From NCBI RefSeq assembly GCF_003573695.1, contig NC_039367.1, forward strand, positions 30,218,442 to 30,282,441: a DNA stretch of 64,000 nt. Reading direction: 5' to 3'. This stretch comes from Papaver somniferum (lineage: Eukaryota; Streptophyta; Magnoliopsida; Ranunculales; Papaveraceae). The notes under the pieces were generated by a model. The model had not been told where the DNA came from. It made no database searches and saw nothing but the letters and a program-made list of their open reading frames with translations. The position numbers and the translations under genes are program-made. The stretch's first letter is position 1; every line of letters starts with the position of its first letter. Of the stretch, positions 1 through 64,000 are shown in pieces.

Positions 1-1995
1 CAATGCATCAACTTGGCGCGCCAACTACGAATACTTTTAGAGAAACTAAAATGAAGAGAGACAAAGAAAATGTGCAACAGTAGTAGGATCGACCTAGAGA
101 AAGGAAAATATAAAACGGAATTAAAGAACAAGATAATAAAGAAAAATCTAATTAATTTAAAACATAAAATATGAAACCATCACATACTGAGACCATTCAT
201 TCGTCCACTATCACATTAAAACATCCTTAAAGGATATACCTCATAAATTCTTCATCTAAAATAACCTCAACAGCAAACAACATCCTACTTAGATCCTTCA
301 TTTTTTCTTCTCCTTCCCAATCTCCAACACTTGTTTTACCAAATCATGGTTTATAATTTTTTTCCAAAAGATTTCAAAGATTATCAACTTTCTTCTTCTG
401 AGCAGCTACAGATTTTATAAATTGTGTTAACATAACACCTAACTTTATATATTCTAGAGTTTGGGGGTTTTAAAATCTTTTAACATCACTGGTATATGGA
501 AAAGAAGAGGAAGCAAAACCCATACGTGGGTTTGGGTTTATGACAGTGGAGCGTTTCTTTGGGTCTCTACATAGGGCACCGATGCCTTGACTTAGAAATA
601 GGAGACAAATACCGTGGTTTTGAGCGAATGTGTTAGTCTAGATAAAACCACATAAATCTCTCCTCCCTTTAATGAAATAAGGATGTTATTAGATAGTTGC
701 ATTCTCTTCGATGTCAGTCTCATACTTGTGAAAACCCTGCAAAAACTAAAACATAGAGCAACAAGGTAAATAAAAAAAAATAAAAATAAAACAAATCAAA
801 ATGCCGCAACAAGAGTTATTTGAAAAACTTATGCATATGTTGTATGTACAGACTCAAAAGGAAGGGTGGGAAGCTGAGGCTGGGCGAGGGCTTGCTTGGA
901 TGGATATATATGCATGAAAAGATGAAAAAGAAGTATGCACGTTTGAATCAAACTTGGGGTTACCTGTTTACTTATAAAATTAACACTTGTCATTCGGTGT
1001 ATACTAAATTAGGAAGTAAATGCCACAATATCACAGAGAAATGACATAATCATGCAAGATTGGTATTATCTTTGGACTTTGAGAATGATGAAGTTGCCAA
1101 AGATTTGACCCTGAAAAATACAGAACTAGTTTATTGAGTTATTTCTTATACATCTTGCAAAAACAAGCCTTAAACGCAAGTATTGCAACCATATCCAAGA
1201 AATGGCAATATATATGAGAAGTTAGTGCGAAAACATCAAAACGTGAGATTTCAATGAAAGGTTTTGTTTTCATTTAAATCTTGTGGACATAAAATATTAA
1301 CCAACTAGGATATTCCAGTAGCTGGTTGCGATCCCATGAAGACTTGTTGTGGCATATTCGATTTATTTAATGTACTAACTAATTGTGTTGTTAGGTATAT
1401 TTTGTTATTGCGTGTTTTAGCATATCCATTTTGGGACAACGCAAATGCGTATTTCATTTTTAATATTGAACGATTCATATTTATCCTATTGTAAAACAAA
1501 TTATATTTTATATCAAATGATCCATGTTGGTCTATGTATCCGTTACAAGTGTGGATTTAGATGTGAAAAGTCATGGTATGTAACAAGTTGATGTTGGTGT
1601 ATGTTGGACTATACAAAGTTAATTATCATATGACAAGTTATATTATGGGACTAGTTATAATGAGTTATGTAACTAAGTCTTCTTGGATCCTGTCTTATTG
1701 TTTGCGTTCTCCTCAAATATTTAGTTTTGCGCAGATTTTCTCGAGACTTTTTGTACGAGGAAATCGAATAATATAATGTCAAATTATTGTATTATTCAAT
1801 TATTTTATGGAATAATCTTACTTGGCTTAAGCCATATTCCCCCGTATATAGATATAAGGTTTTTCTCAATATATAACATGTAAATTAACCAATCGTTTTG
1901 ATCTTTGTTACAGGTTGTGCTACAAGTTACGGGGAAACAATAACAATACCAGAATTATGGCAACAAAAATCTGGTTCCAGATATTGAGAGGCCTG
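1..1995. repeat. Copy A of a ~2 kb duplicated unit (left part beyond window)
   Basis: The sequence from base 1 to about 1995 aligns along its whole length with 3524-5515 (offset about 3523 at the left end). Many substitutions and small indels separate the copies, so the duplication is old. Shared landmarks include the block near 40-60 that matches 3560-3580, the AACCAACTAGGA block near 1300/4890, and the AGATATTGAGAGGCCT end at about 1980-1995 and 5487-5502. The left edge lies outside the window. Both copies hold remnants of one - strand gene. They could be a segmental duplication or two long LTRs flanking 1999-3523. I favour duplication because I found no TG...CA ends. Confidence 0.75.
336..736 (-). 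pseudogene. Exon remnant of an unrecognised gene (copy A)
   Basis: On the - strand a splice acceptor (TTTTTGCAG) precedes an exon that begins at 736 with GGTTTTCACAAG. It is the counterpart of the better preserved exon in copy B (3880-4259). Recognisable pieces are a segment encoding GFAS-like SFASSS residues and, further downstream, AAQKKKVDN. A GDWEGEEKMKDLSRM segment lies at about 275-330. In-frame stops and frame changes occur relative to copy B, so this copy is not functional. I do not recognise the family. The lysine-rich heptad-like stretch near the end suggests a short coiled coil. Confidence 0.45.
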
Positions 1996-1998
1996 ATC

Positions 1999-3523
1999 TG
2001 ATCGCTGTCGTAACACTTCAAAAATAATAAACTTTCTCACTACTCAAAATATATAATGAAGCAAGGAAAAGAAAGGATCATTCCCACAGAGAGATCTAGG
2101 ATTGTTATTCGGTTTCGATTATTTATGTCAACAACGGGGGGTTTTCTAATTTATATTAAACTAAAGTAAACTAAAACACAAACAAGAAAAAGTAACAAGA
2201 AAATCAATTAAATAAAGATATTGATAAAGGATTTCCATTTTCATTCATAAACAAGTTCTTGTATTAATAATTAGAATTGATATCTAATCTCTCATTATCA
2301 AAATCCTTAGAGTATCAAGAGAGCAAGTTACTCATTTAATTTCCTAAAATCATCACACTTACATGTAAAACGATGCAAGTATGAATACTACCTTGAGAAT
2401 AACCCGATGCCTTGCGCTAATCAATTTCAATTCCCAAAGAGCATTAAGATCTATGAAATAGGATAATCAATGCAATTGAAATACATTGCACAAAAAATTC
2501 AATAAAGGTCAAGTTCTACATATGATTACAAGGGTATATTACCACAAGCTATAACTATATTTATGCTACTTGTAATCAAGGTTATCGCTCGATGATAAAC
2601 CATAAATTAGCTATAGATATGGATGTGAGTTCAACCAATTCTAGACTTAACCAAACAAACATTCAAATCATATTGCAATATGTCAATCATGCAACTATAT
2701 TTTCAGAGAATCATGAACGATAAATATGAGACAAAAATAATTATTCAAACCAAAAAACATGTTATTTGAAATCAACTTAATCATTAACCAATAATAAAAA
2801 AATCTAGCAAATGTTAACGGAGTTCATAACAAGAATAAAAAGAAAGTATTCATGTCTAAACCCTATAACAAAAGTAGAAGAAGAGATAATAGAATGGTAG
2901 GAGTGGCCTTTGCTTTTATATCTTTCTCTTTTTCCACCAATTTCCAAATATAAACCTAAGAATAACCAATGGCATGCTCTCCAACCCATATTGACTTCCT
3001 ATTCTTCCTCCACACAACCCACTGCCCAATAACTTGGTTATGCTTGTCAGTTTCAGTGAACCAATAATTTAATTGCTTTCTTGTTCAACTGTCAGTTCTC
3101 TGGAACTGAAAGTGTATCCTAGCCTTCAATCCACCTCCATTCCACGACACTACTCACTCGTTCCCTTTAAAATCCGCATCCCATATATTCATTCAAATTA
3201 TACAACCCATTCATTGTTGTAGATTCTCTACAACACAGCACCAGCACCACAAACACATGAAAGAAAAATGAGAACTAGATTGTCTCTTACCTACCACGAC
3301 AGTCTACAAAGAGAGACCCTTGAAAACATGAAATATATTACAGCTGCGGAACTAAAATCTGACAGTGATATCAGGAAATATAAGCGAATTTCATAATAAG
3401 TGTGATATCAAATCTGGAACAGGGAGTTGTTTAGACTTTTCACATGGACTCTTTTTAAGTAATTCGAGCAATTAATTCATTTAATGTGTGTAAAGTTTGC
3501 CTTGAATAAAGGCCACCTAGTCT
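1999..3523. mobile_element. Probable solo LTR or other insertion between copies A and B
   Basis: This ~1.5 kb block separates the two duplicated copies and has no counterpart after copy B. It has no coding capacity: the short open frames on either strand match nothing I know. Its left edge, starting TGATCGCTGTCGTAACAC with a following purine-rich stretch and the phrase ATCATTCCCACAGAGAG, resembles the 3' portion of Athila-type LTRs read on the - strand. I could not find a convincing target-site duplication or the exact right edge, so the identity and boundaries are tentative. Confidence 0.35.
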
Positions 3524-5515
3524 CAATACATCAACTTGATGCACCAAATACATATATATACTTTTAGAGAAACTAAAATGAGGAAAGACAAAGAAAATGT
3601 GCAACAATAGTAGGATCAACCTAGAGAATGGTGAATATAAAGCAGAATTAAAGAACAAGAAAATAAAATGAAAAATCTAATTAAAATTAAAACTTAAACT
3701 ATGAAACCATCACATAAAACCATTCCTTCATTCACTATCACATTAAAACATCCATAAATGATAAACCACAAAAATTATCCTTCTAAAATAACCTCAACAC
3801 TAAACAACATCCTACTCGGATCCTTTATTTTTCCTTCTCATTCCCAATCTCCAACACTTGTTTTACCAAATCGTGGTTTATTTTTTTTCAAAAAGATTTG
3901 TAAGCTTATCAACTTTCTTCTTCTGAGCAGCTAAAGATTTTTGAAATTTTGTTAACATAGCACTTAACTCTATAGCTTCTGGAGTTTGGGGGTTTCCGGA
4001 TCTTCTAACATCACTGGTATATGTATAAGAAGAGGAAGCAAAACTCATACGTGGATTTCCGGTTAACTGTGGAGCTCTGCTTTGGGGCTCTCTTTAGGGC
4101 TCCCATACCTGGAGTTACAGAAAAGGGATTAATATATTGGTTTTGAGAGAACGCCTTAGTCTGGATAAGGCCATGCAAGTCTCTCCTCCCTATGATGAAA
4201 TAAGGATGATCTTAGACAACAACATTTACTTCGGTATAAGTTGCGTACTTGTGAAAACCCTGAAAAAACGAAAACATAGAGAAACAATATAAATCAAACA
4301 CATTAAAAAAAATATCAATAAAACAAATAAAAACACCGAAGAGTTGTTTGGAAAACTTATGCATATGTTGTATGTACAAACTCAAAATGAAGGTTGTGCA
4401 ATTGAGGCTAGGCGAGGGATTTCTTTGATTGATAAACACGCAGGAAAAGATAAACAAAAAAAAATCCTTTAGCTATTAAGTGACATGTGAGTATACTTGG
4501 TCAGTATGAATCAAGTTGTATGTTACCTGTTTACTTCTGAAATTAACACTTGTCATTCAGTGTATAGTAAAGAAGCAAGTAAGGGCCGCTAGATCAAAGA
4601 GAAGGGGCCTAATCGTTATAGGATTGGTATTCACTTTGGACTTTGAGAATGATGAAATTTCCAAAGACTTTGGCCCTGACAAATGTATAACTATTTTCTC
4701 ATACATCTCGAGAAAACAAACCTTAAAAGAAAGTATTGCTACCACATCCATGGATGCAAACGAAAAACCAACGAATAATGCACCAAGAAATGTCCATATA
4801 AATGAAAAATTATTGCAAAAACATAGAAATGTGAGATTTCAGTGAAAGGTTATGTTTTCATTTATATCTTATGCACATATAATATTAACCAACTAGGAAA
4901 ATCCAATTGTTTGTTGGCTGTGATCCATGAAGACTTGTTGTAGCATATTCTCATTTAATGTAATATGCTATTTTCATATTGAACGATTCATATTTTTCCT
5001 ATTCTAAAATAAATTATCTTTTATATTAAATGATCCATGTTGATCTGTGTATGCGTTACAAGTGTAGATTTAAATGTGGAGAGTCATGGTGTTTAACAAA
5101 TTGATGTTCTCGTAGATTTAATTATACTAAGTTAATTATCATACGGAAAGTTGATTCATGTGACTAGTTGTAATGAGTTATGTAACCCAAGTCTTCTTGG
5201 ACCCTGTCTTATTGTTTTCATTCTACTCAAATATTTAGTTTCTCTCAGTTTTCCTCTAGACTTTTTGTACTAGGAGATCGAATAATATGCCAAACTATTG
5301 TGTTGTTTAATTATTTTCTATAACAAGCTTACTTGTCTTAAGACATGTTCCCCATAGATATAAAGTTTTGCTCAATGTCTAATATGTAAATTAACTAATT
5401 TTTTTTCTAGCTGTCGCAGGTGGTGCTGCAAGTTATGGGGTAACAACAACAATACCAAAATCATGCCAACAAAAATCTAGTCCCAGATATTGAGAGGCCT
5501 AATCGATCCTCGGAA
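3524..5515. repeat. Copy B of the ~2 kb duplicated unit
   Basis: Second copy of the unit at 1-1995. It ends about 28 bases before the left LTR of the copia element at 5543, so the copia insertion lies just outside or at its edge. It is the better preserved copy and shows which strand was coding. On the - strand a spliced gene can be followed in pieces (3880-4259 and about 4560-4760). On the + strand, a frame of about 45 codons at 4338-4470 (EELFGKLMHMLYVQTQNEG at its start) is also partly conserved with copy A. Confidence 0.75.
3880..4259 (-). pseudogene. Exon remnant of an unrecognised gene (copy B)
   Basis: The - strand exon begins at 4259 after a clear acceptor (CGTTTTTTCAG). It reads GFHKYATYTEVNVVV, an in-frame stop, then DHPYFIIGRRDLHGLIQTK. 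After a frame change it reads SFASSSYTYTSDVRRSG and a charged stretch with AAQKKKVDKL. An upstream piece at about 4560-4760 includes SLEISSFSKSKVNTNP and is followed by a plausible donor. The coherent composition across two diverged copies argues for a once-real protein. The stop and the frame change show that this copy is broken. I do not recognise the family; it may be a transposon accessory gene or a host gene. Confidence 0.45.
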
Positions 5516-5542
5516 CAATCCTTCTCAATTTCATTACACGAC

Positions 5543-6433
5543 TGTTGCAACTGTAACAATAAAACTCAAAGAAGATGTTAGAAATAAATTTCTGAAAGAT
5601 AAATAAACACTCGATGAACGCAAACATATGAATGGTCACGTGTTCAACACGCTGTCCTTAACACAATAGTTGACCGGTATGCCTCAAGAATGAGTGATGC
5701 CTATACCCTGTGGTCAAGTTGTATCCAGGATAAAGCTACCCGTTGCAAGTATTGTTAGAACTACAATACTTTCCTACTCATACGAACTCAACAACAATGG
5801 CACAAAAGAAATGAAAAATACCACACAGAGGGAGAGAGACGAAAACAAGAGGATAGTAGCTCTTCTGGACACAATTTGCAAATGAGAAATTCATTTTCTT
5901 TTATAGGTAAAAAAGAGAGTTAATTCAGTGCATTAATAATAGAAAAATTAAGTCACAAATTATGACAGGAATTAATTAAAATCGTTTAGGAAATATTCTG
6001 TCATAATGTTGACATAAGTTATAAAACTCATTTTGATAAGTAAAATAATTTTCTCCCAAGTCATAAGCCCCAATTTAAGCAAATCAATTAATATACAATC
6101 AAAAAATTATTTTAAATTCTTTAAGATATTCAAAATAATTTTGACCAAAAGAAATAAATCTTGGTTGACATATGTCCACGGCGCAGGCACAAGCCCAAAG
6201 CCTTAGCAAGAACAAATATTGTCTTCCCGCTCGTACCCGCCCATCCATATTAGTAACTAAGATACTCAGCATATATGGAGGACATTTACCTCTAGTATAT
6301 CCAATGTGGAACTAAAAGTCCTCTTTCATTCACTCGTAAAAAAATGAGCAAGCATCCTTGGTGATTCATAGGTCACAAGATCAAATACAAACCAAGACTA
6401 TTAAACCAACATATAAACTCATTTTCTCCAACA
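5543..6433 (-). repeat. 3' LTR of the copia element
   Basis: On the - strand this LTR runs from TGTTGGAGAAAATGAG to AGTTGCAACA, with TG...CA termini and a short terminal inverted TGTTG/CAACA. It is 891 bp. It matches 10754-11624 with scattered substitutions and small indels, for example 14 bases (GTATCCAGGATAAA context) where the left copy has an extra GTCAAGTT. Confidence 0.88.
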
Positions 6434-6446
6434 ATCCCCCACTTGA
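6434..6446 (-). other. Polypurine tract of the copia element
   Basis: The - strand reads CAAGTGGGGGAT immediately before the LTR start TGTTGGAG. This is the usual copia arrangement for priming plus-strand DNA, and it fixes the LTR boundary at 6433. Confidence 0.75.
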
Positions 6447-7099
6447 ATGAAATACCGATAAAAATCAGAAAACGGAAAGCGAGAAATACCACATAGGAAA
6501 GAGGTGTCCATGAGGTCTTGAACCATTTCTTAGTGAGAAATTGTCGGAACTACTTGATGGACAGTGAACGCGATGTCTTGAACTACCATTGTTTGGTGTA
6601 ATCCGCGATAATAACCACGCATGATATTTCTTTAGGTGTTGTTAAGTTCGTGGAGTTGTGTCCTTTTTGGACCTGGACAAATCCCCTTTCTCTGAATGCT
6701 CTAGAGAATCAGCTCTATTCTCATAGGAAGCGACCCACTTCCACATTCAGATAGGTGAGTTCCATCAAGGGTGTTTACTGCTATACCCTACTTCAATCTT
6801 AAATTGAAACTATAGAACCCATTAAGACTTAATTGAAAGTCATCCTCCACATGCAGTTACACTATCACATCTACACCATAGAGAAGGGGCAGAGAATGAA
6901 ATTCTCTGATAGTGTTTACCTTGACTCACCACAAATTAGTTATCTCATTCAAAACCTTGATCTTGGGATCTCCAGTCAGCAAGGTTGAGTATCCTTCATG
7001 GAAAGTTTATTTAATGAGCCTAAGCCCCACCCCCCTCGATGCATTACTAACTATCTCTTTAGACAAACCTTTCGTCAAAGGTTGCACGATACTCTCCTT

Positions 7100-7460
7100 G
7101 GAATTTATCCAATCAATGGAAATAACGCCGATTGAGATTAGTTATTTTTTAGCTTTAGATATTATAGCTTGGATATTATAATGTATAGATATAGCTTGCA
7201 CAGGCCTATGCCAGAGAGGAATGTCTTCTAAAAAGCATCTTAGGCACTCGGCCCCCTCTCGTGCTTTATCTAACGTAATACTCTCAAATTCCATAGTAAA
7301 TTGAGCAAAATATGCCTGTTTGGAAATCTTCCAAAAACAAACACTCAAGCTAGAGTGAAAATATATCCACTCGTAGACTTAGACTCCTCTGAGTCAACTA
7401 TCCAATTTGCATCACAAAATCCCTCAAGGACAGCAAGATGCCTTTCATAATCAAACAAAA
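7100..7460 (-). pseudogene. Copia RNase H domain remnant
   Basis: On the - strand the sequence encodes LEGFCDANWIVDSEESKSTS followed by GYIFTL, the typical copia RNase H opening with its catalytic Asp. After a stop and frame change it continues with KQAYFAQFTMEFESITLDKA and EECLRCFLEDIP-like residues (7142-7348), the usual C-terminal half. The stop after GYIFTLA and the frame change make it non-functional. It sits just upstream of the 3' LTR, as expected for copia. Confidence 0.8.
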
Positions 7461-7559
7461 GGTAATAGAGTATTTTAGGTACCGTAATACTCTACTTAGT
7501 GCATCCTAATGCTCTTGCTCTGGACTACAAGAATTTCTACTTAACTTACTCACATTATA

Positions 7560-8716
7560 GGCAATGTCTGGACTCTTACAGTTCATTAAATTCATTAGAC
7601 ATTCTATAACTCTTGAGTATTCAAGTTAATATAATCCATTACCCTTATTTTTCTTGAGTATACAAGAAGAATCGTAAGGAGTACAAGCACGAATTCAATA
7701 TAATGAGAACGACTAATACTATAAACATTAGATTATCTTCTAATACTTATCCCTAATATCACATCATGAGGGCCTAAATATTTCAAGTCAACATTCTCAT
7801 TCATCGCATGGTTTTAGTGGAATTAAACACATCTATATTTGTATCAAGTATAAGCATATCATCAACATACAAGATACAATCACACAGGCATCCTTAACAA
7901 GTTATAAATATACTTGTCAGATTCATTAACAAAAAACCACTACTCATTATCACATGATCAAATTTTCTATGTCATTGTTTACGTGCTTATTGGAAAACTA
8001 TACAAAGATTTGTTCAACTTACAAAATTTTTCTTCACAACCTTTCACTACAAAGTCCTCAAATTTTTCTATGTAAATTTCTTTACCAAATTCACGGTTTT
8101 AGAAAATGCTATCTTAACATCCAACTGATGTATCTCAAAGTTGTTTATGGAAGCAATAGCGATTAGCAACTCAACAAAGGTAATTCTCGTCACAGGTGAA
8201 TAACAATCAAGGAAATCTACATCATTTTTTAGTTTATAGCCTTTAGATACCAACCTAGCTAGCCTTATATTTTTCCACACTTCCATATACCTTATGTTTC
8301 CTCTTAAAGACTCATTTACATCATATGTTCTTACTCCCTTGAGGTAAACTAGTATGCTAATAAGTCTGGTTCAGACGAATTTAGTCCATTTCACTAAATG
8401 AAGCTTCTTACCAGAATGAGGTTTTGGTAAATGTTATGGATTATTTACAAGTCTGGAGCTCAGACTCACCTAAGCATATTATGAAGTCAGGTCCAAAGGA
8501 GGTTTTGGTTTTAGTCCTTTTACTTCTCTTAGGCTCAATTTCTACTTCATCTTTCTCTAAAGTTAAAGTCTGACTGGTTGAAGGGACATCTAGGGGATCA
8601 ACACTTCTCTTACGAGAGTAAAATTTTAATGGAAAAATATTTTCAAAAAACACAACATCCCAAGATTCCAAAATAGTATTCACACCAATTTCAGAAATTT
8701 CAGAACTCACAACCAT
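7560..8716 (-). pseudogene. Copia reverse transcriptase and preceding linker remnant
   Basis: The - strand linker at 8441-8716 holds a KRSKRTKTKTSFGPDF segment, typical of the stretch between copia integrase and reverse transcriptase. Then 8068-8286 encodes ARLVSKGYKLKNDVDFLDCY and SPVTRI, followed by EIHQLDVKIAF, the fingers/palm start. The catalytic box YVDDM is encoded at 7855-7869. Frame changes between these blocks mean no continuous protein. The gap between 8090 and 7870 is heavily decayed. Confidence 0.82.
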
Positions 8717-8776
8717 AAATCTATATACAGTAATGTGATCAGGATACCCTATGAAGACACAATCAACAGTTTTGGG

Positions 8777-9530
8777 TCATATATAGGTTGTTTTAGGTTT
8801 AGGGATGGAAACCTTAGCCAAACACCCCCACACTTTGAAGTATGCAAAAGAAGGTTGTCTACCTTTCCACAATTCATATGGAGTTTTATCCGATCCTTTA
8901 AAGGGTACTCTATTCAGGATATAGCAGGATAAGAGGACAGCTCCCCCCCCCCCCACACACACACAAGTTTGAAGGCAATCCTGAACTAATTAACATGGCA
9001 TTCATCATCTCCTTAATGGTACGGTTCTTACGTTCAACTACACCATTAGACTGAGGTAAATAAAGAGAGGTAACTTCATGTATTAAGCCATTTTATGTAC
9101 AAAAATCTCTTATAAGAATTTTATACTCACCACCACGGTCAGACCTAACTGTTTTAGTGGTATCATTTAATTGGTTTTCAACTTCTAGTTTATATATATT
9201 AAAGGCTTCTAAGGCATCATCCTTACCTCTAAGCAAATATAAATGACAATACCTCGTACAGTCGTCTAAAAAAGTAATAAACTATTTCTTACCACCTCTA
9301 ATTTGAACGGATTTCAAGTCAACTAGGTCTGAGTGAATTAATTTTAAGGGTTTAGAATTTCTTTGAACATTTTTGCTAAAAAGGTTTTTCTAGCATATTT
9401 TGATTCTACGCAAATTTCACATTTGTGTTCTTTTTCCAAACTAAATTTGGGTATGCAGCTTACATTAGCTAGTTTATGCATTGACTTATAATTTAATCTG
9501 AGTCTACCATGCAAAACATTCAAACACACA
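8777..9530 (-). pseudogene. Copia integrase remnant
   Basis: At 9344-9529 on the - strand the GAG-pre-integrase/zinc region reads HGRLRLNYKSMHKLANVS and HKCEICVESKYARK. The catalytic core follows in broken frames. The RSDRGGEY block (second catalytic Asp) is at about 9129-9152, and a NGVVERKNRTIKEMMN block (catalytic Glu) at about 9010-9060. The C-terminal part at 8777-8962 includes TPYELWKGRQPSFAYFKVWG. A run of C/CA repeats (8940-8965) interrupts the reading frame. All hallmarks of a copia integrase are present, but the gene is dead. Confidence 0.82.
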
Positions 9531-9549
9531 CAAAATATTAAAAATTTTC

Positions 9550-10753
9550 ACTTCATCAATTTTCCTTTAAGCTTATATAAACCCTAAGTCATATAACCGA
9601 TGCCTGAAAAATCATTTCCCTTAGTTATAACAAGTTTTCCATATTTAATTAAGATCTTCAATCTTTTACCATCTACAACAGAACAAGATACAAGATTCTT
9701 GCATATGCCCGGAACATGAAAACTTCATTCAATGTGAGAATATTACAGATATGAGCTTCTGCTCGACCTTTCCCTTTTATGCAACCTATGTCGCAGATGA
9801 GTTACTCATGTAGAGTTTCTCGACATCCCCTGTCCTCTAATAGGAGGTGAACAGGTCTCTGTTTCAACAAACATGCTTAGTGGCTCTAAATTCCACCCAC
9901 CAATCTCTCACATTGTTTATTAAAATAACTTCCGACATTTTGTTACTAAACTCATTCTAGTTTCTTTCAACTAAATTAGCATTAACTTTCTACGTATTAA
10001 GATTTTTACGTTGTCTACAATTTACTGCTCTATGGACAGGAATTTACAAACATAAAAATCACCCTTAATTAAAATAATGGTAGATTTATATTTATGAAAC
10101 ATACCTTTCTTATGAGGACTACACTTAGAATTGCGTTTGATGTTCTCACCTTTGTCAGCTTTGGAAAGTTTGTGATCATCCACATGCGCGACGTTTTTCC
10201 AGACACCACATCTCACAAACCACAATCATGAATAGGAAATTAAGATACGAGTTTTGAATATAACATATAGATATAAAAACTTTGTTTGAATCACCGTTTC
10301 AAAAAATTCATAGTTATCCAATAAAACCCAATTTAGTCAACAACAAAATTCAGCTCGTCAGAAATTTTCAAGAACGTTTCTGTTTTGTAAATATCAAAAA
10401 AATAGTTTTAGAACTCCAAAAATTCTGAAATTTTGTGCGGTTGACTATCAATATGTTTACTACATTAGGTCAAAAGGGATCATCAAAATTCCTTCTAGGT
10501 TAAGAGATACATTCAAAACTCTACTGCTGACCCAAAATTTCATTTTGTTTTCACTCCACAATTAACATCCATGATTGTTGGGTGCAATTAAAAAAGAAAC
10601 AAGGATCAATAAAATAAACAAAAGTTCTTGATACTTATCTTTATAATGGAAATGATCGCTTTGACAAAACGGATGAGTTCCCCAGAAATTTTTGCAGGCC
10701 TTTCAACATCGTTCACTCATTGTTACAGACAGAAAAGTCTATCGTGTTAAGAT
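9550..10753 (-). pseudogene. Copia gag region, heavily decayed
   Basis: Between the pre-integrase segment and the 5' LTR, no frame longer than about 70 codons survives. The frame at 10022-10225 contains HKKGMFHKYKS, which may descend from the zinc-knuckle/linker area, but no intact CCHC motif is seen. The assignment to gag rests mainly on position. The stretch just inside the LTR (10700-10753) should hold the primer binding site, but no canonical one is visible. Confidence 0.4.
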
Positions 10754-11624
10754 TGTTGCAACTGTAACAATAAAACTCAAAGAAGATGTTAGAAATAAAT
10801 TTATGAAAGGTAAATAAACACTCGATGAACGCAAACAGAGGACAGAGTCACGTGTTCAACACGCTGTCCTTAACACAATAGTTGACCGGTACGCCTCAAG
10901 AATGAGTGATGCCTATACCCTGGTATCCAGGATAAAACTGCCCGTTGCAAGTATTGTTAGCACTACAATACTTTCCCACTCATACGAACTCAACAACAAT
11001 GGCACAGAAGAAATGAAAAATACCACACAGAGGGAGAGAGATGAAAAGAAGAGGATAGTAGCTCTTCTGGACACAATTTGCAAATGAGAAATTCATTTTT
11101 TTATAGGCAAAAAGGAGAGTTAATTCAGTGCATTAATTATGGAAAAATTAAGTCACAAATTATGACAAGAATTAATTAAAAACGTTTAGGAAATATTCTG
11201 TCATAATGTTGACATAAGTTATAAAACTCATTTTGGTAAGTAAATAATTTTCTCCCAAGTCATAAGCTCCGAATTAAGCAAATCAATTAGTAGATAATCA
11301 AAAATTCATTTTAAATTCTTTAAGATAATTCAAAATAATTTTGACCAAAAGAAATAAACCTTGGTTGACATATGTCCACGGCGCAGGCACAAACACGAGC
11401 CCTAAGCCCAAAGCCTTAGCGAGAACAAATATTGTCTTCCCGTTCGTACCCGCCCATCCATATTTGTAACTAAGATGCTCAGCATATATGGAGGACATTT
11501 ACCTCTAGTATATCCAATGTGGAACTAAAGGTCATCTTTCATTCACTCATAAGAAAATGAGCAAGCATCCTTGGTGACTCATAGATCACAAGATCAAATC
11601 TAAACCAAGATTATCTAACCAACA
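10754..11624 (-). repeat. 5' LTR of the copia element, truncated at its outer end
   Basis: This copy matches 5543-6411 up to AACCAACAT and then diverges. The ~22 outermost bases that begin the 3' LTR on the - strand (TGTTGGAGAAAATGAG...) are missing. They are replaced by the sequence of the exon remnant at 11630-11858. A deletion or recombination after insertion is the simplest explanation. Confidence 0.82.
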
Positions 11625-11629
11625 TACTT

Positions 11630-11858
11630 CTTTGCGGACTCAAATTTTTCATTTTCATCTTTCATCTCATCCCAAAGCTTATTAATCTCAGTCTCCAACT
11701 TTGAAGTATCAACCTTGACACGCTTGTTGCACTCTTCGTGAAGTTGAGAAACAACAAGGTCATGCTCAACGATAACCTTTTTGAGACATGTCATAATCCC
11801 AGCGGATTTAAGCTGGAAATACTGCATGAGCCGGTAACCGTACTCCATACCCTCGGAA
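11630..11858 (-). pseudogene. Orphan exon encoding a charged, helical segment; family unknown
   Basis: On the - strand a splice acceptor (TCTTTTGTAG) precedes GATTCCGAGG, and an open frame runs to the copia LTR junction. It includes GYRLMQYFQLKSAGIMTCLK, then ETEINKLWDEMKDENEKFES. The second half is rich in Glu and Lys with heptad-like spacing and probably forms a coiled coil. The frame closes a few codons into LTR sequence, so the real 3' end was lost. I do not recognise the family. No neighbouring exon is evident, so this is likely a gene fragment trapped beside the copia element. Confidence 0.4.
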
Positions 11859-12523
11859 TCCTACAAAAGATATAATATATAAGTCGCAAATGGATCATCG
11901 TACATGCATATTAGCTTGTAAAAGGAATTCCCTTGAGTACTATTCTCGTCTCTTGCTTAGGAATAAGATAGGCAGGGAGAATTTCTTTAAGAGCATAATA
12001 TAATTTTATACCCATATCTGGTCGTTACATTTTGGACTCATTGTTATGATGTTGTTATACCAAGTTAATATGAACTTGACTCAATTAGTGCGGTAATAAA
12101 GACAACAAAAAGATTGACAACCATTGACTAATTAATAGGTCATAAACCTAATTAATCGAAAGTAGTCCAACATACGGAACAAGGCTCAACAAAATGGAAC
12201 AACCTTATGGTCTTTCTTTTAGAAAGGAAATTGTACACGGATCCAAATACATCAAGTAATAAGTATTATTCTTACCAAAAAGACTATTAACGTGAGAAAT
12301 CTCGTTAATCAGAAAAGTTATTAACAGTTTTGAAATTTTTGCAATCTTCACAACTCTCGAGTCAGTGTTGAGGATGCACCCATTGATACAACTAATAAGT
12401 AGGGGTGGAGTAAAGATGAGACTCTCACCACTTGTATCCCAGAGGAATACTTCGAGTTTGTTTGTCTTGTGATAAGAGATTAGATTCTCACATTTTGCAT
12501 TCTTTCCTTTAGCAGCTTCTTTA

Positions 12524-13085
12524 GAGCAACTGCAGTGGTGCGATCAAAACCAAAGATCAAAGATCAAAAAAAAGACCAAAGTTTGGGTTTAGTCCGTGTT
12601 GTGACGCAACGGTACATGATTAAAATTTCGTCAGGCGGACTTTAAAAGTCCGCCCCATTTTTTTTTCGTAAAATTTCATCAGGCGGACTTTAAAAGTCCG
12701 CCCCATTTTTTGTAAATTTCATCAGGCGGACTTTAAAAGTCCGCCCCATTAAAATTTCATCAGGCGGACTTTAAAAGTCCGCCCCATTCTTTGTAACTTT
12801 CATCAGGCGGACTTTAAAAGTCCGCCTCATTCTTTTTTTTTTATTTAATTTGAATTTTCATCGGGCGTAATTTAAATCTCCGCTCGTTAACAAGCGTACT
12901 TTAAATTTACGCCCAGCAACAAGCGTACTTTAAATTTACACCCGACTATATTAGAATTTGGGATTTGGTCGCGACCATATTTGGTCTGGAATTTGATCTT
13001 TGGTTGGGATTTGATCTTTACTCCGTCCCACTGTGTTACGATCTCATCCCAAATTTTTGGTTATACTCGCCCACTGTGGATGCTC
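12524..13085. mobile_element. Tourist-like MITE (PIF/Harbinger type)
   Basis: The element is 562 bp. Its termini are imperfect inverted repeats: GAGCAACTGCAGTGG on the left, and GAGCATCCACAGTGG when the right end is reverse-complemented. It is flanked on both sides by TTA (12521-12523 and 13086-13088), the 3-bp target duplication typical of PIF/Harbinger elements. Just inside, GATCAAA/TTTGATC-rich segments repeat in inverted order. The interior contains the palindrome array listed separately. There is no coding capacity, so mobilisation would have needed a transposase in trans. Superfamily is inferred from the duplication and ends. Confidence 0.82.
12634..12955. repeat. Tandem array of 21-bp palindromes inside the MITE
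   Basis: Five exact copies of the near-perfect palindrome GGCGGACTTTAAAAGTCCGCC start at 12634, 12682, 12725, 12763 and 12806. Spacings are 48, 43, 38 and 43 bases, and AATTTCATCA-like and CATT(T)n linkers lie between them. Three diverged units of the same design follow (GGGCGTAATTTAAATCTCCG, then two AAGCGTACTTTAAATTTACG-type units). Each unit can fold into a 7-9 bp GC-clamped hairpin with an A/T core. Confidence 0.92.
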
Positions 13086-13534
13086 TTAGAAGAAGTTATA
13101 ATCCTCAATTTTTTATTTAAGGAAGGGTTTGAATATCTCTTATGCCTCCTAAACCTGTTACACTCAAACAATTGTCTTTCAGAAGAATTTTTACTCAAAG
13201 GTGAGATCTCTCTGGATCTTTTTAAATCCATGTTTGTGGACATCAGTCTTTTGAGTCTTGTATCCAAGATTTAGATTGAGTAGGTAAACTCTTTTTACCA
13301 GTAAGAAGTCTGATATTAGAAATATCATTTTTATACTTGGTCATTATAGCATGAGAGTTTGTTGACTTATGAAATAGTTTGAGGAGAGTAATCTTGAATA
13401 TTCTTATCATAAGTTTTTTGGCTGACTGATCAATCAGGATCAATTGAAGATGCTAACAGACTAGCTACCTCATTTATTACAAAAGAGAGCAATTTTTGGA
13501 TATTGTTAATTTGTTTCTTTCTATGAAACCAATC

Positions 13535-13585
13535 CAATGTGAGATGACCCTTTTTGTCACAATGAGAACAGAACTGTGAAATATC
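13535..13585 (-). pseudogene. CCHC zinc-knuckle remnant
   Basis: The - strand encodes CDISQFCSHCDKKGHLTLDW. It contains C-x2-C-x4-H-x4-(C replaced by W), a retroelement-type nucleic-acid-binding knuckle with its last ligand lost. It lies upstream of the interrupted frame at 12207-13443 and probably belongs with it. Confidence 0.45.
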
Positions 13586-13599
13586 ACAAGAGGTGTAGT

Positions 13600-15769
13600 T
13601 AGCAAAAATGCTTCAAAAAACATTCCAAAACATGAATTAAATAGGATATGGAATACTAGTCAAAGAAGTAGAAAGAAAACAAATAAAACAATAAAGAAAA
13701 GGGAGCTTATAAGACCGGAACCACCGTCTGGACGGTCGATTATGTCGATGGTGTCGTGTCTGTCCCCACCCTTTTCACCTTTTTAATTATTTTATTATTC
13801 TGTTTTTATCAAGGACTTCTTCTTTAAAGAAAACTCCTTGATTTTCCATATCAAATCAAATACTTCTCATCGAACATATAGTTTACGAAGTAAATGGTCT
13901 CCCTAGCATGAGGTCCTTGCACCTTATGATATATTAAATTAATATATCCAAAGATTGGTCTTTAAAGCAAAATCTTACTTGGTCTTTAAAGCAAAATTAA
14001 GTGTTTCAATCAATATCAAACTCTTCTGAAAACACCAAATAATGCTTGAAGGACCACCAAAAATACCAAAACACTCAAGGATGGTCCGCGATCGCCATAG
14101 ACGGACCCCGGTCGGCCTCTTTTGCCACCATGAACGGTCCCTCTGCACAAATCGATTAATCCTTTGTCATCCATTTTGGTTTATCCTATTTACACCGATT
14201 AACCATCATCCATGCACTGCCTAGCCAGTCCCATTACCACCAATAGATGGTCCTCTTACTCATTGGTAGGTCTCTGGCTCTACTATATTATGTTTTAATG
14301 CCTAATGCTATGCAGAGCATAATATTTATTGAGGTTCAAAGACCAATTATTTTATAGTGATCCAATTATCAATATTTTAATTAAATATTTTGATTTCAGT
14401 CCTGCTACCATTATTTTCATCAACAAATCAATCAATGGTCGTTCTACCACTATTTTTCTTATTGATTTTATTCAATTACTTTGCGAAGCAATATTTTTCA
14501 TATTGATTCAACTATCAATATTTAATTGCTCGACGCAACAATATATTTGTAAGGGATCTAAGAAGCGATGTTCATATTGATCAGGCTATCAATATTCCAT
14601 TGGTTCATCAACTAATGTTTTATTGGTTTGTCTGCAAATATTTTAATCTCTCTACGTTGTCAATTAGATTACTCATGACATGGTAGACTGAGGATGAATA
14701 CTCTATAATAACTGCTAAACATAACATTATTCATCTTCGTATGATGTCCTGTCAAATGCTTGACACATCAGAATATATATTGATCTATGATCGATCTAAC
14801 AATCTCATCATACATATGTTTATCAATCTAAATTGTTCGAATATCATTGCTGCCTCAGCTGACACAATGGTACGCCACAATCATCAATAATATCTCAGAC
14901 TCAACGCTATGGTCCATAAAGCATCATTGTTGTCTCAACCGACACTCTTTGCTTCATCCATCGTAACAATGAATTATGGATCATGCTAATTCGTATGCTA
15001 AGACACACAGATTGACCAAACAAACACTCGTCCGCAAAGCAAACATCACATGAGACATAAATCGTGTCACAAAGAGGATATTAATTTACTGGGTTTTGGA
15101 ATGGCGGATTACGATACGTGCAATGCAGTATATCCATGACGAGAAAGTGAGTAATTTATGTCTATAGTTGAAGGAGTAAACAGAGTACGAAACTGGTTCA
15201 ATCACGACTTCTCAGTTTCTTACTCTTTTACTCATCTTTAACCACCATTTACTAGAGATCAATGTTTTAACTACTACCGCTATATAAATAGGTTCTTTCA
15301 TCATATAACAAGACAACTAAGAATAAGTCATAGACATCTTATCACAAAAACACATAGAACATTTCTCTCGGTCTAACACAGAGATATCATCTTCGAAGCA
15401 TTTCAACACATGATGCATAATCAATTTCCATTTATCTCAACACATTCCCAGCTTTCCTCCCCACAGATCGACCTTTTTCTTTCCATTCTGACTGAATTGA
15501 ATCTGGAGCGACCATTTCTTAGTTTAGGCCAAAGTCTTACAGTTTAGTCTCTCGAACTCAAAGTACTCCCACGTAGTACATTTGTTTAATGGTTTAGACG
15601 ATTTGCTTCATCCATCATCTGCCTACTACCACTTTTTCTCATTAACCCGTAAAATATTTGTACCCACAAACAACTGCCTGTGTTGTTTAACATGCTCTCT
15701 TGCTTTAAGATGTCTGCCATAAGCTAGATCCAATATAATTAGAGAAAATACTGGGAATGAAAGAATCAG
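13600..15769. other. Non-coding AT-rich stretch, possibly old LTR sequence
   Basis: No coding frame of note. The phrase 'ctatcaatatt' preceded by GATC/GATTCAA-like bases recurs near 14370, 14509 and 14579, and 'tgtctcaaccgacact'/'tgcctcagctgacaca' recur near 14850 and 14930. This suggests decayed repeats within a long LTR or satellite-like region. I could not find paired ends. Confidence 0.4.
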
Positions 15770-16650
15770 GATTACTCCAAATTTTTGTTAGATTATTTGT
15801 CTCCATAAAGCTCTCTTATCGTTTCGATATCTCCATATCCATTTGCAATGGAGAGCATGATTGACAAGTTTAAGCTTCTTAATACCAATACCTTCTATAC
15901 ACTTTGGTAAAACTGCCTTTGGCCACGCCACCCAACTTATTTTTTGTTAGAGTATTTGAAGAACCCTATATGAAGTTTCTCACGCGATCTTCTCAAGTTA
16001 CTTTAAAATCGAGATTGTCATTTGAAATATGGTCAAATAATAGATGGACATGATTGCCAACATACTGTTTGTCATAATAATTCTTCCATCTTTATAGAGG
16101 TATTTCTTCTTCCAAGTAGATAGTTTTTGCTGGGTACTTTGAACAATAATATCCCAAACAACTTTGGCTTTGGATTTACTACCTAGTGGGTACCCAAATA
16201 ATTGATAGGTATCTCCACTAAGTTGAATCCAAAAATAGTAGCACAAGCAGCCCCATTATGATCATGACCAATACCAACAACTGCGCTCTTTCTGAAGTTG
16301 GCGGCTTTGAAACCGTAGACGAGCTCAAAAGCAATGAGAATATTCTTCAAGTTGGTCAGTCTTCAACATCATCCAAAAAAATCATAAGATCATCCGCAAA
16401 CTACATGCGATTTATGATAGTCCCATTACTTGAACCCTGGTGAGACCTGAAACTGCAGCCTTCTTAATTATTAGAGATAAAGTTTTAGCAACCGAGATAT
16501 GTAAAAAAGAGAATATGAGATCTCCTTGCCCAACCCCCTTTTGACTTTTGAACAAATCTGTTGCTTCACTATTCAACATCACCACAAACCCGGCATTACA
16601 GATACACCATCTTATCTAACTTATCAAAACATGACCAAACCCAAATCTAG
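15770..16650 (-). pseudogene. L1-type LINE reverse transcriptase fragment
   Basis: Reading the - strand from high to low coordinates, it encodes LFKSQKGVGQGD (the RQGD block region), then FADDLMIFLDDVED (catalytic box, at about 16385-16410). Next come FELVYGFKAANFRKSAVVGI and, at 15998-16246, YPLGSKSKAKVVWD and LSTWKKKYLYKDGRI. Finally, at 15780-15960, IKKLKLVNHALHCKWIWRYR appears. These are consecutive motifs of plant L1 ORF2 reverse transcriptase. Several stops and frame changes make it inactive. Neither end of the original element is visible. Confidence 0.78.
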
Positions 16651-16837
16651 CCAGAGTTAGGTCTAGGCAGTTCCAGTTTATATTATCAAATTCAAAATGT
16701 TATTTGTTTCAGATTCCTTAACTACCAATATAAGGTCATCTTTAATGATTCAAAATGAATTTATCCATCAACCACGATGAAGGGAAAAAAAAGACAATAT
16801 CAATGATTATACATTTTATGCTTTTCAATTCATTCTT

Positions 16838-17300
16838 TTTTTACAAGAAAATTTAATCAACATTTAAAAAGTTATTACAAGGAACAGGAAAAAACAAAAA
16901 CACAAAAAAAAACATAAAAGTCACTGAGATCCCTAGAGAGATCTGGCGTTGTACACACATGTGTTGCCTTATTAATACCTTTACAAGGAAAACCGGTAGA
17001 GATAAAACCTTGACGAAGAAAAGAGCACAACACGATAAGTCCGTTAATAAATCTAATTCTCAAAAAAATCTTAGTATAATCTAAACAAAGATAAATCTTC
17101 AGTAAAATATGAAATTCCAGTTTTCCTTCGGTATCCAATGAGAAGTCTTCTAATACTGGTTGTATGTAGTAGTCCGCAAACAAGTTGTGGAAAATGAGAA
17201 CCTTTGCTCGCGATATAACTACCAAGATGGATTCCTGCGCCCTTCTAGTCACCTCAAGAATGGTAAAAGTGTCATGAAACGTATCCGGAAAAGATGGGTC
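16838..17300 (-). mobile_element. Possible 3' tail of a LINE
   Basis: A 125-codon - strand frame (16875-17252) ends in a hydrophobic tail rich in Phe, Val and Leu. It is followed by an A-rich stretch on the - strand ending near 16838 (TTTTTTT on +). This layout resembles the end of plant LINEs. The protein itself (SRDLSDFYVFFCVFVFSC at its end) shows no catalytic motif I can name, so the call is weak. It could belong with the fragment at 15770-16650, but it lies on the wrong side for a simple single copy. Confidence 0.28.
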
Positions 17301-17747
17301 CTACTGCTGATTGTGGATGGTGAGAGCATTGCCATAATCAAGGATTCATTCGGTGAGTGTTGATGTTACACCTTCGAGAAAATACATTCATTGGGATCAC
17401 CATCCCTTGAGCTTAATCCACTTATAGAAAAAGCCATAATAACATAGCCAACATAGATTTCAACACCATGTTGTTTCAAAAATATATATATATTTTTGGA
17501 CCCAATTCTCATGAACGGACTCAAATAGATGAACAGATCAACTAGTTAGACACGATTGATCCAACTACCATCTCAATTTTCAATTCCAAAAATGACCCCG
17601 TAAATTCTAACTTTAGTTTTTTCCAGTTAGGCTTAGTCTAATCGTTGTCCAAGATTCAACATTCACACCCACGACGTGTCACCAAAATTCAACATCCAAG
17701 TCTTACGGAAATTCAAGATTCAAGTCAAAAACGCAAAATGATTTACC

Positions 17748-17917
17748 AGCAGACACCAAATAATTTGGTGTCTGCTCTATCAACCCTTAGATGACCAACA
17801 AAATTATGAATCCTACGATCTATATCGATCTGATGTTTGAATTTCCATAAAATATTTCCTGTACACCTAACCATTCGGTGTTTTTGGAATTTTTGAGACG
17901 CTAAACCATTTAGCGTC
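17748..17917. repeat. Two short perfect palindromes upstream of the intact gene
   Basis: 17748-17776 is a perfect inverted repeat with 14-bp arms (AGCAGACACCAAAT) and a 1-base centre. 17897-17917 has 9-bp arms (GACGCTAAA / TTTAGCGTC) and a 3-base loop. Both lie within an otherwise featureless 1 kb upstream of 18466. They resemble the hairpin units found in plant MITEs, such as the array at 12634, but no terminal repeats were identified. Confidence 0.7.
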
Positions 17918-18465
17918 CCAGTATTGATTCCATCGCACGCTGACCGAAACTGTTGAGGAGATTAACGACACCTTTCGCGCTGAATGTTGAATCCCCACTG
18001 GAATAAGCCTTAGACGGTGTTTTATGGAGACGCATGGGTGTTTTCTTGCGTTCATATGAAATTCATGGTCCATCCAGAATCTGATACAAATAACCACTAC
18101 GATTAGTCAGATTCCAACACTTGTCCAGGATGGGTCAGGATGGCCCCACAATCTCAAACAAAATACAGAAAAAAAAGAAAATCACACAAATCAAGACCGT
18201 TGGTTTCACGTATCAGAAAATTTTCAAAATGGACATAGAAAATTAGATGGATGATCAAAAGAAGATAAGCGCCGAACAGAGGGTCCACGTCATCCAAAAA
18301 CTAATATTTTAACATGGCAATCACGCTATTATAACTGAATTCTAAGCCCATACTCGTAATTAGCCCACTTATAGTAGTTTCAGTTCATAACAGAAGGGAA
18401 ATAAAAAAACAACCTCCTTTTTCTCTTTCTTTCAGTCTGATACCAGAAACAAATAAACACTCCTC

Positions 18466-19512
18466 ATGGAAGAACTAGAAGAACCAGAGGTAATAATTTA
18501 ACCAAACCTAATCACCATTAAAGCAGCTTGAAAAACCCATTTTGATCACCTCATTATCTGATTGTTTGATTCTTTCTCTCTTTCTAAAACCACTAAAGAT
18601 TGTGTTTTTAATCATTGTTTTTGAGACTGATTTTGGGGAGATTGATTGATTGATGTTTGGGTTGTTTGGGTTGTTTGGGTTGGGATTTTGTGATTGATGT
18701 ATGGGTTTTGTTTGCTTGTTGTTTTGCAGAAGTTAGGAGCATTAAAGAAGGCATATGCAGACATAATCTTGAGTACAGCAAAGGAAGCAGCAGCTAGGAT
18801 TATGGTTTCTGAAAGAAAAGCTTATCGTTTTCAACAAGAATTGTGCACTGCTAAACAGGAGGGGCTTGATATGCTTCTTCGTTTGAAACAAATTACTGAT
18901 TCTAAGGTATAATTTCTTCAAGGGTTTTTATATAAAATGATGAATTGAATCAATTGATCATTGTGATTCTTCCAATGTTTGTTTGTTGAGTTTGTTTTGC
19001 TTTTAATTAGTAGTAAGTTCGGTTTCGAAATTTAGGTTTTTAAGTGTTAAAGGTGTTTGCTTTACTGATGATCAGTCTGTTTTGCTAGGGATGATGGATG
19101 TACAAATCGGTTCTTAGAGTTGGGTATTGTGTATTGTATTTGTCATTTTGGTTAAGATGACTAATGTCTTTAACTTCTTCCATCTCGGAACAAATTTGAG
19201 GAATTGTGCTGGTCGTGTTAATGTATGCACATAGGAAAATGAGACTACTATGTAGTAACTTCCTTTCAGGTCTTACTGTCCGGCAGTTAGTATGAATAGA
19301 AAAGCAAAAGGGGTTGTTTGAGTGTCTACTATCTAGGTCATTTGGATAATTTGTTTTTGGCCTCCGAATTACCTCTTAAATATTGTGTGTGCTGTCATGT
19401 GACATTGGAGCATGTAGTAAAATGCAACTAGTTTCGGTGGAGCTGAACATTGATTACTTTGATGTCTTATATTCTATTTCCCAGATTGTTTGCTGTTCTC
19501 ACTCGTACTGCC

Positions 19513-19600
<88 letters not shown>

Positions 19601-22600
19601 TCATCTAGAGTTTTACCTCGTCAAGTTTAGGACGTTCCTCTGTCTTCACTGTGAACAGTGTTCCTACTTTGGAGTGGCACCACATAGTTGCACGGTTGCT
19701 CATAGTGCCTTATCCTGATATATGGAGGCATCAGGCATATGCACGGTTAAAGCATACTTTTATTTCCCGAAGTCTTGGTTACTATCCTATACCTGAGCAC
19801 TTCTTTCCCACTCTACTTCAGGCACCAATTGTAAATGATCGTCATTATGCATTGTTCTTTACTTTACATTTCCTGCTCTCCTCCCATTCCTTTATCGAAT
19901 TCTACTTCAAGATTTAGTCTTTTCAAGTTAACGTAATCCTTGGGGTTTTGGGTGTGAGTTAAATCTTCTCCTATCATTGTAGCAAAGGGGTTGTCTTTCT
20001 TTGTTAATAAGAAAATGGGTAAGTGTAACCAATGCATTTAGGCTTTAGTGATGGAAACATCTGAAAGTAAACTGGTTTTAACCTTTGGATTCATGTTCAG
20101 ATTATTTGCTTCCTAGCCATTGGAGAAGGTTAGTGGTTAGGCCAAGGGTGATTCTAAAGGTCTAGCTAGTTCTGTGCTCGGGCTTAGTTGTTTGGAAAAT
20201 CTGAAGGTTGAAGGCTTCAAGCCAAGAAAGATGTCACAGAGAGACGCTCTAGCTTGAAGTATTACGAGCCAACAAGACTGGGATCTAGACTTGTAAGAAT
20301 CAAAGAAGTAGCAGTCCCATATGGATCTGGGTCCAATTGCGCATTCATTATATGCAGTACTTAACTCTTGCTTGAGAAGGATTTTCCATTAGATATTAGT
20401 TTAATATCTATACTAACCTTATTTTGAAGTACTAATACTGAAGGAATGGAACATGCTTTGTAGCAATTTGGAGTTTCCTTCATTTCGTGGTTCCAGATTT
20501 TTTCTCTTCGTAGTCATTCAGAATTATTCAGGAAGAACTATCATTCCGAATTACTATTTCTGTGTTTATTCATTAATACCTTGCTGATTACTATCTCTCC
20601 TTTTCGATCAAGAATATTACCATTAGGTTTTAAAGTCTTACCTTCCATGCTTTATGTTGTACACTGACAATCAAAGATCCACATTCCCACCTGAGAATGC
20701 TTGGAAATTCAATATATTTTCTTTTTCTTTATTTTCTTGTCATGAGATCTTAATACAAGTATGTATATAAATCTGCATGAATTACAGTAAACTTTTGAAA
20801 TCTCTTTATCGTTGGTTAAGTTTTAGGTTAGACCATGCACCCTAGGATTCAACTATTTAATGATCCTTATCTGGTTTCTGGTTTGGAACCTCTCACTGCA
20901 GATATTCATTTACAGTAGCTATATGAGAAACATTTGATCTGTTATTATCGTCCTTTAAAAGAGATTGTTGGTTATCTCTGCCTGTTGTTAGATTCCGATT
21001 CATGCCCTGTATACAAGCTTTATATGATCACCTCCCAAAGTTCATCACTTTTACTAAATATTGCTTATAAGTCCTCATTTTCATTCCTTGCTCTTACTGC
21101 CCTGATTCGATTTTCTTACTTTGAAAGAATAACAATCTATGTTTTCTTTCATACAGATTGCCGAAGTGGAAACCATGTCAGTTAGCCAAAGAAAAAGGAT
21201 ACAAGAGCTTGAACTGCAACTATGCAGAACAGAGAATGTGATAACTGATCTTAGGTCACAGTTGAGTGGAGTACAGGATGAATTGGAGAAGGTAAAAAAC
21301 AATAAAGAGATTGCACCTTTGCACGAAGATGTGAGCAAACACAATACTTCTGATTCAGAACCCAAATCCACATCTACCTTTGACGCCAAAGATAGACCTC
21401 TAGTTCGAAGAAATGTACAGCATAAAGCCTTTCGAGCAGAAAAATGTTATGCTGATAAGCCTGACTTAGACTCCCTCATTCTGACAAGCAAAGAGCCTGA
21501 GCAATACCGAAACAGGTGTACTCAGAGAATTCGTGCATTTGATAGGAACCTGGCGAATGGGAAATCACCTCTTCCTGCAGAAACAAAGAATCAGTTTTCA
21601 CGTAGAAAGAAAAAATCTTTTATCAGGGAGGAAGCCAGGGAAGTTGGTGCCACTAAATCTTCTTGCAAGGATGAAAATGCCGGGACAAAGAAAAGGAAAC
21701 TGATTGGTTTGGATGAACTTTTGCAGCAAGATATTGGCTTTGAAAATGGTCAATCTGTAGGGTTTCTTCACAAGTTCTGTGCTAGAAAAAGAAGATCTAG
21801 ATACAGGTCAGGCAGACCGAACTCATACACTGACCAGGTCATGCAACCAAGAGAATTATCTCTTTCTCGTTGCAAAATCAACCCCTGTGAGGAAAATCCA
21901 ACAGTTAATCCTTCTGAAGATAGGTCAAGGATAGTTGAAGGCAATGCCCAGAAAGCCTCAGACTCACATTTGACTTCAACTTCATTATTAACTACTATGG
22001 CTGATGTAAACAAAAGGGATGCAAAGACTGAACCATTAAGTGTTCAAACTTTTCCTCACGGAGACGAAGAGTCTATAGTTAAATCAGAATTCAGCAGACA
22101 TGGTAACGAAGTCGCAGAATGTTCAGGGGTTTCAAGATGCAAGGTGAACCTTAACAGCATAGATACTCCAAGGATGATTGATATCACTGAAGAAAAAGAG
22201 TTATGTGAAGCGACAGATCCATTGCCTGTTCCAGCTGGAAAGGATATGCCTCTCAAATATACATTTCAAAGGAAGCGTAAGAAGGGACCCTTGATATGCC
22301 TGGATGAGAATAAAACTCTTGAAAAGGAAACTGCAATGGAGAGCTCAGGGGAGATAGAAAATATTGCTCCTGAATCACAAAAATCTTGCTTGTTAGATGA
22401 GCCTCCCCGTGATAATCGGAGGCTGGCGCTGGTTGCTCGCCAGGTAAGTCAAACATTTCAGGAATTCCCTCTCATTCAATTTCGAAAATTTACTACCTTA
22501 TGTTACCCTCCATATGTGTTTAGCAATCAAAGCTTCCTGTAATTCTCATACACAACCACTCCATTTGTCTATGTCACATAATGGGGCATATATATAACTA

Positions 22601-22797
22601 CTATTAGTTAGGCGTTTGGATCATAAAGGGGGGTAAACGGGAATTGTTTTAGACATCCTTACCTATATACAGAACCGAGTATTTATGTGCTTCATTTTTG
22701 GTTGAACTGGCTTATCTGTATTGCTTTAACACATGTTGATTTTCTTTGTTCCCCATTTTTTCAGCCCATTTCTTTGTCTGAGAAGCGATGGAGATGA
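18466..22797 (+). CDS. Plant-specific coiled-coil protein with basic C-terminal region (4 exons, ~506 aa)
   Basis: Four exons join in phase 0: 18466-18489, 18730-18906, 21157-22443 and 22765-22797. All introns have GT...AG ends (donors GAG|GTAATA, AAG|GTATAA, CAG|GTAAGT; acceptors TTTTGCAG, TTTCATACAG, TTTTTCAG). The product starts MEELEEPEKLGALKKAYAD. Residues about 10-120 are charged and helical (KAYADIILSTAKEAAARIMV, later SQRKRIQELELQLC), a probable coiled coil. The rest is polar and rich in basic clusters that look like nuclear signals (CARKRRSRYRSG, FQRKRKKGPL). It ends ISLSEKRWR. The family is conserved in plants as uncharacterised proteins; no enzyme motif is visible. Intron 2 is 2.25 kb and holds a large microsatellite. 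A single ATG with an acidic start supports the chosen initiation. Function is unknown; a nuclear or cytoskeletal scaffold role is only a guess. Confidence 0.88.
19514..19602 (+). repeat. (CTTT)n microsatellite in intron 2
   Basis: About 22 uninterrupted CTTT units (89 bp). It lies in intron 2 of the 18466-22797 gene, about 600 bases after exon 2, so it does not affect the coding frame. Pure tetranucleotide runs of this length are usually polymorphic. Confidence 0.97.
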
Positions 22798-22984
22798 GAG
22801 ACGAATTTTAACTCCATTCATAGTGGACAAGATTAGCCTTAAGGAGTATTTGTAAATTAGCCATACACTTCTGCGGGGTTAAGTGTTGACAGATAATTTC
22901 TCTGAAGATTCTCACAAACTACTGGCTTCTTAAAGAAGGGAAGTGCGAGTTATAGAGCAATTGTAGGCTCATTCTTACGGATTA

Positions 22985-23094
22985 GTTACCTTTACAGTTC
23001 ATGCTAATTGTTGTTGTAATATGTGCTATTGTCAAACCAGTTACCTTTACAGTTCATGCTAATTGTTGTTGTAATATGTGCTATTGTCAAACCA
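22985..23094 (+). repeat. Perfect 55-bp tandem duplication
   Basis: GTTACCTTTACAGTTCATGC... occurs twice head to tail (22985-23039 and 23040-23094), with no difference visible. It lies about 190 bases beyond the stop codon, probably in the 3' UTR or just downstream. Identity of the copies implies a recent event. Confidence 0.95.
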
Positions 23095-23495
23095 GTTTTT
23101 ACGTAAACCTTATTTTTACAAATTAACAACCAAGTGGTTTGGCCGGGTTAAAGTTTTTTCTTTTTCTGAGTAATGTATTTATGCTGTAGTTTAGACAATT
23201 CCAGAAACAGAAGCTGTCTTCGGAAGTCGAAAACAAAAAGATTTTGCTTCATAAACAATAACCTTTTTGCTTCCAAAAGTTATTATGAGATGTATTGTTT
23301 TCCTAAAGCACAAGCCATTTTCCAAAATTGAGAAGCCACAGAGAATTTGCTTTACAGAAAGTTTAGATGGGAGTATGGGACTCCTCCACCCAAAATAAAC
23401 TCATGCTAATCCAGGCCTGCTTCTAAAAGCATTTTCCAAATTTTGTTCTCAATATTAACTTGTTGACTTTTTTATGTTTTAAAAGCTTTGCTAGA

Positions 23496-23697
23496 TACAC
23501 CGTGATTTTATACACCAAATTTGCACCGAGAAAGGATCGGACAGTGCTGAATTACCTCTCAACATTGGGATATGGAGTGGCCCAGGAGTGGGCCCCACTC
23601 TCCTCTCACGAGAGGGGATCGGACAGTTGGATTACCTCTCAACATTGGGATATGCAGTGGAGCAGGGGTGGACCCCACTCTCCACTCACACGGTGTA
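23496..23697. mobile_element. Small MITE-like element with an internal duplication
   Basis: Ends are a 9-bp inverted repeat, TACACCGTG at 23496-23504 and CACGGTGTA at 23689-23697. Inside, an ~80-base module (GATCGGACAGT...ACCTCTCAACATTGGGATAT...CCCCACTCTCC) is present twice in direct order, from about 23536 and 23617. The GC content is higher than in the flanks. No target duplication was found, so the class is uncertain. Confidence 0.5.
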
Positions 23698-24310
23698 CAA
23701 AAATAGAATGAGCTTCTGTTTGCGCCGGCGAAAGAATTCATCATCATCTCTAATACAGTATGGCCTAGCCCGTGTACTTGCATCTTTTGTAGCTATATAT
23801 TGCCAAGTTGCAAATCGTGCTGAAAAAAACAAAAATAGAACACGGGAATCATCAGAAAATACTAATTGGTGCTTCAAAATAAAAAATAAAATAAAAAGTG
23901 TACTAATTTACAGTATTGGCGGTGCCGGGTTGAAGCACGATACTATTTAATCTCATGATTGTTCGCCATTCGTAGCGTTCATGGTGGCAAACTAAGGGAG
24001 GAGCCAACCCATGGCAAGGGTGGGGGGCAGTTGGCTACTTTGCCGGGCTGGCTCCCAAGCCCATTTTTACAAATTCGTTTGCTTTTTGCCTACCCTCAAA
24101 GTGTTTTGCCTCCCCTTAGATGATTTTCTGGCTCCCCCCCTTAACTAAATCAACTCATTTTCGTTCATTTGTTCTCACAATCTCTCTTTTTTTAATTGGT
24201 TTCAGTCTTCTATCCTACCATGTATTCAGAAAAACTTCGTAAGATTTAAAAATGCACCTTTTGAAGGCACAAATGCACGAGAGTGTAGCTTGCCAGACTG
24301 TAAAAGCATC

Positions 24311-25087
24311 CTAGACGCCTTCATAGCTGCCATATTTAAGGGTAGAATTGTGGAGTACTATAAAGTTTCGGGGTGAAGTGTTCATTTTTTTGAAAAGATT
24401 CGCACAAGGATTTACTATGAAGATGCTGAAAAAGTAAGTATCAACTATGATAGTCTTGGTGCACAAGAACAGACTGCAGAATCCTAGTCCTTTCATCCAG
24501 CCTTCACGATCATACTCATCGTATCCAAGTTGTACGTAGTAAACTGAATCATAAGCGTCTTTCCACAGAATTTCTAGTAGTTCACCTCCAACGTCTTCTG
24601 GATGAACATCATGCTTGTAATCTTTGAATCCCCGGCCATAGATCAGTAATGTCATTTTCGCCTGTTTTGCATAATACGCAGCTTTGTTCCACTTCCTTGG
24701 CATCCTTTTAAAATTTAAGATATGTAGCTTGCCTTGGAGTGTCTCAAGGAGAGGTGCCACATATTTAAAGGAAGCTTCAGTCATACGAGGGAACATGCTC
24801 ATCGTACAGCTCTGGCAAACATTATTGACCTTTATGCCACTGCAATTAAGTCCACCGCAAAAACCAGATGCAATGTGGTTGAGAACCCGAACACCTACTC
24901 TGGAATTGCAAACTACACAAGGACTAGAACAGCCATGTTTTAAAGCAAGTTTGAGACCAGCATCTAATCCCTTCAATACTTGATAAAGATAAGTTACTCC
25001 ATCCCTTGAGAAAGAGACAGAGGCAGCTATTGGCTTTGCAGACATATTGCGCACGTATCCTCCAGAATTTGTATTTTCATCATAAAA
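24311..25087 (-). pseudogene. RNase H-like plant gene, 3' part, split by transposon
   Basis: The - strand frame begins at the transposon junction (YDENTNSGGYVRN) and runs to a stop at 24311. The N-terminal part resembles the RNase H-fold domains of plant reverse-transcriptase-derived genes: SGGYVRNMSAKPIAASVSFS, then GLDAGLKLALKHGCSSPCVV with CNSRVGVRVL, and later KWNKAAYYAKQAKM. The Cys-rich insert (CGGLNC...CQSC) is unusual. Its 5' half lies at 44446-45056. Joining both sides without the transposon and one 8-bp duplicate keeps one open frame across the site, so the insertion hit a coding exon. The last ~45 codons may be intron read-through, because they become hydrophobic. RNase H assignment is by pattern, not by search. 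Confidence 0.55.
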
Positions 25088-25127
25088 GTAACCCGTTATA
25101 GGGGCGGCATGGTTTATTAGAGGGGCG
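25088..25127 (+). repeat. Left terminal inverted repeat of the MULE
   Basis: 40 bp beginning GTAACCCGTTATAGGGGCGG. It matches the reverse complement of 44398-44437 except at two positions near the outer end. The next bases (ACATTTTAATAGG) no longer match, which fixes the repeat length. Confidence 0.9.
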
Positions 25128-25444
25128 ACATTTTAATAGGACAAAAAGGGTCATTACATGATCATTCAAGGTATCCCTCATCAAAAAAATACTGAAAATG
25201 ACAAATTCACCCTCATTATTGATAACCTAGATTAGTGATGATAATCAAGTTTAGTGTTCTTGATTAATTTCACTTATATTAACTTTAAATCAAAACCAAA
25301 ATTAGACATTTAGAGTTAAGAAACAAAAAAAGTTTAGAGGAGAAGAAAAAGAAAAACTTATGTGATATTTGTGAAACTTGTGAAACCCTAGATTTTGATT
25401 CACTCAACCAAAATGAGTAATTCTAGTTGCAAATTTGAGATGGG

Positions 25445-26170
25445 TGATGTGTTTTGTAGATAGTGGTAAAAGTGGTTCGATTTCAGACTTGCGAAGGATA
25501 TTAATTAGACTTAAATTCTAATATTAAAATAGAAAACTCAATCAAAGTTGATATCAATATTAAAAGAACACTGAGGCTAAGATTTCACTATTTTCCAAGT
25601 TCAAAGTGATTTAATCCAATATTTATATTCATGCAATTTTTTCGTTCAATTTGGTTCTAAACTATTGTAACAAGTAGATTCTCAAAATAACAAGTGTAAA
25701 TCCGAAGCATAGAACATCAAAAACCTAGGTCCAAGCATGCTCTATCAAAAGAAATAACAATTGCTTAACAAGAATCATTCAAACAATTTTCACTCAAAGC
25801 AAAACAATCACAAAAATAATTGCGATAAATAAATAAATAAGAATATACCACTTTTTGTTGGAAAAATAGCTTCCTCTATCGTCTCAGAAATGGGGTTTAG
25901 CTCCTCATATTAATCATGATCTCAAAATAATTGTTTATGGCTCAAAAGATGATTAAAAAGATGAAAAGTGATAATACAGACGATTCACAACAGTTTTTTG
26001 GTGTTGCAGAATCATGGTTACAGGGAGAAATAATAGCTAAAGACCTAATGCAACATCTGTGATGAACGACACATAGGTACTGCTGTGAAACAACGATAGT
26101 TTGCTGCGACCGTTGCTTGTGCGTCAATGTTCTTCGTGTTCTTCCTCTTCAGCAGCAGCAGCAGAATAAG
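25445..26170 (-). repeat. Left LTR of the Athila array, truncated
   Basis: It starts TGATGTGTTTTGTAGATAG like the other two LTRs. It follows them for about 730 bases to AGCAGAATAAGG, then jumps directly into integrase sequence (counterpart 31207). The junction shares only AGG between the two parents. It also lacks 21 bases present in the other LTRs, between two ACTCA copies near 25548. The missing ~970 bases include its outer 5' half on the - strand. Confidence 0.92.
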
Positions 26171-26171
26171 G

Positions 26172-26870
26172 AAATGGACCCATAAAATCAATGCCACATA
26201 CATCAAAGACCTCAATCACTAAAATAGGGTTCAAAGGCATCATATTTCTACGGGAACTGGTTCCTAACTTCTGGCAACGCTCACAAAAAACACAATGACT
26301 ATGGGAATCTTTAAACAACGAAGGCCAGTAAAATCCGCACTGCAAAATCTTAGCAGCAGTCTTCTTAGCACTAAAATGACCCCCACATTCATGTTCATGA
26401 CAAAAGGAGATAATACCAGACTGGTCACTCTCAGATACACATCCCTAATAATCTGGTCCGGACAATACATAAACATATAAGGATCGTCCCAAAAGAAATG
26501 CTTAACCTCGACTAAAAACCTAAAACGATCTTGCTTACCCCAATGTTGAGGCATTCGACCAGTAACAAGATAATTCACTATATTTGCATACCAAGGTGAT
26601 TGGGAAACAGAGAACAATTGTTTATCAGGAAAACTATCCCTTATAGAAAGGGAATTATGAGGGGAACTAACAACTAGCCTAGACAAGTGGTCTGCTACTA
26701 TATTCTCAGCACCCTTTTTGTCTCTAATGTCTGGACAAAATTCTTGTAAAAAAAGGATCCATCTAATCAATCTAGGTTTGGTATCCTTCTTAGATAAAAT
26801 GTATTTCAAAGCAGCATGATAAGTATAGATTACGATCTTAGAACCTAATAAATAGGATCTAAACTTATCC
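26172..26870 (-). pseudogene. Athila pol fragment in the deleted left copy (RNase H end and integrase start)
   Basis: This block matches 31208-31911 of the right internal region with few differences. It encodes the end of RNase H ([19 protein letters not shown]) and the integrase zinc-binding start ([16 protein letters not shown] residues). It keeps one base near 26582 that the right copy has lost at about 31619, so [16 protein letters not shown] is in frame here. It has its own 1-base loss near 26445. On its right it joins at about 26871 to leader sequence whose counterpart starts at 36249, with one extra G at the joint. Confidence 0.85.
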
Positions 26871-27452
26871 AGTCAGTCCTCAACATATATGCATACGAAA
26901 GAGTCCAGTAACTCGCTGACAGGGGATTCACGAGTGTTTAGAATCTTACCTCCCGTTCCAGACGGGGGATGAATCGGTTGTAGTCGACTCGGGCCACTGA
27001 CTCCGATGTCAAGTGTACGAACCCAAGGTGCAGAGACAATATCGTAATTGTCCTCCTTCTCTGCAAACAGTTTATATTTAAAGTACCCTTCTGTAGGGTA
27101 ATAAAAAAAATAATGTCCCAAAGTCCAAAAGTCCAAAAAGAAAAGAAAAATTACAAAAATAATAAACCCTAATACAGTTTTTTTTTTTCTAAAAGAAAAT
27201 AAACAAACCCTAAACTAAAATTGTCTAAAATAAAATTGTCTTCTTTTCTGTTCTTTTTGCTTTAATCTTTAGCTCCAAGTCTTTATGAAATCACCAAACT
27301 CTTTGGCTCAATTTTCTTTATGATCCAGAACCTGTAGACACAAGATAAATACCCAAAAACATAAAAATGAACAAATATAATAACAAAAAAAAATAAAAAA
27401 TAAAAAAAATCTAAAACCCTAAAAACAAGTCCTCGTCGGCGGCGCCAAAAAT
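26871..27452 (-). other. Athila leader copy in the deleted left unit
   Basis: Counterpart of 36249-36821 (untranslated leader between primer site and gag). It is nearly identical and includes the same CCAGACGGGGGATGAATCGG phrase. The primer binding site copy is at 27430-27447. No coding function. Confidence 0.85.
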
Positions 27453-29175
27453 TGATGTGTTTTGTAGATAGTGGTAAAAGTGGTTCGATTCTCAGACTTG
27501 CGAAGGATATTAATTAGACTTAAATTCTAATATTAAAATAGAAAACTCACTAAAAATTATAGCAAACTCAATCAAAGTTGATATCAATATTAAAAGAACA
27601 CTGAGGCTAAGATTCCACTATTTTCCAAGTTCAAAGTGATTTAATCCAATATTTATACTCATGCAATTTTTTTCGTTCAATTTGATTCTAAACTATTGCA
27701 ACAAGTAGATTCTCAAAATAACAAGTGTAAATCCGAAGCATAGAACATAAAAAACCTAGGTCCAAGCATGCTCTATCAAAAGAAATAACAATTGCTTAAC
27801 AAGAATCATTCAAACAATTTTCACTCAAGGGAAAACAATCATAAAAATAATTGCGATAAATAAATAAATAAGAATATACCACGTTTTGTTGGAAAAATAG
27901 CTTCCTCTATCGCCTCAGATTTGGAGTTTAGCTCCTCATATTAATCATGATCTTAAAATAATTGTTTATGGCTCAAAAGATGATTAAAAAGATGAAAACT
28001 GATAATACAGACGATTCGCAACAGTTTTTTGGTGTTGCAGAATCACTGTTACAGGGAGAAATAGTAGCTAAAGACCTAATGCAACATCTGTGAAGAACGA
28101 TACAGAGGTACTGCTGTGAAACAACGATAGTTTGCTGCGACCGCTGCTTCTGCATCAATGTTCTTCGTGTTCTTCCTCTTCAGCAGCAGCAGCAGAATAA
28201 GGTATTTTCCTGCAACTCGATATCTGGAGCTCTGTGGTGTTCTAAAATTCTCCTAAGGTTTCGTACCCCCTATATGAGACTCGAAACAACTTATATATGC
28301 TCTACAGGTGATGATATTTCGAGAAAGATTTCAATTATCTTCCCCTTCCTTTCTCTGCAAGTCACGGACTTTTCTGCCTTTCCTTTTTCTTCTACGCGTA
28401 AACTGAGTTGTCCAAGCCTCCAGAACTCTCTCAAGACCCTAATAAAATCTTTATGAAATCTCTTATTTCCATCCTTCCACGTAACTTCCACATATTGAAA
28501 CAGAAAAATACCCGATATATTATCATCTACTCTGTTTTAAGAAATCTTATTTCTTTCCATGAATAAATCCTCCAACTTCCCTGTTTTGATAAAACAAGCC
28601 AATCACCGTACGATCTCGTGAAAAGAACTCCATGAAAATCTCACTTCAATCTTTCCTAGGGACCGAGAAAACTATCCTCCCCTGTGTTGTCGAGAACTGA
28701 TTATCCGTCCCATTTCAATCGATCCAAACTCTCATAATAGGCCTGTCTGCTCTTGATAAGTCATCCCATCAAAAATCAGCCATTGAATCTCGTTATTTCA
28801 CGTCCAACTGATGCTCCCAAATTCACGCAGGTAATAATATAGTTTCCCGCCAAAATTTGTGTTTGAACGATGAAGAAAAAGGGGGTGCCCCTATCCTCTG
28901 ATGGGGTGTAAATAGCATGCGGCAGCAAATAGTAAAGAGGATACCCCTTATCCGTAAGTGCCCCTTAGTAATTGAAGTGCCCCTTATCCAAACTGAGAGT
29001 CCGAATAGTAACTTGCTCCCACGAGCGCAAATACCACTTTTCGAGCCAATTTTCCCGCAAAGGCTTATTTCTCCAAAAACACCTACAAAGACACAAAAAG
29101 CCATAATAAATACAAAATCGAGCACTAACAATATATACAATTGAGATTATATCAGACACAAAAATGTGTCTATCA
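27453..29175 (-). repeat. Middle LTR of the Athila array
   Basis: 1723 bp, TGATGTGTTT...TGTGTCTATCA on + (TGATAGACAC...AACACATCA on the - strand). It acts as the 3' LTR of the right unit and the 5' LTR of the left unit. It is nearly identical to 36822-38523. It differs by scattered substitutions and by an extra ~14 bases near 28965-28980 that make a second copy of a TAAGTGCCCCTTA phrase. Confidence 0.93.
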
Positions 29176-29189
29176 AATACCCCCAAACC
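29176..29189 (-). other. Polypurine tract of the Athila right unit
   Basis: On the - strand GGTTTGGGGGTATT lies immediately before the LTR start TGATAGACAC. Its position and purine run fit the plus-strand primer and fix the LTR boundary. Confidence 0.75.
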
Positions 29190-30384
29190 TATTATTTGCT
29201 AGTCCTCGAGCAAAAATAAAACATAAATAAAATCTTAACTCACTGTCGCAGGCATCGTCGATTGCATTTAGCGTATGCAATAAGCCTTTAAACCCCTAGG
29301 TGGCCCTAGTGGCGGAGTGTTGTCTCCGGAGGGCTTACCAGAGGTATACCCACAAAACCTTTATACTCCGGACCCTAGCTATCTACACAGAACCTTGGAA
29401 GGCACTAAAGAATCTCCTTGGTTGGCATACTTATTGACTACAGGAGGAAGTACCCTGATGCGAAATTCCAATTGTTGTACACGAGTTCGGACTCAAGCAT
29501 ACTAAAATTCATATACAGTGACAGAGCTCTACTCAGATAGTCGCATCCAAACTCAGAATCAAACAAATCACATGGATAGATTAAGAAGATGGATATAAAA
29601 AAACATAGATGGTTTTGATGTTGATTAAGGTGAACGGTGTTTCTCATATCTGTCTGAAGGCCACTGCCATAATGAACCTATCGTAATGGACTGAGATACC
29701 GGTCTGACTAATGTCAACACATTGGCATATACAAGGGTACCAGTGGTCGATAATCCTAACTCTAGGTCAACACAACTGGCATATACAAGGTTCCAGTGGT
29801 CGACTTTATTGAATTTATTCCAGTTGGTCTGATGACTTGGTCTCAATTTTTTTTTTGTGGCTATCTCAATCACTCTATTTCACCATAGCAATGGTAACAA
29901 CTTTAATCGTGAGCCCCACATAATCACTTAGAGAAACATATTTTAAAAATAAAAAATAAAAATAGAAGTGAAAAGGACTCAATGAGAGATGGCGAAACTA
30001 CCATGTTATTTCTAACACCTGAGCTCTGTGCTTTTATGAATAGACTCTTTAGATGTTTCCATCTAATCATATTGGTCCCTCCACTCCTACAACCAAAATG
30101 CTTCCATCCACTTAGATTGGGTAGTGCCATCCTTAATAAGGATAAATTTCTAGGCTCTGGAGTTTATTTATTACAACGAAAAGGTAACAAAAAGTCAAAA
30201 AGTTCTATCTCACCCCCAAACTTAAATCTAACATTTTCCTCAATGTTTCTAATTAAAGAACAATACCAAAAATATAAGTAACATGAGGAAATAGTAAAGA
30301 GATAAGTCGGAAAGATAGTACCTGGGTGAAGTGTAACCAAAAACCTACAAAAATAATATACAACATACAAAATCGCCTCGATGG
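29190..30384 (-). other. Athila 3' internal region without an env-like gene
   Basis: Full Athila elements often carry an envelope-like frame after integrase. Here the 1.2 kb between the integrase stop and the polypurine tract contains only short frames on both strands and no transmembrane-rich coding segment. It is therefore untranslated or a lost env region. It includes the typical non-coding phrases around 29290-29450 (GTGTTGTCTCCGGAGGGCTT). Confidence 0.6.
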
Positions 30385-31632
30385 TCAATCAAGGTAAACA
30401 TGGTCCTCCAGAGGGACCTCCACAACATAACCTGTAGGAAAAGGCTCTAAAAAGGGCTTCAATCGCTGACAGTTAACCTTCGAAGAACTACTACCATCTT
30501 GTGTCTCAATCTCAACAACACCATGAGAAAAAATAGTACGGACCACAAAAGGACCGGTCCATTGAGAGCGCAACTTCCCGGGGAATAGATGCAACCGAGT
30601 GTCATATAGAAGAACTTTTTGACCTGGATAAAATGACTTTCGTAAAATATTCCTATCATGCACAAGTTTCATTTTGTTCTTATACTCCTTAGCACTACCG
30701 TATGCATCTCTACGAATCTCGTCCAACTCATTGAGCTGGAGCTTTCTTTGAGCTCCTGCCTTGTCAAGTGAAAAGTTTAAGTTCTTAATAGCCCAATAGG
30801 CTCGATGCTCTAACTCAACAAGCAGGTGACATGCCTTGCCAAATACTAAACGATAAAGTGGCATTCCAATGGGTGTCTTAAACGCAGTATGGTAAGCCCA
30901 TAAGGCATCAGTAAGCCTCGACGACTAGTATTTCCTATTTGGATTAATTGTTTTCTTTAGAATACGTTTAATTTCCCTATTGGAAACCTCTACCTGACCA
31001 CTAGTCTGAAGGTGATATGGGGTTGCTACTTTATGAGTCATACCGTATTGTTTCATTAAAAGAGAAAACGGTCTATTACAAAAGTGTGAACCTCCATCAC
31101 TAATTATAGCTCGCGGCGTACTAAAACGTGTAAGTATATTCTCTTTCAAACACTGGACTACGACCCTGTGGTCATTTGTTTTACACAAAACCGCCTCAAC
31201 CCACTTAGGAAATGGACCCATAAAATCAATGCCACATACATCAAAGACCTCAATCACTAAAATAGGGTTCAAAGGCATCATATTTCTACGGGAAATGGTT
31301 CCTAACTTCTGGAAACGCTCACAAGAAACACAATGACTATGGGAATATTTAAACAACGAAGGACAGTAAAATCCGCACTGCAAAATCTTAGCAGCAGTCT
31401 TCTTAGCACTAAAATGACCCCCACATGCATGTTCATGACAAAAGGAGATAATACTAGACTGGTCACTCTCAGATACACATCTCCTAGTAATCTGGTCCTG
31501 ACAATACTTAAACAGATAAGGATCGTCCCAAAATAAATACTTAACCTCGGCTAAAAACCTAGAACGATCTTGGTTACCCCAATGTTGAGGCATTCGACCA
31601 GTAACAAGATAATTCACTATATTGCATACCAA
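30385..31632 (-). pseudogene. Athila integrase
   Basis: The zinc-binding start includes [19 protein letters not shown] and [12 protein letters not shown] (HHCC type). Catalytic residues appear in GIDFMGPFP (first Asp), [10 protein letters not shown] (second Asp) and [14 protein letters not shown] (Glu). Between GPFP and KWVEAV about 18 residues usual for the family are missing, so the core is internally deleted. A single in-frame TAG near 30924 splits the core from the C-terminal part at 30385-30864, which holds [31 protein letters not shown] and a WTGPFVV motif. There is no chromodomain, as usual for Athila. The frame is shifted by one base relative to RNase H upstream (near 31619). Confidence 0.88.
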
Positions 31633-32147
31633 GGTGATTGGGAAACAGAGAACAATTGTTCATCAGGAAAACTATCCCTTATAGGAAGGGAATTATTATG
31701 GGAACTAACAACTAGCCTAGACAAGTGGTATGCTACTATATTCTCTACACCCTTTTTATCTCTAATGTCTGGACAAAATTCTTGTAACAAAAGGATACAT
31801 CTAATCAATCTAGGTTTGGTATCCTTCTTAGACAAAAGGTATTTCAAAGCAGCATGATCAGTATAGATTACGATCTTAGAACCTAATAAATAGGATCTAA
31901 ACTTATCCAAGGCAAACACGAAGGCTAGCAATTCCTTCTCGGTAGTTGTATAGTTCATTTGGGCATCATTCAGAGTTTTGCTAGCATAGTAAATCACATG
32001 GAGTAATTTGTTTTCTCGCTGACCTAGCACAACTCCTATAGCATAATCTGAAGCATCACACATAATTTCAAAGGGTAGGTTCCAGTTAGGTGCCTGGACT
32101 ATCGAGGCAGTAGTGAGTAAAGTTTTAAGCTTAGCAATAGCCTTTAA
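31617..32147 (-). pseudogene. Athila RNase H domain
   Basis: It follows the reverse transcriptase in the same frame after one in-frame stop (TGA at 32148-32150, replacing a Cys-like codon). It reads [19 protein letters not shown], the first catalytic Asp, then [18 protein letters not shown] with the catalytic Glu, and [14 protein letters not shown] with the next Asp. The domain is complete. It ends in a 1-base deletion near 31619 that throws the integrase out of frame; the corresponding base is present in the deleted left copy at about 26582. Confidence 0.9.
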
Positions 32148-33056
32148 TCAAGCATCATCAAAGACAAACTTAACATGTTTTGCAAGCAAATTGCAAAGAG
32201 GTCTAGAAATCGAGCTAAAATCCTTAATGAATCGACGGTAAAAACCTGCATGCCCTAAGAATGACCTTATATCTTTTACCGTTTTTGGGACCTGTAGAGT
32301 CTTAATAAGGTCAATTCTGGCTTTGTCAATCTCTATACCTTTTGAAGAAACGATGTGCCCTAAGACAATTCCTGATTCAACCATGAAATGGCATTTTTCC
32401 CAATTAAGCACTAAATTCTTTTCCTTACACCTAGTCAACACTAATGTCAAATGATGCAAGAACTCATCAAAAGATGAACCAAACACTGAAAAATCATCCA
32501 TAAAGACCTCTAAAAACCGTTCTACCATATCAGAAAATATGCTCATCATACAACGCTGAAAAGTCGCAGGGGCATTACATAACCCGAAAGGCATGCGTCT
32601 ATACGCAAAGGTACCAAAGGGACATGTAAAAGTGGGTTTCTCTTGGTCTTCTGGGGCAATAACGATCTGATTATAACAGGAGTAGCCATCTAAGAAGCAA
32701 TAATGACTATGTCCAGCTAACCTCTCTAGCATTTGGTCGATAAAAGGAAGGGGAAAGTGATCCTTCCTTGTGACCTTGTTCAGTTTCCTATAGTCAATAC
32801 AAACACGCCATCTCGTGATCACTCGGGTTGGGATTAACTCATTATTATCATTCTGGACTACAGTGATACCTGATTTCTTGGGGACAACCTGAACGGGGCT
32901 AACCCACTTACTGTCTGAAATTGGGTAAATAATACCCGCATCTAACAACTTAAGCACCTCTTTTCGAACTACCTCTTTCATGTTAGGGTTCAGTCGACGT
33001 TGCATCTCCCTAGAAGGTTTTGAGTCTTCCTCTAAATGAATCTGATGCATACACAC
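32148..33056 (-). pseudogene. Athila reverse transcriptase
   Basis: An open stretch of 302 codons covers fingers, palm and thumb. Recognisable blocks are VRKEVLKLLDAGIIYPISDS, WVSPVQVVPKKSG, RWRVCIDYRKLNKVT, MPFGLCNAPATFQRCMM and the catalytic FMDDFSVFG (an FMDD variant of YMDD, normal in this clade). The sequence is the closest to the Athila branch of Ty3/gypsy among families I know. It ends at a TGA (32148-32150) before RNase H. The upstream link to protease (33057-33309) contains stops. Confidence 0.93.
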
Positions 33057-33309
33057 CGTAGGACTTATACCCTTAATTTCTGCTATAGTCTACCCTAAAG
33101 ATTCCTTATTGTCTTAAGTACATATACTAGCCTACTTTCTTGATTACTATCCAAATCGGAATCTACAATCACAGGTAAAGTCGCAGATGGGCCTAAAAAA
33201 ACACATACTTTAGAGTATCGGGTAGTGGTTTAAGGTCCAATTTCGGGGGCTTTTCTAAAGAAGGAATTAGGGTAGTCTCAGAAACTGGTAATGGTTCGAA
33301 CCTAGCTTT

Positions 33310-34100
33310 TCATCTATCAGTGTCTAACACGGGGGTAGAATCTAATAGAGCATTCACCTGTTCAATAGTGCTATCGTCGTCAAAATCTAAACCAAAATGG
33401 GATAGACAACTTTCTAATGGGTCTTCAGACAAAATGTTTGGTAATGACTCCTGAACTAAGGTTTCTATCATGTTCACCTCTTCAACACATGTGTCATATA
33501 GCTCATGAGGTTGCTTACTGACATTAAAAATGTTCATCTCCATAGTCATATTACCAAAAGATAAACTCATCACACCATTTCGACAGTTAATGATCGCATT
33601 AGACGTAGCTAAAAATGGGCGACCTAAAATCACAGGTATCTGGTTCTCTGGGTCAGAGACAGGTTGGGTATCTAGGACCACACTGGATAAATAAACTTGT
33701 CGACCTCAATAAGAACATCCTCGATAACACCTCGAGAGATTTTAACAGACCTATCAGCTAACTGCAGTGTCATCTGAGTAGGTTTCATTTCACCAAGTCC
33801 TAGCTGTAAGTATACATGGAATGGCAATAAGTTCACACTGGCTCCTAAGTCAAGTAAAGCTTTTTCTACCCGGAAGTTACCTATTGTGCAAGAAATGGTA
33901 GGAGAACCTGGGTCTTTGTACTTTGGAGTTGTGGTGTTCTGAATGATTGAACTTACGTGACTAGCTAAAAAGGCTTTCTTATGGACGCTAAGTTTTCGCT
34001 TTCGCGTACACATATCCTTAAGGAACTTGGCATAAACAGGAATTTGCCTAATTGCATCTAATAAAGGAAGGTTTATGGTAACTTGCTTAAAAACCTCCAT
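33310..34100 (-). pseudogene. Athila aspartic protease region
   Basis: Two frames cover the protease: 33672-34100, containing the active-site box LLDLGASVNLLPFHVYLQLG (DLGAS in place of DSGA/DTGA, common in Athila), and 33310-33681, containing PVILGRPFLATSNAIINCRN, the second conserved protease block. They overlap by a frame change near 33675. Upstream of the active site the frame includes KRKLSVHKKAFLASHVSSII, a typical linker after gag. The frame change and following stops separate it from reverse transcriptase. Confidence 0.85.
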
Positions 34101-34294
34101 ATGTCATTAAAGTTCGATTCCTTTTTGTTGGTACTTAGAGGGGAAATGGGGCTCTAGGCATAAAATCAGACCTTTCAGGAACCGAATTCACATCATCAGA
34201 AACTTTATCAGTCTCTCAGCTACTGGTCCTGAGAGGTGAGATTCTGAGGGGTGAACTACAGTATGTTCACTATCGGGCATGGTTACCTTATTGT

Positions 34295-35594
34295 CTACAA
34301 CTCTACCACTCCTCTAAGGGTTCTAACAACATTCAATTGATTCGATGGTTTTGCACCTAATTCATGAACTCCTCTAGGGTTGGGTTGTGTTTGACTAGGA
34401 AACTTACCTTTTTCTCTCAAAGAATCACTTATCAGACCAACCTGGGTTTTTAACTCGGAAATAGCCTGACTATTTTCTTGTCCTATCCTGTTACTAGCTT
34501 GTAGACTCTGTTCTACGGATAACTGAAATTTTGCAGTTTGCTGAGTTAACAAGGCGAGAGATTCCTCTAAACTTAGGATTTTCTTATCTGACTGATTCTG
34601 AAACTGAGCTAGTCCTGAAGGATTCTTAGTATATCCAAAACCTGGGGGAGCATTAGAATTACTAAACTGACCTTGACTTTGGCCCTTAGACCACGAAAGG
34701 TTCGGATGGTTTCTCCAACCAGGATTATAGGTTTCTGAATATGGGTCAATCTTTTGACGGTTATCAAATCTAGTGTTATTATAAAGAGCATTGGCTTACT
34801 CTTCAATATTCTGGCCTTCCCAAAAAGGCTCCACTCTACCACTAGTCTGGCCCACTTCTAAAGCTTCTAACCTTTTTGCTATAGCAACAATTTTGGCATC
34901 TGATTCATAGCCTCCTTCTACCCTATTAACGTTTCCTCTACTTAAAAGAATTGTTTTCTGGGGTGCCCTACTATTTTCCCATTGCTGGGTTTTTTCGGCG
35001 ATTTCATTAAAAAATTCCATCGCCGCATCAACAGTTTGGTTTTCAAATCCACCAGTGCATAGAGACTCAACCATGGTCGTTGTGGAATAATCTAAACCCT
35101 CATAAAGGATCTGAACTAGCCTAACCTTTTCTAAACCATGATGAGGACATTGGGATAATAAATCATTGAACCTTTCCAAATACCTATATAAAGATTCTCC
35201 CTCTTGTTGTGAAAATGTGCATATTTGCGTCCTAATAGACGATGTTTTGTGCCTAGGGAAAAACTTATTGAAAAAGGCAGATGTAAGTTGTTCATATGTC
35301 TCAATTGACTCGGAGTCCAAACTATATAGCCACGACTTGGCCTTATCTTTCAGGGAAAATGGGAATAACCTAAGTTTCAAAGCATCATCATCTAAGCCTC
35401 TAATTCTTAGAGTACTACAAATTTCCTCAAAATCCCTAACATGGTAATAGGGTTTTCATTTCTTTCCCTAAAAAGATTGGGAGCATCTGTAAGGTCCCAG
35501 GTTTCAGTTCATAGGGTGCCTCCGTTTCAGCTAACTTAATACACGAAGGACGAGTAGTCCTAGTTGGATTCAACAAAGCTTTCAAAGTTGCCAT
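34295..35594 (-). pseudogene. Athila gag
   Basis: The gag start codon is at 35594 on the - strand (MATLKALLNPTRTTRPSCIK). The frame breaks at about 35465 and resumes at 35380. There KLRLFPFSLKDKAKSWLYSL, SAFFNKFFPRHKTSSI and LLSQCPHHGLEKVRLVQILY form the conserved capsid-like retrotransposon gag domain. Further frames at 34609-34842 and 34295-34552 continue the less conserved C-terminal half, with a helical SLQASNRIGQENSQAISELK segment. No zinc knuckle is seen, as is usual in Athila. At least three frame changes. Confidence 0.85.
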
Positions 35595-36798
35595 TTCTGG
35601 CGCTATCGGAAATGGGATTCTCCTCAGCGGACGTTCAAAAACGACTCTTCAAAATCGGACTTTATAATTAGGTAATCGAGACCTTCGAACTACTAGGTTT
35701 CTCTTTAACAAATCTACCTAGGCGTCTCTTTTACGTTCAGGCATACAAAAAAAATTGGAAGGGTAAGCAACACAATCAAGGCCGACTCAACCAAATCAAA
35801 CCTATTGATTTCTAGCAAACAAAAAGCATGATGGCTCCACTTAGATTGTTTCTAGACCAGCTTCTAATCCTTCGAACGGGAATTCGTTACAATTTAAGCA
35901 AACCCCTCTGGAATCAATCCGAGTTAACGTAAGTTGAATAGAGGCGAGGGAAGCTCGTGGAGCTTTGATACCCAAGGCCTCACCGGTATTACAAGGCGGC
36001 GCAGTCACGCATTCAACTTACAAAACCGTCAAGAACTTCGAAGTATGCTTAAAAGAGTAACCAATATTTTTCGAATGACTTTCCTGTTAAGCTCGTTACC
36101 CTATCGGTCTCGTTCTAGTCAAAATTTTAGGCTTAGGTTCGCGTAGGTTACGTGTTCCTAAAGCGGGCAAGAAGAGAACGGTGATGAAATCCGAACCCTT
36201 ATCTTGTATGGCCAGGCCTTGCCCTTTACTAGAAAAATAAATGTCCGTATTCAGTCCTCAACATATATGCATACGAAGGAGTCCAGTAACTCGCTGACAG
36301 GGGATTCACGAGTGTTTAGAATCTTACCTCCCGTTCCAGACGGGGGATGAATCGGTTGTAGTCGACTCGGGCCACTGACTCCGATGTCAGTGTACGAACC
36401 CAAGGTGCAGAGACAATATCGTAATTGTCCTCCTTCTCTGCAAACAGTTTATATTTAAAGTACCCTTCCGTAGGGTAATAAAAAAAATGTCCCAAAGTCC
36501 AAAAGTCCAAAAAGAAAGAAAAATTACAAAAATAATAAACCCTAATACAATTTTTTTTTTCTAAAAGAAAATAAACAAACCCTAAATAAAATTGTCTAAA
36601 ATAAAATTCTTCTTTTCTGTTCTTTTTGCTTTAATCTTTAGCTCCAAGTCTTTATGAAATCACCAAACTCTTTGGCTCAATTTTCTTTATGATCCAGAAC
36701 CTGTAGACACAAGATAAATACCCAAAAACATAAAAATGAACAAATATAATAACAAAAAAAAATAAAAAATAAAAAAAATCTAAAACCCTAAAAACAAG
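35595..36798 (-). other. Athila untranslated leader
   Basis: About 1.2 kb between gag ATG and the primer site, with no coding frame. Its 5' half (36249-36798) is duplicated in the deleted left unit at 26871-27429. A long leader is typical for the family. Confidence 0.75.
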
Positions 36799-36816
36799 TC
36801 CTCGTCGGCGGCGCCA
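36799..36816 (-). other. Primer binding site (tRNA-Asp-like), with copy at 27430-27447
   Basis: On the - strand TGGCGCCGCCGACGAGGA begins five bases after the LTR end. The first eight bases match the 3' end complement of plant tRNA-Asp (TGGCGCCGTTGCCGGGGA); the next ones differ at several positions. The same variant is kept in the left unit. Confidence 0.75.
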
Positions 36817-36821
36817 AAAAT

Positions 36822-38523
36822 TGATGTGTTTTGTAGATAGTGGTAAAAGTGGTTCGATTCTCAGACTTGCGAAGGATATTAATTAGACTTAAATTCTAAT
36901 ATTAAAATAGAAAACTCACTAAAAATTATAGCAAACTCAATCAAAGTTGATATCAATATTAAAAGAACACTGAGGCTAAGATTCCACTATTTTCCAAGTT
37001 CAAAGTGATTTAATCCAATATTTATACTCATGCAATTTTTTTCGTTCAATTTGATTCTAAACTATTGCAACAAGTAGATTCTCAAAATAACAAGTGTAAA
37101 TCCGAAGCATAGAACATAAAAAACCTAGGTCCAAGCATGCTCTATCAAAAGAAATAACAATTGCTTAACAAGAATCATTCAAACAATTTTCACTCAAGGC
37201 AAAACAATCATAAAAATAATTGCGATAAATAAATAAATAAGATTATACCACTTTTTGTTGGAAAAATTGCTTCCTCTATCGCCTCAGAAATGGATTTTAG
37301 CTCCTCATATTAATCATGATCTCAAAATAATTGTTTATGGATCAAAAGATGATTAAAAAGATGAAAAGTGATAATACAGACGATTCGCAACAGTTTTTTG
37401 GTGTTGCAGAATCACTGTTACAGGGAGAAATAGTAGCTAAAGACCTAATGCAACATCTGTGATGAACGACACATAGGTACTGCTATGAAACAAAGATAGT
37501 TTGCCGCGACAGTTGCTTGTGCGTCAATGTTCTTCGTGTTCTTCCTCTTCAGCAGCAGCAGCAGAATAAGGTATTTTCCTGCAACTCGATCTCTGGAGCT
37601 CTGTGGTGTTCTAAACTTCTCCTAAGGTTTCGTACCCCATATATGAGACTCGAAACAACTTATATATACTCTACAGGTGACGATATTTCGAGAAAGATTT
37701 CAATTATCTTCTCGTTCTTTTCTCTGCAAGTCACGGACGTTTATGCCTTTCCTTTTTCTTCTACGCGTAAACTGACTTGTCCAAGCCTCCAGAACTCTCT
37801 CAAGACCCTAATAAAATCTTTATACAATCTCTTATTTCCATCCTTCCACGTAACTTCCACATATTGAAACAGAAAAATACCCGATATATTATCATCTACT
37901 CTGTTTTAAGAAATCTTCTTTCTTTCCATGAATAAATCCCCCAACTTCCCTGTTTTGATAAAACAGGCCAATCACCGTACGATCCCGTGAAAAGAACTCC
38001 ATGAAAATCTCTCTTCAATCTTTCCCAGGACCCGAGAAAACTATCCTCCCCTGTGTTGTCGAGAACTGATTATCCATCCCATTTCAATCGATCCAAACTC
38101 TCATAATAGGCCTGTCTGCTCTTGACAAGTCATCCCATCAAAAATCAGCCATTGAATCTCGTTATTTCACGTCCAACTGATGCTCCTAAATTCACGCAGG
38201 TAATAATATAGTTTCCCGCCAAAATTTGTGTTTGAACGATGAAGAAAAAGGGGGTGCCCCTATCCTCTGATGGGTGTAAATAGCATGCGACAGCAAATAG
38301 TAAAGAGGATACCCCTTATCAGTAAGTGCCCCTTATCCAAAATGAGAGTCCGAATAGTAATTTTCTCCCACGAGCGCAAATACCACTTTTCGAGCCAATT
38401 TTCCCGCAAAAGCTTATTTCTCCAAAAACACCTACAAAGACACAAAAAGCCATAATAAATACAAAATCGAGCACTAACAATATACACAATTGATATTATA
38501 TCAGACAAAAAATGTGTCTATCA
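36822..38523 (-). repeat. Right (5') LTR of the Athila array
   Basis: 1702 bp, TGATGTG...TCTATCA on +. It is followed by the target duplication ATGGG (38524-38528), after which the MULE exon resumes. It is nearly identical to 27453-29175, implying that the array is young relative to the MULE damage. Confidence 0.94.
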
Positions 38524-38790
38524 ATGGGTGAGTCTCTATATGATAGAGAAAACAAGTACTACATACCTCTTGATGGAGATCCTGATATGGAGTATTTGTT
38601 AGATGGTAGAGATGTTTTAACTCAAGATGAAGGTCAATCTCAACTAAGTGAAGAAATTAACCAAGAAAGTGAAGAACCCATCACTAAAAATGATCAGGTA
38701 TACTTCTAAACTAGTTTCCATTAGCTTTTTGTTGCTCAAAATTATCTAAAGTACTAAAAGAATTAAATTTTTAAAAATTTCAGAAGAACA

Positions 38791-39248
38791 TACGGTTGGA
38801 ATTGAGCTCGGGACCAACCGTAAGTGTAGGTTACGGTTCGTAATATATCGATTACCAACCGTAACTGGTTCAATTTTGGGGGAAACCCAGAAATAAACCA
38901 GTTACGGTTGGTAAAATTTATTTCTTTACGAACCGTATGTAGCTTAGGGTTGATAATTGAGTGCTATGGTTACCAACCGTAACTCTTCATGTGCATGGAA
39001 GTATTTACTGCACATGCTACGGTTCATAAGTTGTAAAAAGATAGCAACCGTATGTATGTTACGGTTTGTTAAGGACTTTTCGTGTCCAACCGTAAGATAT
39101 CGTGTGTGTTGAAATTTAATTTTTCTATATATACGGTTTGTAAGAATAAAGAATTACCAACCGTATGATACATACGATTGGTATATGATTACAGTTAAGA
39201 ACCATAACTGTGTTACGGTTTGTGTTTACTCTTTTTTTACCAACCGTA
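38791..39248. repeat. Hairpin array 1 (TACGGTTGGTAA), in intron 1 of the MULE gene
   Basis: About eight units. Each is a 30-36 base imperfect inverted repeat with stem TACGGTTGGTAA and partner TTACCAACCGTA. Examples: 38791-38822, 38832-38863, 38903-38937. The + and - halves alternate almost without exception. Loops are AT-rich and unrelated, and only the stem is conserved, with variants TTCGTAA and TTTGTAA. Confidence 0.93.
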
Positions 39249-40090
39249 TTTGTGTATTTGTTTTCGTTTTGTTGCTTCGTTTAGGCTAATGTTGGTATAT
39301 TTTTGTCCAGGTCGTTGATATACCTCCCCTAATGGATGAAAAACCTTTAGCAAATGAAATTCTCACCCAAGATTCTAGCTTTCACTATTTAACCGAGGAG
39401 ACATGGGGTGACAAAGAAGATGTAAAGAAGTGGGCTAGAGAACGAGGCAATTTTATTAAGTGTATCATAGTTTGTAATAGTACCACTAGTGATATTACAT
39501 AAAAAAAGTCACATAAAAAAAGGTACCGTGCACCAACCAAAGACATAGAGGATGATGACTACTTTCTCTAAGAAGACCGGATACCCCTTCAAGCTTCAAT
39601 TTAAAAGGAACGCGGCTAAAAAGTTCTTCTTGGAGAAAGTTGTATGCGTTATTCATAACCACCCTATACCGGATAGTTTGCTAACACACGCTTATGCTGG
39701 ACGTCTTACCGAAGAAGAAGAGAAGATCGTAGAGTCATTGACACAAATTCGTATGAAGCCCATAGATATCGTAGCTCACTTAAAGGAAAGAAACCCCCAA
39801 AATGCTTCTACTTTTCCTAACATCTACAACGCAAGAACAAATTTGAGACTAGGATTGAATTCTGAAAGGCCATAATACATTCCTTGCCATCCCAATTCAT
39901 AGTTATGACCGAGGATGAAGATGCGTAAATGTTGTGAAGGGTGGTGAAAAACATGTTACATTTTGTGTTTTGGTATTTTGACTAAATTTGATGTGATTAA
40001 AAGTGACAATATCATATCTATTTGATTCAAGTTATGAAGGAAGTATTTTGTCAAATTAAATTTGGGTAGAGTTCAAGTTTCGGTGTAATA

Positions 40091-40238
40091 TACGGTTTGT
40101 AAAACAGTTAAGTTCCATAACGTAGCTACATACCGTTGGTAAGTATAAGATTGTTACCAACCGTAACTACCTTCTCAAACCTTTTACAACTGCCATTGTA
40201 AGTTATGGTTGGTTACGATAATGTAGTTACCAACCGTA
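40091..40238. repeat. Hairpin array 2, between the convergent MULE genes
   Basis: Two to three units of the same stem after the end of the + gene: TACGGTTTGTAA at 40091 with TTACCAACCGTA near 40160, and TATGGTTGGTTACG with GTTACCAACCGTA ending at 40238. A half unit, TACCGTTGGTAAG, sits in between. Confidence 0.88.
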
Positions 40239-40442
40239 ACTACCTTCACAAACCAATTATAGCTGCCTTTGTCATTTAAAACCATTAAATCATCTTCATT
40301 ACTAAATAAACATTACAACCATTGAACCATTACAAATATAAATGATATTACAACTCATTCATGCATGCGACTTAAAAGGATACTAATATCCCGGTCTACG
40401 AGTGCGATAAAAGTCTTTAAGGATGTGGAAATGAGGTAAGTA

Positions 40443-40784
40443 TTAAAAACTCGACCTTTTCCATCGTCTCCATTCTTGAATAGAGCTCTCTAAAACTTCA
40501 GCGTCAGTTTCACCCCTTAATCGTATGTGACCCATAATACGAACTAATTCCATAAATTCTTGAACGTTATCCCGCATATTTGCATATCGAACATACAACA
40601 TAATTCCATCGCGGTGATTAGGGTTACCTGTTTCGGAACAAAAGTTTTCAAAAAGAGTTCTCAAATAACTTGTACTCATAAAACCACATTGACGTCGTTC
40701 TTCTTCTCTTTTTGGATACCAAAGAACATAGTTGCGGTAAATACATAAATCTTCTTCCAATGTAAATTCAGGGTTTGGAGCCAT
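40443..40784 (-). CDS. Small SANT/Myb-like protein (113 aa), MULE-encoded
   Basis: An uninterrupted frame from ATG 40784 to a stop at 40443, 113 codons. It opens MAPNPEFTLEEDLCIYRNYV, a pattern of tryptophan-like and acidic residues resembling the first helix of the SANT/Myb-like domains found in transposon accessory proteins and NAM-like plant proteins. It continues with FENFCSETGNPNHRDGIMLY and ends in QEWRRWKRSSF. A DNA-binding role is inferred. It lies tail to tail with the + strand gene, between hairpin arrays 2 and 3. It is the only intact frame in the element, which may mean recent activity or chance. Family assignment is by pattern only. Confidence 0.5.
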   Translation of the reverse strand: MAPNPEFTLEEDLCIYRNYVLWYPKREEERRQCGFMSTSYLRTLFENFCSETGNPNHRDGIMLYVRYANMRDNVQEFMELVRIMGHIRLRGETDAEVLESSIQEWRRWKRSSF

Positions 40785-40982
40785 AATATAGTTTAAGGTA
40801 GGAGATGATTCATGTGGAGGTGTAACTTCTAGTAAGGAGGATAAGCATATATATATATAAATTATGTTTTTTTTTTTATGATGTAACGGATCTAAAACAT
40901 TGAAGGCTTCAACGGATATATTTTCAAATGTGATAAAGACAACTCAGTAGATAAGGTAGAGAATATCCAGGAAATATAGAGT

Positions 40983-41420
40983 TACGGTTGGTAACTAAAA
41001 TACTATTACAAACCATATATAACTGACGGTTGGTAAGTTTATCAAAAGTTACACACCGTAACTCTGATAAAAAACTAGTTACAGGTCTACGGGTCACTGT
41101 TCAGTTACAATTACCAACCATAACTCTGCAAAAACATTTATACCAGAGTTATGGTTGATGATTTTTATTCTTTACCAAACATATGTGTGTCCTCTCAAAA
41201 ACTCAAAAGTTCCAGGATGTTATACGGTTGATAAAGTAAAACAATTACAAACCGTAGGTATTCTACGGTTTGTAAGCTAAAAGAATTAGCAACCGTAAGT
41301 TTCATATGTCCAACTTCACCATATTTCAAAAGTTTAAGGGTAATATACGGTTGGTACTGAGTTTCCATTACACACTGTAGGTATTGTACGGTTTGTAATG
41401 GTAACTCATTAGCAACCGTA
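40983..41420. repeat. Hairpin array 3, between the two - strand MULE genes
   Basis: About seven alternating units, e.g. TACGGTTGGTAAC at 40983 pairing with TTACAAACCATA near 41010, and TACGGTTTGTAAG...TTAGCAACCGTA near 41270-41300. The last unit ends at 41420. Several stems are decayed (TATGGTTGATG, ACACACCGTA). Confidence 0.9.
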
Positions 41421-41625
41421 TATTACCCTGAAACTTGACATTTTCTTTGTAAATCAAGTAGTAACTAAGCACACAGTTCATAAGTAATTCATAAGCTAAA
41501 ATCCATAACCACACAATTCATAACATGTTTGTGATAATATCCATAAGCAAAAAACTTACAAAAACAAACCACACAAAGCTAAGAAATAAAAATTTGTCTT
41601 GCTATCAAATGTCACACAACCATAA

Positions 41626-44087
41626 TTAAGCATTGCGACCACGACCTCTTTTGTTGGTGGTACCACCACCACGAGTGCGAGGACCACCACTATGACCACC
41701 GCCCTTACGACCACCGCGACCACCTCTTTGGCTAGTACCCACATCATACAAATCCTCTTCGCTGCTAGATGACGGATGATTATGGATAGTACTCGCACCT
41801 CTAGTGGACTTTCTGCTCCTTTTTAACCCTCTTTCTTCCGTGAGCAACCCCTCGTACAATTCCTTCCGGTTTGGATCATGCATATACCTTATTTTCTCTT
41901 GTAAGGTCCTTTGTTGAGGAGGTTCAATCACACCTCCAGCACGGATGCATGAAGTCAATCTATTAGCCAATCTTTGTCCTCGCTCTTTCTATTCACACAT
42001 AAAAAAGAGTCTTAAGAGATTGATGCATAGTACATAATATAAATTAGAACTAAATTCCAAGTCATGAGGATAAAAAATTTACGTAACGACATGAAATATA
42101 GTTTCTTCCATGTCATACCATATAGTCCCTTTGTCTCTTTGCTTGCCTCGGCAGCCAACCTTTTTTCTATTGCCTTTTGAATAAGTGGCTGGGCCTCCGG
42201 ATCATTATTAATCACATGTGGATGACCAAAATGATAATACCAATCTGTTTAATCATCAACGGCTTCCTTCGTGTTGTTACAATCCGTTTCCTCTCCAAGT
42301 GCGAGTTGGTATTCTTCTTTATAGCGGTTGTTCCAAACATCAACCGTCGGAGTTGGGCGGTAGTTGAGTACAATAGTGGGGCCTTTTGTCTCGGATCCCT
42401 CCTGACATAATTGAAGTTTTCCTTAACGAAAATTCCTTGAATATGAGCAATTTGACGTAGAGTTCGACGAGGATTGGTCATAACATAACCGGTGGCAAGA
42501 TAAAATGGCCAATAACCAGCCCTTTGACACTTGAGAAATTTGTTCGCCCTTGCATGATCCTTAAAAAAATACAAACATATTTTGCTAAACTAAGATTAAC
42601 GAAATATACATAAATACAAACAAAAAAAAAATAGAAATAAATTATAAAAATGTGTTAAGAGAAACATACCCTAGTCGCACAGACTTTTGCGGCCCAGGAA
42701 TTGGTATAACCAAATAAGATTGAGGACTTATCTGGTGGCTCTCCCCAGGGACATCTATTCTTCTTATGTGGCAACATCAGATCTTTTCCTGTAGGAATAT
42801 GCAACCCTTTTGGTGCGGGTTCCTTTCTCGTCTTCTTTTCTTTAACTGGTTTGGCTCGAGGTAGAGTTGTAGCTACGACAATTTCTTTCCCCTTGTTTTG
42901 TACTCCCTTTTCATCATTTGCTTCCTCTTCCTCATCTTCATCACTTTCTTCCTCTCCCTCCTTTTCATTATTTCCTTCTTCTTCCTCCTCTTCACTGTAT
43001 TCATGAGTAATTACTTCCTCTTCTTCAATTTGTTGATCATTATGCTCACCTCCTTCTAATTCAACCCCAGAGTTACTTACAAATGGTTCTCTTAACCTAA
43101 TCTCAAACTGATTCTTCTTCTTCACATGGTCACCTCTATGATCTACCCCTAAATGCTTGTCACCACGAGGGGTGGGTGTATGATCAATGGGAGTTAAGTT
43201 ATTCCCTCTCTTATCTTGACCCTATCAGGATTCCTACACAAGCAATACATTTGTATGATTTATTAAAGGTTGAACAAACAAGATACAAACAAAGAAACTC
43301 AAAATATATTGAAACACAAAACATACGGTTGGTAATGAGATGTCCAGAACAATCGTGTAAAAGATATGGTTCATAATTGTTCAAAGTTACAAACCGTGTA
43401 AAAGAAACGGTTGGTAACTTTGGTTTCGTCTCCAACCGTGTAACAACTTTGAAATTGGTTTGAGCATCAGGACGACATACGGTTGGAGACTAATGATACT
43501 TACGTGCCGTAACTATTCTACGGTTCATAATTTCTTGTACCGTAGAATGAAATTCTATACGTCACACAACTCAAAAGTACGGTTGATAATCAACAAACAT
43601 TAAGTACCGTATAACACATACGGTTGGTTACGAACTCATAGTTACGAACCGACTAGAAAAAAATCAACATGCAGGAAGGAATACGGTTCGTAATAGGGTG
43701 TCCCGTACCAACCGTATCTTCACAAAAAACTCAAACCCTAGAACATACGGTTCGTTATTTTTGATGATTTCAATTGTTACGAAACGTATATGCATCAAAC
43801 AGTTCAGATACGGTTGGTAATTGAAACAATACCAACTGTAGAAACCTCATTTCCAGAGTTCAAATTCTAATTTTGAACCTAAAATCCTAATTTTTGATAT
43901 AGAATACACTTAAATTGAACAGAATACACAAAATAATAACTGGGTTTTTGATTACATACCTCATATAAGTCATTAATCCTGATTTCTCAACTTGAGGAGT
44001 TTGGAATTAGGGTTCTTCACCGGTTGAAGGATTTTGTTGATTTGAAGCCGTTGAATCTTCGTCATTCTTCTTCTTCTTCTTCGTCAT
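41626..44087 (-). pseudogene. MULE accessory gene: acidic protein with RGG-rich tail
   Basis: Probable exon 1 starts at 44087 (MTKKKKKNDEDSTASNQQ), has a stop shortly after, and ends at donor GAG|GTATGT near 43968. Intron 1 is occupied by hairpin array 4. The next exon (about 43220-42671) includes GDKHLGVDHRGDHVKKKNQ, a long Glu-rich stretch and CPWGEPPDKSSILFGYTN. It ends at ACTAGG|GTATGT. After acceptor TTTTTTTAAG (42560) comes DHARANKFLKCQRAGYWPF; frame changes then lead to NNRYKEEYQLALGEETD and NDPEAQPLIQKAIEKRLAAE (42012-42215). The last exon (41626-41970) ends in an RGG-rich tail with KRGRGRNA. The W-G-x-P-P-D block faintly recalls plant mobile-domain proteins. Function unknown, possibly nucleic-acid binding. 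Frame breaks show decay. Confidence 0.5.
43324..43840. repeat. Hairpin array 4, in intron 1 of the accessory gene
   Basis: About ten alternating units from TACGGTTGGTAATG at 43324 to TACGGTTGGTAATTG...ACCAACTGTA at 43809-43840. Units include ACGGTTGGTAAC...CTCCAACCGT and TACGGTTCGTAATAG...TACCAACCGTA. The array is bounded on both sides by the probable exons of the - strand gene. Confidence 0.92.
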
Positions 44088-44397
44088 TCTCTATCATATA
44101 CTTCAATCAACGATTAGTACTATTGGGAATCACCGATTAATAGAAAAAAAATCGATCAAGTTTAATGGTGGAGGTGGTGCTTACGGTTACAATGGAGGAG
44201 TAGAGAAGATGAAAGAAAAAAAACTGCTCTCTACTCATTCATAATCATGTTTAAATATGATGGAGGATAATTTTGTCTTTTCAATTTAAAAAGGAGGGAC
44301 AAATTAGTCCATTTAAAGAAAAAAGGATAATCTGGTCAATATACATTTCCTTTTGGACATCCCCTAACCAACTAGAGGGACATTGGTATCACACTAC

Positions 44398-44437
44398 CGC
44401 CCCTCTAATAAACCATGCCGCCCCTATAACAGGATAC
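44398..44437 (-). repeat. Right terminal inverted repeat of the MULE
   Basis: Reverse complement reads GTATCCTGTTATAGGGGCGG and continues for 40 bases, matching 25088-25127. It is followed by the target duplication TCATAAAA at 44438-44445. Confidence 0.9.
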
Positions 44438-44445
44438 TCATAAAA

Positions 44446-45056
44446 ACTGTACACATTCACCCAAGCAGCTTCTGCTGTCTCGTCTTCCTCTCGCCAATCC
44501 AGCTTCCACTTTTGCTCGGAGGGCTTGCTTGACTTGAAAAGCGCTGCCCTGTTGTAAAACAACCATAAAGACCAAGCTGACAATCATTGTTATGGTAATC
44601 CTCCTGCAAAACATCCTTGTTCTTGTTCATATCATCCAAATATAAAACTGGTAAAAATAGTGAAACTGAAAAATTAATGCATGGTGAGTATGAAAATTTA
44701 GTACTCCCACCACATACATCCACATCCACATCTTCATCTTCATCTTCATCAGAGTACTCTTCCTCCGAGTTATAATAGCTGATAGAGGAGGCATATTCAT
44801 CATCTGACGGAATCTGAAGAGGAACCTGAAAAATCTCCTGCTCACTAGTTATATCCCTGCTGTTTCCTCCAGAGGTTGCTTCTTCATCAGGAATAGTAGT
44901 CATATCCTTGTTTCCTTCAAAGGCATATTCAGCATCCAAAAAATAATCAGGAAGAATAGCCTGGAAGGAATCCTCCTTTGTAGTCATATTTCTGCTATTT
45001 CCTCTAAAGATATCTACTTCATCAGGATAAAAACTGTAAACCAAAGATGAAAACAT
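44446..45056 (-). pseudogene. RNase H-like plant gene, 5' part, split by transposon
   Basis: On the - strand an acidic exon begins near 45056 and includes NSRDITSEQEIFQVPLQIPS and a DEDEDEDVDVD run ending at a probable donor (GAT|GTATGT, about 44705). A second exon starts after an acceptor (GATTGTCAG, about 44578). It encodes SLWLFYNRAALFKSSKPS, KLDWREEDETAEAAW and VNVYSFY before meeting the MULE. The same frame is picked up at 25087 with DENTNSGGYVRN. The start codon and any further upstream exon are not certain. The acidic domain and the Trp-rich segment are not from a family I can name; the RNase H-like fold is in the other half. Confidence 0.5.
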
Positions 45057-45424
45057 CAGTAATGCATGACCAGTGGTTCTCTATAAGCAAGACAATCCAT
45101 TTATTTCTCCGGAGATGGGAAAAAATCAAACAAGAGGAAAGATGAGACCATCAAGAAGGCATAGACAGCACAAGTACAGTTCTTGACAGACAGTTAAACA
45201 AAGGATATCCACGCCTAAATGTGTAGTAGTATTAGATTAATAAAACATGAGCGGGACTGAGTCAGACTCCAACGATATGGACACATATGCATCCATATCG
45301 AGTTTAGACCCCAACATACCAAGTTTGGTGAGAGTTATGCATCCATCACATGTTGATGTTATTGTCTTACTGTAAATATAATTTTTTTCTATGTTGATTT
45401 TTCTTTTTTTTTTTTTGTTGTTAA

Positions 45425-45665
45425 CAGGGAATTCAGAGGAGATTTTCCATGGATTTCATGTCAAAAAATAACATTTTTATGACCTTGTTGAATGAGGAAG
45501 GCCACGAGTATAATAAGATATGTTACCTTGCTAAATAGTCTGCATTGAGTGGTGACTGGGCAGGGTTTGCCAAGGCTCTCAATTTACAAGAGGGGCACTG
45601 GTTTTCCAATTGGTAAACCTTGATAAGTTCAAGGTCTACATTGCAAGGACATATCTTTCTCAAGG
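45425..45665 (+). pseudogene. B3-domain exon remnant
   Basis: After a splice acceptor (TTAACAG) the + strand reads GIQRRFSMDFMSKNNIFMTL and LNEEGHEYNKICYLAK, a stop, then SALSGDWAGFAKALNLQEGH. After a 1-2 base slip it reads NLDKFKVYIAR. This is the second half of a plant B3 DNA-binding domain, with the G-x-S-G-x-W-x-x-F-A core and the F-x-V-Y-I end strand. The stop and slip make it dead. A shorter reverse copy (LQERDTLVFQLINLDKFKV) lies at about 46470-46550 on the - strand in the right arm. No other exon of the gene was recognised. Confidence 0.62.
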
Positions 45666-45873
45666 TATCCTTCTCAGGGCATGTTCTTGTGATTGCAGTT
45701 TGTGCTGAATTCTTGTAGTTTAGTTACTTCCACCTAGTTGTGCTATATATATGAATGTAAATTAGGCAATGCTGATGAGAATTTGAAGCGGGAGGAAAAA
45801 CATGTGCGCGTACCTTTGGCTGTTATTGAAGACAACGGTACTGAAAATCTCCCATTAAAATTTTAAGATAACT

Positions 45874-46256
45874 ACAATTTTGAGAGTTTCACAACAATTC
45901 TTAACAATCCGGCTGGGGAGCAGCGGAGCTTGTAATACTTATCCTTAACATCTTCGAGCCGTTCGTTGTGTTAATAATTGCCCAAAGATATTAAAGATAA
46001 ATATTACAAGCACTGCTACACCCCAACCTGATTGTAAAGAATTGTTGTGGCGCTTTCAAAATTACACAATTTTGAGAGTTTCACAACAATTTAACAATCT
46101 AGTTGGGGTGCAGTGGAGCATGTAATACTTATCCTTAACATTTTCGGGCCATTCGTAGCGTTAAAGATTGCCAAAGATGTTAAGGATAGATATTACAAGT
46201 TCTGCTGCACCCCAACCAAATTATAAATAATTAATGTAGCACTTTTAAAATTATAG
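45874..46256. mobile_element. Two back-to-back foldback MITE copies
   Basis: Each ~190-bp unit (about 45874-46062 and 46068-46256) begins near ACAATTTTGAGAGTTTCACA and ends near TTTCAAAATTA or CTTTTAAAATTAT. Each is itself self-complementary: CTTGTAATACTTATCCTTAA is mirrored by TTAAGGATAGATATTACAAG. One MITE was probably copied with the surrounding DNA when the inverted duplication formed. No target duplication was assigned. Confidence 0.65.
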
Positions 46257-46720
46257 TTATCTTTAAACTTTAATGGGAGATTTTCAATACCGTGGTCTTC
46301 AATAATAGCGGAAGGTGCGCGCACATATTTTTCCTCCTGCTTCAAATTCTCACCAGCATTGACTAATTTACAAACATATACAACACAACTAGGTGTAAGT
46401 AACTAAACTGCAAGAATTCAGCACAAACTGCAAAATTATCACAAGAACATGCTTGAGAAGGATACCTTGAGACCTCTCTGTCCTTGGACCTTGAACTTAT
46501 CAAGGTTTATCAATTGGAAAACCAATGTGTCCCTCTCTTGTAAGTTGTGAGCCATAAGCCAACAGGTACAAATATGACTGACATGACATAAAAAACATCG
46601 CATACCCATACTTACCATTCAAAAACATCTACTAATATGTGATGGATGCATAACACTCACCAAACTTGGTATGTTGTGGTCTAAACTTGTATATGGACAC
46701 ATATGCATGGCTGATAAGTG

Positions 46721-47264
46721 ATAAGTGTAAATGACATAAAAACAACTTAGGGTTTTCATAATCAGCCACATATATGAATAGGAATAGGTTATGATGCATG
46801 AAGATGGCAGCCATAAGCCAACATGTACAAATATGACTGACATGAGTTCGAAACTCGTGAACCAAATGATTCTAAGCCAACAGGCAAAAATACGATAATT
46901 CTAAGCCAACATGTAAAAATACCACAATATCGATGAAACGGGTTCGAAAATAGTCCGCACCAAATAATTCTCTAGCGATCGAAAAAATACAATACTACAA
47001 TAATAACTAATCATACCTTGCTATCGATCCAAACCAAAGCAGCAGCTGCAGCAAAATCAAATTTGATCTCCTCTTGTACAAATAAGTGCAAAGGAAGAAA
47101 AAAGAAGCCTCTTATACGAATTCTCATGTTTCAGCGTGATATTTATAGTAATTCCAGGGTCGTAAATAGGAAAGTTTGAAATATAAGCCCGGTCCAATAC
47201 ACTGTATATTCCTTCCAACCCGCTCAAGAATTTAGCTGTTCTCTCATCAATATAGTCCAATCCT
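46721..47264. other. Intergenic stretch between the inverted duplication and the PPR pseudogene
   Basis: No gene is supported. The phrase CTAAGCCAACA(T/G)G followed by AAAAATA recurs near 46811, 46875 and 46895, and also at 46553, giving a small dispersed tandem repeat. A 67-codon - strand frame (47057-47260) is probably read-through of the end of the PPR gene in another frame. Confidence 0.5.
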
Positions 47265-49301
47265 TCAAAACTGCACGAACTTCACCAGCACCAATATGAA
47301 GTTTATCTCCGGCTACAAATAAGTTTAACTTAGCATTCACTTCAATCCAGCTACATCCAGGAAACTTTCTCAATCCATTTTCTTTCTTCGAATTTCGAAC
47401 TCTGTTGGATGCATCCTAGTTCTTAGATGTTGCGTATGTCGCAAAACAGGTATAGAGGAGAGTAGAGAGGGAGCTCACTAACAGAGAGATTTTTAATGTC
47501 TACATTTCATTAAACTTGAGATGTATGTACGCATGACAACTAACTCTATTTATACTAGTGGTGAACAGCACGTAGTGACTTGCTCCTAAATAAATTCATC
47601 AGGTACTCAACGACTAACATTTTCTAAACAACAAAAATGACCTATTCAAACTCCTAATTATACTCGACCAGTACCACCACTTAGATTATTCATAAATTGG
47701 ACCATTACTCTAACAACTAAAGCACTACAAAAACGTTACCAACAAACTCCCCAAATAATAGGACTTCAGGATGCACTAGCTTTGTGACAGCACACACACA
47801 CATATATATATATAAAAGAATCACATAGGATGAAGGATTATGAGGTTCCAACAAAACAAAAAAAGCTTCTCAGCTGCCTTCTGACCGTATTCAATACCCC
47901 TGTGATTTACAAGCTCTGAGTAATGTAGCCCAAACTCCAGTTCCAGGTTCAAATGCTTCTTTGAGACGTCCATGGTGCCCAAATAGGTCAGTCAAAGAAT
48001 GAAAATCTCTAGGTTTGATCCCAAAATTACTTAGCATAAGATTGTAATATTCACGACCTTAATACCATTCCTCCATGACTGCAGGCTGTGAGGGCTCCTA
48101 GGAATGTGATATCATCAGGTTTGACATTCACATGCTTCATTTGATCGAAGATCTTCAAATCCAACAATCATTGAGTTCCACGAAGCTGCATCTTCTCTTT
48201 TTATCATTTCCTCAAAAAGTTTTATCGAGCTCCCAATGTACCCACATTTAGCATACATATCCACTAGAACAATGCATGTGGATTCATCCGAACCTGGTAC
48301 GAAAAGCAAGACAATGAAGACTTCCCCATCCTGTAGGGCTGCTAAGCCAGAACAAGCACTGAGGACACCGGTAAAAGTGGATTGATCTGGTAGAGCATCA
48401 TCATTACACATTTCTCTAAAAAAACAAAGAGCCTCCACGCTATTGCCGTTCTGAGCATGTCCTGAAATCATACAAGTCAATACAACTCTACTTCTCTGTT
48501 CTGGGAACTCCAAAAAGAGCTTACTTGCATCTTCACTGCTTGAAGATCGCAAGTACATACCCAAGACTCATCATCAATTAAAACACCAGATTTTGAAAGG
48601 ATCACGGTGAACCTGCCTTCCCAGATCCAACCTTGATGATGCACTACATGCAGTTAATGCTGGCGAATGTGTCTGCTTTGTTGATCTGAAGGTATCCTGC
48701 AATTAGCGCATTTCTACAGACAACAGGCAAGTTAACTCGAACTTAACCGGCAGTCATTTATGTCCAAGATACAGTATCAGGTTTACCAACTCTATCAAAT
48801 ACTTTTTGAGCATCAGCTAAGCCTAAGCAGTCACATTTAGCATGCATATCAATCAAAGAACCCCCACAGAAGGAATTTAACTCATATCTGATCGAATCGC
48901 AGTGAAAAAACTAAACCCACATTACTCAAACAGAAATAAACACCGTGACAACCGCTTCTGGATATCCCGGTGTTGAATGCATACACATGATTGAAATCCA
49001 AGCAACGGTATCTCTTGTATCGAGCAGGTTGAAGGCCTCCGTCGCGAAATCAATCTCGCCACATTAACCGTACATATTCAACAATTATATTTCCAAGTTT
49101 TCCTTGTAATCCAAACCCAAGACTCAGGGTCTTGGCATGGATAACTTTGCACTTTTTTGTAGCTTGAGGTTTTAGATGAGGCATTCTGTCGCACACATGA
49201 CGGGATTGAATACGTTTGCAATCTTGTACACAAGTATGTAACAGATTGGTGTATGTATAATTTTGGTTCGGAACCACCTGAAAATTTCGCTTCACCTCCA
49301 C
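47265..49301 (-). pseudogene. PLS-class pentatricopeptide repeat (PPR) gene, E-type, degenerate
   Basis: The - strand start (49301) reads HLKPQATKKCKVIHAKTLSL and FGLQGKLGN, a PPR protein N-terminal region. Broken repeats follow (NALIAGYLQ at ~48690). The longest open part, 48115-48564, includes VVLTCMISGHAQNGNSVEAL, LPDQSTFTGVLSACSGLAAL and VLVDMYAKCGYIGSSIKLFE, classic P, L and S repeats. At 47870-48070 come GRLKEA and GVWATLLRACKSQG, and near 47820 EPHNPSSYVIL. The E domain ends at 47265-47460 with RKFPGCSWIEVN and LFVAGDKLH. PPR proteins of this class act in organelle RNA editing. The order and motifs recall Arabidopsis At3g09040 from memory, unverified. Stops, frame changes and an LTR insertion kill it. 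Confidence 0.85.
47428..47744 (-). mobile_element. Small retrotransposon LTR inserted in the PPR E-domain
   Basis: 317 bp with TGTTG...CAACA ends (TGTTGGTAACGTTT to CGACATACGCAACA on the - strand). A purine tract (ATTTGGGGAGTT) abuts its start on the high-coordinate side, as in copia 3' ends. It separates the PPR segments EPHNPSSYVIL (47820) and SKKENGLRKFPGCSW (47440). The ~70 bases between 47745 and 47815 are not PPR-like and may be residual internal sequence. No second LTR was found. Confidence 0.5.
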
Positions 49302-52300
49302 TGTATCATCAGGGCTACCTTCATCATCACCACTACCACTCCCAACCTCATAAACACTATTTATAAAATTGGAATGCTTGGATTTTAACTTCCATCTCTG
49401 ATTTGATTTCCAACTTGGGGGAATGGATTAACGACGATGATTTTTTTTTTTTTGCCAAGTGAAAAGAGGAAATGAACCAGCTTTTATAATTTTCCACTCT
49501 CCCTTGGATGGCAGTGGAGGAGGGATTTTGGGACCCGCAATACCTCTTTATTCTCATATAGATTCTCGGGCCATCTCCCCTGCCTCTCGGGCCGACATGT
49601 GGAAATGGGTTCGTTGGTAAGACCCAACTTTACGGAACTACGATATCTATGATGCCATATCTTCGTCACTCATTGTATTCCAACAAGTTTGTGAGTCCAT
49701 GATTTGACTAGTCGGACTATATACCTTGGTTTGTAACCAGTACTAGCGCTTAACTGCACGGGCACAATTCTGTTTGATATCAGTTTCCGATATCAATTTC
49801 GGGTGTTCTGATAGTATAATTAATACTTATTATTTGTCGTTTTGTCCTCTTTATCAAAAGTAAAGAAAAAATCGATTGATATTTCCGGTCTTTAATCTAT
49901 AAATCCTTTTTCATATACTCATATATGATTTATTTCTAATATGTTCGACACTTTTACATCTTTCAAAATATGTTAGAGTTATACCCTCAAGTCACGAATT
50001 AATCATAATTAATTTTACACTCTCTTTCCAAAAAAAAAAACTGTGATGTGTTTTAAAATTTACAAAGGTATTTTATGGGTCATTTGAAATGATATTGCAT
50101 TTCCGAATTTACTTTATTTTAACGATCGTGCAAAACCAAAACATAGATTTACGTTGCCTGAGTTCATCCGTCCTAAATAGTTGGTTAGGCCTTAAAAATG
50201 TCCAAATCCTTGTTGATTTTTTTTCCCTAACAAATAGTCCAAAAATATTAAAACCTAGCATGGACTCAACAATAAATATCATATTTTATGTTCTTACGAA
50301 TTCAATAAGATCTCATTTTCCTCAAAACCCATATACATTCTACGATCTTGACCTTCCAATTGTGCGGTTATTCCCTGCATAAAAAATGAGGAAACCATGG
50401 TTAGCTAAATAACGTCAAAAAATTGAATATCAGTAGACTCTGTTATCCATCATGGTTAGCTAAATAACGTCAAAACATTTAGTAAGGGATATTTTTGTGT
50501 GAAACGCCTTATAAATCTCTTGGATTCGTAATAATTCTTACAATCAATTGGCATCATTTTTCCGCTTGTTGCCTGAAAAATAAAAATCGTGTGAGCTCGC
50601 CCGAGAAATCCTCTTAATAAGGTAGGAAAAGAGTCTCGATGACAAAATAATAGTTGTAAACATGTGTGCGTTATCAATATCTTCTTTGCATTATCTTATA
50701 GAGTTATAGTAGTAAACATGTACGCAAAAGAAATAATTATTCTATCATTTATAATATAAGTACTGTTTTAAAACCACGGTATTATGTACACTAAAGACTA
50801 ACATTTTAAAAATCCATAACAACAAAGCTGAGATAAAATATTTAGCAAAATGATCAAATTTTGAGAATATAAAGAATAAAGTGACCATGGAAAATACATG
50901 TTTGGGAAAATGAACTTCATGAAAATAACATAATCCATTAAAAAATTGAAATTATGCCCATGCCACCCAATTGTGCTTGTCGAAAGCTTGGTAGAACATC
51001 CAAAATAAAACCATACCATGTTCGATGAAATAACCATAATTGTCATTTTTATCGTTTGTTCTGATTGAGGTTCAAAGTCATATAAAAATAAGAAAAGTAA
51101 AAAAAATAAAAAATGACAGTAATATAACACTATGCAACTATCTCGATTTGGAAAAACAGAAAAAAAATTAATCAAATACCTGCTAGTATAATTGAAGGAC
51201 ATGAGTGCATCTTATTTTTAACCGGCCAAGGTTGTTCAACAATTGTTACCAACCCAAAAACACCATCCATCACCACTCTTGCTACCGAAATAGCTTCCGC
51301 GACCACCGTCCATAACTCCATAATGTTTTTGTCATCTCCACTGCTCATGAACCCCACCACAGCCACCATTATGACCATTTATATAATTATTAGCAAATCT
51401 AAGTATTAGTTAATAAAAATGTATTTAAATAACCATTAATAGAGTAATTTATTTACTATTATTTTTAACATGACATTGCACCACCCAACCAATGACAGTG
51501 CGCCGCCTGTTTTCTCTAAAAAATATTTAAGTAATAGATAACGACGTCTAATATGACATGGTTGTCTTCATGGTTCTCATTGTTCATGATGATGTTCAAG
51601 GAATTTTTTGTTTATATAGTCATTCCAGTCCAGTAAATATATACTAAATTCCCCAATCAATTAACATAAAATCCCAAGCCAAACAATTATAGTTTCAATT
51701 ATACTTTGGATCCTAATCCTAAATCGAAAGCAACATTCGATGAACTATCGATTGTACTTTGCACTTCATTTTATAAATCTACAATAGAGTTATACACGAT
51801 TGTAATGGTAGATTTTAGAGACCTAATTTTATGAGTAGTAATATGTGGACGGTGATTTTAGTTTTGGGTTCGAAACTTAAACCTTTCTGTTTCTCTTTAG
51901 AGGTTTTCTCAATTATAAACCATTTTTTTTTCTTAATCATATTTCCACCAATTTTCTTCCACTCATGTTTTCACCCTCTTTTGGATTGCCGTTCTCTCAA
52001 CTTAAAACAAATCTTCCATGAACTTAACATTTTTTTTGATTTGAACACATCAAACTGGATTTGTGGTTGTGGATCTCAATGACATTCCCCCTTTGTTTTG
52101 CTTTGTTTTTTTTTTTTTAATTTTTTTTTGTTTTCTCAAAAAAAAAAAAGAGAAAATGCACTCATTATATAAAAGTCCTTGTTTTTACGATCTTTAACAT
52201 GTTATTTAAGTTTATCAGAGAGGAATAGATATAAAATCATCTTTGAAAAGACAAAGAACCAAAGAAAGGGTAGTTTTAGTGATCGACAATGACGTTAGGT

Positions 52301-52846
52301 GAATATAAACTCGTCATGAATTTACAAATAAAACAATATAGCGAAAAACAGGTGGCGTACTGTCGTTGGCTAGGACAAGAAGAGAAAGAAAAATACGGGA
52401 CATGTGATATGAGCCAGTTAGATGCATCTTTATTCCCAACCACAACCATCACTTATGAGAAACAAACATTAACATATTCAATTGATATAATTTTTAGTAA
52501 AATTATTTATTAATGAAATTATGTATTTATTTAATTAATGAAGGGAAATAAAAGTTTAATGAATCATTCATCATAAACAATTTATAAGACCCCAATTTAA
52601 TAAAATACTAATAATATCATTTAAGCAATTAATGGAATATATATTTATTAGTTTAATTAGGAGAAATAAAATTTAATAAACCATTTATTATGAGAAATTA
52701 ATGAGACAACACCAATTAATAGAACATTTAAACTAACACTATAGTTGAACAAACCACGACCGTAGATTTATCTTTTCCCTAAACAAATCCTGACCACTCT
52801 TTACATAGGCAAAGTTATCCAAACTGTGCCATGTATTCTAGATTGC
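49302..52846. other. Intergenic AT-rich DNA
   Basis: 3.5 kb without a supported gene. It holds mononucleotide runs, a ~25-base direct repeat (CATGGTTAGCTAAATAACGT at about 50396 and 50452) and several isolated short frames of low complexity. The 74-codon + frame at 52289-52513 (MTLGEYKLVMNLQIKQYSEK) has a more protein-like composition, but I recognise nothing in it. Confidence 0.5.
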
Positions 52847-52859
52847 CAATGACATAGAT
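52847..52859 (+). repeat. 13-bp target-site duplication of the LINE (left)
   Basis: CAATGACATAGAT, repeated exactly at 59731-59743. Immediately followed by the T run (52860-52868) that is the poly(A) tail of the - strand LINE. Confidence 0.9.
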
Positions 52860-52899
52860 TTTTTTTTTGCTAAGAAAAATATCATTAATCAGAATTGAA

Positions 52900-53457
52900 T
52901 TACAATTGTTCAGAGAGGAAATTTGGCTTGGATCCAAACCATTCCCCATTGATCCTGGAAGTTCTACAGTGCTTGGCTGCAACATCTGCCAAGTGTGTGA
53001 AACTTCTATTTAAGAATTCAAATCTAATAGAACTAAAGCATTCCAAAAGAGACTTACAGTCTTCTAAGATAGAGTTGTTAAACCAACTTAGTTGGTTATT
53101 ATTTAAATTCAAGAAATCTAAAACTACTTTTGCATCACTAATAAGGCAGACATGGATCTTTCCTTGCTCTTTTTCCCAGAGTACGGCTTCTAAGACAGCA
53201 AGGCTTTCAGCTTCTTCTGCATTTCTAGTTAGGCCTGAGATGGTCTTGCACCCGAGGAAGTTCTCTGCAACATCATTCATGATCAGTCCAATACCAGAGA
53301 GATAGGTATCTTTGTCAAAAGAAGCGTCACAATATACAATAATACAATCATCAGGTAAATTACTAGTGACAGCTTCATAGTCCATGCCAACATGTTGTGC
53401 AGGTGTAGGATCAGCCAGAGTAGCGGCACTATTGAGATGTTGAGCAGTGCCATTCAC
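52900..53457 (-). pseudogene. LINE RNase H domain
   Basis: The - strand frame encodes CIIVYCDASFDKDTYLSGIG (first catalytic Asp), GLTRNAEEAESLAVLEAVLW (catalytic Glu) and HVCLISDAKVVLDFLNLNNN (third Asp), then SFTHLADVAAKHCR with the His/Ala-rich last helix. This is the RVT_3-type RNase H found at the end of plant L1 ORF2. It is in a different frame from the preceding zinc-binding region because of an indel near 53470-53490, and otherwise intact. Confidence 0.9.
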
Positions 53458-53492
53458 TAATTTTAGCCATACTCTAGAAGTAGAGTGATGAT

Positions 53493-55947
53493 TCAGAGAT
53501 ATATCTTGAAAAATGAAAGAGTAACTATCTCTCCAAATACACCAAGCAATAGTAAAGAATCCACAGCTTTATCTTTCAGAGATGGATTAGAAAGCCACTT
53601 GGAAACCCATTCAGTCATATATATATTCAAACTAGCATCGTAACCAATTTGGTCTTTATACGGAGTAAGAGACCACACTTCCTTAGCAAATGGACAGTGT
53701 AAGATAATGTGTTCAGCAGTTTCAAGGTTGTCAGCATTACACATACTACAGTTCTTGTCTTGATCATAACTGAACTTAAAGACATTAGTCTTAGAAGATA
53801 AGATACCTTCATGACACCTACAAATGAATAGTTGAACCTTTGGGAGGATTTTCAGTTTCCAAAGGGATTTATATATGGGGTTTACTAATCTAGGGTTTAT
53901 AATATACTGAGATTGACCTGAAATGACCTTGTAGGCTGATTTTACCGAAACCTGACCATTCTTAGTATAAGGCCAGATAAGCCTATCATGTCCAACAATA
54001 GGAATCCTAGTATTAAGGATAGATTGAGCATTAGGTGGTGTGAAATAAGAATTTACAAGATAAGGTTTCCAGCTCTTAGTATCTTGATCTATGAATTCAG
54101 ACACGCAGTAATTAGGATTAGGAGCAGACACATACAATGGTTCAACTGGATTTGGAATCCAGTTGTCCCTGAAAGCAAGGATATCAAGACCATTTTTCAC
54201 TTCCCAAAAACAATGTTGAACAATAAAATCGAGACCAGTACATATGCTCTTCCAGACCCAAGTCGAGTCTTGTTTTTTGTTATAAAGAAAAGCACAACCA
54301 TTTCTAAAATACTTGCATCTCAGAATAACAGTGCACAAATCTGTAGATGAATGGAGAAGTTTCCAAGCAGTTTTACTTAAAGAGACAAATTTACATGTTT
54401 AATATTTTTAAAACCGAGACCACCTTGTAATTTATGAGAACAAACCTTGTTCCAATTAGTAGGATAAAAACCACCAGATTGTGTTTTACCCCACCAAAAT
54501 TCCTTTGGGATCTCTCCATTTCTTGGAGGATATTATCTGGGATTCTAAAGGTATTCATGTGATAAATAGGATAAACCTTTAACACATGTTGAACCAAAAC
54601 AGATCTACCTGATTGGTTAAAGTGCTTACCCTTCCACTTGGCTACCCTTTTGTCAAAATGGTCATTCAAATGATTGAATGAATCCGTACGGGATTTAGCA
54701 ATGAAAAGAGGAATACCTAAATATCTCTCATTTAGGCCAATCTTCTTAACATTAAGGGATCTAATTAAAGAAACAGCCAAATCAGGATGAACATTTTTGC
54801 TAAAAAAACAACCGGACTTTTGAAAATTTATGACCTGACCGGAATAAAGACTAAAATCACGGACAATACTCATGAGAGAATCAACTTCATTGTGAGAATC
54901 TTTGACAAAGATGAGGAAGTCATCCGCAAAAAGCAGATGACTAATGCTGGGAGCCTCTTTGGTAACTTTTAATCCATGGATAAGATTACAATTTTCTGCA
55001 TGAATTAAATACCTAGAGAAAGCTTCCATACATAAAATAAAAAGATAAGGAGACAAGGGATCTCCTTGTCTCAAAACCCTAGTAGGTCTATATGCTTTAC
55101 ATGGAGAGCCATTAAGAAAAATAGATATACTTGTAATACTAACACATTGAAAAATTAAACTACACCAATTTTCGGAAAAACCATAAGACTTGAGAACATC
55201 CAAGAGAAAAGACCATTCCATCCTGTAGAAGGCCTTAGACATATCAAGTTTAAGGCCCATGACTCCCCATTTATCCTTTTTCCTTTTCATGGTATGAACC
55301 ATCTCATGAGCAATGATAACATTGTCCTGGATATGCCTTTGAGGGACATAAGCTGCCTGATAAGGACTAATTATTTTACTCAAGAGCGGTTTCATTCTAT
55401 TAACTATAATCTTAGAGATTATTTTGTAATTAGAGTTACATAAGGATATCGGTCTGAAATCAGCAGGGGTGGAGGGATTATTAATCTTAGGGATTAATGA
55501 AAGAAAAGTGTGATTCATTTCCTTCAATAAATGTTTGGAATTAAAAAAACTCTGAACTGTTTTCCAAACATCCATGACTAGAAGATCAATGTTTTCTTTG
55601 TAAAATCCAGGGGGGAAACCATCGGGCACTGGAGAAGTCCAGGGAGTCATTTGGTTTATAGTGTCTTTGATCTCTCGTTGTGTAATTGGTCTTAGAAAAT
55701 TATTGTTATCAGCTTCCGCAATACAGGGACTGATACAATTAAGAATTGCATTATTTCTAAAGGGATTAATAGTAGTCCCTATAGAACTAAATTGATTGAC
55801 CAATAGATTCTCAAGATTGGCTTTATCATTGATCCATTGGCCATTATCCATCTTAAGAGCACTAATATGGTTAAAGTGCTTTCTTCTATTGACAGAATTA
55901 TGATAATAACTAGTATTCCTGTCAAAAGAAGTGTAAAACTCTTGTCT
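53493..55947 (-). pseudogene. LINE reverse transcriptase and zinc-binding region (ORF2, central part)
   Basis: After a TAA at 55948, the same frame resumes and is open from 55851 to 54391. Blocks include ITQREIKDTINQMTPWTSPV, PKINNPSTPADFRPISLCNS, VMGLKLDMSKAF, RQGDPLSPYLFILCMEAFSR and the catalytic LLFADDFLIFV at about 54915-54940. In KAFYRMEW a Tyr replaces the usual Asp after SKAF. A missing T near 54515 (FWWGKT context) shifts the frame. The zf-RVT part continues at 53493-54338 with ILPKVQLFICRCHEGILSS and CSMCNADNLETAEHIILHCP. Confidence 0.93.
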
Positions 55948-56961
55948 TTAATTTTGAGCATAAAATACCTCTTGAACTTTTTGCCAATTGTCTAAATCAA
56001 GTTCAACTTTTCTGATGAGCTCTAAGTTCTGAGTAGTATAGGGAAGACTATTCATATTTTGAAGCTCATCATTTAGAGTTTTAACTTTTTGGTCTATATT
56101 ACCAAAGTGATGGATATTCCACTTTTTGAGATCATGTTTAACGAATCTCAGTCTATTTGTAAATTGAAAAGAAGGAGAACCTCTAACAAATTTAGAGTAT
56201 GCATTTTTAATAACATCTCTAATAGAGGGATCCTTACCCCAGCATTTGAAGTATCTATATGGATTACTACCCTGAGTAGACATAGAAGAGGTCTCCAGAA
56301 TAATAGGATTGTGGTCGCTGCCTATGGTATCAATATGGACAACTTTAGCCAGCCCATAGTGTTGTAGCCAGAGACCATTCCCTAAAGCCCTATCTATTCT
56401 AGCACAAATAAGATTTTCTCCACTTTGCTTATTATTCCAAGTGTATTGAGTACCAATGTAACCTAAATCAGAGAAGTCAGTATTATCAGTAACTTGTTGA
56501 TTGATAGGAAACTCAACAATGGTGGGGGTAGAGAAAGTTGATCTTTCATGGGCATGTATAGTAATATTAAGATCACCAATTCTGACCCAAGGAAGATTAG
56601 CTCTAGACCCAATTTCCCCAATGTAGTTCCATTGTTGTACTCTGTCATAATGGTATACAGAACCATAAAAGAAAGTAGCGAGGAATTCAGGCTTACTGGG
56701 TTCATCTCTGATAATCACATTGATAATTTTATCAGTATTTTGAACACTCTGACAATCAAATCCAGATTTCCAAAGGAGGGCAATGCCCCCAACAAGACCA
56801 ATAAAAGGAAAAACCCAAAAATTTGGAAAATTAAATCTTTTTAAATAACTAAACATACATAAGAATATCATTTTAGGGTTTTGAGACCTGATCAAATTCC
56901 ATAGTGAAGTTCTAGTGGTCGGGTGGCTGAAGCCCTGACAATTCCACGACAATATTCTCAT
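55948..56961 (-). pseudogene. LINE apurinic-type endonuclease (ORF2 start)
   Basis: ORF2 is called from ATG 56961, which gives the usual opening MRILSWNCQGF. Conserved pieces are the GGIALLWKSGF strand, WVRIGDLN (the GDFN active-site Asp/Asn), ARIDRALGNGLW and the catalytic histidine box IGSDHNPIIL. An endonuclease Glu expected near FLCMFSYLK (usual LSET) is not there, so cleavage activity may be lost. The frame ends at TAA 55948-55950 and continues in phase as the reverse-transcriptase region. Confidence 0.9.
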
Positions 56962-57209
56962 AATGAGAGTGAAGTAGGAATAACTAGAACTGCAGTTAAG
57001 TAGAACCAAGAAAACTCTGATAATACACAAAAATAAAGAATAATATAGAAACAACAGGGGAAAACACAACAATAAGACCTTAAAAAGACAACTCAAATTC
57101 TTTGTTATTCCTATGCAAACAGTGAAAACAATAAAATACTTTCCAACACAGTTAACAATTATTGCTGAGATTTCAAGATGATCAGTCAAATGGAACTCAA
57201 CAGTGTAAT

Positions 57210-58700
57210 TTAACAAAACCAAGTCACCCAGAATAGTAACTCTAACAAGATAACATCCAATAATAAATTGAGAGCAATAAACACACAATAGAAGTCAAGC
57301 AATTTCGTAGCAGCAGTGAGCAGATGAGACAGAACAGAGTGATTGTTGGTAACCAATATGTGGATTAGGTAGCAGTTTTCAGAAAAAATTTGGGATTGCA
57401 AGCAATAAATCGATAACAGGGAGTATGTGTTAAGATAAGAGAAATTAGGGTTTATGAGTTTAGGGGAAATAAAATCTAGAATAAGAGATACCTTTTTAGC
57501 AGCCTCCATGACATTAATCAGCGTAAGGTCATCATCTACAACTGCAGTTTCCTCATCAAGATCCTCCATTTCCACACCACCCATGGGTTCCGTTAGATTG
57601 CCAGAAGTTGTCTCGGAATGATTACAAGTCATCATATCAGCAGTAATTTCCAGATCTGTTTGATTAGATCTAGTAGTTGGCGGGTTGAGAAGAGTTTGAA
57701 TCGATTGATTGGGGTAGGCGCTGTTCGGAGATGAAGAAATAACACTACGGGATCGTTTGCTATTTCTCTCCTCAAAATTGTCCAAGTCTTCATCGGTAAT
57801 ATCAGTAGTTAAGGACCCATTTCTGTTAATAGCACCCGTGTTTGGAATAGGGGCACTCAAACCATTACTTCCATTCATATTACCAACACCCGCATTTCCT
57901 TCAGGTGCAGCCACATCTATAGATTCTTCGTGTTGCTCCAGACTCCATACTTCTTATTCTACAGCGGACATTGAATCGAAATGTAACTGAAGTGCAATTT
58001 GTTCACAGTTGTCATCAGAATGGTCGATAACAAAGCATTGATCGCAAATATTATAGGGTTGCTTTTCCCGGTGGTACTTAATCCAAGCTTCGCCCCCATA
58101 TGATGTTCTCAACCAAGCGCCTCTCTTAAGTGGAGAAGTTAACTGCATTCTAGTTTTGGCCTTCACCATTCTGCCAATTCTAGGATGTGCATTAGGAAGG
58201 TCTATTTCAATTATTCCCCCGCCCCCCAAATCTTGAATGATCTCATCCACCATAGACACATTAAGATGTTCTAGCTGTAAATTTCTGAACTTAATAGTCC
58301 AAATTTGATGAAGAAATTTAGTGTCATCCAACGGAATTCTCGGATTGTATATCTCCACAGCCAACAAATAACCTTTTACAGTCCATGTGGACTTTTTGAT
58401 AACTTCCTCTTGCTCTCTGGTGTTGCTGAATTTGAATACAAAAACATTAGGACCCATTACTTTTGTTTCCCTGTTTTTGAATTTCTTCCAAATCGCATTG
58501 ATCTCATATAGGACTTCTCTGACTTCCAATATCTCCGGACAGATGATCTTTCCAAGCACACTGTTGGACCACTCATCGGCAGCATTATTGATAACTTGAT
58601 CAGATCCTAAAGTTCTTCTTTGGGGTCCAACAACCCCAATATTTGTATGCTGCATTTGTGTAGTAATACCGAATACTTGAAGTTGAGAATTAGTGGCCAT
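57210..58700 (-). pseudogene. LINE ORF1 (DUF4283 and CCHC knuckle)
   Basis: Starts at ATG 58700 (MATNSQLQVFGITTQM). The N-terminal half has the DUF4283 RNA-binding fold pattern (GPNVFVFKFSNTREQEEVI, then DDTKFLHQIWTIKFRNLQLE). The knuckle CDQCFVIDHSDDNC (C-x2-C-x4-H-x4-C) follows at about residues 228-241. A single in-frame TAA at 57954 interrupts it; the frame then runs on through a Ser/Asn-rich, acidic C-terminal part to 57210. ORF1 protein binds LINE RNA and assists target-primed reverse transcription. Confidence 0.9.
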
Positions 58701-58953
58701 AATAGAACACTCAGAATTACACCGCTTGAGGCGAGAAGTATTTAGAATGAATATAGATTTGGGTTTTTTTGTAATGTGAAAGAGGCGAGATAATGAGGTT
58801 ATTTATAACAGAGATAATCTTGTCATAGGTGCTTAATTTATCATGCAAGGAGATATCTTCTATCCAAAAATAGGAAAAAGAGTTATGAGAGTGATGACTG
58901 TTGGGGTGATGTTGTTGCTGAACGACAGTTTTAAAATATGGAAGATTTGGGTA

Positions 58954-59238
58954 GCTAAAATTATGCCAGCAATTACTCACGCAAAAATGACACCTAGAAT
59001 TGCAGGAACGGATGTAACCGTTAGTTTGCTGTCGGGATATGAGACTTTCCCTATTCTAAAACCTTGAGGGATCAGCTATATGTTGAAGATTAAGCTTGCT
59101 AAAATAACGCCAATAATTAGTCACGCAAGAATAACGCCTAGAATTGCAAAAACGGCTGTAACCGTTTGTTAGCTTTTGGGATATGAGACTTTCCATATTC
59201 TGAAACTTTGAGAAATCAGCTGGATGTTGTTGATGGAA
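58954..59238 (-). repeat. Two tandem monomers in the LINE 5' region
   Basis: A ~144-base unit occurs twice: from 58954 (GCTAAAATTATGCCAGCAAT) and from 59098 (GCTAAAATAACGCCAATAAT). Both contain CACGCAA, CCTAGAATTGCA, GTAACCGTT and GGATATGAGACTTTCC. Copies differ by about one base in six. They lie upstream of ORF1, where other L1 lineages carry promoter monomers. Confidence 0.85.
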
Positions 59239-59730
59239 CTTGAATAACGATGAGAAGTTTTCAGCAAGATTATGGCCAAATTGATAAGAGACAACTTTAA
59301 GCAACCTATATGGAACCATCTTGGAGGAGATAGATAGCACAACTGCTGAGGAATGCACAACTGCTGGAGGATACACCACTTCTAGCATTGATTCGGAAAT
59401 GCATATTGCAAAAATACCGCCACTGGAATGAGCACAACTACTTATCTTACGACTGATTAGTAAAAATGGATGCTGATACCAAAGGATTAGTAATCCATAA
59501 GACAGAGAAAAAACAAAAGAGAATCAGTAAACAAGAAAAAATTAGAGAGAAAGATAAAGAGGTCTAAGATAAAGAATTAGTAGGGGTTGAATTATTCTAA
59601 TCCCAAATATAAAGTTAGTTTAATTTTGCTCAAAGATTAAGAAAACTAAAATAGCCAGTTTTTTCTAGGTTGTCCTCTGTTCTAGTTTTTGCTCAAATAA
59701 CTCTTTCCTATTTTTCAGACTTTTTTTCTG

Positions 59731-59743
59731 CAATGACATAGAT
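59731..59743 (+). repeat. 13-bp target-site duplication of the LINE (right)
   Basis: CAATGACATAGAT, exact copy of 52847-52859. It defines the 5' end of the LINE at 59730 and shows that this copy is not 5'-truncated within the resolution of the repeat. Confidence 0.9.
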
Positions 59744-60275
59744 ATGCACCTCAAAATTATGAATCAATATCAAAGTTCCTCTACGATATATAAATTCTCT
59801 ACAAAATACCTTGGTCCGTGACTAGTATTTCCAATAACACAGGCCTAAAATTTAAAACTATTGACCATTGTCAATATCTTATATAAATACATCAATATCA
59901 TGTAAATAAGCTTTATACTTTAAAGTGTAGGCTGGTATCTCTCCTCTTTTTTCCTGGAAGATTTGGCCCCAAGATCAAGTTAGTAGTCATTGTCAGGATA
60001 AGATGCATCGATCATCACGTGAGAAAATGTACTCTAGGTCACCTTTCAAGTATATGGTTAGGTTTTGGTCTTACGGGCCGCCAGCCTCCCGTTGGTTAGA
60101 TGTTGCATGCTTCACTTTACTTGGAGATACTTTGCAACATTTTTCTGGATGGCTAACACTTTCATCTAAACGAATCAGATCTCAATATGCAAATTAAAGG
60201 TTTCAACACTTTTAACTAGAAAACTATTTTTTTCCAGTTGATAATCTTCTGTTTGGAGCTCTCAACCTCTCTCTC

Positions 60276-63200
60276 ATGGCTTCCTCTTTCAACTCTAAAC
60301 ATGGTGAATCCATTGAGAACCTAGTTAACCAAATGAATTTATCTTTCAATATCCTTGAGGATCCCAAAGTTGTTTATAACTCTAATAATATCTTGTCTAA
60401 AAAATATATCAGCTGGAAATGGTGTTTCATTGGTAAACTTTGCAGAAAAATCTCTCATGATACCAGAAGCATATCTGTATCATCAACAACAACATGAGAA
60501 ATTAGGAGAGATGCTAAGGTTGATCTTTTGAAGAAAATAAGAAATTTCTACTCAGTAGCACTGAGAAGTATGGAAGACTACAAAATCCTCAGGCAAGGTG
60601 GAACTAGAGGCCTCTTTGGGAAGTTAATGGTTCTAAATGAAGTACCACCACGTGGTCCAGATTTCATTGACAAAACAAACTTCTACTCGGTTAAAATATG
60701 GATGCTCATCAAAAGAATCCCCAAATACATTATTCCAGACATCAAGAATCTTCGTCGTTCTGCTGGGGTTTATTAAGATGCTAAGAAACCATATGCTATA
60801 GATAATGATGAGAAGAACATCGAAGTTTTGTTAAATGTTGATGTTACCAGCAAGACCCTTGATCAACTACGACATTCAGGTTTATCAATCACTAACTATA
60901 TTTCTCTCGCTGGTTGGAGCTATATATGGTCTTTACGACCCTTAATTTCACAAAGTATGTAGAACCCTAGATCATCCTAGCCCTATTTGTGAAGAAAGAA
61001 TGAATCCTTTTGATATGAGTAACACACATCTATCCCTTATAGTACTTTTACAACAAATCCAAATATGAATATTCTTACCAAAGCTAAGAGGGGAGCTTAA
61101 TATGACAAGGGTGTTACAACAGAGTACGCCTTTAAACTCAGAAATGCTCAAACAAAAATCATGTTAGACAATAGCACACCATATTTAGATGGTCCAGATG
61201 ATCTTGTCATTTTCAAGGATGGTTTACAAGAAGTTGCTGAGGAAAATACTCAATCTCAAAAATCTAAAGTTATTTCTTGTCATAAGAGGCATATGAAGAT
61301 CCTTTATGGTTTGAAGAACAAGAAATTTACCCTTAAAAGGAAAGGTCTTAATATTAAAGGAGCTGCTAGACAAAAAGGTTCGGATAAAGGAATTACAATT
61401 GATGAAACTCCAATAGAAAATGTTTTTCCAAAAATTAATCTGATAATTCTAAATACTTATCCTAGAATCCCTTCTCTATCTAACATCCATGCTAGAATAT
61501 CCTTAGTTCAAGATTCTTAAATAAAATGAAGCTTGGGAAAGAAAAATGTTGTAATTCATAAGATACCATTGTGAATCTTCAAGGGCTGAAGCAACAGCTG
61601 ATACCAAGAGAAAGATCCAATCCAAAAAATCTCTCTCCACATAAGATACCATTGTTAATCTTCAAGGGCTAAAGAAACAGCTAAAACTAAGAGAAAGATC
61701 CAATCCAAAATATGTCTCTCCACTCCAAAATAAAGTCAAAAACTCTATCTTAACCAAAGATGATAGAAGCATCACGGAGATAGGTGTGGATCCAGATGTT
61801 GTACCAACATGACTACTAGCAACATCTTGGGAAGGTCTAATTTGCCCGATACCTGAGCTATCTTCTTTCCTAACTCTCTATTTTAATTTCTTGTCCCACT
61901 CTATGCATATTAATGGAGCTATTTTTTGTCATTCACATCTCCTTTAGATATTACCATCTTAAAGAAAATTTTAAAGTTTTGCTAAGTTGTAGTATAATAA
62001 TTTTTACATATCCTAGAGCATCCTATTTTTCGAAGTTTTGTACCACTATGGCATGGAACTTCCAAGGGATAGAACAAAATATAACTAGTATATACCTAAA
62101 TGACACGCTCAATAAATCTAGCCTAGACATTTTATTTTTATCTGAAACCAAGTAAAAGTCCAAAAAATCTCAGCTATTCTTGGCAGCATTGGTGCTACTA
62201 TCCAAGGTTGTGAAAACATAAAGCGAAGTGACTAATTTTTCATTTTGATGAATCAAATAGTATATCGAGACTTAAAGCGGAGTTTCATGGTCATTTATAA
62301 ATACCTTGGAAATTAAAATAAAATAAAATAGATGTTTTGTGAAATAATATACAACTCCCACAAAACTAATATAAAAACCCAGTATATATGGATTTATAAC
62401 AAAAAAACTAGCTTAGCTCACTGGTTTAGCAATGAACCTATGATTTATAGTTATCATGATCGATCCTTCCCACTTATTATATATTTTTCTTAACTTTAAC
62501 TTTCAAATTATCCCTTGAAACAAGGTTTCCGATAAAACACAAAAGACTGAGAAAGTTCGGAGCCACATTAACAGAAAAAATTCAATTTCTTTAATAGGTC
62601 AACCTTGTATAAAAAGTTCAAAAATCGCATCTAAAAAGGGAATCTTATATGAGTCTTCACAGATCCGATTTGTAACAGCTTTATGACTCGATTTGAAATA
62701 GATTGATATGACTCATACGAGTCGTGATCTACCAACTAATGAGTCGACTAGTATGAGTCTAATAACCTTGCTACCAACTACTGGTTTGTTTAACCCAAGG
62801 GAGCCATCAGTACTGCAGGAGGTCTTGCAATTGCCTTGAAAACCAACTTAAGTGTTACCATTATATATTGACTTATCCAAAAACTAGATAAGTGCTACTA
62901 TCCCTCTTGCTAATAGAAACCCCTAGTTGTTCACTGGATACTATGATGGCCCTTATACAACTAAAAGAAAAGATGAGTTCTTGGAAAATACTTGAAAATA
63001 CTAACTCATTGTGGGAGACCGAAATATAGCCATGTATTAACATGAAAATTTAGTAGGTTACCTATTGAATCTATTGACGCTGATAATTTTAATCGAGAAA
63101 TTTAATACCCGGATCTTAATGATCTGGATTATATAGAATGCCTTTTCACCTGGGCCAGTACAATGAAAATATGGAAATCTTCTCGCTGAACAAAGACTGG

Positions 63201-63535
63201 ATAAAGGTTTACCTCTGAAAGTTGGCTTGCCATCTTTCCCAATTCAACAACATATAATTTTCCTACTATTGGTTCCGACCAAAATCCAACTTTTGTGAAT
63301 ACCAATCCTAACTAGAATCCTGGAAAAATTCCATTCAAAATTTGTGGGTCTTGGTTAGACCACCTAGAATACAAGTATATTATCGATGAATGTTGGGAAA
63401 AGAGGCGTGTTCCTGCTTTTATTATTGCTATGAGACTTAAAGATGTAAATATCAGAGTCTAAGGTTTGGAACAAAGTTTTTTATGGTAACATCAAATCTA
63501 ATCTTGAACGTTGCCTAACAAAGATCGACTGGATT
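60276..63535 (+). pseudogene. Old L1-type LINE remnant (ORF1 and endonuclease)
   Basis: On the + strand, 60276-60497 (MASSFNSKHGESIENLVNQM) and 60528-60776 (KTNFYSVKIWMLIKRIPKYI) keep the DUF4283 pattern of LINE ORF1. 61161-61520 is a basic C-terminal part (KRKGLNIKGAARQKG). ORF2 begins near 62050 with MAWNFQGIEQN and ILFLSETK, the endonuclease start. After the insertion at 62203-62770 it continues as GAISTAGGLAIALKTN, GFTSESWLAIFPNS and TIGSDQNPTF (decayed SDHNP box). It ends around NLERCLTKIDWICN. No reverse transcriptase follows in the window. Many stops; it is older than the LINE at 52860-59730. Confidence 0.75.
62203..62770. mobile_element. MITE-like insertion in the LINE remnant
   Basis: 568 bp with short inverted ends CAAGGTT (62203-62209) and AACCTTG (62764-62770). 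It interrupts the endonuclease frame between TIQG and YWFV-like residues. Near its right end, GACTCAT/ATGAGTC-type words recur in both orientations (62640-62760), giving internal hairpins. A clean target duplication is not seen (CTATC/CTACC flank it, one mismatch). Confidence 0.5.
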
Positions 63536-64000
63536 TGTAATACCCTGTATTTTTAGCTACGATTTCGGGTTGGGTTATACCCGGATTAGTTAACCTGTGG
63601 CTTAGGTTGTTGTTCCTTAGCCTTAGCCTAGATGGGTGGATTGAACTAGAAATGCTACAAGTTAGGGTGGAAATTATAAAATAACCAATAATAAATAAAA
63701 TTAAGAGAAATTGAAAAGATAAATAAAATATTTAAGAAAAACAATAATTTTGATGTATTATTATTATTGAAATTATGAGTGATTTATAAAGGAATTAGAG
63801 AGAAAAAGAAAATAAAAAGTTTTAACCAAAGAAAAAGCTAGAGAGAAAAAGAAGGAGATGAAGCTAGGTTTTTAGAGAAGAATTCTATGGAACTTAAATG
63901 AGATTATATCTAATAAAAGGTAGAATGCTAAATATCCATTCTCTTTGTATTTCGTTATACTTGATTTTAGTTTAGTTAAATTTTATATCATTAGGTTTCT
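63536..64000. other. Non-coding end of window; possible LTR start
   Basis: The LINE remnant frame stops making sense at 63536, where TGTAATACCCTGTATTTTTAGC begins. This start is reminiscent of gypsy LTRs. The rest is AT- and purine-rich with no coding frame. Without the other end the call cannot be confirmed. Confidence 0.3.

Follow-up and report, generated by a model that had tools for sequence, protein, structure and literature searches.

In the En/Spm (CACTA) elements, which are defined by their CACTA ends, the protein TnpA reads a 12-bp subterminal motif that is present in both orientations. Activation of Spm by TnpA correlates with demethylation (as cited in PMC10398659), and sequence-specific anti-silencing by transposons has been described for the VANDALs of Arabidopsis, to which maize Spm and MuDR are related cases (PMC10398659). 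The VANDAL proteins VANC21 and VANC6 each recognise a short motif of their own, and these motifs form arrays in non-coding regions of related elements (PMC5735166).

Plant-mobile-domain (PMD) proteins form a further point of comparison. Their function in plant transposons is described as unknown in the accessible parts of the literature (PMC7156037, PMC5418596), where Ikeda et al. speculated that PMD captured by Mutator-like elements (MULEs) serves anti-silencing, and where the Arabidopsis genic PMD proteins MAIN and MAIL1 are reported to promote silencing, not to oppose it (PMC5418596).

The window analysed here is a stretch of 64,000 nucleotides from Papaver somniferum that contains a MULE with four arrays of a short motif. 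As in VANDAL21 and VANDAL6, the poppy arrays occupy introns and intergenic regions, and related families have different motifs and related proteins (PMC5735166, PMC10398659). In contrast to the VANC21 motifs, which lie in one orientation, the poppy sites mostly alternate and are helically phased, and whereas VANC has DUF1985/DUF287 domains (PMC5735166), the extra poppy proteins are a PMD protein and an unclassified small protein; DUF1985 and DUF287 had no Pfam match in the open reading frames of the window or in the relatives scanned. The likeness to En/Spm lies in a short motif found in both orientations, with an element protein as its reader (putative in poppy), and the differences in a MULE transposase (in relatives), internal arrays, another motif, and the lack of CACTA ends. 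Poppy shares the combination of MULE and PMD with the MULEs of grasses and Amborella that captured PMD-C, yet in those elements, as far as the accessible text describes them, PMD is fused to the transposase, whereas in poppy, a eudicot, it is a separate opposite-strand gene accompanied by arrays. PMD proteins are also tied to a short DNA word in the "DOWN" motif of MAIN, MAIL1 and PP7L, an instance of which is CATGCAGTTT in the MORC1 promoter (PMC9899485, PMC7156037). The likeness is weak: compared by eye, the DOWN word shares at most 7 of 9 letters with the poppy word, and, unlike in poppy, arrays are not among the features reported for it in the accessible parts of those papers.

The arrays and their host element

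The four arrays lie in a degenerate MULE, two within introns and two in gaps between genes, just where the sequence-only reading had placed them, with 18, 5, 15 and 18 half-sites of ANWTACGGTTNGTAA (56 in all; 57 were called initially, and a weak overlapping call at 43533 was removed before spacings were counted). The extent given for the element had to be corrected: the MULE is split by a 13-kb LTR-retrotransposon array and reaches left past it, to a left end at 25088. Features in window coordinates are as follows.

25080..25087, no strand: left copy of the 8-bp target duplication, TCATAAAA; exact match to 44438-44445
25088..25127, plus strand: left terminal inverted repeat of the MULE; 41-bp, 95% inverted match to the right end; core at 25095
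25445..38523, minus strand: LTR-retrotransposon array in the MULE, inserted at the gene 1 start codon; outside the array system
38524..38698, plus strand: gene 1 exon 1, MULE transposase N-terminus, MGESLYDREN...; tblastn 75-86% in L005, L008, L016, L017 and L022
38699-39311: gene 1 intron 1, boundaries by reading; contains array 1
38791..39248, no strand: array 1, 18 half-sites, inside gene 1 intron 1
39312..39872, plus strand: gene 1 exon 2, frame-broken, without the MULE catalytic core; the homologous L017 open reading frame has PF10551
40091..40238, no strand: array 2, 5 half-sites, gap between genes 1 and 2
40386..40844, minus strand: gene 2, small protein of unknown fold; one in-frame stop; 84% to P0006
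40784-40446, minus strand: gene 2 reading MAPNPEF...
40983..41420, no strand: array 3, 15 half-sites, gap between genes 2 and 3
41626..43233, minus strand: gene 3 later exons, PMD (PF10536)-type, by comparison with P0001-P0005
43234-43959: gene 3 intron 1, boundaries by reading, placed via P0004 (between ...LMTYMR and NPDRV...); holds array 4
43324..43840, no strand: array 4, 18 half-sites, inside gene 3 intron 1
43960..44087, minus strand: gene 3 exon 1, MTKKKKKNDED...; one in-frame stop; matches the P0004 N-terminus
44398..44437, minus strand: right terminal inverted repeat, paired with the left end
44438..44445, no strand: right copy of the target duplication, TCATAAAA; exact match to the left copy

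The retrotransposon array is flanked by a 5-bp duplication, ATGGG (25440-25444 and 38524-38528), and has LTR repeats at about 25445-26171, 27453-29175 and 36822-38523. The window copy of gene 3 has its PMD core deleted and carries one frame break and one in-frame stop. Comparison with viral contigs gave no match.

With up to two mismatches, TACGGTTNGTAA matches the window 70 times against 15.8 (sd 4.0) expected by shuffling, and 54 of the 70 matches fall inside the four arrays. A scoring matrix trained on the window arrays themselves found 54 sites of at least 11 bits in the 1,644 bp of array versus 5 in the remaining window, and 51 versus 1 at 12 bits or more. The alternating orientation claimed earlier was largely borne out, in 48 of 52 within-array neighbours. 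Among 26 neighbouring plus/minus pairs within 31 bp, start-to-start distances are 22 or 23 bp in 20 pairs, 20 bp in three, and 24, 25 and 31 bp in one each, and the distance from a minus half to the next plus half is 19 bp in 10 of 12 close cases. The arrays contain direct and inverted duplications (41180-41297 versus 41303-41420, 71% identity; a 107-bp near-palindrome at 41330-41436, part of array 3), and some of the sites and spacings are therefore not independent observations. CGGTT is the best-kept portion of the half-site, with variants common at positions 8-9; the retention of CG in 403 of 439 half-sites, and in 46 of 57 in the window, carries little weight because the site-calling matrix rewards CG.

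Relatives in the poppy genome

Exact pairs number 920 in the P. somniferum genome versus none for a reversed control, and all 20 sampled regions carry a terminal repeat (accepted at up to 9 mismatches of 33) or a gene of the same MULE family. Similar motif density outside the family, which the sequence-only reading had named as a refutation, was not seen in this sample. Fuller copies encode a MULE transposase, a PMD protein and the small protein; arrays are spread across introns and gaps in long copies, and an array lies between the same gene 1 exons in L005, L008, L016, L017 and L022. In the fetched regions of L005, L016, L017 and L022, which have arrays, gene 1 and pieces of PMD, no gene 2 lies in between; this counts against gene 2 as the reader, though it could work in trans. 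Nine short copies of 1.07-1.27 kb have both ends and a central array without intact genes, the distance from array to element end being mostly 380-450 bp, and 246 bp on one side of L018.

Membership in the MULEs rests on the transposase domain PF10551, found in L017 (E 5.3e-27) and L005 (6.2e-27) and not in the truncated window copy, together with the ends; a FAR1 match in the transposase is weak (E 2e-4, under its curated cut-off). The terminal inverted repeats of the window element are about 40 bp long, and element ends read GTAACCC / GTATCCT, then GTTATAGGGGCGG. The usual MULE target duplication is 8-11 bp. Eleven copies were examined, and an exact 8-bp duplication is present in five (window, L010, L013, L019 and L021) and a 7-bp duplication in L015; L006, L009, L017 and L018 have only a 9-11-bp flank match with one mismatch, possibly by chance, and L023 has no target duplication.

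Constraint and phasing of the half-sites

What is kept is the half-site and its spacing, not stem pairing. In 84 of 112 ordered pairs of homologous arrays, those at 60-90% identity, divergence is 0.086 in the motif versus 0.192 in the spacer, a ratio of 0.45 (bootstrap 0.38-0.54). The ratio falls to 0.27 at core positions 2-7, while position 8 is spacer-like, and control labels moved by 8-12 bp give ratios of 1.2-1.4. Twenty-six younger array pairs (90-97%) point in the same direction more weakly, with 0.037 in the motif versus 0.055 in the spacer.

Distances between same-orientation half-sites in 33 arrays cluster at 41-42, 52-53, 61-64, 71-74, 82-84 and 113-115 bp, and such half-sites are separated by 4, 5, 6, 7 and 8 helical turns. 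Vector strength at 10.4 bp is 0.74 in these arrays (n=363) and 0.60 minus the 41-bp class (n=205); with one array from each of six mutually dissimilar groups it is 0.81 (n=74), and 0.74 (n=41) minus that class. In 17 further PMD-intron arrays, some of which are related by descent to the first 33, it is 0.68 (n=207) and 0.52 minus the 41-bp class (n=127), and 10.4 was the strongest of nine periods tried.

A sister clade with another word

A sister clade of PMD genes has a different word, TTACGYCTAGGTT (motif 2), arrayed in this same intron with a 42-bp period, and has no motif-1 array there. Across 25 PMD loci, a motif-1 array was found in 17, a motif-2 array in seven, neither in one (L030) and both in none, and a tree of 18 labelled PMD cores, which leaves out L020, L016 (75 aa aligned) and L031-L038 (the last included in the array counts), has one motif change with 100/100 support. 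Motif-2 arrays also alternate, with distances of 25 bp in 15 of 25 cases and of 17 bp in 7 of 21 (together 42), and their phasing is weaker, 0.59 at 10.4 with a maximum of 0.62 at 10.6 (six periods; related arrays). The sequence-only reading had asked whether relatives keep the arrays, and the answer is divided: motif 1 is missing in some, yet a different motif stands in the same intron, so such relatives fit a protein-DNA pair and are not a refutation, and a sister family with the same layout and a different word is what coevolution of protein and word would predict. The ends of the motif-2 loci L041, L043 and L044 resemble motif-1 ends at 9-12 mismatches of 33 (chance best matches have at least 14 in most loci), a likeness that is a weak point because no recognisable end was found in L042 (motif 2), nor in some motif-1 loci.

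Two candidates were set aside. L020, a distant PMD (42%) with a motif-1 array, was dropped as a motif-1 outgroup and the tree rebuilt, because the array there belongs to one half of a short element that shares 93-95% identity with L010/L013. L042 was rejected as a third motif; its intron has motif 2, and the other word is an upstream satellite.

Candidate reader proteins

The "SANT-like" label once given to the gene 2 product finds no support in Pfam (E up to 10) or in a PDB sequence search, and no Myb/SANT profile matched any of five gene 2 homologues in Pfam at E up to 10. Neither search placed the protein in a recognised DNA-binding family, which counts against it as the reader. Its structure models are poor (pLDDT 44 and 52), and gene 2 has at least 150 scored matches in the genome. 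The PF10536 domain stands above the Pfam cut-off in P0002-P0005, and its core was not found in the window copy of gene 3. Where a gene 2 is listed close to a motif-1 PMD, its identity is 81-88%, including cases in which the PMD itself is only 64-70% identical; close to motif-2 PMDs it is 72-79% in four, and the remaining three have none among the 150 matches listed. Gene 2 was at first favoured as the reader on the ground that its identity follows the motif more closely than that of PMD, an argument since withdrawn: PMD dS is 0.36-0.43 among motif-1 clades versus 0.81-1.04 for the split between motifs, so the motif-1 clades are younger and the tracking dissolves. Across the motif split, dN/dS is about 0.3 in both genes (gene 2 from one motif-2 copy); in near-copies it is mostly 0.6-1.3, with one gene 2 pair at 0.15, which may mean that recent copies are decaying or under no constraint.

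Interpretation and alternatives

The first proposal, that a protein associated with the element binds these arrays in a MULE, gains support from the MULE domain in relatives, the half-site constraint, the helical phasing, the retention of arrays and the motif switch. The arrays are very probably protein-binding arrays, and their reader is likely encoded by the MULE family itself; a role in anti-silencing or transcriptional activation appears fairly probable, rather than one in transpososome assembly. The account as a whole, in which clusters of half-sites are bound by a sequence-specific DNA-binding protein acting for the MULE family, is moderately probable. The candidate reader would be gene 2 or the PMD gene 3, the transposase being less likely. 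It may bind as a dimer or oligomer along one DNA face (the phasing predicts side-by-side assembly there, which is directly testable) and would act in trans to mark copies of the family, so that epigenetic silencing is kept away from them or undone, which would allow transposase expression and mobilisation of the ends. Such a reader would resemble VANC or TnpA in mode and be a member of neither. The system probably works like the Arabidopsis VANDAL/VANC system, with different proteins and phased inverted sites. The single orientation of VANC motifs against the alternation in poppy counts against this explanation, as do the duplications within the arrays and the weaker phasing of motif 2, and the promotion of silencing by MAIN and MAIL1, as the accessible text reports it, counts against the anti-silencing role.

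A bolder version can be held only tentatively, as a little more doubtful than probable: plant MULEs may have evolved sequence-specific anti-silencing a second time and independently, in poppy elements whose reader (gene 2 or PMD) polymerises on one face of the DNA over the helically phased, alternating half-sites. Reader and word would have switched together between subfamilies, and each family would free from silencing only its own copies, including those that lack intact genes. If true, this would be the first mechanistic role for the PMD found in many plant transposons. With its different protein set, motif arrays of the VANDAL kind and clean switch of motif, a poppy MULE family of this sort would open convergence to testing and supply a concrete hypothesis for the PMD of plant transposons, and two word/protein pairs in one genome are material for swaps.

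The inverted pairs might instead form hairpins, either in RNA or as cruciforms, and could then give rise to small RNAs, which the sequence-only reading had offered as its alternative and which would suit the mostly alternating repeats and the long palindrome at 41330-41436. The stem halves, however, vary independently: within-pair identity is 9.38 of 12 versus 9.42 shuffled in the window, and in 155 pairs it is 9.60 versus 9.80 by chance, that is, less alike, with 8 matching double changes versus 353 single ones; spacing between hairpins is also about as fixed as that within them. Selection on hairpins was rejected by these covariation tests, the earlier claim of a conserved stem holds for the half-site and fails for the pairing, and the hairpin explanation is very improbable. 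Equally so is a neutral origin without function, in which a 41-bp unit was duplicated in tandem and in inverted orientation; local duplications such as that in array 3 are present, but the motif diverges at 0.45 of the spacer rate where shifted neighbouring windows do not, and multiples of 41 bp would not give the distances of 5, 6 and 7 turns.

Two other explanations keep a binding protein and change its identity or task. The arrays could be extended subterminal repeats, bound for the transposition complex by a FAR1-type N-terminus of the transposase that fuller copies encode (PF10551, with the weak FAR1 match), and the retention of ends plus array in short copies would agree with this; it is nonetheless unlikely, given that the arrays are internal and not at the ends in both short and long copies, that the motif is absent from the window terminal repeats (best score 5.1 bits), and, a weak point, that the ends are alike in three motif-2 elements despite the changed word. 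Somewhat less likely again is a recruited host MYB-type factor, with the array as a hijacked enhancer. The core CNGTT / AACCG resembles host MYB sites, and CGGTT is the part kept best, but the variants often seen at positions 8-9 disrupt the likeness to the MYB AC-element, ACCAACC, and a reader encoded by the element better explains why sister elements within a single host genome have exchanged the motif completely.

The slight shortfall in likeness between halves in the 155 pairs shows at position 8 too, which is alike in 67 of them versus 79.3 expected; related copies inflate this shortfall.

A Mutator-like element and its genes

The window element is a DNA transposon with a net length of 6.3 kb, ends at 25088 and 44437, and an exact 8-bp flanking duplication, TCATAAAA. 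An LTR-retrotransposon array, bounded by a separate ATGGG duplication, splits it at 25444/38524. Its Mutator-like (MULE) identity, proposed from the sequence, is borne out by PF10551 in gene 1-homologous open reading frames at two other poppy loci of the family, L017 and L005; the catalytic core is absent from gene 1 of the window. The features are as follows.

38791-39248, array 1, motif-1 half-sites, within the gene 1 intron
40091-40238, array 2, motif-1 half-sites
40983-41420, array 3, motif-1 half-sites
43324-43840, array 4, motif-1 half-sites, within intron 1 of gene 3
Gene 1, plus strand, N-terminus of a MULE transposase
Gene 2, minus strand, small protein
Gene 3, minus strand, plant-mobile-domain (PMD) protein

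Array 4 could be placed in intron 1 because one PMD homologue, P0004, fixes the splice junction. Five gene 3 homologues were found, all from Papaver somniferum, with PF10536 in four of the five; the PMD core has been lost from the window copy. Gene 2 has one database relative and at least 150 scored matches in the genome.

The insertion itself, 25445-38523, holds three LTR copies of one LTR retrotransposon (~25445-26171, partial; 27453-29175; 36822-38523) that share two internal stretches, all flanked by the single ATGGG duplication, and is a recombined or tandem LTR-internal-LTR array.

Half-sites as the conserved unit

Allowing up to two mismatches, the motif-1 consensus occurs 70 times in the window versus 15.8 expected, and 54 of the 70 matches lie inside the four arrays, in agreement with the sequence-only reading. 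A matrix trained on these same arrays finds 51 sites of at least 12 bits within them versus 1 in the remaining window. Conservation extends past the 12 bases, with A at position -2 in 39/56 half-sites, A rare at position -1 (3/56), and A or T at position 0 in 48/56. The alternating order described earlier holds for 48 of 52 neighbouring half-sites and fails for the other four; plus-to-minus distances are 22 or 23 bp in 20/26 pairs and minus-to-plus distances 19 bp in 10/12.

These pairs had been read as hairpins with a conserved stem, a reading that the sequences do not support. Within-pair likeness in the window is 9.38/12 versus 9.42/12 for shuffled partners, with 2 matching double changes versus 62 single changes; the same comparison over 33 arrays, with 155 distinct pairs, gives 9.60 versus 9.80 and 8 versus 353. 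The conserved unit is the half-site, not the stem. At position 8, the base is alike within 67 of 155 pairs versus 79.3 expected (sd 4.4; L005-L024 arrays and window), a possible sign that unlike half-sites are preferred; related copies inflate this deficit.

Homologous arrays of different loci were compared over the 84 ordered pairs (of 112) with 60-90% identity, which share ancestry and are therefore not independent. Relative to spacers, the rate of divergence is 0.45 at motif positions (bootstrap over arrays, 0.38-0.54) and 0.27 at core positions; position 8 is spacer-like. Moving the motif labels by 8-12 bp gives ratios of 1.2-1.4. In 26 younger pairs (90-97% identity), divergence is 0.037 for motifs versus 0.055 for spacers.

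Genome-wide distribution

A scan of the 2.7-Gb assembly for the exact pair pattern, a sequence identical to its reverse complement, gives 920 locations; the reversed control gives 0. A sample was taken of the first 20 10-kb regions in order along contig C1, selected for holding arrays. A recognisable family end or gene accompanied the array in all 20, consistent with the claim that the arrays belong to this family, under a lenient threshold for ends (up to 9/33 mismatches) and with L012 counted by its end alone. In nine of the 20, both ends lie 1.07-1.27 kb apart around an array; between the ends of these short copies no family gene was found apart from gene 1 exon 1 remnants in L015, L021, and L023. 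Exact 8-bp target duplications flank 5 of 11 copies examined (window, L010, L013, L019, and L021), L015 has 7 bp, and the remaining five have imperfect duplications or none.

Motif replacement between PMD clades

A PMD protein matches at least 240 stretches of the genome, and the region upstream of 25 copies was compared for arrays (16 and 4 initially, five further afterwards). Copies at 65-98% identity carry motif-1 arrays of 7 to 25 sites in 15/16 cases; the exception, L030, has neither array and, on reading, looks truncated upstream of PMD. All four copies at 61-64% identity carry arrays of a different word, TTACGYCTAGGTT (motif 2), at the same position and no motif-1 array, only a single stray site in L043. 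Motif 2 has 67 sites in these four loci, by a matrix trained on them, and 0 in the corresponding stretch of the 16 others; its plus-to-minus distance is 25 bp in 15/25 and its minus-to-plus distance 17 bp in 7/21.

Among the later copies, L059 (64%) and L060 (67%) carry motif 1, and L057 (63%), L058 (64%), and L061 (61%) carry motif 2, L061 with a single stray motif-1 site. At 64%, identity by itself leaves the two mixed, whereas the tree resolves them: 18 labelled PMD cores require a single change of motif, with 100/100 support. Motif 1 is constant at a PMD synonymous divergence of ~0.4 and replaced across ~0.8-1.0. Three motif-2 elements have ends loosely like those of motif-1 elements (9-12/33 mismatches); no recognisable end was found in L042 or in some motif-1 loci. 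The first ~900 bases of L042 (PMD-oriented), upstream of its motif-2 PMD gene, contain a ~77-bp satellite rich in GGCTTGGC.

Helical phasing and candidate readers

Neighbouring half-sites of the same orientation most often lie 41-42, 52-53, 61-64, 71-74, 82-84, 102-105, or 113-115 bp apart. For a 10.4-bp period, these distances have a vector strength of 0.74 (n=363; some of the arrays are related), or 0.60 (n=205) without the 41-bp class. Taking a single array per group, for six groups lacking mutual blastn similarity, gives 0.81 (n=74), or 0.74 (n=41) without that class, and 17 previously unused PMD-intron arrays give 0.68 (n=207), the highest of nine periods tried, or 0.52 (n=127). Pair geometry is of two kinds, 20 + 21 and 22/23 + 18/19, each totalling about 41. 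Taken together, the findings on the arrays are compatible with a predicted reader protein that would bind half-sites on one helix face. Gene 2, PMD, or the transposase may be the reader; a comparison favouring gene 2 lost its signal once divergence time was corrected for.

The closest worked-out case is VANC of Arabidopsis VANDAL elements, with short motifs in non-coding parts, motifs that differ between related families, and loss of methylation across the element (PMC5735166; PMC10398659). The poppy family shares the first two traits, but its motifs mostly alternate and it has a PMD protein in place of VANC, whose domains were not found in the window or the relatives scanned. The poppy system would work like VANC or TnpA while belonging to neither. 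Ikeda et al. suggest that MULE-captured PMD may act in anti-silencing and describe PMD fused to transposase in grasses and Amborella, but also report that Arabidopsis genic PMD proteins promote silencing, contrary to a simple anti-silencing story (PMC5418596). Unlike those fusions, the poppy PMD is a separate gene with opposite transcription. Among the matches listed for non-subscription literature, titles and abstract openings contained no description of such arrays in PMD-bearing MULEs.

Other repeats in the window

A further inverted-site array, unrelated in sequence to the motif-1 arrays, lies at 12619-12836 as tandem 43-bp units, each with the inverted repeat GGCGGACTTTAAAAGTCCGCC. A self-inverted repeat of ~1 kb (45574-46553; 80% identity) includes a 189-bp tandem repeat, and positions 1-2003 and 3524-5508 form a direct duplication in several blocks of 78-83% identity.
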